A stretch of DNA of 64,000 bases from Selaginella tamariscina (Eukaryota > Streptophyta > Lycopodiopsida > Selaginellales > Selaginellaceae), in assembly GCA_003024785.1 (NCBI GenBank), contig PUQB01000376.1, forward strand, positions 1 to 64,000. The letters are read 5' to 3'. This document shows, in pieces, positions 1-64,000 of this stretch. Under the pieces are notes generated by a model. That model did not search any database. It worked only from the letters and a program-made list of their open reading frames with translations, and was not told where the DNA came from. Position 1 is the stretch's first letter, and the number at the start of each line of letters is the position of its first letter. The position numbers and the translations under genes were made by a program.

Positions 1-651
1 GACATCTCTTGCCCGTCTGTGGATAAACTCTCCGTCGCCTGAGGAATGTATGTAATGTAATAAATACCAATCAGTGATCGCTCACACTTACTTGACATGA
101 CTGGGACAAAATGTTCACTGGGTTTTAGTATTGTCGTCACCCACCATCTCGAGAATCTTTGTGGCCAAAAGCATAGATTTCCTCATGTGTGATGTGCTTC
201 CCGTATGAAACTGCCACCTGTATGTATGCAGACACGGAGGCATTAAATGAGATGCACACGTGATTAATTTGAGAAGATGTACAACAAGTTATACCTTGTC
301 ACCCACATTCAACTCATTCATAGGCTTGGTTTTTCCAGTCGCCTTATTATAAATTTTAATTCGCTCGATCTTTAATATCTTTAATTATAATTAACTTTAG
401 ATTAAATGATTTAATTACACATATGTTATATAATAAGATGATAAAGCACCTGGGAAACAGCCGTTTTTACATTGGGAAGCACAGTTATTTTTGCTACAGT
501 AAGCATTGCCGGTTCCACAATAACCATACTTGCTACAGCATTGACCCTTTGGACATGGACATTTACCATCTTGTGCACTACAATAAGAAAATAAAAAAGT
601 GGCTAACACAGCAAAAGCAAGAAGAAAAGATTGAAGCTTGAAAGCAGCCAT
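1..651 (-). pseudogene. Hint copy A: hevein-type chitin-binding plus Hog domain, decayed, cut by window edge
   Basis: Exon 1 (651 down to 450) is intact. It encodes a signal peptide ([20 protein letters not shown]...), an 8-cysteine hevein-like domain ([22 protein letters not shown]) and the Hedgehog-like processing site GCFPG. Exon 2 (about 335 to 288) has lost its acceptor and first codons: the sequence runs from intron 1 directly into the ...GKTKPMNEL part. Exon 3 lacks 26 nt and 11 nt relative to copy B, which breaks the frame. Exon 4 starts at 38 and leaves the window. The copy is almost identical to copy E at an offset of about 21.2 kb and shares all its deletions. It is therefore a pseudogene unless a peptide is made from exon 1 alone, read through into intron 1. 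Confidence 0.85.
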
Positions 652-654
652 ATC

Positions 655-910
655 GATATGAAATAACTGCAAATGACACTTGTTATATATAGTACAAGTG
701 CACCGTGGCGAGCACGTCGTATAGACAATTTATTCAAAGCTGGGTATGTATTATATACCTGTACATGAGGGGGATTGCATACAAGCTCAAGTGAATCTCT
801 ATAACTAGAGTGTGTTGACAGTGTGCGTTTTTCCTATCTGGTGTGTATGGTGCATACAAAGTCAAGTCAAGCAAGATAATATGAGATATTGACAGTCAAG
901 TCAAGCAAAA
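655..910 (-). promoter_or_regulatory. Promoter of Hint copy A (TATA box and W-box cluster)
   Basis: Read on the minus strand, a TATATATA-type box lies at about 684-691. Four TTGACT W-box cores (AGTCAA on the plus strand) lie at 860-865, 865-870, 894-899 and 899-904. The block is a near mirror image of the copy B promoter, so A and B are divergently transcribed from the two arms of an inverted repeat. Confidence 0.6.
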
Positions 911-1069
911 TAATACATATGAGAAATTGTCATATACTATACGCCTTTGGTGGAATGTGCCAAATCTGAGGGTTTAGGAAAAGATTTCCAAACATAAAAT
1001 TATATTGACTATCTGGGGACTTTGTTGAATAAAAAAGACACACACACTATCAATAATTACTCTAGATAT

Positions 1070-1830
1070 TAAAAAATACAGATTATGCACTGAATATTCT
1101 TTTTAATTACGTAGTGAATATCATTTTTAGATGAAATTTAGAAACTACATACTTAAACATAGATTTAAAAGAATATAGATTTAAGCGGAAATATAGTGTA
1201 TATACATAGATTACTAATTGAGATGTTGGCATTCACATTTACATTCTTTAATTAACTTACAAATACACATAAAGTTAAATAGTATATTTTGGAGTTATTA
1301 CTGCATTTCATACGGTGTTACAATGATAATCTTGTCCAAATTATAAGCAAAACATTCTTATCTAATAATAAGATCCTATGTGGCGTCATCTTCTCAAAAT
1401 TTCTAATGTATGGCATTTTGAGACTTTTTTCATGTTATATAAAAGCGACGCTAATGGAGCTTATGAATGTTGATGTGGATAACATCAACGTAAGGCAGGA
1501 ACATGATGAATTTGAGCTTAAAGATTAAGTGTGTGTTTATGTTCTAATTTGAATGGGATGAAAAGTTTATAAATAAATTCATTTCAGTTTCTTTAGAGGT
1601 TTTGTATGTTTGATTGCTCTAAAACACAAACTCGGTCCGGATGCAAATTTTGCGTTCAAAACCTTTTACGATCACGTGTGTTCTTGTGGTTAGGACGTTT
1701 AGATTCATTATTTATAAAGTATGATTTGAACTTCGTAAACCATCGTTAATGTTTGCTGTAAATTTTTTGAGAAGCATAACAACCATATTTATGTAACTTG
1801 GAAAATGACATTTCATGAGAGAGAGAAGAT
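1070..1830. other. Non-coding spacer with a conserved small ORF (1289-1528 +)
   Basis: AT-rich sequence between the copy A promoter and the 3' end of dual-retropepsin copy i. A plus-strand frame of up to 79 codons (1289-1528, from a non-ATG start) ends with an acidic tail (ELMNVDVDNINVRQEHDEF). The same frame is identical at 22489-22728, and its 3' part is kept at 13445-13744. Identity among copies could simply reflect recent duplication. No domain is recognised and no promoter is visible, so coding status is doubtful. Confidence 0.3.
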
Positions 1831-1832
1831 AA

Positions 1833-2851
1833 CTATTTCAGACAAGTTGAAACTACTTTAAACGCTTGCTTCCGATGTTGGAAACAAATTAAGTAAAACT
1901 GCCCATGAGAACCAACAAAAAACGATAGAAAAATCAACCATGCCCCAAACTTAAGAAAACATATTGAAATAGCAAAGAAGCAACAAGCAATCCAGAAGAA
2001 CGCCTGCTTTACGTTTCCCACCTAGTTTGGGGAAGATAAACCATCTTTGCAAGGTGGAGAAGTCACTTTGGCGAGATCTAAATAATCCCTGCCATACTGG
2101 ATACAATATTGTTGGTTCTCATTGCCAGAAAGCATCAGCTGCCGTGTCTCAAAGTTGATGTCAGGCCAAGGCATTCCAAATGTCAATTCCCATGGGAACT
2201 GGATGACTCTGAAAGTCCTCTCGTCCGAAAAGCTTCTTACATAATAGCGAAGACGCACAAGTTTCGTGCTACGGTGTTCCCCATGAAAAGTGTGGACAGG
2301 GACATCTGTATTTTTCCACAAAATCTTCAGCCACCACATCACAGTTAGCACCAGTAGTGTCCCAGAACGGCGACGGTAAGTACATGCTCCTGTGTTCCGT
2401 CCACTCGAACAACAGCATGAACCAAGTTGTACTTTGTTGCACACGCGCTATGGTTCTTAGGCTTTAGGTAACGCTGTGTTTTCACACCTCCGTACGGATA
2501 TTGAAACGAGTAGTGATAGAAGGTGAAGTTTCTGGTGGCAAAGTTGATTCTTGGACGGTGCTTTGTAGCCAGGTTTCTCCTACTATCATATCCTTATTAC
2601 GCGTGTCACATACCAAGAACCGTCTTGTCTCTTTAAATTTCCCCAATGAATATTCTACTGTGCAAATCCCTTCTATTTTGAACTTCAGTTCCCTTATGTC
2701 ATTTAAATAAGGCTCTGTAGGAAGCCTCAATTCACAAACAAACAAGCGCCTCCGATATGAAATCCAAACCAGAACCAGTATCCCACAGAATCTTTATTCT
2801 CTTACCTCTCAGATGCCCGTGTGTTACAATACTGTCGTCATTGCTAACCAT
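1833..2851 (-). pseudogene. Dual retropepsin-like gene, copy i
   Basis: The reading begins at ATG 2851 (MVSNDDS-type start seen in full in copy iii). Domain 1 is a retropepsin-like fold with DTGSG expected near the start and (D)MIVGETWL as the ILGxxWL-like motif. A 1-nt deletion after GETWL breaks the frame. Domain 2 is read in shifted frames: VPVHTFHGEHRSTKLVRLRY, then FGMPWPDINFETRQL, which matches the LGMPWL...W motif of retroelement proteases. After a stop near 2022, a further frame down to 1833 is strongly hydrophobic (AFFWIACCFFAISICF...) and could encode one or two membrane segments. No LTR or reverse transcriptase is visible next to it. The segment lies exactly between Hint copies A and B. 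Confidence 0.6.
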
Positions 2852-2854
2852 ACG

Positions 2855-4260
2855 TGTGTGTGAAAATTAAACTAAATATATAAAAGTTTACTAGTTTTAT
2901 CTTCAAAATATCAGTTGTTAGGATTAAAAACAATGTTAAATTAAATCTCATTATTATACGCCAAATGCCACCCGCCAGTTTGTTACAAGAAAAATATGTG
3001 TAATAATGAACTTATCATTACAAAGAGAATGAAGTTTTCACGAGTTAAACATAAATAATTTTAAAATGAAATGACTCAAATCTTAATTCAAGCAATACTA
3101 TGTACAACTACAACAAGGATAACTAGAGATGGATGGAGCATGAATTAGTTCAGAACATTAAACAACCAAGGGAGAAGAAATAGTGATTCGGACGAAAATA
3201 ACATCACCGATCCCTCAAGTTACTGTAGACAACATCGTTAAGACACGAACTCATACACAGTGGGGACACGGTGGAGTCACTAATTCAACAGTTGGAGACT
3301 CATCGAGCAATAGAACTCAAATAAAACACCGTTTTATGAACATGTGAATTCTATTGCTTGGAACACAGGATCACCTACGAGCATACATTAGATATATGAG
3401 GAGCACCTTTTTATGAACAGGTGAATTCCATCCTTCAGAATACCCGTAAGCATAATGAATTATAGGCAATTGAGGATCACTTACACGCATACATTAGAAA
3501 TTTAGCAGAGGACGGATGTTTTGCTTATAATCTGAAATGTAGTAATAATTTCAAAATACGGACACTTGCAGAATGGGGCCCTTTTTAGATTAGGACATAT
3601 ATAAGAAATTGAGGAGAAATTAATAATTCTCTTTATTTTAAAAGGTTTTCCAAGTGTTTATTAAGTATAATTTTTTTAAATTTTTTAATTAATATGCATT
3701 AAAACCCATTCACATATGCATTTAAATAAAAAACATATTAATTAAAAAATGCGTTAATCTTAAATAAATTTACATTTTAATTTGTAAGGAATTCACATTT
3801 AATTTTTATTTTCCTTCTTATGTCATAATAATAATGCATGTTAAATCCCTCTTAAAAAATATTGTAATTAAGGAGGCCATTGTGCAAACTAACCCAAAAT
3901 ATACTATATAAATTGATGTGTATTTATAAGTTTTAATTAAAGAATGCAAATGTGAATGTCAACATCTCAATTATTAATCTATGTAATATTCACTATATTT
4001 TCGCTTAAATCTATATTATGTAAAATCTATGTTTAAGTATGTAATTTCTAAGTTTCATTTAAAAATATGCATAATCTGTATTTTTTAAGTCTCAACTAGT
4101 GAATACCAATATCTAGAGTAATTACTGATAGTGTGTGTCTTTTTTATTCAACAAAGTCTAGATCATCAATATAATTTTATGTTTGGAAATCTTTTCTTAA
4201 ACCCTCAGATTTGGCACATTTCCACCAAAGGCGTATAGTATATGACAATTTCTCATATGT
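2855..4260. other. AT-rich non-coding spacer upstream of Hint copy B
   Basis: No supportable gene. The first half carries the intact (empty) target site for the gypsy insertion found in the E/F unit: acattagatatatgagg at about 3385-3401. From about 3950 onward the sequence is an inverted match of 720-1250, forming the second arm of the A/B inverted repeat. Confidence 0.6.
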
Positions 4261-4275
4261 ATTATTTTGCTCGAC

Positions 4276-4505
4276 TTGACTGTCAATATCTCATATTATT
4301 TTGCTTGACTTGACTTTGTATGCACCATACACACCAGCTATAGAGATAGATAGGAAAAACGCACACTACCAGACACACTCCAGTTATAGAGATTCACTTG
4401 AGTTTGTATGCAATCCCCCTCATGTACAGGTATATAATACATATCCAGCTTTGAATAAATTGTCTCTACGACGTGCTCGCCACGGTGCACTTGTACTATA
4501 TATAA
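4276..4505 (+). promoter_or_regulatory. Promoter of Hint copy B: W-box cluster and TATA box
   Basis: Three TTGACT cores lie at 4276-4281, 4305-4310 and 4310-4315, that is 222-261 nt upstream of the ATG. A TATATATA box lies at about 4497-4504, roughly 35 nt upstream of the ATG, so the 5' leader must be very short. TTGAC(C/T) is the W-box recognised by plant WRKY factors, which fits a chitin-binding defence-type product. Binding is an inference. Confidence 0.6.
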
Positions 4506-4536
4506 CAAGTGCCATTTGCAGTTGTTTCATATCGAT

Positions 4537-5718
4537 ATGGCTGCTTTCAAGTTTCAATTTTTTCTTCTTGCTTTTGCTGTGTTAGCCACTTTTTTATTTG
4601 CTTATTGTAGTGCACAAGATGGTAAATGTCCATGTCCAAAGGGTCAATGCTGTAGCAAGTATGGTTATTGTGGAAAAGGCACGGATTACTGTGGCAAAAA
4701 TAACTGTGCTTCCCAATGTAACAACGGCTGTTTCCCAGGTGCTCTTTATCATCTTATTATATAGCATATATGTAATTAAATCATTTAATCTAAAGTTAAT
4801 TACAGTTAAAGATATTAAAGATCCAGCGAATTAAAATTTATAATAAGTTTGATTCAATTGCAGGCGATGCTTTGGTGTACTTATCAACTGGAAAAACCAA
4901 GCCTATGAATGAGTTGAGTGTGGGTGACAAGGTATAATTTGTTGTACATCTTCTCAAATTAATCACGTGTGCATCTCATTTAATGCCTGCATACAGGTGG
5001 CAGTTTCAGACGGGAAGTACATCACACATGAGGAAATCTATGCTTTTGGCCACAAAGATTCCCAAGCTGTGTCCGAGGTCATAAAGCTCGAGATGGTGGG
5101 TGACGACAATACTAAAACCCTAGAACTTACCAGTGAACATTTTGTCCCAATCATGTCAAGTAAGTGTGAGCGATCACTGATTGGTATTTATTACATTACA
5201 TACATTCTTCAGGCGACGGAGAGTTTATCCACAAACGCGCAAGAGATGTCAAAACTGGTGATATTCTTACGGCTTCAAATGCTTCCCTGCATACCACTAT
5301 TCCTTACATTATCAGTGGTAATGGGATTTTTATATATTGTAAGATTTGGTCTTAATTATTTAAATGTGCAGGAATCTCTAAGGTGGACAAGGATGGACTC
5401 TACAAACCATACACAACGAGCGGAAACTTAATCGTTAACGATGTTACAGTTTCATGTCACAGCGAGTGGTTCCTCGATGGGATATTTGACGCATTGAAGA
5501 TAACGCACATGTTACCCGCTGCTTACCAAGTTGTTTTGCTTCCAGCTCGGTTACTGTACAAGACACTTGGAAAAGATATGTTTGCTGCAGTTTACAACAA
5601 ACTTGATTCAAATCTGGACATTGCAGTGTTTGGTACTATGTATGGTGGTAAGATTGCCGTCACTGCAGCCATGGCTGCCATGTATGGGCTCTACAAGGTT
5701 TCCACCAAGTATGCATGA
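4537..5718 (+). CDS. Secreted hevein-type chitin-binding peptide fused to a Hedgehog-type Hint (Hog) domain, intact copy B
   Basis: Five exons (4537-4738, 4864-4931, 4997-5159, 5213-5317, 5372-5718) with GT-AG introns sum to 885 nt, giving 294 aa without a stop. Residues 1 to about 26 are a signal peptide. Residues 27-64 hold eight cysteines in hevein order (KCPC, QCC, GYCG, DYCG, NNC, SQC), with a shortened first loop. GCFPGDALVYL at about 64-74 is the Hog start: Gly-Cys-Phe is the Hedgehog self-cleavage site. Further Hog marks are [17 protein letters not shown] (TxxH block), TGDILTAS and [20 protein letters not shown], matching the Hedgehog GLYxPxTxxGxxxV..V..SC pattern. A hydrophobic tail of about 85 aa follows, in the place of the sterol-recognition region of Hedgehog. 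Expected product: a secreted precursor that cleaves itself at Gly-Cys and frees a peptide of about 38 aa, perhaps with a C-terminal adduct. The start ATG follows the TATA box and begins the signal peptide. Confidence 0.9.
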
Positions 5719-8700
5719 TGGACCTTGTGTCTAGCAGCATCAGGCACCTAAAAGCCTATGCATGTAAATATAATCCTATGCTAAAATAAAAAATAAATAA
5801 ATCGTTATTGTAATTGTGAAACAGTATTTTTTACATAGTATATATAATAAAGTACAGTTACTTTAATTAACCACTCAAATAAAAGTTTGAAACAAATAAG
5901 GTAAATAAGATTCAAGAGAATATATTGTACCTAAAAAATCTAAAATTTGTAAGTCGACATGTACAACTTTATCATGTTATTTATTAATATTATTAATATA
6001 ATTTATATATTAATTTAAATCTAAGCTATTCAATTATATCTTATAGCATATTACAAAAAGAATTATTTTTTTTGCAAAGGCTACAATTATGTAAACAGAG
6101 TTTAAGAATGTAAACCATCTCAATTAAAACATACTATTAGCACATTGCAGAAAAATTATGTATGAAACAATATTTTAGTATCTTAATTAAACTTTTCAAA
6201 GTTTAATAATTAGGGAATATTTAAGGCATATTCTTTATCATAAGATATTATTAGGTTTATACAAAAAAGAATATCTTTAAGATAATATAGTACCTTAATT
6301 AAATATAAATATTATTAAGATATTTTAAATTTCTCAGTTGTATAACAGGTTTCTAATACCCATGCATGAACTCTTATTCTATTTTTAAGTTGACTCATAT
6401 CACACACTGTTGTAGCCTTACCATTGAGATATTTATAATTATGAATTTGAATTATTTTTATTTAATCTCTTTTGTGTATGTATATGTGCGTGTGTGGTGT
6501 GTGTGTGTGTGTGTGTGTGTTTACAATGAAATAAGAAGTATGCATATTTATGTTCACCCCAAACCTTAAATTTAAATATTCATACCCAATACTAAACAAA
6601 GACTTTCCATATATTATTAGTTTGGTGTATAAAATAAATTATTATAAAGATACTTTAAAGTTTTATTAATAGTGTTTAACCACAGTTTATTCACTAGAAA
6701 TGTTTACTTAATCTTTAAATCATAGGAAAATGTGGATAGTAATGTGGTCTGGCTTTGCTTATTACATTTTCTTGGTTAACGATAGATATTCAAAAGTATA
6801 TTTTAAATTAAACAGCAATGAAAGATTTTATTATTTACAACAAATCCAATAGTTGATTAGACTTACTAAAAAGAAAATTTATGCTTAACATGACTCAAAA
6901 GTTTAAATATGTTAATGTTTTTACATATTAGTAAATCACCTAATCAAAAGTTAACTTATTTTCTATTAAAGAAGGACAAATATACCATTCTTCATTGATC
7001 TATGTTTTAATTTATTTTTTTTCAAATCTCACCTAAAGAATGCTTTTTATTTAAGTATGTGTATTTCTAAGTTTAATTTATTAATCTATGTAATATTCAC
7101 TATACTTAAATCTATATTTAGTAAAATGCTTATTACATTTTGTGGTTTAGGACAGATATTCAAAAGCATATTTTAAATTAAATAATAATGATTATTTACG
7201 ACAAATCAAATTGTTATTTAGACTTATTAAAAGGAAAACTTATGCTTAATGATAACTCAAAAGCTTAAATATATTGATGTTTTTACGTATTAGTAAATCA
7301 CCTAATAAAACATTAACTTTTTTTTTATATTAAAGAAGGGCAATTATACCATACTTCATTGATCTATGCTTTAAATTTATAGTTTTCAAATCTCAATTAA
7401 AGAATACCTTTTATTTAAGTATGTATATTTCCAAGTTCAATTTATTAATCTATTTAATATTCACTATACTTAAATCTATATTTATTAAAATATATTTAAA
7501 TTTAAAGAGTCAGTATTTAAAGGTAGGAATTGCTAAACTCATTTTATTAATAAATTTTTGTGCTAACCCACTTACATAAATATCAAAAGAGGAGGCTCCA
7601 TCACAAGTATATGTAATGAGAATTTTAAGTTCAAAAGAGTATCCGTTATTTATCAATGCAAGCTTAGATTGTGCTGTCAAGGCACAGCTCTGTTGTGTTG
7701 CCACTTTTAAACAATATGGATACGTCCCATGATGGTAAGATTATGCCTTTGTGATTAAATATGTCGCATATAAGGAGTTAACTCCTCTTGTTTAATAATC
7801 TGCTTGCAAGCCTATAAGGCATTGCATGAGTTCATGATCCACAAGAATAAGAATAGTGTTTGAGACCTTGCTCCGATTATTTCATTCGTCTTGTAGCTCG
7901 GCTAGCACACACATCCTAACTCATAAGGTGAGCATTGACTGTGGACTTGGCCAATTGGGCGTGTGAATTTTTAAAAGACGAGTTCTTAATGATTTTTTTT
8001 AAGGTTTCCAAAAAGGGTTTTTAGGGTTGGCATCTGGTGAGTTACATATTTGACACCAAATGAAAACTCTGATAATTGTGGAACAAGCAAAATGCATATA
8101 CGATATCTAAGACTCATTTTCATCTTTATTCCTAAATGAAGATGAAAATGAGCTACAAAATAATATCAAAAAGGACAAAACTAATAAACTTAATACTTTT
8201 TAGAAGCCCAAAAAGCTTGTTTAATGATCACTCAAGCTTTTCAAAAGTTTTTGTTGTAGACTCGTTTTATGAGAGTCAAGCAAAAAGGTGTCATTATCTA
8301 TGAGATGCATGGATAACCTTTGTCTTCCAAGTGGTATAGTTTTAGAGCATGGCAACAATTCATGGTTCATAGCTCTACATAATACGCTACTACTTGAAGA
8401 ATAATGCTATGTTTGTGGTATTTAAATACATATGTCAATTGAAAGTGGTTCAATCTTAACTTGTGAATAATTGATACAATATACAATGTTTACCAACCTA
8501 GTGTGATCCTTAAAACTATCAATTACTCTTTACATTTTTTTTGTCGAAGTTAAAAACTTAATGCTAGACTTCAAATTTTGAATTATAACTTGATAAGTAT
8601 CTTAAATGACTTAATGTGCTAAACTCTTATCAATACCAGAACACTCAAATAGTTTTAAATATTTGCAATTGTGCGTTACATTATAGAGTGTACAACCTAC

Positions 8701-9190
8701 ATGCACACGGACTAAAATAACTTTATTGTATTGTGTATCTTTTCTGACCACTAATTCATATATATAACTTGTTACATAACTCGTAAAAAAAATGCTACTT
8801 TTATTTATCATCTTTATAAACATGTTCAACAAATCTAATAAATCAGACATTACTACTTGATTTAACCCACCACACCTATTCTCTACACTGATTTGAATTG
8901 GTCATGCAAGTACCTAATCTACAATAATGTTATCTAATTTCCTTTGACATTTAAATATTTTTTTATGTTCTATATCAAGCCATATTTAAGGATGTTTGCA
9001 CTAGGTTGTGTTTTAGTAATGTATCAAAATCAAAATTAGAATAAGGTAAAGTACATGCATGGAGTTGAGAACACAAGGAAGTCATGATAACACAAGCAAT
9101 TGAGAGCCTAAAATTATTCTTGTTAATTGAAATTGTTTTCCATTATATTAATGTAATGGATTAAAATAAACTTGTTAAATTAGTTACAAG
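5719..9190. other. AT-rich intergenic region downstream of copy B, no gene seen
   Basis: The segment recurs downstream of D (17885-20700) and F (29650-32500), and inverted downstream of C (10446-11750). A TG microsatellite lies at about 6490-6520. Two internally similar sub-blocks (about 6780-7130 and 7130-7500) repeat motifs such as ggacagatattcaaaag. Small ORFs at 7510-7704 and 8611-8850 show no domain and decay in the other copies. Confidence 0.6.
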
Positions 9191-9196
9191 ATAATA

Positions 9197-10440
9197 GGGG
9201 CCTCCGCACCTGTCTCTTGCTTAAAAGTCTCTTTTAAGCATTTAAAAGAAATGTCTTAAAACCCAAACCGCACTACCTTTTAATATGAACTTTAAGGTTA
9301 AGGAATATTCGCTTAAAAGGATTGTAAAAAGAGTCTTAAAAGTGACGCTTCTGCACATATCCTTTTAGTAATTTCCGTTTATCATTTTCAAACATAGAGC
9401 ACCTGATGATCACCTCTGCCAACGGCACTTGGAGGATGTGCAAAACACGACGAGCACCTCTGCCAACAACACCTGGAAGATGTGCAAAACACTCGTAAGC
9501 TGTTTTGAAAACTTAGAAAGTATTTCAAGTACTGGTTTCAAGTATTTCAGCGTCTTCATCCTCCTTCGAACTCCTTCAACGCTTGGCTCGACACCGCTCC
9601 ACTTCAGCATCTATTTGAGATGCCATCGTGCGTGCATACTCAGCACCTCCACCACTAGGATGGACACCAGCTGCTGGGTGAGCAGCGAAAGAAGAGCTCC
9701 CGACTGAGTAGTTGAAAAGAAAGAGTTGCCCACTGAGCAGTAGTAAAAGTTGAGCTTCCCGGATGAGTAGCAACAAATGGAGATTTGTCTGGTTGAGTAA
9801 AAAACGCCGGGCTGCTCTATTGAGTTCCAAACATTGGGCTACTTGAATACACTAGGGAGCTTTGATGAGCATAGACTAAGCCAGGAATCCCCATAGGGTG
9901 TCTCGCTCCGTGAATCCCGTTGTGTATCCCCTGGCCATGGACCTGGGCAGGTCCATGGACCCTCCAGCTCCTTGGCCAACTCCTTGATCACCTGTTGGAA
10001 ACGATCGCAACGATGGATTGCTAAATCCACCCAGGTCTACCCGACTCCTGAGAAAATGCACCGGTGGCGCGAAAAGCTTCACCACTTGCACCCTATATTA
10101 AATGTTGTTGTGCTGTCGTTGACGTGGTGGCGCGAAAAGCTTCACCACTTGCACCCTATATTAAATGTTGTTGCTGTCGTTGACGTGGCACTTAGAAGAG
10201 CTTAAAGATCCTCTTGAGGATCTTTAGGCTCCTCTAAATTTTTATCAAAAATGAGTGGATATTCCCCTATTATTCTCTTAAAAGAATTTTTTAAAGAATG
10301 GTGCGGTTCTGACTTTTTTAAGAAGATCCCTTGCTTAAAAGAACCAATTTTAACACTTTTAGCGCAAGAAGTAGGTGCGGTTGCGATTTGTTCACTTTTA
10401 AGGAGATAAAAGTAGTTTTAAAAGCAAGTGCGGAGGCCCC
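9197..10440. mobile_element. Non-autonomous DNA transposon with terminal inverted repeats
   Basis: The ends are GGGGCCTCCGCAC (9197-9209) and its exact inverted copy (10428-10440), followed by imperfect TTGCTTTTAAAA-like extensions. Flanking TAATA (9192-9196) and TAATG (10441-10445) suggest a 5-bp target duplication. Alignment to the related empty segment near 31480 supports insertion at this point. The interior is less AT-rich than its surroundings. Short frames inside (such as 9576-9830 minus) show no transposase motif. The superfamily is uncertain: the G-rich ends recall PIF/Harbinger-type MITEs, but the duplication is not the expected TWA. Confidence 0.7.
10063..10186. repeat. Tandem duplication, 63-bp unit, inside the TIR element
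   Basis: Two adjacent copies of a unit beginning ggtggcgcgaaaagcttcac start at 10063 and 10126. They differ by a 2-nt deletion (tgttgtgctg versus tgttgctg). Confidence 0.85.
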
Positions 10441-10445
10441 TAATG

Positions 10446-11750
10446 TAATTTTAAAGTTTAAAGTAATGGTTTGTGGGAAAATAACCCATTAGTGTAAACT
10501 ATCGGAGATTAAAAGAAGTCACTAATTGAATGATTGGTGAGAACCACCCATTCAAAAAAATAGTCTATGATGTTGTAGTGAATACTATTTTTAATTACAT
10601 AATGAATATTATTTTTAGTTGAAAATTAGAAAACAGACTTAAATTTAAACATAGATTTTAATAAATATATATTTAAGTATAGTGAATATTAAATAGATTA
10701 ATAAATTGAACCTAGAAATACACATACTTAAATAAAAGGTATTCTTAGTTGAGATTTGAAAAATAAATTTAAAACATAGATCAATGAATAATGGTATAAT
10801 TGCCCTTCTTTAATGTAAAAAAAAATTAATTTTTTATAAAATGATTTACTAATATGTAAAAACATCAACATATTTAAGCTTTGAGTCATTGTTAAGCATA
10901 AGTTTTCCTTTTAATAAGTCTAATCAACAATTTGATATGTCGTAAATAATTATTATTTAATTTAAAATATGCTTTTGAATATCTGTCCTAAACCACAAAA
11001 ATGTAATAAACATTTACTAAATAGAAGTATAGTGAATATTACATATATTAATAAATTAAATATACTTAAATAAAAAGCATTCTTTAGTTGAGATTTGAAA
11101 AATATAAATTAAAACATAGATCAATGAAGAATGATATAATTGCCCTTTTTAATATAAAATAAGTTAACTTTTGATTAGGTGATTTACTAATGTGTAAAAA
11201 CATTAACATATTTAAACTTTTGAGTCATCGTTAAGCATAAGTTTTCCTTTTAATAAGTCTAATCAATATTCAATTTGTTGTAAATAAAAAATCTTTCATT
11301 GTTATTTAAGTTAAAATATGCTTATGAATATTTGTTTTAAACCACGAAAATGTAATAAGCAAAGCCAGACCACATTACTATTCACACTTTCCCATAATTT
11401 AAAGATTAAGTGAACACTTTTAATGAATAAACACTATTAATAAAACTTTAAAGTATCTTTATAATAATTTATTTTATACACCAACATGAATATTTAAATT
11501 TAAGGTTTAGGGTGAACATAAATATGCATACTTCTATTTCATTGTATATAACACTATACAAAAGAGATTAAATAAAAATAATTCAAGTTCATAAATTTAA
11601 TATCTCAATGGTAAGGCTACAATAGTGGTGATATGAGTCGATTTAAAAATAGAATAAGAGTTTCATGCATGGGTATGTTCTTAGAAACATGTTATACAAT
11701 TGAGAAATTTAAAATATCTTAATAATATTTAATTACATTCATAGGCTGTT
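10446..11750. repeat. Inverted copy of the region downstream of Hint genes, 3' side of copy C
   Basis: Read on the minus strand, this region matches the 3' flank of copy B. For example, gcaaagccagaccacattac at about 11355 is the reverse of the block near 6740. Compared with B it lacks roughly 0.5 kb directly after the stop codon. No gene seen. Confidence 0.65.
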
Positions 11751-11752
11751 CA

Positions 11753-12875
11753 TCATGCATACCTGGCGGAAACCTTGTAGAGCCCATACATGGCAGCCAT
11801 GGCTGCAGTGAGGCAATCTTACCACCATACATAGTACCAAACACTGCAATGTCCATATTTGAATCCAGTTTGTTGTTAGCTGCAGCATACAGATCTTTTC
11901 CAAGTGTCTTGTACAGTAACCGAGCTGGAAGCAAAACAACTTGGTAAGCAGCGTGTAACATGTGCGTTATCTTTAATGCGTCGAATGTTCCCTCCAGGAA
12001 CCACTCGCTCTGACATGAAACTGTAACATCGTTAACGATTGTTTCCGCTCGTTGTGTATGGTTTGTAGAGTCCATCCTTGTCCACCTTAGAGATTCCTGC
12101 ACATTTAAATTTAAGACCAAATCTCACAATATATAAAACTCCCATTACCACTGATAATGTAAGGAATAGTGGTGTGCAGGGAAGCATTTGAAGCCGTAAG
12201 AATATCACCAGCTTTGACATCTCTTGCCCGTTTGTGGATAAACTCTCCGTCGCCTGAAGAATGTCGTAATGTAATAAATACCAATCAGTGATCGCTCACA
12301 CTTACTTGACATGACTGGGACAAAATATTCACTGGGTTTTAGTATTGTCGTCACCCACCATCTCGAGAATCTTTGTGGCCAAAAGCATAGATTTCCTCAT
12401 GTGTGATGTACTTCCCGTATGAAACTGCCACCTGTATGCAAACACCGGGGCATTAAATGAGATGCACACGTGATTAATTTGAGAAGATGTACAACAAGTT
12501 ATACCTTGTCACCCATATTCAACTCATTCATAGGCTTGGTTTTTCCAGTTGATAAGTACACGCCTGTCAAACTTATTATGAATTTTAATTCGCTGGATCT
12601 TTAATATCTTTAACTGTAATTAACTTTAGATTAAATGATATATATGTTATATAATAAAATGATAAAGAGCACCTGGGAAACAGCCGTTTTTACATTGGGA
12701 AGCACAGTTATTTTTGCCACAGTAAGCATTGCCGATTCCACAATAACCATACTTGCTACAGCATTGACCCTTTGGACGTGGACATTTACCATCTTGCGCA
12801 CTACAATAAGCAAATATAAAAAAGGGCTAACACAGCAAAAGCAAGAAGAAAAGATTGAAACTTGAAAGCAGCCAT
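11753..12875 (-). pseudogene. Hint copy C: chitin-binding plus Hog gene, decayed
   Basis: Same five-exon layout as copy B. Exon 1 runs from ATG 12875 to 12673 but has a +1 insertion in the signal peptide (GTTAGCCC then six T's), which leads to a stop. Its second cysteine codon reads CGT (Cys to Arg). The acceptor end of intron 1 and the CFPG-to-exon-2 join are damaged near 12550-12575. Exon 3 shares the 26-nt and 11-nt deletions of A and E. Exon 5 (12096-11753) has a 2-nt deletion in the SGNLIV stretch and a 1-nt deletion near 11812. The stop TGA at 11755-11753 is kept. Confidence 0.85.
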
Positions 12876-12889
12876 ATCGATATGAAATA

Positions 12890-13130
12890 ACTGCAAATGA
12901 CACTTGTTATATATAGTACAAGTGCACCGTGACGAGCACGTCGTATAGACAATTTATTTAAAGCTGGGTATGTATTATATACTTGTACATGAGGGGGATT
13001 GCATACAAACTCAAGTGAATCTCTATAACTGAGTGTGTCTGACAGTGTGCGTTTTTCCTATCTGGTGTGTATGGTGCATACAAAGTCAAGTCAAGCAAAT
13101 AATATGAGATATTGACAGTCAAGTCAAGCA
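12890..13130 (-). promoter_or_regulatory. Promoter of Hint copy C
   Basis: A TATATATA-type box lies near 12908-12915. Minus-strand TTGACT cores lie at 13084-13089, 13089-13094, 13117-13122 and 13122-13127, the same arrangement as in A and E. Confidence 0.5.
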
Positions 13131-14044
13131 AAATAATACATATGAGAAATTGTCATATACTATACGCCTTTGGTGGAATGTGCCAAATCTGAGGGTTTAG
13201 GAAAAGATTTCCAAACATAAAATTATATTGACTATCTGGGGACTTTGTTGAATAAAAAAGACACACACTATCAATAATTACTCTAGATATTAAAAAATAC
13301 AGATTATGCACTGAATATTCTTTTTAATTACGTAGTGAATATCATTTTTAGATGAAATTTAGAAACTACATACTTAAACATAGATTTAAAAGAATATAGA
13401 TTTAAGCGGAAATATAGTGTATATTACATAGATTACTAATTGAGATGTTGCATTCACATTTACATTCTTTAATTAACTTACAAATACACATAAATTTAAA
13501 TAGTATATTTTGGAGTTATTACTGCATTTCATACGGTATTAATGATAATCTTGTCCAAATTATAAGCAAAACATTCTTATCTAATAATAAGATCCTATGT
13601 GGTGTCATCTTCAAAATTTCTAATGTATGGCATTTTGAGACTTTTTCATGTTATATAAAAGCGACGCTAATGGAGCTTATGAATGTTGATGTGGATAACA
13701 TCAACGTAAGGCAGGAACATGATGAATTTGAGCTTAAAGATTAAGTGTGTGTTTATGTTCTAATTTGAATGGGATGAAAAGTTTATAAATAAATTCATTT
13801 CAGTTTCTTTAGAGGTTTTGTATGTTTGATTGCTCTAAAACACAAACTCGGTCCGGATGCAAATTTTGCGTTCAAAACCTTTTACGATCACGTGTGTTCT
13901 TGTGGTTAGGACGTTTAGATTCATTATTTATAAAGTATGATTTGAACTTCGTAAACCATCGTTAATGTTTGCTGTAAATTTTTTGAGAAGCATAACAACC
14001 ATATTTATGTAACTTGGAAAATGACATTTCATGAGAGAGAGAAG

Positions 14045-15067
14045 ATAACTATTTCAGACAAGTTGAAATACTTTAAACGCTTGCTTCCGATGTTGGAAAC
14101 AAATTAAGTAAAACTGCCCATGAGAACCAACAAAAAACGATAGAAAAATCAACCCATGCCCCCAAACTTAAGAAAACATATTGAAATAGCAAAGAAGCAA
14201 CAAGCAATCCAGAAGAACGCCTGCTTTACGTTTCCCACCTAGTTTGGGGAAGATAAACCATCTTTGCAAGGTGGAGAAGTCACTTTGGCGAGATCTAAAT
14301 AATCCCTGCCATACTGGATACAATATTGTTGGTTCTCATTGCCAGAAAGCATCAGTTGCCGTGTCTCAAAGTTGATGTCAGGCCAAGGCATTCCAAATGT
14401 CAATTCCCATGGGAATGGATGACTCTGAAAGTCCTCTCGTCCGAAAAGCTTCCTACATAATAGCGAAGACGCACAAGTTTCGTGCTACGGTGTTCCCCAT
14501 GAAAAGTGTGGACAGGGACATCTGTATTTTTCCGCAAAATCTTCAGCCACCACATCACAGTTAGCACCAGTAGTGTCCCAGAACGGCGACGGTAAGTACA
14601 TGCTCCTGTGTTCCGTCCACTCGAACAACAGCATGAACCAAGTTGTACTTTGTTGCACACGCGCTATGGTTCTTAGGCTTTAGGTAACGCTGTGTTTTCA
14701 CACCTCCATACGGATATTGAAACGAGTAGTGATAGAAGGTGAAGTTTCTGGTGGCAAAGTTGATTCTTGGACGGTGCTTTGTAGCCAGGTTTCTCCTACT
14801 ATCATATCCTTATTACGCGTGTCACATACCAAGAACCGTCTTGTCTCTTTAAATTTCCCCAATGAATATTCTACTGTGCAAATCCCTTCTATTTTGAACT
14901 TCAGTTCCCTTATGTCATTTAAATAAGGCTCTGTAGGAAGCCTCAATTCACAAACAAACAAGCGCCTCCGATATGAAATCCAAACCAGAACCAGTATCCC
15001 ACAGAATCTTTATTCTCTTACCTCTCAGATGCCCGTGTGTTACAATACTGTCGTCATTGCTAACCAT
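14045..15067 (-). pseudogene. Dual retropepsin-like gene, copy ii
   Basis: Begins at ATG 15067. The N-terminal part reads CELRLPTEPYLNDIRELKFK and KDMIVGETWL, then shifts frame at the same 1-nt deletion as copy i, so i and ii share an ancestor already broken. The second domain is read at 14660-14400 (VPVHTFHGEHRSTK, RYYVGSFSDERTFRV) and has an extra 1-nt loss at the FPWELTFG stretch. The hydrophobic tail region is present but out of frame. It lies between Hint copies C and D, as copy i lies between A and B. Confidence 0.6.
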
Positions 15068-15069
15068 AC

Positions 15070-16440
15070 GTGTGTGTGAAAATTAAACTAAATATATAAA
15101 AGTTTACTAGTTTTATCTATCGTAAAATATCAGTTGTTAGGATTAAAAACAATGTTAAATTAAATCTCATTATTATACGCCAAATGCCACCCGCCAGTTT
15201 GTTACAAGAAAAATATGTGTAATAATGAACTTATCATTACAAAGAGAATGAAGTTTTCACCAGTTAAACATAAATAATTTTAAAATGAAATGACTCAAAT
15301 CTTAATTCAAGCAATACTATGTACAACTACAACAAGGATAACTAGAGATGGATGGAGCATGAATTAGTTCAAACATTAAACAACCAAGGGAGAAGAAATA
15401 GTGATTCGGACGAAAATAACATCACCAATCCCTCAAGTTACTGTAGACAACATCGTTAAGACACGAACTCATACACATTGGGGACACGGTGGAGTCACTA
15501 ATTCAACAGTTGGAGACTCATCGAGCAATAGAACTCAAATAAAACACCGTTTTATGAACATGTGAATTCTATTGCTTGGAACACAGGATCACCTACGAGC
15601 ATACATTAGATATATGAGGAGCACCTTTTTATGAACAGTGAATTCCATCCTTCAGAATACCCGTAAGCATAATGAACTATAGGCAATTGAGGATCACTTA
15701 CACGCATACATTAGAACTTTAGCAGAGGACGGATGTTTTGCTTATAGTAATAATTCTAAAATATGGGACACTTGCAAATGGGGCCCTTATTAGATTAGGA
15801 CATATACGAGGAGAAATTAATATTCTCTTTATTTTAAAAGGTTTTCCAAGGATTTATTAGTATAATTTTTTTAATTTTTTAATTAATATGCATTAAAACC
15901 CATTCACATATGCATTTAAATAAGAAAACATATTAATTAAAAAATGCATAATTAAACCTTAAATAAATTTACATTTTAATTTATAAGAATTCATATTTAA
16001 TTTTTATTTTCCTTCCTATGTCATAATAATAATACATGTTAAATTCCTCTTAAAAAATATTGCAATTAAAGGGCCATTGTGCAAACTAACCCAAAATACA
16101 TTATATAAATTTATGTGTATTTATAAGTTTTAATTAAAAATGCAAATGTGAATGCAACATCTCAATTATTAATTTATGTAATATTCACTATATTTCCGCT
16201 TAAATCTATATTATGTAAAATCTATGTTTAAGTATGTAGTTTTTAAGTTTCATTAAAAATGTGCATAGTCTGTATTTTTTAAGTCTCAACTAGTGAATAC
16301 CAATATCTAGAGTAACTACTGATAGTGTGTGTCTTTTTTATTCAACAAAGTCCCCAGATAGTCAATATAATTTTATGTTTGGAAATCTTTTTTAAACCCT
16401 CAGATTTGGCACATTTCCACCAAAGGCGTATAGTATATGA
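15070..16440. other. AT-rich non-coding spacer upstream of Hint copy D
   Basis: Homologous to 2855-4260, with small indels. The empty gypsy target site is present at about 15601-15620 (atacattagatatatgagga). No gene seen. Confidence 0.55.
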
Positions 16441-16465
16441 CAATTTCTCATATGTATTATTTTGC

Positions 16466-16700
16466 TTGACTTGACTGTCAATATCTCATATTATTTGCTT
16501 GACTTGACTTTGTATGCACCATACACACCAGCTATAGAGATAGATAGGAAAAACGCACACTACCAGACACACTCCAGTTATAGAGATTCACTTGAGTTTG
16601 TATGCAATCCCCCTCGTGTACAGGTATATAATACATATCCAGCTTTGAATAAATTGTCTCTACGACGTGCTTGCCACGGTGCACTTGTACTATATATAAC
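16466..16700 (+). promoter_or_regulatory. Promoter of Hint copy D
   Basis: Four TTGACT cores lie at 16466-16471, 16471-16476, 16499-16504 and 16504-16509. A TATATATA box lies at about 16691-16698, with the ATG at 16731. Confidence 0.55.
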
Positions 16701-16730
16701 AAGTGCCATTTGCAGTTGTTTCATATCCAT

Positions 16731-17868
16731 ATGGCTGCTTTCAAGTTTCAATTTTTTTTCTTGCTTTTGCTGTGTTAGCCACTTTTTTATTTGCTTATTG
16801 TAGTGCACAAGATGGTAAATGTCCATGTCCAAAAGGTCAATGCTGTAGCAGTTTGGTTATTGCGGAACCGGCAAGGATTACTGTGGCTGTTTCCCAGGTG
16901 CTCTTTATCATCTTATTATATAGCATATATGTAATTAAATCATTTAATCTAAAATTAATTACAATTAAAGATATTAAAGATGGAGCGAATTAAAATTTAT
17001 AATAAGTTATTGCAGGCGATGCTTTGGTGTACTTATCAACTGGAAAAACCAAGCCTATGAATGGTTGAGTGTGGGTGACAAGGTATAATTTGTTGTACAT
17101 CTTCTCAAATTAATCACGTGTGCATCTCATTTAATGCCCGCATACAGGTGGCAGTTTCAGACGGGAAGTACATCACACATGAGGAAATCTATGCTTTTGG
17201 CCGCAAAGATTCCCAAGCTGTGTCCGAGGTCATAAAGCTCGAGATGGTGGGTGACGACAATACTAAAACCCTAGAACTTACCAGTGAACATTTTGTCCCA
17301 GTCATGTCAAGTAAGTGTGAGCGATCACTGATTGGTATTTATTACATTACATACATTCTTCAGGCGACGGACAGTTTATCCACAAACGCGCAAGAGATGT
17401 CAAAACTGGTGATATTCTTACGGCTTCAAATGCTTCCCTGCATACCACTATTCCTTACATTATCAGTGGTAATGGGATTTTTATATATTGTAAGATTTGG
17501 TCTTAATTATTTAAATGTGCAGGAATCTCTAAGGTGGACAAGGATGGACTCTACAAACCATACACAACGAGCGGAAACTTAATCGTTAACGATGTTACAG
17601 TTTCATGTCACAGCGAGTGGTTCCTCGATGGGATATTTGACGCATTGAAGATAACGCACATGTTACCCGCTGCTTACCAAGTTGTTTTGCTTCCAGCTCG
17701 GTTACTGTACAAGACACTTGGAAAAGATATGTTTGCTGCAGTTTACAACAAACTGGATTCAAATCTGGACATTGCAGTGTTTGGTACTATGTATGGTGGT
17801 AAGATTGCCGTCACTGCGCCATGGCTGCCATGTATGGGCTCTACAAGGTTTCCACCAAGTATGCATGA
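16731..17868 (+). pseudogene. Hint copy D: chitin-binding plus Hog gene with several 1-nt deletions
   Basis: The exon layout follows copy B, with exon 1 from ATG 16731 and stop TGA at 17866-17868. Single-base losses occur in the signal peptide (T-run near 16750), in the GQCCS(K)FGY stretch, in exon 2 (MNEL) and near 17818 in the C-terminal tail. Exons 3 and 4 and most of exon 5 are otherwise open and nearly identical to F. It shares with F a 33-nt in-frame deletion that joins DYCG directly to CFPG, removing the last two cysteines of the hevein domain. All four losses are single bases, so assembly error should be excluded before it is called dead. Confidence 0.8.
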
Positions 17869-20700
17869 TGGACCTTGTGTCTAGCAGCATCAGGCACCTA
17901 AAAGCCTATGAATGTAAATATAATCCTATGCTAAAATAAAAAATAAGTAAATCGTTATTGTAATTGTGAAACATTATTTTTTACATAGTATATATAATAA
18001 AGTATAGTTACTTTAATTAATCACTCAAATAAAAGTTTGAAACGAATAAGGTAAATAAGATTCAAGAAAATATATTGTACCTAAAAAATCTAAAATTTGT
18101 AAGTCGACACGTACAACTTTATCATGTTATTTATTAATATTATTAATATATAATTATATATTAATTTAAATCTAAGCTATTCAATTATATAAACTTAAGG
18201 TTTGGGGTGAACATAAATATGCATACTTCTTATTTCATTGTATATAACACACACACACACGCACATATACATACACAAAAGAGATTAAATAAAAATAATT
18301 CAAATTCATAATTATAAGTATCTCAATGGTAAGGCTACAATAGTGTGTGATATGAGTCAACTTAAAAATAGAATAAGAGTTCATGCATGGGTATGTTCTT
18401 AGAAACCTGCTATACAATGAGAAATTTAAAATATCTTAATAATATATTTTATATTTAATTAAGGTACCATATTATCTTAAAGATATTCTTTTTTGTATAA
18501 ACCTAATAATATCTTATGATAAAGAATATGCCTTAATTATTAAACTTTGAAAAGTTTAATTAAAATACTAAAATATTGTTTGATACATAATTTTTCTGCA
18601 ATGTGTTAATAGTATGTTTTCATTGAGATGGTTTACATTCTTAAACTCTGTTTACATAATTGTAGCCTTTGCAAAAAAATAATACTTTTTGTAATATGCT
18701 ATAATATTCGTACCCAATACTAAACAAAGACTTTCCATATATTATTGGGTTGGTGTATAAAATAAATTATTATAAAGATACTTTAAAGTTTTACTAATAG
18801 TGTTTAACCACAGCAGTTTATTCACTAGAAATGTTTATTTAATCTTTAAATCATAGGAAAATGTGGATAGTAATGTGGTCTGGCTTTGCTTATTACATTT
18901 TCGTGGTTAAAGACAGATATTCAAAAGCATATTTTAAATTAAATAACAATGAAAGATTTTATTATTTACAACAAATCGAATAGTTGATTAGACTTATTAA
19001 AAGGAAAACTTATGCTTAACGATGACTCAAAAGTTTAAATATGTTAGTGTTTTTACATATTAGTAAATCACCTAATAAAAAGTTAACTTATTTTCTATTA
19101 AAGAAGGACAAATATACCATTCTTCATTGATCTATGTTTTAATTTATTTTTTTCAAATCTCAACTAAGGAATGCTTTTTATTTAAGTATGTGTATTTCTA
19201 AGTTTAATTTATTAATCTATGTAATATTCACTATACTTAAATCTATATTTAGTAAAATGCTTATTACATTTTTGTGGTTTAGGACAGATATTCAAAAGCA
19301 TATTTTAAATTAAATAATAATGATTATTTACGACAAATCAAATTGTTATTTAGACTTATTAAAAGGAAAACTTATGCTTAATGATAACTCAAAAGCTTAA
19401 ATATATTGATGTTTTTACGTATTAGTAAATCACCTAATAAAAACTTAATTATTTTTATATTAAAGAAGGGCAATTATACCATTCTGCATTGATCTATGCT
19501 TTAAATTTATAGTTTTCAAATCTCAATTAAAGAATACCTTTTATTTAAGTATGTATATTTCCAAATTCAATTTATTAATCTATTTAATATTCACTATACT
19601 TAAATCTATATTTATTAAAATATATATTTAAATTTAAAGAGTCAGTATTTAAGGGTAGGAATTAAGTTAGGCTAAACTCATTTTATTAATAAATTTTTGT
19701 GGTAACCCACTTACATAAATATAAAAAGGGAGGCTTCATCAAAAGTATATGTAATGAGAATTCTAGGTTCAAAAGACAGTTTGTTATTTTCTGATCGATG
19801 CAAAGTTTGCTTGTGCTGTGAAGGCACAACTTTGTTGTGCTGCCACTTTTAAACAATATGGGTACGTTCCATGTTGGCAGGATTATGCCTTTCTGATTAA
19901 ATATGTCGTATACAAGGATTAAGTATGTCGCATATAAGGAGTTAACTCCTCTTGTTTAATAATCTGCTTGTAAGCCTAGAAGGCATTGCATGAGTTTATG
20001 ATCCGCAAGAATAGTGTTTGAGACCTTGCTCCGACTGTTTCATCCATCTTGTAGCTCAACTAGCACACACATCCTGACTCACGAGGTGAGCATTGACTGT
20101 GGACTTGGCCGGCGTGTGAATTCTTAAGAGACGAATTCTTAATGATTTTGTAGGGTTTTCAAAAAGGGTTTTTAGGGTTGGCATTTGATGAGCTGCATAT
20201 TTAACACCAAATAAAAACTCTAATAGTTGTGGAACAAACAAAATACATATACCATATCTAAGACTCATTTTTATCTTCATTCCTAAATGAAGATGAAAAT
20301 GAGCTACAAAATAATATTAAAAAGGACAAAACTAATACTTTTTAGAAGCCCAAAAAGCTTGTTTAATGATCACTCAAGCTTTTGTGGACTCGTTTTATGA
20401 GAGTTAAGCAAAAAAGTGTCATTATCTACGAGATACATGGATAACCTTTGTATTCCAAGTGGTATAGTTTTAGAGCATGACAACAATTCATGGTTTATAG
20501 CTCTACATAATACGCTATTACTTGAAGAACAATGCTATGCTTGTGGTATTTATAATACACATGTGAGTTGAAAATGGTTTAATCTTAACTTGTGAATAAT
20601 TAATACAATATACAATGTTTAACAACCTAGTGTGATCCTTAAAACTATCAATTATTCTTTACATTTTTTTGTCAAAGTTAGAAACTTAATGCTAGACTTT
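17869..20700. other. AT-rich intergenic region between convergent copies D and E, with an internal inversion
   Basis: Homologous to the 3' flank of copy B, but the piece at about 18192-18705 is inverted relative to B (about 6045-6565) and F. For instance, the Hint-flank block ccccaaacc...gcatacttc appears reversed at about 18197-18230. An ORF at 20056-20280 (minus) has no recognisable domain. Confidence 0.6.
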
Positions 20701-20731
20701 AAAATTTCATAGGCTGTTCATAGGCTGTTCA

Positions 20732-21851
20732 TCATGCATACTTGGCGGAAACCTTGTAGAGCCCATACATGGCAGCCATGGCTGCAGTGACGGCAATCTT
20801 ACCACCATACATAGTACCACACACTGCAATGTCCATATTTGAATCCAGCTTGTTGTAAGCTGCAGCATACAGATCTTTTCCAAGTGTCTTGTACAGTAAC
20901 CGAGCTGGAAGCAAAACAACTTGGTAATCAGCGGTAACATGTGCGTTATCTTTAATGCGTCGAATGTTCCCTCCAGGAACCACTTGCTGTGACATGAAAC
21001 TGTAACATCGTTAACGATTATGTTTCCGCTCGTTGTGTATGGTTTGTAGAGTCCATCCTTGTCCACCTTAGAGATTCCTGCACATTTAAATAATTAAGAC
21101 CAAATCTCACAATATATAAAACTCCCATTACCACTGATAATGTAAGGAATAGTGGTGTGCAGGGAAGCATTTGAAGCCGTAAGAATATCACCAGCTTTGA
21201 CATCTCTTGCCCGTCTGTGGATAAACTCTCCGTCGCCTGAGGAATGTATGTAATGTAATAAATACCAATCAGTGATCGCTCACACTTACTTGACATGACT
21301 GGGACAAAATGTTCACTGGGTTTTAGTATTGTCGTCACCCACCATCTCGAGAATCTTTGTGGCCAAAAGCATAGATTTCCTCATGTGTGATGTGCTTCCC
21401 GTATGAAACTGCCACCTGTATGTATGCAGACACGGAGGCATTAAATGAGATGCACACGTGATTAATTTGAGAAGATGTACAACAAGTTATACCTTGTCAC
21501 CCACATTCAACTCATTCATAGGCTTGGTTTTTCCAGTCGCCTTATTATAAATTTTAATTCGCTCGATCTTTAATATCTTTAATTATAATTAACTTTAGAT
21601 TAAATGATTTAATTACACATATGTTATATAATAAGATGATAAAGAGCACCTGGGAAACAGCCGTTTTTACATTGGGAAGCACAGTTATTTTTGCTACAGT
21701 AAGCATTGCCGGTTCCACAATAACCATACTTGCTACAGCATTGACCCTTTGGACATGGACATTTACCATCTTGTGCACTACAATAAGAAAATAAAAAAGT
21801 GGCTAACACAGCAAAAGCAAGAAGAAAAGATTGAAGCTTGAAAGCAGCCAT
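20732..21851 (-). pseudogene. Hint copy E: chitin-binding plus Hog gene, decayed
   Basis: Exon 1 (21851-21650) is intact with signal peptide, all eight cysteines and GCFPG. The intron 1 acceptor and start of exon 2 are deleted exactly as in copy A. Exon 3 carries the shared 26-nt and 11-nt losses. Exon 5 (21077-20732) has a 1-nt loss near 20930. Its near identity to A over more than 2.5 kb marks a recent duplication of the whole unit. Confidence 0.85.
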
Positions 21852-21869
21852 ATCGATATGAAATAACTG

Positions 21870-22105
21870 CAAATGACACTTGTTATATATAGTACAAGTG
21901 CACCGTGGCGAGCACGTCGTATAGACAATTTATTCAAAGCTGGGTATGTATTATATACCTGTACATGAGGGGGATTGCATACAAGCTCAAGTGAATCTCT
22001 ATAACTAGAGTGTGTCTGACAGTGTGCGTTTTTCCTATCTGGTGTGTATGGTGCATACAAAGTCAAGTCAAGCAAGATAATATGAGATATTGACAGTCAA
22101 GTCAA
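21870..22105 (-). promoter_or_regulatory. Promoter of Hint copy E
   Basis: A TATATATA-type box lies near 21884-21891. Minus-strand TTGACT cores lie at 22061-22066, 22066-22071, 22095-22100 and 22100-22105. Confidence 0.5.
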
Positions 22106-23032
22106 GCAAAATAATACATATGAGAAATTGTCATATACTATACGCCTTTGGTGGAATGTGCCAAATCTGAGGGTTTAGGAAAAGATTTCCAAACATAAAA
22201 TTATATTGACTATCTGGGGACTTTGTTGAATAAAAAAGACACACACTATCAATAATTACTCTAGATATTAAAAAATACAGATTATGCACTGAATATTCTT
22301 TTTAATTACGTAGTGAATATCATTTTTAGATGAAATTTAGAAACTACATACTTAAACATAGATTTAAAAGAATATAGATTTAAGCGGAAATATAGTGTAT
22401 ATTACATAGATTACTAATTGAGATGTTGGCATTCACATTTACATTCTTTAATTAACTTACAAATACACATAAAGTTAAATAGTATATTTTGGAGTTATTA
22501 CTGCATTTCATACGGTGTTACAATGATAATCTTGTCCAAATTATAAGCAAAACATTCTTATCTAATAATAAGATCCTATGTGGCGTCATCTTCTCAAAAT
22601 TTCTAATGTATGGCATTTTGAGACTTTTTTCATGTTATATAAAAGCGACGCTAATGGAGCTTATGAATGTTGATGTGGATAACATCAACGTAAGGCAGGA
22701 ACATGATGAATTTGAGCTTAAAGATTAAGTGTGTGTTTATGTTCTAATTTGAATGGGATGAAAAGTTTATAAATAAATTCATTTCAGTTTCTTTAGAGGT
22801 TTTGTATGTTTGATTGCTCTAAAACACAAACTCGGTCCGGATGCAAATTTTGCGTTCAAAACCTTTTACGATCACGTGTGTTCTTGTGGTTAGGACGTTT
22901 AGATTCATTATTTATAAAGTATGATTTGAACTTCGTAAACCATCGTTAATGTTTGCTGTAAATTTTTTGAGAAGCATAACAACCATATTTATGTAACTTG
23001 GAAAATGACATTTCATGAGAGAGAGAAGATAA

Positions 23033-24085
23033 CTATTTCAGACAAGTTGAAACTACTTTAAACGCTTGCTTCCGATGTTGGAAACAAATTAAGTAAAACT
23101 GCCCATGAGAACCAACAAAAAACGATAGAAAAAAACCATGCCCCCAAACTTAAGAAAACATATTGAAATAGCAAAGAAGCAACAAGCAATCCAGAAGAAC
23201 GCCTGCTTTACGTTTCCCACCTAGTTTGGGGAAGATAAACCATCTTTGCAAGGTGGAGAAGTCACTTTGGCGAGATCTAAATAATCCCTGCCATACTGGA
23301 TACAATATTGTTGGTTCTCATTGCCAGAAAGCATCAGCTGCCGTGTCTCAAAGTTGATGTCAGGCCAAGGCATTCCAAATGTCAATTCCCATGGGAACTG
23401 GATGACTCTGAAAGTCCTCTCGTCCGAAAAGCTTCTTACATAATAGCGAAGACGCACAAGTTTCGTGCTACGGTGTTCCCCATGAAAAGTGTGGACAGGG
23501 ACATCTGTATTTTTCCACAAAATCTTCAGCCACCACATCACAGTTAGCACCAGTAGTGTCCCAGAACGGCGACGGTAAGTACATGCTCCTGTGTTCCGTC
23601 CACTCGAACAACAGCATGAACCAAGTTGTACTTTGTTGCACACGCAATATGGTTGTTAAGATTTTACTTTGTTGCACACGCGCTATGGTTCTTAGGCTTT
23701 AGGTAACGCTGTTTTTTCACACCTCCATACGGATGTTGAAACGAGTAGTGATAGAAGGTGAAGTTTCTGGTGGCAAAGTTGATTCTTGGACGGTGCTTAT
23801 GTAGCCAGGTTTCTCCTACTACTATATATCCTTACTACGCGTGTCACATACCAAGAACCGTCTTGTCTCTTTAAATTTCCCCAATGAATATTCTACTGTG
23901 CAAATCCCCTCTATTTTGAACTTCAGTTCCCTTATGTCATTTAAATAAGGCTCTGTAGGAAGCCTCAATTCACAAACAAGCGCCTCCGATGTGAAATCCG
24001 AACCAGAACCAGTATCCCACAGAATCTTTATTCTCTTACCTCTCAGATGCCCGTGTGTTACAATACTGTCGTCGTTGCTAACCAT
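23033..24085 (-). pseudogene. Dual retropepsin-like gene, copy iii (mosaic)
   Basis: Starts at ATG 24085 with MVSNDDSIVTHGHLRGKRIK, followed by ILWDTGSGSDFTSEALV, a clear retropepsin active-site motif. The frame stops after CDTRSKDI because of a small insertion. From about 23690 to 23640 it has the doubled CATKYNL segment found in copy iv but only once in i and ii. Downstream of that its 140-codon frame (23643-23221) is identical to copy i. The copy is thus iv-like at its 5' end and i-like at its 3' end. The membrane-tail region follows to about 23033. Confidence 0.6.
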
Positions 24086-24632
24086 ACGTGTGTGTGAAAA
24101 TTAAACTAAATATATAAAAGTTTACTAGTTTTATCTGTGGTAAAATATCAGTTGTTAGGATTAAAAATAATGTTAAATTAAATCTCATCATTATACGCCA
24201 AATGCCACCCGCCAGTTTGTTACAAGAAAAATATGTGTAATAATGAACTTATCATTACAAAGAGAATGAAGTTTTCACCAGTTAAACATAAATAATTTTA
24301 AAATGAAATGACTCAAATCTTAATTCAAGCAATACTATGTACAACTACAACAAGGATAACTAGAGATGGATGGAGCATGAATTAGTTCAAACATTAAACA
24401 ACCAAGGGAGAAGAAATAGTGATTCGGACGAAAATAACATCACCAATCCCTCAAGTTACTGTAGACAACATCGTTAAGACACGAACTCATACACATTGGG
24501 GACACGGTGGAGTCACTAATTCAACAGTTGGAGACTCATCGAGCAATAGAACTCAAATAAAACACCGTTTTATGAACATGTGAATTCTATTGCTTGGAAC
24601 ACAGGATCACCTACGAGCATACATTAGATATA

Positions 24633-24840
24633 TGTTAGGCACCACTACGTACAAACTAGAGACCCTCACAAAACCACCCAACCTCCCCCGAGCTGTCTCT
24701 AATCTCCACACGTTGCTATCTCCAAAAAGGCTTTCAATCTTAGTGTGCCCTTCTCTTAAATCTAGGTATAGCTCTTTAAGAATATTCTAGCTTATACCTT
24801 TTTGGGGACTATTCTTTGATTCGTTATACGGGTCGTAACA
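24633..24840 (-). repeat. 3' LTR of the short gypsy element
   Basis: Matches 27179-27387 with a few substitutions and indels. It is bounded by a TG...CA-type end pair and the ATATA target duplication. Confidence 0.9.
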
Positions 24841-24884
24841 ATCCTCCCCCATTAGCAAGTCCTTGTCCTCAAGGGCAGTATAAC

Positions 24885-25706
24885 TTATTCAACTGGTCCT
24901 GTATCATTAGCCTTGTACATCCACAAGGAATCTACCCGGGACTCATTCCTTATGAGTACTCTCTTTAACTGGCTAACATGAAACACTGGGTGCACCCTCA
25001 CTCCTTCTGGCAGCCATAGTCGATATGTCACCTTATCGATACGCTCCAAAATCTCATAACGACCTGAGTACTTAGGAGACAACTTATCATTGTGTCCCTT
25101 TCGTAAGGCCACAATAGTGTTCCGCCTTATATGTATGGCAAATACCACTCAGAGATATACATAATCTCCTACCTGGAACTCTTGGAAGCTTATGTGCTCA
25201 TTAACAAGCTTGATAGCTCGACTCTGAGCTACTTGTAAGTTCTTCTTGCACAAACTCTGAATGTTTCTAAGCTCAACACTCAGATCTTTAGCTTCCTCAT
25301 CCATGTTGCCTTGAGCTTTCTTACTTGCTAAACCTAGCTCAAAAGCTATCTTGGAATGCTGTCCAAACATAGCATAATATGGACTCATTCCAATGCCACT
25401 GTGTCCTTGGCAAATGAGTGATAAAGTCCATAGAGATACTGCCCATCGCCTGTATAGAATAGGCAATGGTACTAATAACCCACTTGGTTTTTCCTTGGGC
25501 ATCTTTACTTGCTAACACTTGTCACAAGTCCTACAGTACTTTATAATATTAGCTTTCATATTCCTCCAATAGAACCTTCTCTTGATCAACTCATACGTTT
25601 TCCTCCCCCCAAAATGACTAGCCTCCGGGTGATCATGATGGAAATATAGTACCTGGTTGATCAAATGGTCCACACGAGGAAGATATACACAACCATTGTA
25701 GTACAA
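24885..25706 (-). pseudogene. Integrase remnant of the short gypsy element
   Basis: Read 5' to 3' on the minus strand. The H2C2 zinc finger comes first (HHDHPEASHFGGRKTY ... CRTCDKC, 25706-25512). The opening of the catalytic core follows (KPSGLLVPLPI ... SMDFITHLP). A direct jump then leads to the core's end (GMSPYYAMFGQ), so the DDE catalytic residues are deleted. The C-terminal module LSPKYSGRYEILERI ... LPEGVRVHPVFHVSQLK is the type found in plant chromoviruses. A stop separates 25149 from 25148. Confidence 0.85.
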
Positions 25707-25775
25707 AACTCCATCCTAAAATAAGAATGGTGGCTCTAGCTGTCCTCTGAGCTCTTGCACCTCAGCGTCTTGTGC

Positions 25776-25990
25776 TTAATCAGAATGGCTTACAGTAAAT
25801 GGCTTTCGTACCCTATTCCAGCTCCACACCTCTTGCATGTGGTAGCCATGAGGTAGCTCAGGAGGGAAGACGTCAGCAAACTCTCTCGCACAACAGCTTT
25901 GCTCAAGGTGACAGTAAAAGAACTTGTTTGGAGACTCAAACTTTGTTCTAAACCAAGTGTCTTTCACTTCACTATATTCAAGCTTCATGT
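25776..25990 (-). pseudogene. Protease-to-reverse transcriptase junction remnant of the short gypsy element
   Basis: CAREFADVFPPELPHGYHM matches the xxFxDVFPxELPxGLPPxR segment that precedes gypsy reverse transcriptase. The frame ends shortly after, and the next recognisable coding sequence is the integrase zinc finger, so reverse transcriptase and RNase H have been deleted. Confidence 0.75.
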
Positions 25991-26048
25991 GCTTGGTGCT
26001 CCACTAGATCTTAGGATCCACACGCACTAGCTTTGCAAGAAAGAAAGT

Positions 26049-26816
26049 CTCCACCAACTGGGTTTTGCCAACCTCTAGCTGTAACTCCTCAACACAAGCA
26101 ATTTAGCTTTGTGTGACAACTAAGCCCTCAATCTCATATTGAGGCACAGTCTTCGTTTAGCTCCACCAGCTGGGTTTTGCCAACCTACAACTGTAACTCC
26201 TCCACACAAGCACTGTAGCTTTGTGTGATAACTGAGCCCTCAATCTCGTATTGAGGCACAGTCTTCGTGCAGCTCCACCAGCTAGGTTTTGCCAATCTAC
26301 AACTGTAACTCCTCCACACAAGCACTGTAGCTCTGTGTGATAGTTGAGCCCTCAATCTCATATTGAGGCACAGTCTTCGTGCAGCTCCACCAGCTAGGTT
26401 TTGCCAACCTACAATTGTAACTCCTCCACACAAGCACTGTAGCTCTGTGTGATAGTTGAGCCCTTAATCTTGTATTGAGGCTCTTCGCGCAGCTCCACCA
26501 GCTGGGTTTTGCCAACCTCCAGCTGTAACTCCTCCACACAAGCAATGTAGCTCTGTGTGATAACTGAGCCTCAATCTCGTATTGAGGCTCTTCACGCAGC
26601 TCCACCAGCTGGGTTTTGCCAACCTCCAGCTGTAACTCCTCCACACAAGCAATGTAGCTCTATGTGATAGCTGAGCCCTCAATCTCGTATTGAGGCTCTT
26701 CGTGCAGCTCCACCAGCTAGGTTTTGCCAACCTCCAGATGTAACTCCTCCACACAAGCACTATAGCTCTGTGTGATAGCTAAGCCTTCAAATTCGTATTG
26801 AGGCACAGTCTTCGTG
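26049..26816. repeat. Seven tandem copies of a 107-112 bp piece of the gypsy protease region
   Basis: Units start at 26049, 26161, 26273, 26385, 26493, 26600 and 26708. Three units are 107-108 bp, close to 36 codons, and read on the minus strand as QLVELxEEPQYEIEG...CVEELQLEVGK. Three are 112 bp because of a 4-nt insertion (CACAG) and so shift the frame. The repeat expands a single stretch of the retropepsin region found once at its upstream edge. Confidence 0.92.
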
Positions 26817-27091
26817 GGCAAGCTGCACTCCTCCACTAACTTTGTTGACACAAAGTTATTGCTACTCATGTTATCCATAAGGACTCGCACTGGACGCTCA
26901 CTAAGTCGTCCCTCCACCACAATAGCACGTGTGTGTGGCTCCTCCCGTGCCATGTAATTTACCCTATTGAGCAAGAACAAATAGAAATTTACCTTGTGGT
27001 TTAGAGAAGTCTCCTTTGTGCTCCTCTTCACGCTCCATCTCTTAAAGCTTCTTAGGCGTCTACTTGTCCTTACTTGCTTCTCCTTGTACAA
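26717..27091 (-). pseudogene. Retropepsin domain of the short gypsy element
   Basis: Reads VEGRLSERPVRVLMDNMSSNNFVSTKLVEE, which matches the gag-polyprotein aspartyl protease core (LIDSGATxNFIS). The catalytic Asp is followed by Asn-Met in place of Ser/Thr-Gly, so the active site is lost. It continues directly into the tandem repeats. No gag is recognised upstream: 27060-27254 is the primer-site-proximal leader. Confidence 0.7.
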
Positions 27092-27178
27092 TTTGCCTTT
27101 TAGTGTCCAACGTTTTCACACAGGTGGTATTATTCCTTCCCACTAGGCACTCATCTCGAACCTTTCTCCGATACCAAT

Positions 27179-27387
27179 TGTTAGGCACCACTACGTACAA
27201 ACTAGAGACCTTCACAAACACCCGACCTCCCCGAGCTGTCTCTAATCTCCACACGTTGCTATCTCCAAAAAGGCTTCCAATCTTAGTGTGCCCTTAATTC
27301 TCTTAGATCTAGGTATAGCTCTTTAGGAATATTTTAGCTTATACCTTTTTGAGGACTATTCTTTAATTCGTTATACGGGTCGTAACA
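27179..27387 (-). repeat. 5' LTR of the short gypsy element
   Basis: Partner of 24633-24840. It is followed on the minus strand by the primer-binding site at about 27178-27165. Confidence 0.9.
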
Positions 27388-28234
27388 ATATATGAGGAGC
27401 ACCTTTTTATGAACAGGTGAATTCCATCCTTCAGAATACCCGTAAGCATAATGAACTATAGGCAATTGAGGATCACTTACACGCATACATTAGAAATTTA
27501 GCAGAGGATGGATGTTTTGCTTATAATTTGAAATGCAGTAATAATTCCAAGATACGGGACACTTGCAAAACGGGGCCCTTATTAAATGAGGACATACGAG
27601 GAGAAATTAATATTTCTCTTTATTTTAAAAGGTTTTCCAAGGATTTATTAGGTTTAATTTTTTAATTTTTTAATTAATATGCATTAAAACCCATTCACAT
27701 ATGCATTTAAATAAAAAACATATTAATTAAAAAATGCATAATTAAACCTTAAATAAATTTACATTTTAATCTATAAGGAATTCACATTTAATTTTTATTT
27801 TCCTTCCTATATCATAATAATAATACATACTAAATCCTCTTCAAAAATATTGCAATTAAGGGGGCCCATTCTGCGAACTAACCCAAAATATACTATGTGT
27901 ATTTGTAAGTTTTAATTAAAGAATGCAAATGTGAATGCCAACATCTCAATTATTAATCTATGTAATATTCACTATATTTTCACTTAAATCTATATTATGT
28001 AAAATTTATGTTTAAGTATGTAATTTCTAAGTTTCATCTAAAAATGTGCATAATCTGTTTTTTAAGTCTCAACTAGTGAATACCAATATCTAGAGTAATT
28101 ACTGATAGTGTGTGTCTTTTTTATTCAACAAAGTCTAGATCATCAAATATAATTTATGTTTGAAAATCTTTTCTTAAACCCATTTCCACCAAAGGCGTAT
28201 AGTATATGACAATTTCTCATATGTATTATTTTGC

Positions 28235-28456
28235 TTGACTTGACTGTCAATATCTCATTGACTTGACTTTGTATACACCATACACACCAGCTATAGAGAT
28301 AGATAGGAAAAACGCACACTACCAGACACACTCCAGTTATAGAGATTCACTTGAGTTTGTATGCAATCCCCTCATGTACAGGTATAATACATACCCAGCT
28401 TTGAATAAATTGTCTCTACGACGTGCTTGCCACGGTGCACTTGTACTATATATAAC
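28235..28456 (+). promoter_or_regulatory. Promoter of Hint copy F
   Basis: TTGACT cores lie at 28235-28240, 28240-28245, 28258-28263 and 28263-28268. A TATATATA box lies at about 28447-28454, with the ATG at 28487. Confidence 0.55.
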
Positions 28457-28486
28457 AAGTGCCATTTGCAGTTGTTTCATATCGAT

Positions 28487-29627
28487 ATGGCTGCTTTCAA
28501 GTTTCAATCTTTTCTTCTTGCTTTTGTTGTGTTAGCCACTTTTTTATTTGCTTATTGTAGTGCGCAAGATGGTAAATGTCCATGTCCAAAAGGTCAATGC
28601 TGTAGCAAGTTTGGTTATTGCGGAACCGGCAAGGATTACTGTGGCTGTTTCCCAGGTGCTCTTTATCATCTTATTATATAGCATATATGTAATTAAATCA
28701 TTTAATCTAAAATTAATTACAATTAAAGATATTAAAGATGGAGCGAATTAAAATTTATAATAAGTTATTGCAGGCGATGCTTTGGTGTACTTATCAACTG
28801 GAAAAACCAAGCCTATGAATGAGTTGAGTGTGGGTGACAAGGTATAATTTGTTGTACATCTTCTCAAATTAATCACGTGTGCATCTCATTTAATGCCCGC
28901 ATACAGGTGGCAGTTTCAGACGGGAAGTACATCACACATGAGGAAATCTATGCTTTTGGCCGCAAAGATTCCCAAGCTGTGTCCGAGGTCATAAAGCTCG
29001 AGATGGTGGGTGACGACAATACTAAAACCCTAGAACTTACCAGTGAACATTTTGTCCCAGTCATGTCAAGTAAGTGTGAGCGATCACTGATTGGTATTTA
29101 TTACATTACATACATTCTTCAGGCGACGGACAGTTTATCCACAAACGCGCAAGAGATGTCAAAACTGGTGATATTCTTACGGCTTCAAATGCTTCCCTGC
29201 ATACCACTATTCCTTACATTATCAGTGGTAATGGGATTTTTATATATTGTAAGATTTGGTCTTAATTATTTAAATGTGCAGGAATCTCTAAGGTGGACAA
29301 GGATGGACTCTACAAACCATACACAACGAGCGGAAACTTAATCGTTAACGATGTTACAGTTTCATGTCACAGCGAGTGGTTCCTCGATGGGATATTTGAC
29401 GCATTGAAGATAACGCACATGTTACCCGCTGCTTACCAAGTTTTTTGCTTCCAGCTCGGTTACTGTACAAGACACTTGGAAAAGATATGTTTGCTGCAGT
29501 TTACAACAAACTGGATTCAAATCTGGACATTGCAGTGTTTGGTACTATGTATGGTGGTAAGATTGCCGTCACTGCAGCCATGGCTGCCATGTATGGGCTC
29601 TACAAGGTTTCCACCAAGTATGCATGA
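28487..29627 (+). CDS. Hint copy F: shortened chitin-binding region plus Hog domain; late frameshift
   Basis: Exons 28487-28655, 28774-28841, 28907-29069, 29123-29227 and 29282-29627 keep every splice site of copy B. Exon 1 has an in-frame 33-nt deletion between two GGC triplets. The hevein-like part now ends DYCGCFPG, with six cysteines instead of eight, while the Gly-Cys-Phe cleavage site is exactly preserved. The Hint core is open through VTVSC and the following [12 protein letters not shown] 1-nt loss near 29442 (T-run) then shifts the hydrophobic tail to a different end at 29643. In the original frame the tail would reach TGA at 29627. It may be a working variant with a changed tail, a recent pseudogene, or the victim of a sequencing error. 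Confidence 0.75.
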
Positions 29628-29649
29628 TGGACCTTGTGTCTAGCAGCGT

Positions 29650-32249
29650 CAGGCACCTAAAAGCCTATGAATGTAAATATATCCTATGTTAAAATAAAAA
29701 AAATAAGTAAATCGTTATTATATAATAAAGTATAGTTCAAATAAAAATTTGAAACGAATAAGGTAAATAAGATTCAAGAGAATATATTTACCTAAAACAT
29801 TTAAAATTTATAAGTCGACATGTACAACTTTATCATGTTATTTATTAATATTATTAGTATATATTTATATATTAATTTAAATCTAAGCAATTCAATTATA
29901 TCTTATAGAAAAAGAATTATTTTTTTTTGCAAAGGCTACAATTATGTAAACAGAGTTTAAGAATGTAAATCATCTCAATTAAAACATACTATTAGCAGAT
30001 TGCAGAAAATTATGTATCAAACAATATTTTAGTATTTTAATTAAAACTTTTCAAAGTTTAATAATTAGGGAATAATTAAGGCATATTCTTTATCATAAGA
30101 TATTATTAGGTTTATACAAAAAAGAATATCTTTAAGACAATATAGTACCTTAATTAAATATAAAATATTATTAAGATGTTTTAAATTTCTCAATTGTATA
30201 ACAGGTTTCTAAGAACATGAACTCTTATTCTATTTTTAAGTTGACTCATATCACACGCTACTGTAGCCTTACTTATAATTATGAATTTGAATTATTTTTA
30301 TTTAATTTTTTTGTGTATGTACGTGTGTGTGTGTGTGTTATATACAATGAAATAAGAAGTATGCATATTTATGTTCACCCCAAACCTTAAATTTAAATAT
30401 TCATACCCAATACTAAACAAAGACTTTCCATATATTATTGGGTTGGTGTATAAAATAAATTATTATAAAGATACTTTAAAGTTTTACTAATAGTGTTTAA
30501 CCACAGTTTATTCACTAGAAATGTTCACTTAATCTTTAAATCATGGGAAAATGTGGATAGTAATGTGGTTTGGCTTTGCTTATTACATTTTCGTGGTTAA
30601 AGACAGATATTCAAAAGCATATTTTAAATTAAATAGCAATGAAAGATTTTATTATTTACAACAAATCAAATCGTTGATTATACTTATTAAAAGGAAAACT
30701 TATGCTTAATGATGACTCAAAAGTTTAAATATGTTAATGTTTTTACATATTAATAAATCACCTAATAAAAAGTTAACTTATTTTCTATTAAAGAAGCCAT
30801 TGTTCATTGATCTATGTTTTAATTTATTCAAATGGAATGCTTTTTATTTAAGTATGTGTTTTTCTAAGTTTAATTTATTAATCTATATAATATTCACTAT
30901 ACTTAAATCTTTATTTAGTAAAATGCTTATTACATTTTTGTGGTTTAGGACAGATATTCAAAAGCATATTTTAAATTAAATAATAATGATTATTTATGAC
31001 AAATCAAATTGTTGATTAGACTTATTAAAAGGAAAACTTATGCTTAATGATAACTCAAAAGCTTAAATATATTGATGTTTTTATGTATTAGTAAATCACC
31101 TAATAAAAAATTAACTTTCTTTTAATATTAAAGAAGGGTAATTATACCATTCTTCATTGATCTATGTTTTAAATTTATATTTTTCAAATCTCAACTAAAG
31201 AATACCTTTTATTTAAGTATGTGTATTTCTAAGTTCAATTTATTAATCTATTTAATATTCACTATACTTAAATCTATATTTATTAAAATATATATTTAAA
31301 TTTAAATCTGTATTTTCTAATTTTTAGCTAAAAATAATATTCATTATATAATTAAAAATAGTATTCACTACAACGTCATAGGTGGTTCCACCAATAGTTC
31401 ATTTAGTGACTTCTTTTAATCGCCAGTAATTTACACTAATGGGTTATGTTCCCACAAACCATTACTTAAAAATTTAAAATTACATTAGCTCATAACTAAT
31501 TTAACAAGTTTATTTTAATCCATTACATTAATATAACGGAAAACAATTCTCACATTTAATTAACAAGAATAATTTTAGGCTCTCAATTGCTTGTGTTCTC
31601 ATGACTCCCTTGTGTTTTCAACTCCATGCAGGTACTTTACCTTATTCTAATTTTGATTTTGCTACATTACTGGAACATAACATCGTTAAATATGACTTGA
31701 TATAGAACAAGAAGAAATATTTAAATGCCAAAGGGATTTAAATAACACTATTGTAAATTAAGTGTTTGCATGGCCAATTCAAATCAGTGTAGAGAATAGG
31801 TGTGGTGGGTTAAATCAAGTAACTGGTTTATTGGATTTGTTAAACATGTTTATAAAGATGATAAATAGAAACAGCATTTTTTTTATGAGTTATGTAGCAA
31901 GTTATATGAATTAGTGATCAGAAAAGATACACACTACAAGAAAGCTATTTCAATCCATGTATATGTAGGTTGTACACTCTATAAGCTAAGGCACGATTAC
32001 AAATATTTAGAACTATTTGAGCGTTCTAATATTGATAAGAGTTTAGCACATTGAGTTATTTAAGATACTTATCAAGTTATAATTCAAATTTTGAAGTCTA
32101 GCATTAAGTTTCTAACTTCGACAAAAAAAATGCAAGAGTAATTGATAGTTTTAAGGATCACACTTGCTAAACATTGCATATTGTATCAATTATTCACAAA
32201 GTTGAGATTAAACCATTTTCAAAGATGGGCAACTGCAAAACTGGCTCAG
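29650..32249. other. AT-rich intergenic region downstream of copy F, no gene seen
   Basis: Homologous to the 3' flanks of B and D over its first 2.5 kb, in B-like orientation at the segment that is inverted behind D. A short TG run lies at about 30325-30340. At about 31480 it carries the sequence that is interrupted by the TIR element at 9197-10440. The ORF at 30731-30979 is AT-rich and unsupported. Confidence 0.55.
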
Positions 32250-32720
32250 AAAAGATAGCCTCTTTGAGTTTGACGAACACATGTTGGTACTCTGGATTGT
32301 TGCAATCTCCAAGCTTTCAGTTTGAGGGCCATGCTCTAAGACTACCTCTTGGAAGACAAAGGTTATCCATGCATCTCGTAAATAATGACACCTTTTTAAA
32401 TGACTCTCATAAAACGAGTCTACAACAAAAGCTCAAGTGATCATTAAATAAGTTTTTGAGTTTTTAAAAAGTATTAAGTGTATTAAAAAGATAGCCTCTT
32501 TGAGTTTGACGAACACATGTTGGCACTCTGGATTGTTGCAATCTCCAAGCTTTCAGTTTGAAGGCCATGCTCTAGACTATACCTCTTGGAAGACAAAGGT
32601 TATCCATGCATCTCGTAAATAATGACACCTTTTTAAATGACCTCATAAAACGAGTCTACAACAAAAGCTCGAGTGATCATTAAATAAGTTTTGAGTTTTT
32701 AAAAAGTATTAAGTGTATTA
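32250..32720. repeat. Tandem duplication, about 236-bp unit
   Basis: Two adjacent copies (32250-32485 and 32486-32720) begin aaaagatagcctctttgag and end gtattaagtgtatta. They differ by a few substitutions and 1-2 nt indels. The ORF at 32174-32440 overlaps the first copy and is not conserved in the second. Confidence 0.9.
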
Positions 32721-35120
32721 GTTTTGTGCTTTTTAATATTGTTTGCAGGGAGTTTCATTATTAAGAATGAAGATGAAAATGAGTCCTAAGACTGTTTCAG
32801 ATATAGTATATGTATTTTGGTTGCTCCACAACTATCAAGTTTTGTTTAGTGTCATAAATGCGGTTCACCAAATGCCAACTTAAAAACCCTTTTTGGAAAC
32901 CCTACAAAATTTAGGAACTAGTAGTTTCAAGAGTTCACATGCTCAATTCCACAGTCAATGCTCACCTCGTGAGTTAGGATGCGTGTGCTAATTGAGTTGT
33001 AAGATGGATGATGCGGTTAGAACAAGGTCTCAACCATTATTCTTGGGAACATGAACTTAGGCAATGCCTTCTAGAATTGCAAGCAGATTATTGAAGAAGA
33101 GGAGTTAACTAACTCCTTAATGCCACATATTTAATCATAAGGGCATAATCCTGTTAATATGGGATGTACTCATATTGTTTAAAAGTTGAGCCAGCACAAT
33201 AAAGGGTTGTGGATTGACAGCACAAGCTAATCTTACATCAATAAGAAAATAACAAACTCTTTTTTAACTTAAAATTCTCACTACATATACTTTATATATA
33301 CTTTACCTTATTTATGTGATGGAGCCTCCTTTTTTATATTTATAAACTGGGCTAGCATAAAACTTTATTAATAACTTGAGTTTAGCCTAACTTAATTCCT
33401 ATCATTAAACCCTACATGTGTAGGTTAGGTCATTAGGGGTGTTATTAATCATTTAACTCATCCATCTAATTGGAATGTGAAAATCAGGAGAAAGTTTATA
33501 AAAGGTAAATTCTAGTTTCAACTATAATTTTTTGTAAATATCCAATGACACTTAATCAAATCATCACCATATATTCAAGTGCGCATGTTTACTACTCGTT
33601 AACATAATATAATATGTGGTAATAATTAGTTTCCAAAGTGAAGAATTAAGTTATAGTAAAAATTATGATAAGAACTACCTCATCAATAATAGAGCAAAAA
33701 TGTTGAAAAGGAACTCCTTGATCTTGGTTTAAACGATATTAAATAGTTAAATAAGGAAGATAAACATTATCAAACAAATTTAAAAAAATGGAGAGATGAT
33801 TAAAAACTTACTTGTGAATTTTATTGTTAATCAATAAACAATAAAAAAATACAACCTTGCCCATATTGCACATACCCCATCATATGTGGAACTACCTAAA
33901 AAACCTCAAATGATACAATACCCCTTCACTGCATACCCTAGTCTATGTGGAGCTAACTACTTGGTATGCTGCTAAAGTAGTGTTACAACTAGACTTGTAA
34001 GTATGTTGTTCATATATGCACTTGGACTCCCTCTCCACTTCAAGTTTAGCTCATTGCAAGTTGTTATATTCCTTTTGTCTCAAGTTTTATGAAATCACTT
34101 GTGTCTCTCCATCAAGCTTTAAAGCCTCAATCTAGATTGTAACTAACTTATTTGACTCAAACTTTTGAGTTTTTTTTTCTTTAAATATCTAGTTGATAAA
34201 GTTTCTTATCTTTAACAACATGTTCTTCTAGATAGTCCATTGATTTTATATGATAATTAGAACTTATTGGGACAGATGAATGGTTGCCACCCTCAAGTTC
34301 ATGTACACCACTATCATGGACATTTACATGAGATATGTTGGCCTTTGGAAAAATGAAATTCCTCAATCTCTTCAAACAAGTCTTTAGTCATAAGGTTAAT
34401 CCCAAATTATGCTTTGTCTTGCTCTGTCATTCCAAAATACTTTACACATCCTATTTAGTATGATTTTTTTTATTTTTTTTTATAAATTATAATCAAATTA
34501 TGCCATTTGTTTCTACAAGATTTGTGATCTCATTTATAACCATTTTATTCCAACTTATGAAATATCTTTATCCATTTCTCTTTTACACTTTGCATTTTCT
34601 CTAATATGTGGCATTTCCATACCATTATACTTTTATTCTAACATTATTGCAACTCTAATTTGACAACTTTTTTTTTTTACTACTGTCGCACCTTCTCTCC
34701 AGAGGATGGCTTTTCCTTGTGATTCCCAAGTAATAAAAAAAAACTTGGATGCGAGAAGTGATTTATGTTTCCATTAATAAAAATTAATTATAAAAATTCT
34801 TATAATTAAAATTAGAAGGATCATAGGCTTCATTAAATTAGTATAATTTAAAATAACTTTAGTGAAAACAAATTTTATTTAAATTAGCATTTTAAGTTAA
34901 CCACTTTTAAATTAATTTAAAGAGCAGTTGATGTATTCTAGTTGGAACTTAAGTTATGTAATAAAGTAGCATTACCTTAACGGCGGGTGGGAAGTCTCTA
35001 AGTAGTGAATACCCATATTGTGTGTCTTTTTATTCAACGAAGTCTACATCATCAATATAATTTTATGAATGAAAATCTTTTCTTAACCTTCAGATTTAAC
35101 ATACGAAAAGAAGGATATTT
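32721..35120. other. AT-rich non-coding stretch, no gene seen
   Basis: The left part resembles 7740-8200 (for example the block around gagttaactcctcttg). The remainder has only short low-complexity frames. From about 34990 it begins to resemble the Hint upstream region. Confidence 0.45.
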
Positions 35121-35128
35121 CACTTTAC

Positions 35129-36050
35129 TTGACCTTGTATAGTATATGTCCATATCTTATATGTATTGTTTTGCTTGACTTGACTTTGTCTGCAGTCTGT
35201 ATCAAAAGTTCCATGTCGTGGGCTCCCCTTATGACATATAAGCTATATATTTTACTTGTGTGAATGGTGATATCACTATAGAGTTATATAAAAATCACTT
35301 GATTATATGCAATCTCACACGCGCACTACCAGACACACTCCAGTTATAGAGATTCACTTGAATTTGTATGCAATCCCCGTCATGTACAGGTATATGATAC
35401 ATCAGCTTTGAGTAAATTGTCCCTACGACGTGCATGCCACGGTGCACTTAACAAGTGCGATTTGCGGTTATTTCGTTTAGATTTCAAGTATTATTGCTTT
35501 ATTTGTTTATTGTAGTGCAGAAGATGGTCGCTGCCCATGTCAAAAAGGTCAATGCTGTAGTAACGCTGGTTTCTGTGGAACCACCAGTGCCAAAGGAAAC
35601 TGTGGTTCCCAATGTAAAGAGGGCTGTTTTCCAGGTGCTCTTTTAATTTATCATCCTAACGTATATCATATATGTAATTAAATCATTTTAGCCTAAGGTT
35701 AATTACTAAAATGTAAGTGAATTATAAATTCATAATAAGTCTGATTCCCGTTAAATAATCACAGGCCCTTGTCATGCACACTTAAATCTTTTTAAATTAA
35801 TCAAATGTGCACCTCTGCGGTTGTGAACTATTTAATGCCCGGGTGTCTGCATACATTAGACAGGAAGTACATCACATATGAGGAAATTTTTTGCTTTTGG
35901 CCACCAAGCTGTGTCGGAGTTCGTAAAGCTCGAGATGATGGGTGACGACAAAGCTAAACCCGTGAACATTTTATCTCAATCAGTATTCATTACACTAAAA
36001 ATGTTCCTCAGGCGACGGAGAGTTTATCCACAAGCACACAAGTTTGATAA
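35129..36050 (+). pseudogene. Hint relic G: old copy of the chitin-binding plus Hog gene
   Basis: Promoter remains include TTGACC at 35129 and TTGACT at 35175 and 35180. The start codon is gone. Exon 1 remains read CSAEDGRCPCQKGQCCSNAG and CGSQCKEGCFPG, ending at donor 35635, so the chitin-binding core and Gly-Cys-Phe site are recognisable although one cysteine is missing. Exon 2 is absent. A piece of exon 3 (about 35857-35975, GRKYITYEE-like then EVIKLEM-like) and the start of exon 4 (36012-36040, [12 protein letters not shown]) follow, frame-broken. It is much more diverged than copies A-F, so the fusion predates the recent amplification. Confidence 0.75.
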
Positions 36051-39000
36051 AAGTTTGAGTGAAACGAATAATGTAAACAGAGTAACAAATAATATTAAAG
36101 CGAAATACCCAACTTTAAGCAATTTAAAATCTGTAAGTACATTTTAATTGACAGTTCCATCCATGTTCGATATATGTACCTTTAACATGTTATTTAATAA
36201 TATTATTAAATTATCCTTTATTATGATTGTACTTATTTAAATATATTCAAATATATCTTTAGATATACTTTGGTATATACTATATAGCATATTTCTAAAA
36301 TATTTTATTTTATAATTATTTAAACAAAGTTTAAAATTTAAACCATTTTAAACATTGAAAAACAATAAAATACTCTAATTTTGTTTATTATTTAAATTTC
36401 TTAAATGAATTTATTTAGGTATCAAGTAATTAAGGTATATTAATTGGTGGGCAACACTATGTATCACAATACAATAAGCTATTTTAATATTTATTTATCC
36501 ACAGTGGCTTGCATATTTAATTTAATTAGTTATGATCACATCTAAATTAATATTTGAGTAACTTTCATATAAATTTTGCATACTTCTTGTAAACTATACT
36601 TGTTGGGTGACAAAGAATATTAACTATAATTACATTTGATGATTTTTTATTTAGGTTAGTATATTTATTTTAATATTTTATAACACCTAAATTTGTGTTT
36701 ATAAATAATGAGATTACACTTGGTACATTGAACAAAAAAATTTAATAATTATGCAGCAAATATTTAATCTTTTTAAAGCAAATATTTTGTTGCCTCAACA
36801 ACAAATTTAAGATGAAATTACTATATATATTAAACATTATTAATGCGTGTCATCATTCATAATATCTTTATTTATGAAGGTGAGACAAATTATAAAGCAA
36901 TATTAAAAACATAAAAGCAAAGGTTGAAATGATGTCATAGTGCTAGTTAAATACAATAATTCTTTAAAAAATCGAAAGGAACTAGGTGAAGTAACACAAA
37001 ATACTCATACTATCGTATTAACTTTAGAAGCTCATCTTATTCAGTTTGACAATGCCTTAAAGTTTAATACGTAAGAGTGAATACGTTTTTTTTTTTTTTA
37101 AAGTTTACTTTAAACATAAGGAATTATATATGAATAACTTGCCTTTCAAAACTTAAGAAGTTAAAGAGATTAGATGTGAATTATATGTCTTTAATTTTAA
37201 GGAAAATTTCTTACTTAAAAGTGTGAAAGCAAATCACATGAATCCTTAATACACCTAAATTAAGTAATTATCCATGCATGGACCCTTATTTTTATTTACT
37301 AGTATCGCATACTATTATGGTTGATAATTGACTAGCCCTCGTAATCACACACGATTATAATTATAATTTTGATGGGTTGAGAGTTAATGATCCCTTGATT
37401 TAGATCCGTAAGCAAAAAAAAATTAATTTTAAGGATAGGTTTTACTTATCCAACGTCAAGAGTGTATGTTTCTATTTCAAATTAATTATAATTATAATTT
37501 AAATTTTTAATTTAATATTTAAAATTAATAGTGGGATTTTCATGTTCAAAAGAATAAATTATAATTAAAATTTATAAACCTATTGTCTACCACGTTATAT
37601 TCTTCATTTTAAATAGGCTTAATCGTATGGTGTATGTTCTTGAAAAAATTTTACAACTAAGAATATGTTAATATTTACTTTTAAACATTATAAAAACGTA
37701 TCCTAAATTTAACGAAAACAACTCAAACTCAATTTTACCTTAAGATACTAAAATATAGCATGTATACTACATACATTGAAAATAAACACCCATTTTCAAG
37801 TGCATATTTATGTTCAAAATTTACATATTCATATTCACTCAATTTCTTAAGTTTAAGAATGAAAGAAAAAATATATATTTTAAAAATATTGGGTTGGTAT
37901 ATAAGACAAAATATTATAAAGATATTTTAAATTTTTAGTTTTTTAAATGAAATTTAAGATTTTAAGTTTAAACTATCTATCTTTAATATATATTACATTT
38001 TAATTTTCTAAACCCCTATTAAAAAGTAAGTTTCTCACTTATATAATTTCATTTATAAAAAAGTTTAGGATTAAATAAAAACTGAACTATTCAAATAACA
38101 TATTCTTAATATATTCTTCATTCAAGTCTTAATATGTAACTATATACTTATATTATATTATGCAGGTTATATATAAATTATAGAATGTTATATAAATATA
38201 TTAAATATTTTAAATATGACAGGTATTGAGAACCAATTGTGTTAGGAGACTACCCAAAACCGACGTTTTGGCTGCAGGAAACAGGTTGCCTATGTTTACA
38301 TTGGATCAGAAAGCTTGTCTTGTATGTGAGAGAGCATGCATCTTCATCTAAGATGTGTGTGTTTATGTGTGTCTGAGAAAGAGAGATGTACCTGTAATCC
38401 CTCTGCATGCATGTAATATACAGATAAACATGTGTATATGTATGCATACATATAGAGAGAGATGTCCACATTCACGGGTGCACACTCACCATGTGTGAGT
38501 GATTATGTTTTCATTAATATAAATATAATGGCATGTGTTGTGTTCTTGCAGTGTGTGTGTGTGTGTGTAGAGACGCGTGTGCATATATGCCTCTATGTAT
38601 GTAATATGTAATATATATGCATACTATATCTGGAAATGTGTACACATGTGTCTGTGTTTTTATGTGAAAGTTATTACACTGCAGATTGCATCAGACTTGT
38701 TGTACACTGTTCCAAGGGGATTTTGGAAATTGGTTGTTTACGTGGTTGAACATTACAACAACCCTGTAATTATAAACACAACAAAAAATAGTATGAACTA
38801 TACATATATTAATACATACGATTCAATGTTGAACAACCTGCAGCAATATCTACTAGACACAATATCTATTTCAGGAGGGATTACCTTTACACTTTGTTTG
38901 ACTCAGTTAGTCAAGACTTGTTCAATTTAAATATATATATAAAATATAATAATGAACATGAGATATTCTTTATTTATTCTGTTGTACCTTTTTTTATCTC

Positions 39001-39155
39001 TTGTATTGTGATATTTATAATTATTCTATATTCTTATTCATCCAACGTTAGGTGGGGTACAAGTTATACTGTATACGAAACATACTGTAAAAGGTACCGC
39101 CTTTATAACTATTCGTTAGCCTTATGTAGCTGCATCAGACTGGTTCTACATTGTT
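36051..39155. other. AT-rich stretch, no supportable gene
   Basis: Contains poly-T and TG/GT microsatellite patches (for example 38551-38570). ORFs at 38577-38930 and 38894-39181 are AT-rich and overlap simple repeats. A phrase in the former (WKLVVYVVEHYNN) is not assignable to a family. Confidence 0.4.
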
Positions 39156-39159
39156 CCAT

Positions 39160-39545
39160 GAACAAAGCTAAAACCCTATAACTTACCAGTGATCATTTTG
39201 TCCTAATCATGTCAAATAAGTGAGCGATCACCATTTGGTATATTCTACATGAAATACATTCTTAGGTGACGGAGAGTTTATGCAGCCATATCAATATGAA
39301 ATAACTGCAAATGGCACTTGTTATATATAATACAACTGCAAGTCGTAGAGACAATTCATGAGTATGTACCATATTATATCCGTACATGAGGGATTGCATA
39401 CAAATCAAATCAAGTCAAGTCAAGTGAAGTCGATCTCTATAACTGGAGTGTGTCGGTGATTTCTATAGCTGGAGTGTGTATGATAGTGTGTGCATGGAAC
39501 TGCATATGTGTAGTCAAGTCAAGCAAAACAATGAATATGAGATAT
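39160..39545. pseudogene. Hint relic H: exon 3/4 fragment joined to an inverted exon 1 promoter
   Basis: On the plus strand 39166-39280 matches the end of exon 3, intron 3 and the start of exon 4 (...GATCATTTTGTCC..., then GGTGACGGAGAGTTTA). At about 39281 it switches to the reverse complement of a Hint start: cagccatatcaatatg, a TATA box near 39322 and W-box repeats (AGTCAA at 39413 and 39418, more near 39500). It is a fold-back fusion of two copies in opposite orientation. Confidence 0.7.
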
Positions 39546-39583
39546 ATTATTATATAGAGTCGAGTCAAGCAAAATAACACAAT

Positions 39584-39741
39584 TGTGAGAGTTCGGAATA
39601 TAAAAATGTGTATATCCATTAGTTCAGAAATCCTAACTTATATACAAGAGCAAGTGGTTCAGATTGAATTTCCGACCGTTATCAAAATCCACTACGCTAA
39701 TAATAGTATGTGCACATGCAGCCATACATGTGAATCTTACA
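39584..39741 (-). repeat. 3' LTR of the split gypsy element
   Basis: About 158 bp. Shorter than its partner because the right copy has an extra repeat of the ctcggaatataaaaa segment and other indels. Confidence 0.8.
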
Positions 39742-39889
39742 TCATCCCCTCCTTTTGGATGAATGTAAGTTGGTTAGGGTTCTCTTGTAGATGGGTCCAG
39801 ATCTAGAGGAACATCAGGAGGAGGCACTGGTGAATCTGTAAGCGGCACAACTTATTCCCGTTACACAAAATGCTTCAACTGTTACACAT

Positions 39890-41147
39890 GTATAATCTCT
39901 GAAGGATTGGGTTAAATGTCATACTGAACCTCATAAACTTGCGGCCCTACTTGCCGTAGCACTCGATACGGTCCTTTCCATTGAGGAAGGAGACTCTTAA
40001 CTAAACCACGTACCGTAAGCTTGGGAAAACGAACCAACACCAGTTCATCAACCTTGTACTCTACATGAGGATGATGGTGCGAGTTGTAGCGTTGTTATTG
40101 TCCTACTTGTATGCAGCCCAAGTGTTCTGCTGACTTTACACAAACCAATGGAAGAATGCTCATTAGATATTGATCCCACAACCTAGCATTAGTAGCTCGT
40201 GGTAATCGAGAAGGCAAACCCAACTCCGTTGACAACACCGGGTCATGACCATATAAGAGCTTATATGGGGAAGTACTAATGGAACTTTATACTCCAGTGA
40301 CATAAGCATATTGAAGAAACGGTAGATAACATCCCAATTCGAATGTTGAAAGTTCATATATTTTGTGATCCATCCCCTTGAAGGTTCTGACGAGTCGTTC
40401 CACTAAACCATCTGTCTAAGGATGATAAGCACTTGTGAAAGTGTGGCATATCCCTAGTTGAGACGTTAAAACATGAAATGCCTCAGCCATAAATGCAGGA
40501 CCATTATTCAAGAAAATTCGCTTTGGACAAGAATGTTGGAACACGACCTAATTAAGGAGAAACTGACCAACAGAAGCAGTCGCACTAACAAGAGCACTAA
40601 CTTCTACCCAACGAGTTAGGTAATCAAAGCAATAATAACATATTCGTTGTCAGCAATTGACCGGAAAAAGGTCCCATTAAATCAAATGCCACCAACTCAA
40701 ACAGACGAGAAACTGCAATTGACTCCAACCGTCCTTCCGAAACATATGGGGAGTATTGCGAGCTTGGCACCACACACAGCTACGCACATACCGAATCACA
40801 TTTCCTCGCAACTCCAGCCAATAGAAAGATCTGTGCAGCTTCTCCATCACACAACGATATCCCATGTGCCTGCCAAGAATACGAGAGTCAAGGTAAGCAT
40901 GGAGGAAGCGTGGAATGAAGACTGAAGGCACCACCAATTGCAAAGAATCATCTGGATCAGTCCCCACAAAATAAAGAAGGTCGTCATGAAGGCGATATTG
41001 CGAATGTAAATGCATGAAAGGCAAGTCATCAGCAAGTGATACAGGATTCTCAAACCCATCACGAAGCCTTCGAATCCACAGCTCAACCTTTTGAGCTTCC
41101 TGAACCTCATCCAAAGTCGCAAATCTAACTCTGCATTCTGCGGACAC
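39890..41147 (-). pseudogene. Integrase of the split gypsy element
   Basis: The H2C2 finger (HMGYRCVMEKLHRSFYW ... CVWCQA) is read at 40980-40700. Parts of the core include AYHPxTDGLVERLVRTF at about 40430-40380, where the Gln codon is a TAG stop. The C-terminal GPY/F module is read at 40075-39900 as LLPQWKGPYRVLRQVGPQVY, ending in a stop. No chromodomain follows. Several stops and shifts interrupt the frame. Confidence 0.82.
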
Positions 41148-41839
41148 TAAACATCAAGCACAACAACTACTGATGGTATGGAATCTTCGTCCAAAAAGTC
41201 CATTGAAGCTGGAACAACTAGTTCCTCTGGGGCAACAAAAAAGAAAGAAGGTGGAAGAGGAGCCTGAGAAAGAGCATCAACATCAGCCATGGAACTTCCT
41301 AGGCGATGAACAACTTCAAAGTCGTAAATTTGAAGTTTCAAGGCCCACCGAGCAATACGACCAATTAAATTCTTCCGCTTCAACAACGAAGTGACTGCTG
41401 CATGATCACTTTCCAACAACATCCACGAACCATGCAAGTAGGCACGGAGCTTCTCAAAACCCCAAACTGCTGCTAGACACTCCTTTTCTATCGTGGAGTA
41501 GTTCACCTCTGCTGGCTTCAATGTATGGCTGATGTACACAATGGGATGTCGTTGGCCAGGAACACTCGTACTCTCCTGCATCAATATGCCCCCGAGGCCG
41601 ATATCAGAAGCATCTACATGCAAGATAAAAGGATGGGTGTAATTCGGGTACGCCAAAATTGGAGGAGTCGTCAACAACTCTTTGAGATCTGCAAATGCCT
41701 GCTTGCAATCCTTAGACCAAATAAAAGAAGTCATTAACAACTTCAACAACGCGCGCAATGGTGTAGTACAATCTGAAAGATGATCCACAAAATGACCCAG
41801 ATATTGTACTTTGCCAAGAAAGCGTTGCACATCATTCAC
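41147..41839 (-). pseudogene. RNase H domain of the split gypsy element
   Basis: A 230-codon open frame. QRFLGKVQYLGHFV is the reverse-transcriptase thumb. FILHVDASDIGLGGILMQ carries the first RNase H catalytic Asp, YSTIEKECLAAVW the Glu, and LLESDHAAV the next Asp. The frame is open but detached from its neighbours by stops, so no polyprotein can be made. Confidence 0.9.
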
Positions 41840-41929
41840 ACACTTTGGGTAGAGAACTTCAAAACTATAACTAGTTTGTCAGGATCGACTTGTAAACTTT
41901 CACGTGAAATGCGATAACCAAATAAGTAG

Positions 41930-42734
41930 TGTCCTTTGATCCAAACACACACTTAGATGGCTTCAACTTCAAACCAACTTCCCGCAGCCGATCCAAAACC
42001 TTACGTACATCACCGACATGCTCCTCTTACGTTCCATCCGAATGGATTAAAACATCATCGATGAAATCGGCAGTCACCTCCGGCATGTCGCAAAGAACCT
42101 CGTCCATCATACGTTGGAAAGTTGCTGGAGCATTGCCCAAACCGAAAGGCATCACCAATAACTCGTACAAGCCAAATGGTGTCCGAAAAGCAGTCTTGGG
42201 AATGTCCATGTTAGCCATCGGAACTTGCCAATATCCAGAGGCAAGATCTAACTTGGTGAACCAGCGGCTCCGCCCCAATCAATCCAAAAGGTCTGTAGTA
42301 TGAGAAAGTGGGTACACATCTGAGACGGTTACCTCATTTAATGGGTGATAGTCAATGTAGAATTGAATGCTCCCATTAGGCTTTGTTACAAGATGAGGTT
42401 CGCACGCCTAAGGACTTTGAGATTTCAAGATAACACCCTTATCCAACATTTTTTTGACATTCGCTCGTAAGATCTTGAGCTCTTTTGGTGATCGGTGCCG
42501 AACAAGTACCTTGATTGGCCTAGCATGTCCAGTTAAAATAGGGTGGCGTTTCGCAATCTTGGCCCTAGATGACAAGTCGAAGTTAAAAAGATTAGCATAC
42601 TCCTTCTTGAGTTGATTAACAACTGCAGCATAACGATCATTTAATGGATCCAGAGAAGGAAAGAAAGAGCATGAAGGGAAAATGGTTGGAAGTAGGGGTG
42701 AGACAAAAGTGATTGGAAGCAAAGGTGGAAGCAA
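41930..42734 (-). pseudogene. Reverse transcriptase of the split gypsy element
   Basis: KLDLASGYWQVPM, FRTPFGLYELLVMPFGLGNA and TADFIDDVLIHS (the xxDD catalytic box as FIDD) are read at 42278-42027. The N-terminal part (RHRSPKELKILRANVKKML, VILKSQSP) is read at 42534-42408. A stop lies between them. Confidence 0.9.
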
Positions 42735-42789
42735 ATGAACGAAGTGAAATAAAAATAAGAGAAATGGAAGAAAGACGAGGGAGAATCAA

Positions 42790-43200
42790 ACAGGGGGAGA
42801 CTTTTCAAAGTCACACTTGGCATGATTGCGATTCAACCAATCCATACCAAGAATAAGGTGAAAGTTGACTCGGCACCACCTACAAAGATTAAAGCTCAAG
42901 CTCACGATCATCCATACGAACAACAATGTCAACTTCATCCTACGAACAAGCATGAGTGTGTCCGTTGCCATACAAAATGAAGACTGATTCTACTGCACGA
43001 CACAAATGAAGGCTGCAACGTGTAGCAATAGATTGAGAAATAAAGGACAAACTCGAACATGTATCCACCAACACTGAAAGGAAAACAGGACGTGGCGTGT
43101 GATTAAATCGAGCTTAAAAAGTGAAGACCGGATGATTTAGTGCCGAGTGAACCCCTTGATGATAATCCCAAAAGAAAGACGGAGGGGTCACTAATTTATT
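42790..43200 (-). pseudogene. Retropepsin of the split gypsy element
   Basis: VFLSVLVDTCSSLSFISQSIA is the active-site region, with Gly of DTG replaced by Cys. NFHLILGMDWLNRNHA is the ILGMDWL motif. Stops and shifts separate the two parts. Confidence 0.8.
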
Positions 43201-43630
43201 CGCACGAGGACCCTCCTCTATTCGTGCAATTCGTCGTTTCCCGGAAGATCCACCGCATCACAACCTTCCACTACAGCAGCACCAACTGGACGTTGTTGAC
43301 GCCATGGCCTCCACCCTGAAAATGGGGGACGCCAATCGGGAAACCGTTGACAGTGCTGATATGTGTGTCCAACCTCATCACACGCCCTCGTCCTCGTCCA
43401 TGGGCCCAACCTTGTGCTGGTACACGAGCAGCAACAGCCTCAACCTCCATCGGAGCAGGTCCATCCCCAACATGAAGTGGAACGAGAGCACGTGAAGGTG
43501 CAAGTGGGAGAGGTGACGACTCATATCATTGTGCCAGTCTTAAAGCAACGTCAAGAGTCATTAGAGCTAGTTCATGCACAAGCCCCACAAGGTCTTGACG
43601 AAGTGCTGGCCACAAATGCACGTTGTAACT
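43201..43630 (-). pseudogene. 3' part of gag (zinc knuckle region) of the split gypsy element
   Basis: Directly continues the gag frame from the other side of the nested element: VHLWPALRQDLVGLVHELAL, then a PAPMEVEAV linker and a nucleocapsid-like CDEVGHTYQHC knuckle lacking the first cysteine. The split point lies in the codons for Ser-Cys/Tyr-Asn. Confidence 0.8.
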
Positions 43631-44180
43631 AAAGTGGGCATGATACGTGAAAATGGGAATATAAAATAAATTACTAATTAATACTTAAGTTTTAATTATT
43701 AATTAATCATTTAATTAATATGTAATTAAGCCTTAAATATTAATTAATTAATTAATTAATCCTTCAATAACCTTACTTAGTAAGGAATATTCCTAAAATA
43801 TCTTAGAATATTCATATTATTCTAAAAATAGTTTACAATAATGAAGAAATACTATCAAACATAATTACAAATGAAATCATTTTCTTATCAACATGTTAAT
43901 TTTTTATAAATACTTTCTTCCTATCATAAGAGAAATTTCTCATTTTTGTCTAAATCATCTCTCCGGATTAATCAAATCATTTTGGTCAATATCTTGATGT
44001 TGTTGCCACCACTTAACACTCTCACGAATGCAATTGGGAGTTGCCATCCTTGTTAATACATAAGATGTGATAAGAAGGTCTGCATAAAGGCTCATCTAAA
44101 AACTGACGTTCCTTAAGAATAATATTATAAAGCGCCCGGTTGCTATCCTTCATTTTATAAAATTCAAAATCACGAGAAAG
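43631..44180. other. AT-rich left subterminal region of the nested element
   Basis: Contains direct TTAATTAA-type runs (43680-43790) and AATATTC-rich repeats (43790-43840). A similar AATATTC-rich composition occurs at the right end (56700-56830). No gene. Confidence 0.5.
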
Positions 44181-44187
44181 AAAAGCT

Positions 44188-44990
44188 TCAGGAAATGTTG
44201 ATACGGTGGATACTGCTCACAAAATTTTCGAGATTCTTCTTTCTGAGGCACGTATCCAAGTAGTTCACTAGCTCATCCATGATATCGGTATCAGAATATG
44301 GATCGAAAGTGATTGGATGAATACAAGCAATGTTTTGGTTGAGCATAGCCTTCTGAGGAGAGTCGTCTACTACTAACATGTGCGTTCTTCATTATCCTTA
44401 AGCGACTGATCTCCCCATGAGTCCCAATTATTCTTTCATTCTTGAAGAAGTATGGCTTGCTTTCCTTTTTTTATATTGTGAAATTCGAGAGGTTTATAAC
44501 ATATTCGCTGGTCAAAAATCCAATCTTTACGAATCACCTCTTCTGCAACACTACAATGTTTCTTAAGCAAATTCAACAGCGGTGTTAAGTTATGAATCTG
44601 CATGCATGACCAAATCCCCACAAGCGCACCCATCTCCTTAAGCTTTTGAAAGAGACGATCCAACCCTGGACGAAAAATAATATCATATCGAAATTTACCA
44701 TGACAAGGAATGAAATCTCCTTGTTTGATTTTTTTTTCCTATCCTCGGGCCTTTGTCGATGAAGCAGAACACCATTGACATCCAACAACACAATATGGCC
44801 ATGAGTAACATGGATAGCGTTGCCTCTTGAATACTTTGCAAATCACTTGTTTGCTCCCTTTCACATTTATCCGTTGCCACTATCTCGTTGCCTATCCCTT
44901 CATCATTTAATTGTACATCATCCTTACAAGATTCAGATATTGCATGCGCTGAAGAAATTGATTTCGGAACTGAAGCCAATAAAAATGATG
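44188..44990 (-). pseudogene. FCP1-like (NLI-interacting factor type) HAD phosphatase fragment, plant family
   Basis: Read on the minus strand in three shifted pieces. VLLDVNGVLLHRQRP is the HAD motif-1 region, here with Asn in place of the second Asp as in the plant DLNGLL-type subfamily. FRPGLDRLFQKLKEMG and VGIWSCMQIHNLTPLL match the RPG...GIWSS...N block. WIFDQRICYKPLEF and MLVVDDSPQKAMLNQNIACI match the WDQ..C and LIDDSPxKAxxNPxN blocks. Order and spacing fit the family. One frame change falls at an A9 run near 44725, another near 44375. No start or promoter is obvious: 44979 gives a Met followed by a low-complexity leader. Probably a host gene fragment carried by the element. Confidence 0.8.
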
Positions 44991-45425
44991 ATAAAAAACT
45001 GAAGTGGCCCCCATGGTAACGATGTTTTGAGCTGCATTATTATCCATTTCCTGCATGAACTCTGTCATTCTGACATGTGGCACAAGAAATTGTCGCCAAA
45101 CCCCTCTCTTACCTCATGGCAATGCTGAAAATCCATGTTCTCAATGTTTCATTACATCTGCAAAATGATAATTAGCTGACCTTAAAATTATCAAGGTATA
45201 TTATTTACCTTGTTAATGTGTGACCCATGTTTGAACTAAAAGCTTCATTAATCCTTGAGAATTTATTTTCTGTACAAATATAAACGAAATATACAAAAAT
45301 GCCTTATGTTACACTCATTTACAACTATTCGTCACTCTAAGAACTCATTAACAATTCTTCTTCGCTATTACCTTCTGAGTGAGGCGAAGAAGGTCTAAGC
45401 CGCTTGTGAGATGGTTCAAGATCTT
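44991..45425. other. Spacer in the nested element, no gene seen
   Basis: Short out-of-frame pieces only. It may contain the 3' untranslated part of the minus-strand gene that ends near 45430. Confidence 0.35.
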
Positions 45426-48398
45426 CTATCTTCTATTGATGTTTCCATGGGTAATGGAGTGTTGTTCTGTACTCCTCGAGATAACTTCCGGTCTAATATC
45501 TGATTGAAGTTCGTCCTCAGACTCCGACATTGAACCAGATTCGTCTTCAGAGCTATCGCACTTATCTGGAGGGAACTTTCTCAAATACTCCTTTATGGAT
45601 TCGTTGGGGTAGTCAGTTGAGAACCCTCTATCCACTTGTTCAGGTCCTCAACCATGGTCTTATTTTTCAACGGCAAACACACATGTATCCGAAGGTAACA
45701 CTCCTTCAAGACGGACCCCCTAGTGCAGTAGTCAAAAACCCACGCATCACTGTGAGGACCCCTGATCAAGTTGACGATGCTCCGTGCCGCTTGACTTGTA
45801 ATGTTTGGATAACGTACATTGCCGAATACGTCACTCACCTATCGGTGTATCGGATGGAGGTTCAGGGCCGTTGGAGTGCAAACAGATGCCTGGCCAGTCA
45901 TTTGGAAGTTTGAAATTGTTTGGCGCATTCCTAACAACCAAGTGAACAACCGAATCAATGCACTTCGGATCAGCATCATTCATATAAAATCCTGTCCAAC
46001 GATGTTTATTCCTCTTGGCAAAGGCGAAGGCAAAGTATCGGTGACATGAGCAAGAATCAAGAAATAAATACCTGAAAACGTAGATATCAGTCAAGAGTGC
46101 AAGTATGAATTCAATAATAAATACCTTCTTGTACATGCTTGCACGGCTAAGTTTCTCCACCAAATCCTCTAGTCCTGTCTGTCGAAGGATTTTTTGACAC
46201 CCGCCGATCCATCACGAACAATTGAAACGGTTTCCTACAAGCAGTGATGGTACCCCATAAAGTCTCCGAATCTAACAACAAACATCTGTAGGGCTTGTCG
46301 TGATTCGTAGCATCCTCCTTTATAAGGTTCAACTCGGTTCTCCGCTGCTGAAGGACTGCCATAAGAGAAGGCGTCATCGCAATGTTCTCCTTTTTGGCGT
46401 TGGCGTGCAATAGATTCTTGCCCAGATCTTCCGATTGATTCACCCATTCGACAAGCATATCATCGTTTGTCACATGCAAATATTTCTGACCTCTTCGTAT
46501 GTTGAAGGAGGTCCAACCCAGTTTGTGGCAGTGTATTCCCAACCACTCCTTGAAGTGCCTGACCGTCTTCAACTCCATTGCCTTGAGATGAAAAGGAGAG
46601 GTGGGGCTGCTGTTGTTAATCTGTAATTTGCCATCAATCACCAAATCAGCCAAGACTTCCATCTCCTCCATCGTTGTTCCATTTAAAGGCTTCAACCATG
46701 TGAGCTTGAAATCGTTGTCTACATCCTTTATAGATTGAACAGACTTAGCCTTCGGCGTCTTACTGGGTTTCTTTGCAGACTTCTCTGAGGGCTCCTCTTC
46801 ACTTGTCTGCTTCTTCTTCAGTGTTCCTTTTGCAAAGGATTCCATAATCCCCAACCATTTGGCAAAGATCCTATCCTCGGACAAGAAATCAACATCATCA
46901 AAAAGGATGTTTCCTTCCCGCCCACCTGGGCAAAATCAACTGCTACAATTTCTTCAACTCTCTGAAAAAAAGACAGATTAATATACCGGAGATAAATCCC
47001 GCCCAAACAATTTGCTTACCCGTAGTCCGCAGATTGTGTATTCCCTGCGGTAGCTCTTTGTGGTCGCTAAAGAGATTCCCACACGGCTCACGTGTGTTTG
47101 AACTTCTCCCATATTTTGCTGTTGTAGTGGTTGGTGTCTGCAGCGTTCCCATTTGCCGATAACTTATGGTACTGCTCGATTGTGAGATTCGGCTTCGCTA
47201 AAAACACCGATCTTTTTGTCACTTCTCACGGGTATGCTCGGAAAGTTTTGTTGCCATCGTTCCTTTGTGTGTGTTCATCGAGAAGTCGTTGAGCTGCCAT
47301 TATTTGTCTGGCCACTAATGATGTAGTACTTGATGATTTTCTATTCTCCGTCTGAATCTTCCTCATTTGTTCTGGTGTTGTGATCCACACTTTGTCAGCG
47401 CCTTTGTTTCTCTCGTAGTATGGCACAAAACAGCATTATGTGGAACGGTGTAAGAATTGTCGTCCTTCATCTTCTCCATGAGCTCAGCTACACGTTCCTG
47501 GTTGAGTGGCCTGTAATTGAAGTTTGGGTTGACGCTGCAATATTAACCCTACACTATAAATCCTATCATCCAACATCATTTCCTTGTGGCTTATTGCAGC
47601 ATGGGATGCAGCTGACAAAACGACGATGATTTTCTTTACGATCCGAATCAACATGTGTGATCCCCGATTGATGCTGTTCTAATGTTCTCGGCACACTCTT
47701 CCAGCTCCCAAATTTTAAGCAAATTGAACGTGATCTGTAAAGAACCTGAGACCGCCACCCTCTCAATCTCCTTATGATGTCGCTGTGTTCTTCTTCAATG
47801 TGAAGAGGGACGATTGCTCCACTTGTGGATTTTCTGTATTGTGAAGCAATCTCTCTGAGAATACACCTACTCGATGAGTCTGAAGATCTTCGAAGTAGAC
47901 ATCCAGTTGGATCCCCTCCATAGATGGGCTTTTTGAGTTGAAGAAGAACTCCACAGGTCAACATCATTAGTGAACACGTGAACGTCATTATCCACAAGTC
48001 GACAAAACCACCCGAAATTAATGTTGTAACTGGGACCTCTGGATCCGAGAACGTGACATTGGATGGAACAAGGCATATGTGTCGAGCATCGTTCAATCTG
48101 GGTTCAGAGCATGCTTTCGGATGCTTGACTAGCACACCCACTTTCCATTGTTTTGCTTGTCCATGCGATGTGACAGAGGTTAGTTTGACAGCAACCATGG
48201 TTGTTCCAATGCGCTTCCCGTTTAGTTTGAAATATGGCCAAGTTGATTCCAGAATCCCCCTGCCCATCTCTTCTCCTGCTCTCTCTTTAATGTCACCTCA
48301 ATTCCACATCTGAATACAAAAATGATTAGTTCAAGCACATATCCGAGTATAACAGATTTTATTTTAATTCTTACCCAGAATTTGACGACGACTCCATA
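45426..48398 (-). pseudogene. Long multi-exon gene of the nested element; possible ParB-like plus methyltransferase-like protein
   Basis: Likely start is ATG 48398 (MESSSNSG, donor gtaaga at about 48375). Open pieces follow on the minus strand: 48267-47566, 47510-47226, 46950-46147 and 46163-45426, joined by probable introns (for example donor near 47018 and acceptor after tttttttcag near 46966) and by several frameshifts. NYRPLNQERVAELMEKMKDD (about 47500-47445) recalls the N-terminal box of ParB-like domains. A lysine/glutamate-rich linker (TLKKKQTSEEEPSEK) precedes a globular part. AWVFDYCTRGSVLKEC (about 45750) resembles methyltransferase motif I (DxFxGxGSvLkE), with LVRNAPNNFKLP earlier. 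The C-terminus is acidic (DSSEDESGSMSESEDE). ParB-methyltransferase fusions are known in mobile DNA of prokaryotes, but the match here is weak. It could instead be an unknown element-encoded protein. Confidence 0.4.
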
Positions 48399-48720
48399 CT
48401 AATGACTCGATCTCCTTGTTTAATTAAATCGTCCTTCTGCAAAATAATACACTATGAATACAAATCATATAAAAACGCACACACACTTGTATAAACCCGA
48501 ATATACAAAAATAATACACAGAGAGAAGTGACGGAATTAACTGTCCAAAGCTCACATTTGTGCTAGTGCAAAAGAAAGATAACATTTCGTTTTAGAACCA
48601 CCACAAATGTGAGCTCTGGACAGTTTTACATAGATTCCTAGCTTTTACTCGAAATATTATGATAAGATGATAAAAGTAAATAAAATGAGATATGCAACTT
48701 ATATATACTAATACACATAT
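48399..48720. other. Presumed promoter region of the minus-strand gene
   Basis: Between the probable ATG at 48398 and palindrome array 1. A fold-back pair is visible: tgtccaaagctcacatttgtg (48541-48561) and its near complement cacaaatgtgagctctggaca (48602-48622). Confidence 0.45.
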
Positions 48721-48725
48721 GGAAG

Positions 48726-49806
48726 GTGCGGCGGGATTAATCTCGCCACCCCTTCAATGCCTCCTGAAAGAGTGGGCGGGATTAATCTCGCCACCTTTCT
48801 GGAGGCCTTGAACGGGAGTGCGGAATTAATCCCACCCTTCTCGGTCTCAGAGAGAACTGGGCAGGATTTATTTGGACACCCCTTCAGTGACTCCAGAAAG
48901 GAGCGGGATTAATCTCGCCCACCATGTAAGGATGGTGAAATGAATCTCGCCACCCTTCAGTCCCCTCCATTGGTATGTTGTAAACCTTCTACGTCTTAGA
49001 CAGAAACGTTTGGGATTGGTCCGACTCACCAATGGAGAAAAAAGAAGGGTGGCGGGATTCATCCTCCAACAGGCATTGAAGACTCGGCGGGATTAATCCC
49101 GCCGCCCAGGGCCCTTCCCGCAGGCCATGCGGCGGGATTAATCCTGCCGGATTTCGCACAGGGCATGGGGTGGCAAGATTAATCCCGCCGCCCATGGCCT
49201 CCGTGCTGGGCCTGGATGGCGGGATTAATCCCGCCGGCCACACATGCCCTACGCGGAATTCTGCGGGATTAATCCCGCCGCATGCCCATGCCCTGTGCAA
49301 AATCCGGCGGGATTAATTCCACCGCCTAGGCCCTTCAGGTAGGATAAATTCCGTCGGATTCCGCGCATGGCATGCGTATGTGGCGGGATTAATCCCGCCG
49401 CTCATGAGGCTAACCGAAGAGCGGCAGGATTAATCCCGCCGGACGTCCATGCCCTGTGCGGAATCTGGCGGGATTAATCCCTGCCGCCTAGACCCTTCGG
49501 ACAGGCCATTGGCGGCGGGATAAATCCCGCCGCCTAGGCCCAACACGTAGGCCATGGCCGGCGGGATTAATCCCGCCGCTCTTCGGTTAGCCTCATGGGC
49601 GGCAGGATTAATCCCACCGCTCATGAGGCTAACCGAATAACCTGCATGAAATGGCGGTGGGATTAATCCCCGCTCATGAGGCTAACCGAATAGCCTGCCT
49701 GAAGGGCGGCAGGATTAATCTCGCCGCCGAGGGTCTAACCATATAGCAGGGGATTAATCCCACCGCTACACACGTCTCACCATATAGTGGCGGGATTAAT
49801 CCTGCC
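48726..49806. repeat. Palindrome array 1: about 24 copies of GGCGGGATTAATCCCGCC
   Basis: An 18-bp perfect palindrome and close variants recur every 35-50 bp, with one gap near 48950-49050. Best copies are near 49084, 49215, 49381 and 49558. Degenerate forms near 48860 and 49340 keep the ATTAAT-like core. Between copies run GC-richer spacers such as cctaggccctt and catgaggctaaccgaa, so the array is built of complex units, not pure palindromes. It lies 0.3-1.4 kb upstream of the minus-strand gene. Frames across it on both strands read AGLIPPA or GGINPAA because the motif is self-complementary; these are not genes. Confidence 0.95.
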
Positions 49807-52260
49807 GCTACACACATATATATATATCTATATGTATATGTGTGTGTAGGAGAGTGTGTGTGTGTGTGTCAGAGATAGACAAATCAGATAAAATTATACT
49901 GATACACACACACATATGTATATGTATATGTATATCATATGTGTGTGCTAAATAAATTAAATTATACATGTGTGTGAGTGTATCACATACACCCCAAGAA
50001 TAAAAATCATGCAGAGGTTTAACATGTGTGTGTCCATGAGAGTGCTAAAGTTTCACGTGCAACGATACATATATACACACGTAGTATTATACACATAAAC
50101 ATACATACATATTAGTACATATTAATATTAGAGAGACAAAGTACATATTATGGATCATGCATGGTGTGTATGTATGAGAGAAGAGAGAGTGTTAACAAAT
50201 TAAATTCATACACATTGCATATATTAGTACACACATATACATACACGTGTATACACACAGACATACATATATATTACATGTGTAAATTCAATGTGTTACA
50301 TAAGGTTTAGGGTTTAGGGTTAGGATGGATCATGCATGGTGTGTATGTATGAGAGGAGTGAGTGTTAAAAAATTAATTTTGTACGCATTGCATATATTAG
50401 TACATATATATACATACACATATTATACACAGATATACATACATAGTACATAATATTGTAACATCAGTACATATTATGGATCATGCATGGTGTGTATGTA
50501 TGAGAGAAGAGACAGGCTACATATTATGGATCATGATCATGCATGGTGTGTATGTATGAGAGAAGGATTATGCATGGTGACACTGTGTATGTATGAGAGA
50601 AGAGAAAGAGTGTTAACAAATGAAAATCGTACACATTGCATATATTAGTACACATATATACATACACACGTGTATACACACAAACATACATATATATTAC
50701 ATGTGTAAATTCAATGTGTTACATACACACAGACTGAGTACATATAAATCATACATGCATTGAACATGATGTTTTTTAATAAAGAAGCAACATATAATTT
50801 CTCAAGTTTGGTTTAGGGCAATGTGCATGTGTGTGCATATGTGTCTCTGTAAGTGCTTCTAATGCGTGTGCACGTGTATATATAAATTTATGATTGTATT
50901 TATATATGTGTGCAAAACAAACATCGAATAATTAAGAAAAAATATTAATAACACACTATGAACATATTTTAAATTATACATAATAATATATGATTTTTAA
51001 TATATAGCCATATATAGTTTTAATAATATATATTAATTTAATATTGATAATAAGGTTTAACATTGGAATATTCTTGAAATAATAAGAAATTAATTGAGAA
51101 AATCCCATTAATATATACAAATGTAGATCAAGTATTGAAATAATTAACTAAATTAATTACGATAATCATGTTTAATATTGAAATATTCTTAGAATAATAA
51201 GAAAATAATAAAGAATATCCCATTAATATAAAGAAGATAATTTACTCAAGTAATTAAGAAAATGATATTAATATACACACTGTGAACATATTTTAAATTA
51301 TACATAATGATACATCATTTTATCTAATATATATTCATATATAGTTTTAATAATATATATTAATTAATATTGATAATAAGGTTTAACATAGAATATTCTT
51401 GAAATAATAACAAATTAATTGAGAAAATCCCATTAATATATACAAATGTAGAATAATTACTGAGATAATTAAGAATAAGACTAATTTAATTATGATAATC
51501 AGGTTTAATATTGGAATATTCTTCGAATATTAAGAAAATAATAAAGAATATCCCATTAATAATAGGAAATGTAAATTAATTACTTGAGTAATTAAGAAAA
51601 TAATAATAATAAACAGACTATGAATATATTTTAAATGATACATAATAATATATCAATTTATTTATTGTATTAGTGTATATATATATAATATAAACTTAAT
51701 AATATATACTTAAATATTATAATGTAAAATAATTACAAAAATTTCGTAATATTAAATAGCTTGAATCACTTGAATGACATTAAATGCAATTTTTAAAACA
51801 CTCCTTATAATTGGAGAGTATATATGTCAGACTATCGGTTATTTGTTTCAACTCATCTTAAATTTTCTTTTCTGTTATTTTCAAAAATTTTGAATTTCTA
51901 ATATAAGTATTATCTGTTTAACATGTAAATTTAAAAATGCATTTAATTTCCCATTCAAATTCAGATCTGGTTCTTTTTCCGACAGGGGTTTCTTTATTTC
52001 TTTATTTTTCACTCTTCAGATTTTTTTTCTTCTTTTAGTGATCAGCTCAGGAGCGACATTAGATTGGGTGCGCTATTGTTTATAGGAAAGTACGGCGCCT
52101 TCAGTACTGTTTACAAGTAAGTATTATAAATAAATTTAGATATATTTATAAAGATTCACTCTTTACATTCTCTCTTAAATTTTAGAATTTAGGGGTTAGA
52201 AATGCATTAGGATTACAATATATTCTGTTAGGGATTTATCCCGTTTAAATATACTTCTAA
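49807..52260. repeat. AT-rich centre of the nested element: simple and complex direct repeats
   Basis: 49810-50720 is TG/CA/TATATA-rich. A unit containing ggatcatgcatggtgtgtat recurs at about 50154, 50325, 50477 and 50527. A block around catatattagtacacatat recurs at about 50217 and 50637. Two TTTAGGG telomere-type units lie at about 50304-50320. 50938-51720 holds three copies of a unit of about 330 bp with aaattatacataat and ggaatattcttgaaataat. No gene seen. Confidence 0.75.
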
Positions 52261-52279
52261 CTTAATATTCTCGGTTAGC

Positions 52280-53092
52280 CGGGTGACGGGATTAATTCGG
52301 CCATTTTTTTTGCCTCTTTGAAGAGGTGGTGGGATTAATCCCGCCACCATCTCTTTGATAGTTATGGCTGAATTAGTCCGAGCAATGCTTCTCCGCCTTT
52401 TAAAAAGAGCGGCGAGATTAATCTTGCCGATAACTCTCTCAACTGATAAAGAGTTACTTGAATTTATTAAAAAGAGTTATGTACGGGATTAATCTCGCTA
52501 ACCATTTTAGGAGGCAGAGAAGGGGTGGCGGGATTAATCTCGCCACCACTTTCCTGTTTTAAATATTTGTGGGCAGGATTCATCCTGAGATCTCTTTTAA
52601 ATCATAGCTTCAGAGAGAGTTGTGGGCGGGATTAATTCCGCCCCCTCTTCCTCGTCGAAGGGATTTGCGACGGGATTAATCCCGCTGCCTCTCTCCGATG
52701 AGGAAGATCCGGCGGCGGGATTAATCCGATCGGTACTTCCTCGTCGGAGGGAGTCCACGGCGGGATTAATCCCGCCGCCTCTCCGACGAGGAAGATCTAG
52801 GGGCGGGATTAATCTCGCCGCCTCTCTCCGACAAGGAAGATCTAGCAGCGGGATTAATCTCGCCGATTCTTCCTCGCGGGAGGGAATCGGCGGCGGGATT
52901 AATCCCGCCGAGTCTCTCCGATAGGGTAGAGTTGACGGCGGGATTAATCCTGCTGACTCTCTCCGAAGGGGTAGCTTCGTTGGCGGGATTAATCCCGCCG
53001 GCTCACTCCGAAGGGGTACAGTCGGCGGCGGGATTAATCCCACCCATCGTTCCTCGTCGGAGGAAGTCATGGGCGGGATTAATCTCGCCCAT
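52280..53092. repeat. Palindrome array 2: about 18 copies of GGCGGGATTAATCCCGCC
   Basis: Same 18-bp palindrome as array 1, with a more regular period of 44-45 bp from 52624 onward (52668, 52712, 52757, 52801, 52845, 52890, 52935, 52980, 53025, 53070). The spacer is a second partly self-complementary word (tcctcgtcggaggga / ctccgacgaggaaga). It ends about 150 bp before the plus-strand gene. The long ORFs here (such as 52597-53070 minus) are by-products of the repeat. Confidence 0.95.
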
Positions 53093-53243
53093 CAGTTATA
53101 TTAATAAAGCATGAGAAATTATCTCTATACATAATTATGTATTATTGCACATGCATATTATTAAGCAACCGCAGTTCTGATTTCTTAGAAATATTGCATA
53201 AACAGATATCATAAATAACATAATTATTTATGTGCAGGACAAT
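53093..53243 (+). promoter_or_regulatory. Presumed leader of the plus-strand gene
   Basis: AT-rich interval between array 2 and ATG 53244, with ttatttatgtgcag directly before the coding start, possibly the acceptor of a leader intron. Confidence 0.35.
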
Positions 53244-55155
53244 ATGTATAATATTGGAGATAAAGTGTGTCTTCTTCAGAACAACGAGATAGTTGGCACT
53301 GGAACTGTGGAAGTTCGAGATGATAATGCATCATGTCACAATATTGCCCAAGGATCTTGTGTGTACGTATGAGTGAACACCATTTTCAAGCATGTTGAGG
53401 TTCCGAGAATGGAATTTGAGGAGGGTTCTCCTGTATTGTGGAATTTGGATGAAGTCAAGGCTGACACAGAATATACAGAGTCACAAACAAATAATAGCAC
53501 GAGTTTCCAGATGATGGCTTGCCTACTGTGATGAATGAGGTGATTCTCTTTCTTCATAAGATTGAGGTTGGGAGAGGCATCATCACAGCTATAAATCCAA
53601 TGGAAGCAGTGTCAAAAGAGAAACTAGGGTCCGACTTTGTGGGTGTAGTTGTGACAGAGGTTTCACCTAATGGCACATTGCATCCTAGATCGCTCGTGAG
53701 GTGGCGAACATCTGAATTAAGACGGCAATATGGTTCAACATATTTTGGGTTGGATTTCAATAATAACAACTCGAAAGAACAACTCATATTTAAAGAGGTT
53801 CCTTGCATTGGTCATATTGTAAGAAAAATATGATTCATGTGTTGCAGATCTTCCCCTGCAAGTTTCAGCAAGAGGGTGAAGATGGATCCTACATCTTCCG
53901 AAAATGTTACGAGCATTTCCACGATTGACTGCTGCAAGAAAAAGTGTTGTCAAATGGCAAACCGAAATGAAATTACCCAATGTAGACATGTCTTTCGTAC
54001 GCTCACCCAAAAGCAAAGGCATGCGTTTGTATATGCTACACTAACTAGGTGTGTATTGATGGAATGGCCTCGGACACAGGTTATCAGAGTACATCCATGG
54101 TATTTAATAAGGTGGCCATCTGCTTCAAAGCTTGGTACAGTATATACAGGATCCCAAAGACCACGTTCTACCGTCGAAGGGATGAGTGGCTAGATGGAGC
54201 GCAAACCTCAATACATGGGAACACTCGCTTGGTCAAAACCCGCTTTCACATTATGGCAGCCATAAAGATACTCAAGGCTTTTGTGGAAGCAAATGTAGAC
54301 AGGATGCCTCACAAATGCCGAACCACAAATGCAGGGGTCAGGAAAAATCTCAAGGTTTTGCCTTCGATCTACACTCAATTGAAGCTGTGTGAACATGTGA
54401 ACAAGTGCCTCAGCTTGATGGGGCTGCAAGCAATCTGCACTGGTACCTTCAACAACATATGGAATACTCATTTTAAGGATGTGGAGATTGCAAAACACTC
54501 TAGCTTTTCCAAGTGTGACACTTGTACATCATTGAAAGTTGCAGAGGCTTGTGCAAAAACCTTGGTGGAGATCACTGCCATTCAAAAGAAGATGGAGGCC
54601 CACATGATTGCACAACAAACTTGCCGGTCTCAGTACTATGCACACCGCATGCTTTCTTGTCACACCCATTTAGAGTACCTGTGCTTGATCCATGACAAGA
54701 TGGATCATTCAAAGACCGGCATTCTAAAGCTCGTTGCAACACCAAAGTGCCTTGGAGAAGTCATAAAACTTCCGATTTCATTGACAGGTGTGCTAACACA
54801 TAGACACGGTTGTGAGTCATATGGACACTTTTCACTTCCACATTGGTCTAGCAACTCCAATTTCACTATTGGGTCGTTGGCCATGTGTTTTAGAAACCTT
54901 GAAGCCCACTCACAGACAAGTCCTATCAGTGATCTTAAAGTGAAGAAACAACACCTTCAACCTTTACATAATGCTCTCATGAACACGTCTGCACTTGAGG
55001 CTACTTGGGAATATGAGAGGCATTGTCAGCAGCCTGCACAAAAAAAAGATGGCCCTGTTGAGAGTTCAGGTTTAGTGGAGGGATCTAGCTCAAATAGTGT
55101 ACATGTGTCCTCAACATCAAATAAGCTTCCTCGTCATTTGCTTTCCCAATATTGA
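53244..55155 (+). pseudogene. N-terminal part of a DUF7869-type transposase-like protein
   Basis: The leading part reads MYNIGDKVCLLQNNEIVGTG and stops once at 53370. IEVGRGIITAINPMEAV and GVVVTEVSPNGTLHPRSLV (53575-53700) then resemble the small domain found before plant transposon-type proteins (DUF8039-like, weak). From 53900 the body is clearer: ITQCRHVFRTLTQKQRHAFV, then IPKTTFYRRRDEWLDGAQ and SIHGNT, RMPHKCRTTNAG, LPSIYTQL, HSSFSKCDTCTSLK (a CxxC motif), LEYLCLIHDKMDH and GVLTHRHGCESYGHFSLPHW. This order fits proteins whose next block is VGHTHEDIDxFF. That block is absent here and is found inverted at 55.6 kb. The frame 54049-55155 is open for 368 codons and ends in unrelated sequence. 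Confidence 0.65.
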
Positions 55156-55226
55156 CCACATGCTTATATAGTTCTGAGTAACCAGTTGCCTTATTAGAAT
55201 TCTTTGGCATCAATTTTGAACCCATG

Positions 55227-55760
55227 TCACATATTTTTTAATGCCTCAATAATAACCTCTTGTTCCTTGAGCTGGGCACTCAATGGAATAGGGTCTAGTT
55301 GTCCTTTTGGAAGAAGTGGCTTTTCATTCTCTTCACTTTTGAAGAACATTAACCCCTCTTTCGGTAACCACTCTTTCAGTAACCACTCCTGCTCTGATGG
55401 ACGTAACTTGTACTGCATAATAGGTATACCATCTCGTATGGAAAAAAAGAATTGTAGCGGCACAAGGTGACCAACTAAAGAATCACTCCCCTCTTTTATA
55501 TATCCTTGAGAAATTTTTTGAAGTCTGGCACCTCAGTCACAAGCAAAAGCACAACTTTTTTTGGAGATGCAGTTTTCAAAAAGATTCATCATATGCGGTA
55601 AGGTAAGTGCACTTGTCCTTTTTGTAGAGTTGGAGACCTTGCTGAAGAATGCATCAATATCTTCATGAGTGTGACCAACCATAAGAAAACTGAGTGTGAT
55701 TGTCTCAAACACACCTTTGGCAACAAGCATTGACAAGTATGCTAGCACATATCTAGAAAA
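55227..55760 (-). pseudogene. C-terminal part of a DUF7869-type transposase-like protein, inverted
   Basis: After a probable acceptor (ttttctag, about 55757) the minus strand reads YVLAYLSMLVAKGVFETIT, then LSFLMVGHTHEDIDAFFSKV, the hallmark of this family. After a stop at 55533 follow LQFFFSIRDGIPIMQYKLRP and WLPKEGLMFFKSEE, which fit the family's C-terminus. It continues what the plus-strand frame ending at 55155 lacks, so the two halves face each other. Confidence 0.7.
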
Positions 55761-55929
55761 TAAAAGTAAGTATGAGCTTGAGAAACTACTATTATTAAAG
55801 AGTTTATATAATTATGAATTTTAAATATATGATATTTATAATTTTGTAATTACTTTAAGCTTCAGAAAACATACATTCCCTTGCAGTTTTGTTAATCGTG
55901 ACTTTATCAACGCTTCTTGACATCCACCT

Positions 55930-56400
55930 ATATCAAATGGATTTAACATTTATAAAACATGCTGGGTCTTTTGATTGGGAGACCATGTTTTTTTAAGCAT
56001 CCATATATCTTTCGCTCTCCTTCTCGTGTCGCCTTTTTTGGGATTGAACCATGCAACCTTAACAATACTATTTTTTATGATTACTTTAGGTGTGTCGATA
56101 ATTTGACCCATCCAAACAGGCTAATTATATGACGCATCTGGAGTAATGAGAACCATCATTAGTTTTTGAAGATCCTAGCAGCAATCAAAGTATGCTTTAG
56201 GTTTTTGGTTCCTTTGTCCAACAAAGTGTGGGGTTTGCACTTTCACATCACTACTGGCTTCTATGTCATCTGTGCTCAGTGATGTTATTTCAATCTCCTC
56301 TCGCCACCTTGTTTTAGGCCAAAAAGGGTGTTGCAATTCTGTACTTGTGACAGTAGGCCCTTCCAACTCTCGAACAACAGTCTTTTACAGATGGATAATT
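55930..56400 (-). pseudogene. Additional coding remnant upstream of the inverted half
   Basis: Minus-strand pieces include WREEIEITSLSTDDIE (56366-56175) and then VWMGQIIDTPKVIIKN and VKVAWFNPKK (about 56120-56030), which resembles a small beta-rich chromatin-reader-like module. Frameshifts separate the pieces. They may be part of the same transposase-like gene or of another copy. Confidence 0.4.
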
Positions 56401-56867
56401 GTGTAGGCGAAAACAAAATAGTTAAATCATTTTACTTAAGGCCAAATTGTTTACTTAACTATATAAATTTAAAAAACGATATGAAAGATTGACTATATTA
56501 TTATTGGATTTTGTATATTATATATATATTATTACTACAAATTTTTAATTAATAAGTTATATTTAAATATTAATATTTTAATAACAACATCAATATTTAT
56601 ATAATGTACCTCTTATGCTCTTCCTTAATTGTTATATTAGGCAATATATTATATAATTTAATACTTTCTACTTTTATAATGTTATTAATTTTTATTCAAT
56701 GAATGTTATAATTTATTAAAGGGTCAAATATAAAATAGATTATTCTAAAGAATATTTTGTTTTCAAATATATATTCTAAATAATATTCCTCTAATATTAG
56801 AAAATGCTAATTAAATAACTAAAATTGCTAATTATTAAGAAATAGGACTATAACTATGCCCATTTTA
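56401..56867. other. AT-rich right subterminal region of the nested element
   Basis: No gene. AATATTC/GAATATT words (56740-56800) mirror those of the left subterminal region. The terminal inverted repeat ends at 56867. Confidence 0.5.
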
Positions 56868-56876
56868 ATTACAACT

Positions 56877-57378
56877 TGCATACAACATATCTAACTTGAT
56901 GTGTTCCGACATGTTAGGTTCTGCACACAGCAAAAGGCTTTGAAAGCGAATACCAAATTGCATCACCGACTCAGATGGCTCCTAACAAATACGATTCAAC
57001 TATTGAAAAACATTGTCACAGTCGTCCGTATGTTCAAATGCACGTTTGAAGACCTTTGAAAGAATACTCCAATCTTCACGAGTTGCAATGTCCAGACCAT
57101 TGTACCATTGCAATGCCGTCCCTTGAAGACAAGTAGGAAACTCACGCAAACACTAAATACCGTCCCACGAATGATAAGTGGTCAACATAATCTCCAGGAT
57201 TTCCGCGAAAGAAATCTAGCCAGACGCAGGGGTTTGCAACATGAGCCAGAGGAGTACCCTGGGCTGTGAATGCTGTCATCAACTGAGAGTGATTATTCAA
57301 TTGCATATGCATAACATCCAACAACTGCATGAGTAACTGCTCCACAAACAAAGGATTTGCCTATTGTAGATCCATGGA
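56877..57378 (-). pseudogene. 5' part of gag of the split gypsy element
   Basis: Minus strand. MDLQ, stop, then ANPLFVEQLLMQLLDVMHMQ; HVANPCVWLDFFRGNPGDYV; FPTCLQGTALQWYNGLDIAT; REDWSILSKVFKRAFEHTD; EPNMSEHIKLDMLYA. The W...FxG and LQGxALxWY motifs are typical of retrotransposon gag. One stop near the start and one shift near 57140. It continues at 43630. Confidence 0.85.
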
Positions 57379-57521
57379 TGAAGAAAAGACAAAATCTATA
57401 AAAAAGAAAAGATCTAAATAATGAAAAAGCTAAATCTTAATAAGATAAAGAAAATCAATAAAAAAGACACAAATCTAAGTATTCCGTAAGGACAATTATA
57501 AGTGCCTCTCACTTCCACCAA

Positions 57522-57690
57522 TGTGAGAGCTCGGAATATAAAAAGCTCAGAATATAAAAATGTATATATCCATTAGTTCAAAAACCCTAACTTATATATA
57601 AACGATTGGTCTAAATTGAATCGAATACGATGGATATTAAAATCCACTATGCTAATAATATGTGCACATGTAGCCGTACACGTGGATATT
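57522..57690 (-). repeat. 5' LTR of the split gypsy element
   Basis: About 169 bp. Followed on the minus strand by TTGGTGGAAGTGAGAG, the likely primer-binding site, whose tRNA is not clear. Confidence 0.75.
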
Positions 57691-57695
57691 ACAAT

Positions 57696-59529
57696 ATAAG
57701 ATAAATTTAGATGATGTGGACTTTGTTGAATAAAAAAGACACTATCAGTAACTGCTCCTGAATACAATTGAATTGAAAAATAGAGAGCAAGGATAGTTAA
57801 GTTTTAAAAATATAAAATACTATAACATCAAAATATTAATGTATTCAAAATAGATATAAAAACTAGCAAACGTAAAATAAAATATATATTCATAATAATA
57901 ATACAACATAAATATAAAACCAAGATTTAAAATTTGAGATATATTCTTTATCGCTCTAATCTTATTTATTAGCATTTCATATTCCTATTCTTTCCATATT
58001 GTTATAATGTATAATAATGCATAATTTCATGTTTAATTGGTTTTCATTATAATTATTAATTAATTATAAAATAATAATCATGTGTTTAAAACTTAATGGT
58101 TCAATAAAAAGAAGAACAATGATCCCTCTGTGAAGATGAGATGGTGATAAAAACCGATTGCTATTAGTTTGTTATAACAATTATTTTGATATTATATTAC
58201 ATTAATATTATAATTATGTTATTTTCCATTCTCTTGTATTACATTATCACAATTATTAAACCAAGTAACTTGGAAGATGATTTTTCTTTTTATTAATGTT
58301 TTTATTATTTCTTACAATGTTATATAGGCAATGCATAAGGAGATGAAATATATAATGAAATAAATCTTCCACGTGAAATGAAGATAAGTAATGTTGTTTT
58401 CTTTGTAAAAACAATTTTTATGTTAACGAATTGTTTGTTAGAATTGAATATTGTTAAACAATTTTGCTTTTATATTGCAATTAATATTTCATTTTGAAAA
58501 CTTTAATTAAAAAGTATGTATTGCATAAGATATATAATTAATGTTAAATAAATGTTCTTATATGGATATTATAAGCAAATATTTTCTTTTAATTAGCAAA
58601 CATAAAAATACACTATCCAAAATAAAAGTACAGTTGAAAATGACTCCAAAAAGCATACATAAAAAATTATGTTCTAAATGGAACGCTTCGGCAATGTTCT
58701 TTAATGACTTTGTATATTTCAAGCAACTTTGGTACCCTCTCCGGGCTTCCTGTACACACACATATATATATATTGACGAACTTTAGGAGATGGTGCATTA
58801 CCTTTGTTATGCGTAAATAAGTCTAAGTTCTACGTGTATGTGTTAACTATATATATATATATATAACGGTGCAAAAAATGCAATTACACCAATTTATTTT
58901 TGCACCAACGTGAAGAAGTGATCTTACATGAATATTAAAACCTCAATGTAACAAGACAAGGATATATACCTTGTCCTCAAAGAGCCTCCATATGGGTTCT
59001 ACCATCATCTCCTTGGTCCCTATGGACCAGACAAGAGCAATTTGTATAGAGGAACCTCAGGTTTTGAACATCGCTCTAGTAAAATATTCAGGCACATGTA
59101 ATACCTTGAGTGAGGTAAGCAGTGACCTCCACAATTTTAACTTCAACTTCCTTACAAAAGCACTACAAAATTTATGTTATCATCCAGTGGGCAACGAAAT
59201 GCGTGTGTGACTTCTAGGTCCTATGATTAATGGAAATATATCCATATATCTATACGAGAGAGATATGAATCATAAATTATGTTAAACTTTATTGGTGTAA
59301 GTGCCACATAGGACATAGCAACAGTAACATCTATTGAATATTGAATATATTAAAATTAAAAATATATATTAAACGTTATTGAATATATTAATTTATTTTT
59401 TTTGAAATAGTAATAGTTTTTATACTGTAGTAAAGAATGTGAATTCATATATACAGTTATTCAGACTTATATTATTATGTATGTGTATGTGTATGTATTA
59501 TGTGTGTGTATAGAAAGTTCGTGGCTTAC
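57696..59529. other. AT-rich intergenic stretch, no supportable gene
   Basis: 57710-57760 again shows the ctttgttgaataaaaaagac word found upstream of Hint genes. A frame at about 58955-59110 reads YLVLKEPPYGFYHH and looks protein-like but is isolated, and no family is recognised. A TATATA run lies at 58847-58864. Confidence 0.4.
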
Positions 59530-59669
59530 CTTCACTAAGCAAATCGTTGATCAACGAACTGTAATGTGCAACCCGGCAGCATTCATGTTACTTGGATTCC
59601 CATCTAAAAAGGCAACCCGTGTGTTTGTGTGTGTGTTTGCTATATAAAAAATATATTTGATATACATAC

Positions 59670-59729
<60 letters not shown>

Positions 59730-60225
59730 TACAAACACCTGGAAATATACGTGACCAGGAGATTGAGAACCTGTATGCATCCATGTGCATGTTCTTCATC
59801 GTCCGATATCTTCTGTAAAGCAATAAGAAATATATTTATATTTATTAATAAATATGTCAAAAAACTATAATAGTTACCCGATATCTTTGATATTGATACT
59901 CAGCAATATCTCCGTTTTTCCCATCCGTAGTCCTTCCCTGAAATAAATATTAATTAATAACAAATTATATTTAATTAATAATAATTACAATAAATATTAA
60001 GTAACTGACTAAAACACCTGGTGTATGAGCATTTTCGTCCGTCTCGCTCACAGCTCCTTCATACTAAATTGAATATGATTACTTATTAAATATTATTATA
60101 TTATCTTAATTAAATAAATATTATTTTAATTAAATAATAAAAAAGGGGATACTTGATATGCAGCTGAAGCAGTACCAAATACAAATCCTTTTGGAAAGCT
60201 ACATCTCATCCGACGGCGAGACTTT
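59530..60225 (-). pseudogene. GH1 beta-glucosidase fragment (N-terminal exons)
   Basis: Minus-strand exons with GT-AG borders: about 60222-60153 (RCSFPKGFVFGTASAAYQV), 60063-60018 (YEGAVSETDENAHTPG), 59937-59878 (GRTTDGKNGDIAEYQYQRYR), 59812-59739 (MKNMHMDAYRFSISWSRIFP) and 59603-59530 (SNMNAAGLH..., SLINDLLSEG). These are the opening blocks of plant GH1 enzymes (FPxGFxFGTATSAYQVEGA, DAYRFSISWSRI, YYxxLINxLL). Part of exon 2 is missing, exon 5 has a frame break, and the catalytic-acid NEP and nucleophile ENG regions are absent. Confidence 0.85.
59640..59735. repeat. Compound microsatellite in a GH1 intron: GT, TA and GA runs
   Basis: GTGTTTGTGTGTGT near 59620-59637, (TA)n at about 59676-59705, (GA)n at about 59704-59730. 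It lies within the intron between the fourth and fifth GH1 exons, and small ORFs here are artefacts. Confidence 0.85.
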
Positions 60226-60838
60226 TTTCGCACCCATCACCAAAATCTCCAATACAAAAACAAAAATTGTCCGCATTTTGAGAATGAATAAATAAATAAA
60301 TAAATTAATTAAAAATAGATAAAAATATGCTATTTTCAATAAAAGAAAAGAAACGAAAACAAGTGTGTATTTTTAACCCTTGTACTTTATAAAGCCTTAA
60401 TGTGCCAACGCACAGTGTTTATCTTCTAGCTCATTTAATAAAAGTCCATGTATATATTTCTTCCACGGCAAAATAACTCGTGTAAATGCCACGTTGGGAA
60501 GGCAGAATCCTTATTAGGGCTCTGGTTTGATAAATAACACGTGGACCAACAGTGGACATTCTTTTATTTGAAAAACTCCACCTAATGATCCTAAAATGCC
60601 ACGTTTTCACCACGTCAGCAAGCTAGACGTTGGAGAGGTATATTTTCGCGTTTATTCATTACATGTGTACGTATATTTGAATGTGCGTGCGTGCGTCCGT
60701 ACGCGTGCGTGACTCGTTTAAGAGAGACAACCCTATTCTTTTGATTTCATCTGAATTTAATTAATTGTAAAATTTTTATTTAATTTTTTCAAATGTGGGG
60801 TAATTTCTGTTCTTGTGATATGCATATTTCTTATGCTG
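60226..60838. other. Spacer between two head-to-head GH1 relics
   Basis: AT-rich. ACGTGG/CCACGT words at 60481-60620 (gccacgt, cacgtgg, ccacgtt) form a small cluster of G-box-like ACGT cores. No gene; the ORF at 60431-60613 is unsupported. Confidence 0.4.
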
Positions 60839-61430
60839 CGTGGAGATTGTTGATGGCGCGAACAAGACTAGCCGTTCGATGAACAGATGTAGCTTTCCGA
60901 AAGTATTCGTGTTTATCAGGTATTTTACTTTAAAAAACAAATTTAATTTTGATATTTTATTTATAAAAAGTATATTTATTTCTTATTTGGTGATGTTTAA
61001 TTTAGTACGAAGGAGCAGGATGGTCAAAAGCCCCGAGACACTCCAGGTTTTAACTCAAATGTATAATTAATTTATTTTGATTAAGTATTAATGTAATTTG
61101 TTATTATTTAAGTATTTTTTTAGAGGCAATTTTGCACATTATAATAGATGATTAACGATCTGCTTAGTGAAGGTAATCAAGAACACACACGGATATACAC
61201 ACACATGCACATATACTAATCCATGTGTATAGGAATTCAGCCTTATATTACTCTGTACCGATCTCCCTCAAGCACTTGAAGACATAGATAGTGTAAGAAA
61301 TGAATATAATAACAAAATATTTAAGACTACTAATTAATATTATTAATGTTTTTTAATATGCAGGAATAAGTTTGCAGCATATGCAGAGGAAATGTTTTTA
61401 CCTACAGAGTTAAACACTGGATTTGTTTAA
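60839..61430 (+). pseudogene. Second GH1 beta-glucosidase fragment, opposite strand
   Basis: Exon pieces: 60840-60919 (SRSMNRCSFPKVFVF, like the minus-strand copy's RCSFPKGFVF), 61006-61046 (YEGAGWSKAPRHS), about 61149-61172 (INDLLSEG then gtaatc donor) and 61364-61430 (NKFAAYAEEMF, the FaxYAxxxF block of GH1). The exons for DAYRFSISW are missing. Intron positions equal those of the minus-strand relic. Confidence 0.75.
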
Positions 61431-62405
61431 TGAGCGTCTCTCATTTATTCAGCAGGTTATGCAGATGGTTACGGACTGCACTGTCCAACGGTTTTATGTA
61501 TCATACTTATGTACATTATAATATAAAACCATAGAGAAAATCATAATTAACAATTGACAAACGTACTTTTATAGAACTAATATGGCGATACTACCATTAA
61601 TTTTTTAAAGGAATAACATAGATACGCACGCACATTGTGTGTGTGTAATTCATTATAGTTAGGACATATGCTTGGAATATGATTCATCGTCGCCATCACA
61701 GTTTTATTTTAAATTTAAATCTCTTACTTTAAAGTTAATATTAATAAGATATTATTAACAATGCGTACATCCATGCTTAGAAATTGAATGTGAACATGTA
61801 TAAATATTATATGTAAGATGTGTAATGCTATTTAATATTCATATATATACATACACATGCGCGCGTGAGTATATATTCATGCATCAAAGTACTGACTCTG
61901 TATCGGCACATGCACCCCGGCCAATCCCCAGTTTAGGACACATAAGAGGACCCGGAATCGGCGGAGCGGAGATCGGTCAGGATCAGTCTCGTTCGGGGCG
62001 GGGCCGGTGACAGTTCCTAATCAGTAAAACCCCTACAAACCTTCTTGTGGTGGGCCGGGCCTCCGCTGGTGAACACCAATATGTATAAAGTATATTTTAA
62101 TTATTAAAAATATTATAATTTATAACTCTTAAGAATGAAATTTATATTAACTTGTTATCAGCCAGGTTAATTTTGATTAGATATAACTTTTTATTTAAAT
62201 TTTTTACTACAGTGACCAGCTTTAGTGTGTCCGTTAAGCACCGGCTCCACTTCAGTATGACGAAGACATTTTTACAAAGACTGTATTTGACACACACGTT
62301 CCTTTCAAAGAGCAAACGTGTTTGTCCTTTGGCTTTACCATAGGAACTTTCAATATCTCTTTACTAGACAAAATTACAAAGGATTTAATCTTTGGTTATA
62401 TTAGA
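61431..62405. other. Intergenic stretch, no supportable gene
   Basis: AT-rich, with a GC-richer patch at 61905-62070 (gaatcggcggagcggagatc, gttcggggcggggccggtga). The ORFs at 61825-62010 and 62152-62343 are not recognisable. Confidence 0.4.
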
Positions 62406-62407
62406 AA

Positions 62408-62480
62408 GAGACGGTGGGATTAATTCTGCTCACAATTCTTTACTACGGAAAAAAGGCAACGAAATTAATCCCGTCAATGT
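62408..62480. repeat. Two degenerate units of the GGCGGGATTAATCCCGCC palindrome outside the nested element
   Basis: acggtgggattaattctgc (about 62411) and caacgaaattaatcccgtc (about 62458) lie about 47 bp apart, the same spacing as in arrays 1 and 2. Confidence 0.6.
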
Positions 62481-62784
62481 TTCTGATCAAAATCGTGTTC
62501 ATAGTGGCCAGTCTCGAAGGTCTCATCTGTGTCGGAGTCGCTCTCATCATTGCTGCTCCTATGCCTGAGTACCTCGCTTCAAATATGATCTCCCTCTCAC
62601 TGGCTCATCATTAGCGTTGATCCAATTCTCTGTACCATACTGATCCGATGTGTCATCTGACCACTTGGTGAGCATGGCGAGATGAGTTTCTAGAAAGCTG
62701 CAAGGGCAGCCAAGAGCATACTTATAATTTTAATATTAAAACATACACTACTTAAGTTAGGTGACTTGAAATTCTATTTATATG

Positions 62785-63794
62785 AAGACGCGATACTGGT
62801 TCTGGTTTGGATTTCATATCGGAGGCGCTTGTTTGTGAATTGAGGCTTCCTACAGAGCCTTATTTAAATGACATAAGGGAACTGAAGTTCAAAATAGAAG
62901 GGATTTGCACAGTAGAATATTCATTGGGGAAATTTAAAAAGACAAGACGGTTCTTGGTATGTGACACGCGTAGTAATGATATGATATTAGGAGAAACCTG
63001 GTTACATAAGCACCGTCCCAGAAACTTCACCTTCTATAATTACTCGTTTCAATATCCATATGGAGGTGTGAAAAAACAGCGTTACCTAAATCCTAAGAAC
63101 CATAGCGTGTGTGCAACAAAGTACAATCTTAACAACCATATTATGTGTGCAACAAAGTACAACCTGGTTCATGCTGTTGTTCAAGTGGACGGAACACAGG
63201 AGCGTGTGCTTACCGTGGCCGTCTGGGACACTGGTGCTAACTGTGATGTAGTGGCTGAAGATTTTGTGGAAAAGTTGGGCTTACCCACAACCACAACTAC
63301 AGATGTCCCTGTCCACACTTTTCATGGGAACAGCGTAGCACGAAACTTGTGCGTCTTCGCTATTATGTAGGAGGCTTTTCGGATGAGAGGACTTTCAGAG
63401 TCATTCAATTCCCATGGAAATTGACATTTGGAATGCCTTGGCACCATGAACATTGTCCTGACATCAACTTTGAGACACGGCAACTGGTGTTTTCTGGCAA
63501 TGAGAACCAACAACATTGTATCCAGTATGGCAAGGATTATTTAGATCTCGCCAAAGTGACTTCTCCACCTTGCAAAGATGGTTTATCTTCCCCAAACCAG
63601 GTGGAAACGTAAACCAGGCGTTCTTCTGGATTGCACCTGTTATCGTTATGTCTTGTTGCTTCTTTACTATTTCAATATGTTTCTTTTGGATGAAGCGTGG
63701 GGCATGGGTTGATTTTGCTATCGCTTTTTGTTGGTTCTCATGGGCAATTTTACTTATTTTATTTCTCAACCTCGGATGGACGCGTTTCAAGTAA
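62785..63794 (+). pseudogene. Dual retropepsin-like gene, copy iv (best preserved)
   Basis: Domain 1 begins GDTGSGLDFISEALVCELR at about 62790 and continues to NDMILGETWLHKHRPRNFTF. The upstream start seen in copy iii (MVSNDDS) is missing. A linker with a doubled CATKYNL follows. Domain 2 reads VQVDGTQERVLTVAVWDTG, ANCDVVAEDFVEKLGLP, and VPVHTFHG. A shift near 63333 moves it to the frame RYYVGGFSDERTFRV, FGMPWHHEHCPDINFETRQL. A last frame (63605-63794) is hydrophobic: AFFWIAPVIVMSCCFFTISI and WVDFAIAFCWFSWAILLILF, two likely membrane spans before a stop. Both catalytic DTG triplets are intact. Two active sites on one chain could act without dimerising, as in pepsins, but that is inference. 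Confidence 0.65.
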
Positions 63795-64000
63795 TTTCAA
63801 CTTGTCTGAAATTGTATCTTCTCTCTCTCTCATGAAATGTCATTTTCCAAATTACATACACACTCGTTTGATAAATATGGTTGTTATGCTTCTATCAAAA
63901 TGATCAAAATGCAAACATTAATGATGGTTTATGAAGTTCAAATCATACTTTATAAATAATGAGAATGCAAGTAATCCAAACGTCCTAACCACAAGAACAC
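63795..64000. other. Sequence downstream of copy iv, shared with copies i-iii
   Basis: Inverse match to 1640-1850, so the duplicated block continues beyond the gene towards the window end. No gene. Confidence 0.5.

Follow-up and report, generated by a model that had tools for sequence, protein, structure and literature searches.

A hevein-type chitin-binding domain joined to a Hedgehog-type Hint domain in a predicted plant Hog gene of Selaginella tamariscina

Hog proteins of land plants have been in print since 2008, when those of Physcomitrella and Selaginella were reported with a conserved upstream region and, in the case of Physcomitrella, with a good signal peptide (Burglin, 2008; PMC2362128, in part). 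The same source postulates that a sterol or similar moiety was attached to the cargo of the ancestral Hog, while a word search of its main text for "chitin" returned nothing. Other well-described proteins of relevance here are the 8C hevein-like peptides (hevein, morintides, ginkgotides), which, in the portion of PMC5374622 that deals with their architecture, consist of a signal peptide, a single hevein domain with a chitin-binding motif, and a C-terminal domain that is of the Barwin or class-I chitinase type, or is missing. We describe here a gene of S. tamariscina whose product shares this layout, but in which the C-terminal domain is a Hog. In the reading that we favor, with a probability of about 0.55, it encodes a plant Hog protein made as a secreted precursor that would cut at Gly64-Cys65 and thereby free a chitin-binding peptide of 38-42 residues, perhaps carrying a sterol-like adduct.

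This gene, hereafter copy B, occupies positions 4537-5718 of the forward strand (as do all of its features given below) in the window, i.e., the whole stretch of 64,000 nucleotides that was analyzed. It is made of five exons and four introns, with 885 nt of coding sequence corresponding to 294 amino acids and a stop. Exon 1 (4537-4738) encodes the signal peptide, the hevein-type domain, and the residues Gly64-Cys65-Phe66-Pro67, and is followed by a GT donor at 4739. The Hint domain starts on exon 2 (4864-4931; from GDAL to GDK), its core is on exon 3 (4997-5159), and, after exon 4 (5213-5317), exon 5 (5372-5718) encodes its end together with a C-terminal region resembling an adduct-recognition region, up to the stop codon at 5716-5718; exons 2 to 4 all have AG/GT borders. 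All four introns are of the GT-AG type and the 294-aa translation is free of internal stops, in agreement with a first-pass annotation in which this gene was said to be fully open over five exons. Upstream, an in-frame stop is found at 4456 and a TATA-box-like element, CTATATATAACAAGTG (4496-4511), begins 41 nt 5' of the ATG, a distance that is identical in all six of the long copies, A to F, of this gene in the window (see below). AATAAA polyadenylation-like signals follow the stop codon at 5785 and 5792 (5785-5797). Judging from its sequence, copy B is a genuine gene model that belongs to a known domain family and carries a new cargo. A chance open reading frame was considered as well and judged unlikely, and no serious alternative, in view of the intact splice borders and the Pfam matches.

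The predicted signal peptide covers residues 1-22 (4537-4602) or 1-26 (to 4614), with an ambiguous cleavage site and a hydrophobic segment whose Kyte-Doolittle mean is 2.22 across the 19 residues starting at residue 8. It is followed by a hevein domain (residues 24-61; 4606-4719) that matches Chitin_bind_1 (PF00187) with an E-value of 1.1e-7 and 32.4 bits, for a cut-off of 27.8, and through which the whole protein finds its best PDB match, wheat germ agglutinin (E 1.6e-9). Residues 40-51 match SxΦxΦCGx4Φ, the hevein chitin-binding motif as given in the relevant passage of PMC5374622. Nine cysteines precede Cys65, at positions 24, 31, 33, 38, 39, 45, 52, 57, and 61; of the signal peptide and eight-cysteine chitin-binding domain that had been annotated initially, the domain is confirmed, and the count is to be qualified as follows. 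Counted from Cys24, whose x8 distance to Cys33 is canonical for Cys-I, the gaps are 8, 4, 0, 5, 6, 4, and 3, as compared to the 8C hevein-like spacing CX8CX4CCX5CX6CX5CX3C and the morintide gaps of 8, 4, 0, 5, 6, 5, and 3 that are listed in PMC5374622 (in part). The copy B protein hence differs from the 8C peptides by the extra Cys31 and by a loop 5 that is shorter by one residue. Since a signal peptidase cut after Ala22 would retain Cys24 and a cut after Ala26 would remove it, the mature peptide is predicted to have either nine or eight cysteines, and to be released as 42 or 38 residues, respectively.

The remainder of the protein is a Hog. The Pfam Hint profile (PF01079) matches residues 60-211 with an E-value of 5.3e-29 and 101.8 bits, well above the cut-off of 29.7, and the motifs GCFPGDA, TSEH (TxxH), and VTVSC on which the initial assignment to the Hedgehog type was based are all where they had been placed. 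Absence of a Hint HMM match, named with the first-pass annotation as a ground for refuting it, is thereby not borne out. The whole protein used as a query also matches Hedgehog in the PDB (6TD6, E 1e-8), and phmmer aligns the Hint part, from its first cysteine, to Drosophila Hh (1AT0, E 2.2e-7; 6TYY, E 1e-8). With these Hedgehog proteins (1AT0, 6TYY, 6TD6), similarity extends over about 145 residues of the Hint domain and includes Cys1, the TxxH block, and the VxxSC strand, but the copy B protein has His in place of Asp303; the Hedge signaling domain is absent from the four Pfam families reported for it at E-values up to 1. At the predicted self-cleavage site, Gly64-Cys65 (4726-4731), the residue with which the Drosophila Hh Hint domain begins is the counterpart of Cys65, and 41 of the 50 aligned relatives have Cys there (8 gaps, and Gly in P0028). 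Gly64 is found in 17 of 50, so that Gly at this place is no constant feature of the family. His109 (5051-5053) stands at the place of Asp303, the general base of Drosophila Hh, in the alignments to 1AT0 and 6TYY, and 48 of the 50 relatives also have His there, the other two being gaps. The Thr135-Ser-Glu-His138 block (5129-5140) aligns with TxxH of Drosophila Hh; its first position is Thr in 26 relatives and Ser in 22, and its last is His in 48, with two gaps in each case.

According to parts of PMC9163320, the D303H change in the fly Hint domain, whose structure is 6TYY, retains structure and activity and broadens sterol use, with a gain of more than 200-fold on coprostanol. Because D303H behaves in this way, the His109 state of plants resembles that of a Hedgehog variant with a wider choice of sterols, and we infer from this analogy that plants may load sterols. 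In animal Hh, the motif-J cysteine forms a disulfide with Cys1 and acts as a redox brake. The corresponding Cys208 of the motif-J SC (5455-5457) is present in the copy B protein and in 3 of the 50 relatives (P0031, P0045, and P0049), but in no aligned land-plant relative. Replacement of this cysteine in untruncated moss and red-algal Hogs is mentioned in Burglin (2008; PMC2362128, in part).

The C-terminal region (5458-5715) begins with HSEWFLD, and its weakly hydrophobic end is a possible membrane anchor. The motif HS[E/D/S]W[F/I]LD is found in 35 of 51 rows and is followed, in green Hogs, by YQ and P.R. Alignment of fly Hh runs across the Hint part only; a Sonic hedgehog stretch reaches the start of the C-terminal region and, at a non-significant 7.9 bits, is the sole alignment of that region to animal Hedgehog. 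The Kyte-Doolittle mean used as a threshold here is 1.6. Within the last 60 residues, the best 19-residue mean ranges from 1.25 to 2.34 over the 20 green-class rows, half of which (10/20) reach this threshold, with the copy B protein below it at 1.33. P0002 scores higher in a different part of its Hog region than in the C-terminal stretch. From these sequences, a membrane anchor appears plausible for the Hog class, and we are unsure of one in the copy B protein itself.

Relatives of this protein were collected by protein searches, with 14 hits from a first search and 50 from a second one that scored the 8000 candidates sharing most words. They come from Selaginella, Ceratodon, Physcomitrium, Adiantum, Marchantia, Riccia, Coccomyxa, a dinoflagellate, a diatom, a mussel, and metagenome proteins; identity to the 13 Hog hits of the first search is 38-50%. 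The set excludes P0014, which had matched through its hevein part; it is of the phospholipase type and has hevein domains but no Hint. A Pfam scan of the resulting 51 Hog proteins (copy B and its 50 relatives) found Hint in all of them, and Chitin_bind_1 in the copy B protein as opposed to 0/50 relatives; other non-Hint matches were few and included trypsin (2), AIG1 (2), fasciclin, Stig1, and CPL1-like (1 each). In a tree of 38 of these 51 proteins, from which 13 partial or very distant rows had been dropped, copy B falls in a clade of 20 green Hog rows with a support of 87/87 (not starred), two of the 20 being metagenome rows. The "plant-like" label given initially is thereby borne out for the Hog domain, and the placement is that of a green Hog as a whole rather than at any given position inside the 20-row clade. 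An animal Hedgehog contaminant was also considered and judged unlikely. By its HSEWFLD region and its grouping with green Hogs, the copy B protein belongs to the plant Hog class, alongside Hogs from mosses, lycophytes, ferns, and liverworts and from Coccomyxa. With other land-plant Hogs (Physcomitrella and Selaginella, as covered in part by PMC2362128; Ceratodon, Adiantum, Marchantia, and Riccia), it shares an N-terminal cargo before Hint, Cys1, His at the place of Asp303, and an HSEWFLD-type C-terminal region, and the Selaginella and Physcomitrium models imply matching introns. The cargo preceding the Cys varies among plant Hogs, from a few residues to about 200 aa, and can be Pro-rich or have 4-5 Cys; such differences are fitting for a Hog acting as a reusable release domain.

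A scan of a bacterial and archaeal collection yielded two confirmed loci, both in Geminicoccus (L001:2653-4362 and L002:2881-4452; Hint E-values of 5.9e-31 and 3.4e-31, respectively). As in the copy B protein, a Cys-rich stretch directly precedes CFPGDA in these Hogs and is followed by Hint, HSDWFLD, and a C-terminal hydrophobic stretch. They differ in being bacterial, in leaving PF00187 unmatched, and in sequence, with about 29-30% identity over 239-245 aligned residues; their Cys-rich stretch has a CC pair, and their C-terminus a clear hydrophobic stretch with an Arg-rich tail. In the metagenome proteins P0033, P0035, and P0036, the 40-residue stretch leading up to the Hint Cys contains 7-8 Cys. 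A viral collection gave 12 loci, and ORFs were examined for one of these 12, L003; its 1008-aa phage-like protein (L003:2941-5967) carries CFPGDA at residue 22 but lacks WFLD, and was rejected as an instance of the same thing. Full-text literature searches (titles and beginnings of abstracts, subscription journals being mostly outside their scope) revealed no hevein-Hint fusion among the matches listed, and likewise no functional description of this pairing, as had been supposed at the outset; nor did the literature covered describe an adduct or a role for a plant Hog domain. What is new here, as seen from the 51 Hog proteins scanned, is the hevein cargo on a Hog.

Copy B is the only intact member of a set of six long copies, A to F, the other five of which have frameshifts or deletions. 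Copies A (1-651, reverse strand; cut by the window edge) and E (20727-21851, reverse) are broken with an open exon 1, copy C (11748-12875, reverse) is also broken, and in all three of these copies exons 2 and 3 are incomplete. Copy D (16731-17873, forward) is broken by four single-base losses and a 33-nt deletion, and in copy F (28487-29632, forward) an in-frame deletion of 33 nt takes out 11 aa ahead of Cys65, while the loss of 1 nt shifts the reading frame in exon 5. A diverged remnant, G (35498-36033), and a fragment, H (39162-39281), are both on the forward strand. The long copies are arranged in head-to-head pairs, A/B, C/D, and E/F, that start at 651/4537, 12875/16731, and 21851/28487, and positions 1-4695 match 12216-16887 at 96.4%. 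If read into the intron, copies A and E would encode a short hevein peptide on its own, with a stop shortly after GCFPG; in copy F, the last two hevein Cys are lost with the 33-nt deletion, which would leave a six- or seven-Cys cargo joined in frame to CFPGDA.

Comparison of copy B with the other copies gives synonymous and nonsynonymous differences of 4/185 and 9/661 sites with F, 3/184 and 8/653 with D, 10/174 and 27/642 with E, 9/177 and 26/648 with C, 3/80 and 15/328 with A, and 20/75 and 90/309 with G. As pN/pS among the array copies is about 0.6-1.2, and as the private changes of copy B are 5 nonsynonymous and 1 synonymous, clear purifying selection is not visible; with partners that are broken and mostly young, these ratios neither prove nor exclude a function of copy B. 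Copy B may be in decay. In favor of a long-term constraint lasting until recently, it retains 52 of the 57 columns that are invariant in 10 close relatives and 68 of 80 near-invariant ones; the remaining 5 and 12, respectively, are changed in it.

These data must be weighed against the idea of a decaying array, in which copy B would be open only through its youth and its product would be of no present matter, the functional member being elsewhere or lost. Such a scenario, which would account for five broken copies out of six, for the pN/pS values, and for the retroelement pieces nearby, is possible, if on the whole unlikely: copy B still has its start, its stop, all eight splice sites, the TATA-like element, and 52 of the 57 invariant columns, and the copies are so young, as seen from the four synonymous differences between B and F, that the selection test has low power. 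Far more doubtful is the notion that the gene model is an artefact or merges two genes, the hevein exon 1 being transcribed separately from the Hint exons. Even though exon 1 is open in copies A and E where the start of exon 2 is lost, the Cys65-Phe-Pro of the Hint domain is on exon 1, in frame with the Gly-Asp-Ala on exon 2, and the order of the exons is unchanged in copies D and F. In addition, introns at matching places are implied by relatives, albeit by their protein models and not by genomic DNA: the Physcomitrium model P0017 has extra residues exactly after CFPG as compared to Ceratodon P0004, which is precisely the exon 1/2 place, and a stretch beginning right after GDK is missing from Selaginella P0016, at a point where P0012 resumes and P0013 joins, P0012 also being devoid of a stretch near exon 4. 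Because Hint spans exons 1 and 2 and because of these implied introns, separate transcripts are unlikely, which supports the single continuous gene of the first-pass annotation.

The mechanism predicted for this protein is well supported by its residues; secretion, cleavage, the adduct, chitin binding, and a role in defense are what we infer from knowledge of the family. The precursor would enter the ER, where the hevein domain would fold with its disulfides, and the Hint domain would turn the Gly64-Cys65 amide into a thioester, using Cys65 with Thr135 and His138. An external nucleophile, which His109 would activate and the C-terminal region would present close to the membrane, would then resolve this thioester and release the hevein peptide ending in Gly64, while the Hog half stays behind. 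The nucleophile would most likely be a plant sterol or a similar lipid alcohol, leaving the peptide membrane-tethered, with water as a fallback. At the cell surface, the peptide might bind fungal chitin or other GlcNAc polymers, as a defense molecule or a sensor. Weighing against this reading are the atypical hevein spacing, the variable residue ahead of the Cys, the weakly hydrophobic C-terminal stretch, the changed invariant columns, the five broken copies, and the pN/pS values. If water were instead the normal nucleophile, the Hog would be a built-in protease replacement, freeing an unmodified hevein antimicrobial peptide. There are precedents for this in PMC5374622 (in part), where hevein-like precursors are described as secreted proteins of three domains from which free peptides are produced, morintides being processed C-terminally at a conserved Gly. 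Nor is it clear, as judged from the fly and Sonic hedgehog alignments above, that the copy B protein conserves the sterol-recognition region of animal Hedgehogs. We nonetheless consider this rather improbable, as the conserved motifs of the C-terminal region are perhaps needless for a mere hydrolase and as His109 is compatible with activation of an alcohol. The protein could also remain uncleaved or held in the membrane, as a surface chitin binder with the Hint part as a stalk. A hydrophobic C-terminal anchor, if there is one, would be in line with this, as would the hydrophobic stretch and Arg-rich tail of the two bacterial Hogs of similar layout, but the first-step residues Cys65, Thr135, and His138 are conserved, and we hold this to be quite improbable.

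Building on self-cleavage with sterol or lipid transfer, a broader and distinctly speculative idea, which we advance as a doubtful one at this stage, is that in early land plants the Hog could be a swappable ligation cassette, adding a plant sterol or lipid alcohol to the C-terminus of small wall-directed peptides; with hevein as the cargo, the outcome here would be a lipid-tethered chitin sensor or antifungal. Plants would thereby have their first counterpart of Hedgehog sterylation. The mechanism favored above, if it works as predicted, would itself mean that Hedgehog-type protein ligation reaches plants and offers a new route for the maturation of plant defense peptides. Hevein is, moreover, a cargo of well-understood activity and gives a direct handle on the question, since assays for chitin binding are feasible and the C-terminus, once released, can be weighed for an attached group.

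Other features of the window include several of a retroelement type. Related stretches (83-99% by BLAST) are located at 2025-2447, inside pair A/B, and at 23224-23655, inside pair E/F, both on the reverse strand, as well as at 62786-63609 on the forward strand, at the far end of the window; there, the frame 62786-63367 gives matches to retroelement aspartyl-protease profiles. RNase H and integrase zinc-binding domains at 40680-41878 (reverse strand) are pieces of a Ty3-like retrotransposon, and a 112-bp tandem repeat in seven copies (26049-26816) is found beside a frame with marginal matches to retroviral-type proteases. An open frame of 368 aa at 54049-55152 (forward strand) has no Pfam match at E-values up to 0.1, and one partial protein match (57% over 27% of the frame). 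Lastly, the palindrome GGGATTAATCCC recurs 14 times in exact form in the region 49086-53041, including 7 occurrences as GGCGGGATTAATCCCGCC, and partly in tandem arrays; near 52600-53111, either strand can be read through the palindromes as a repetitive open frame.
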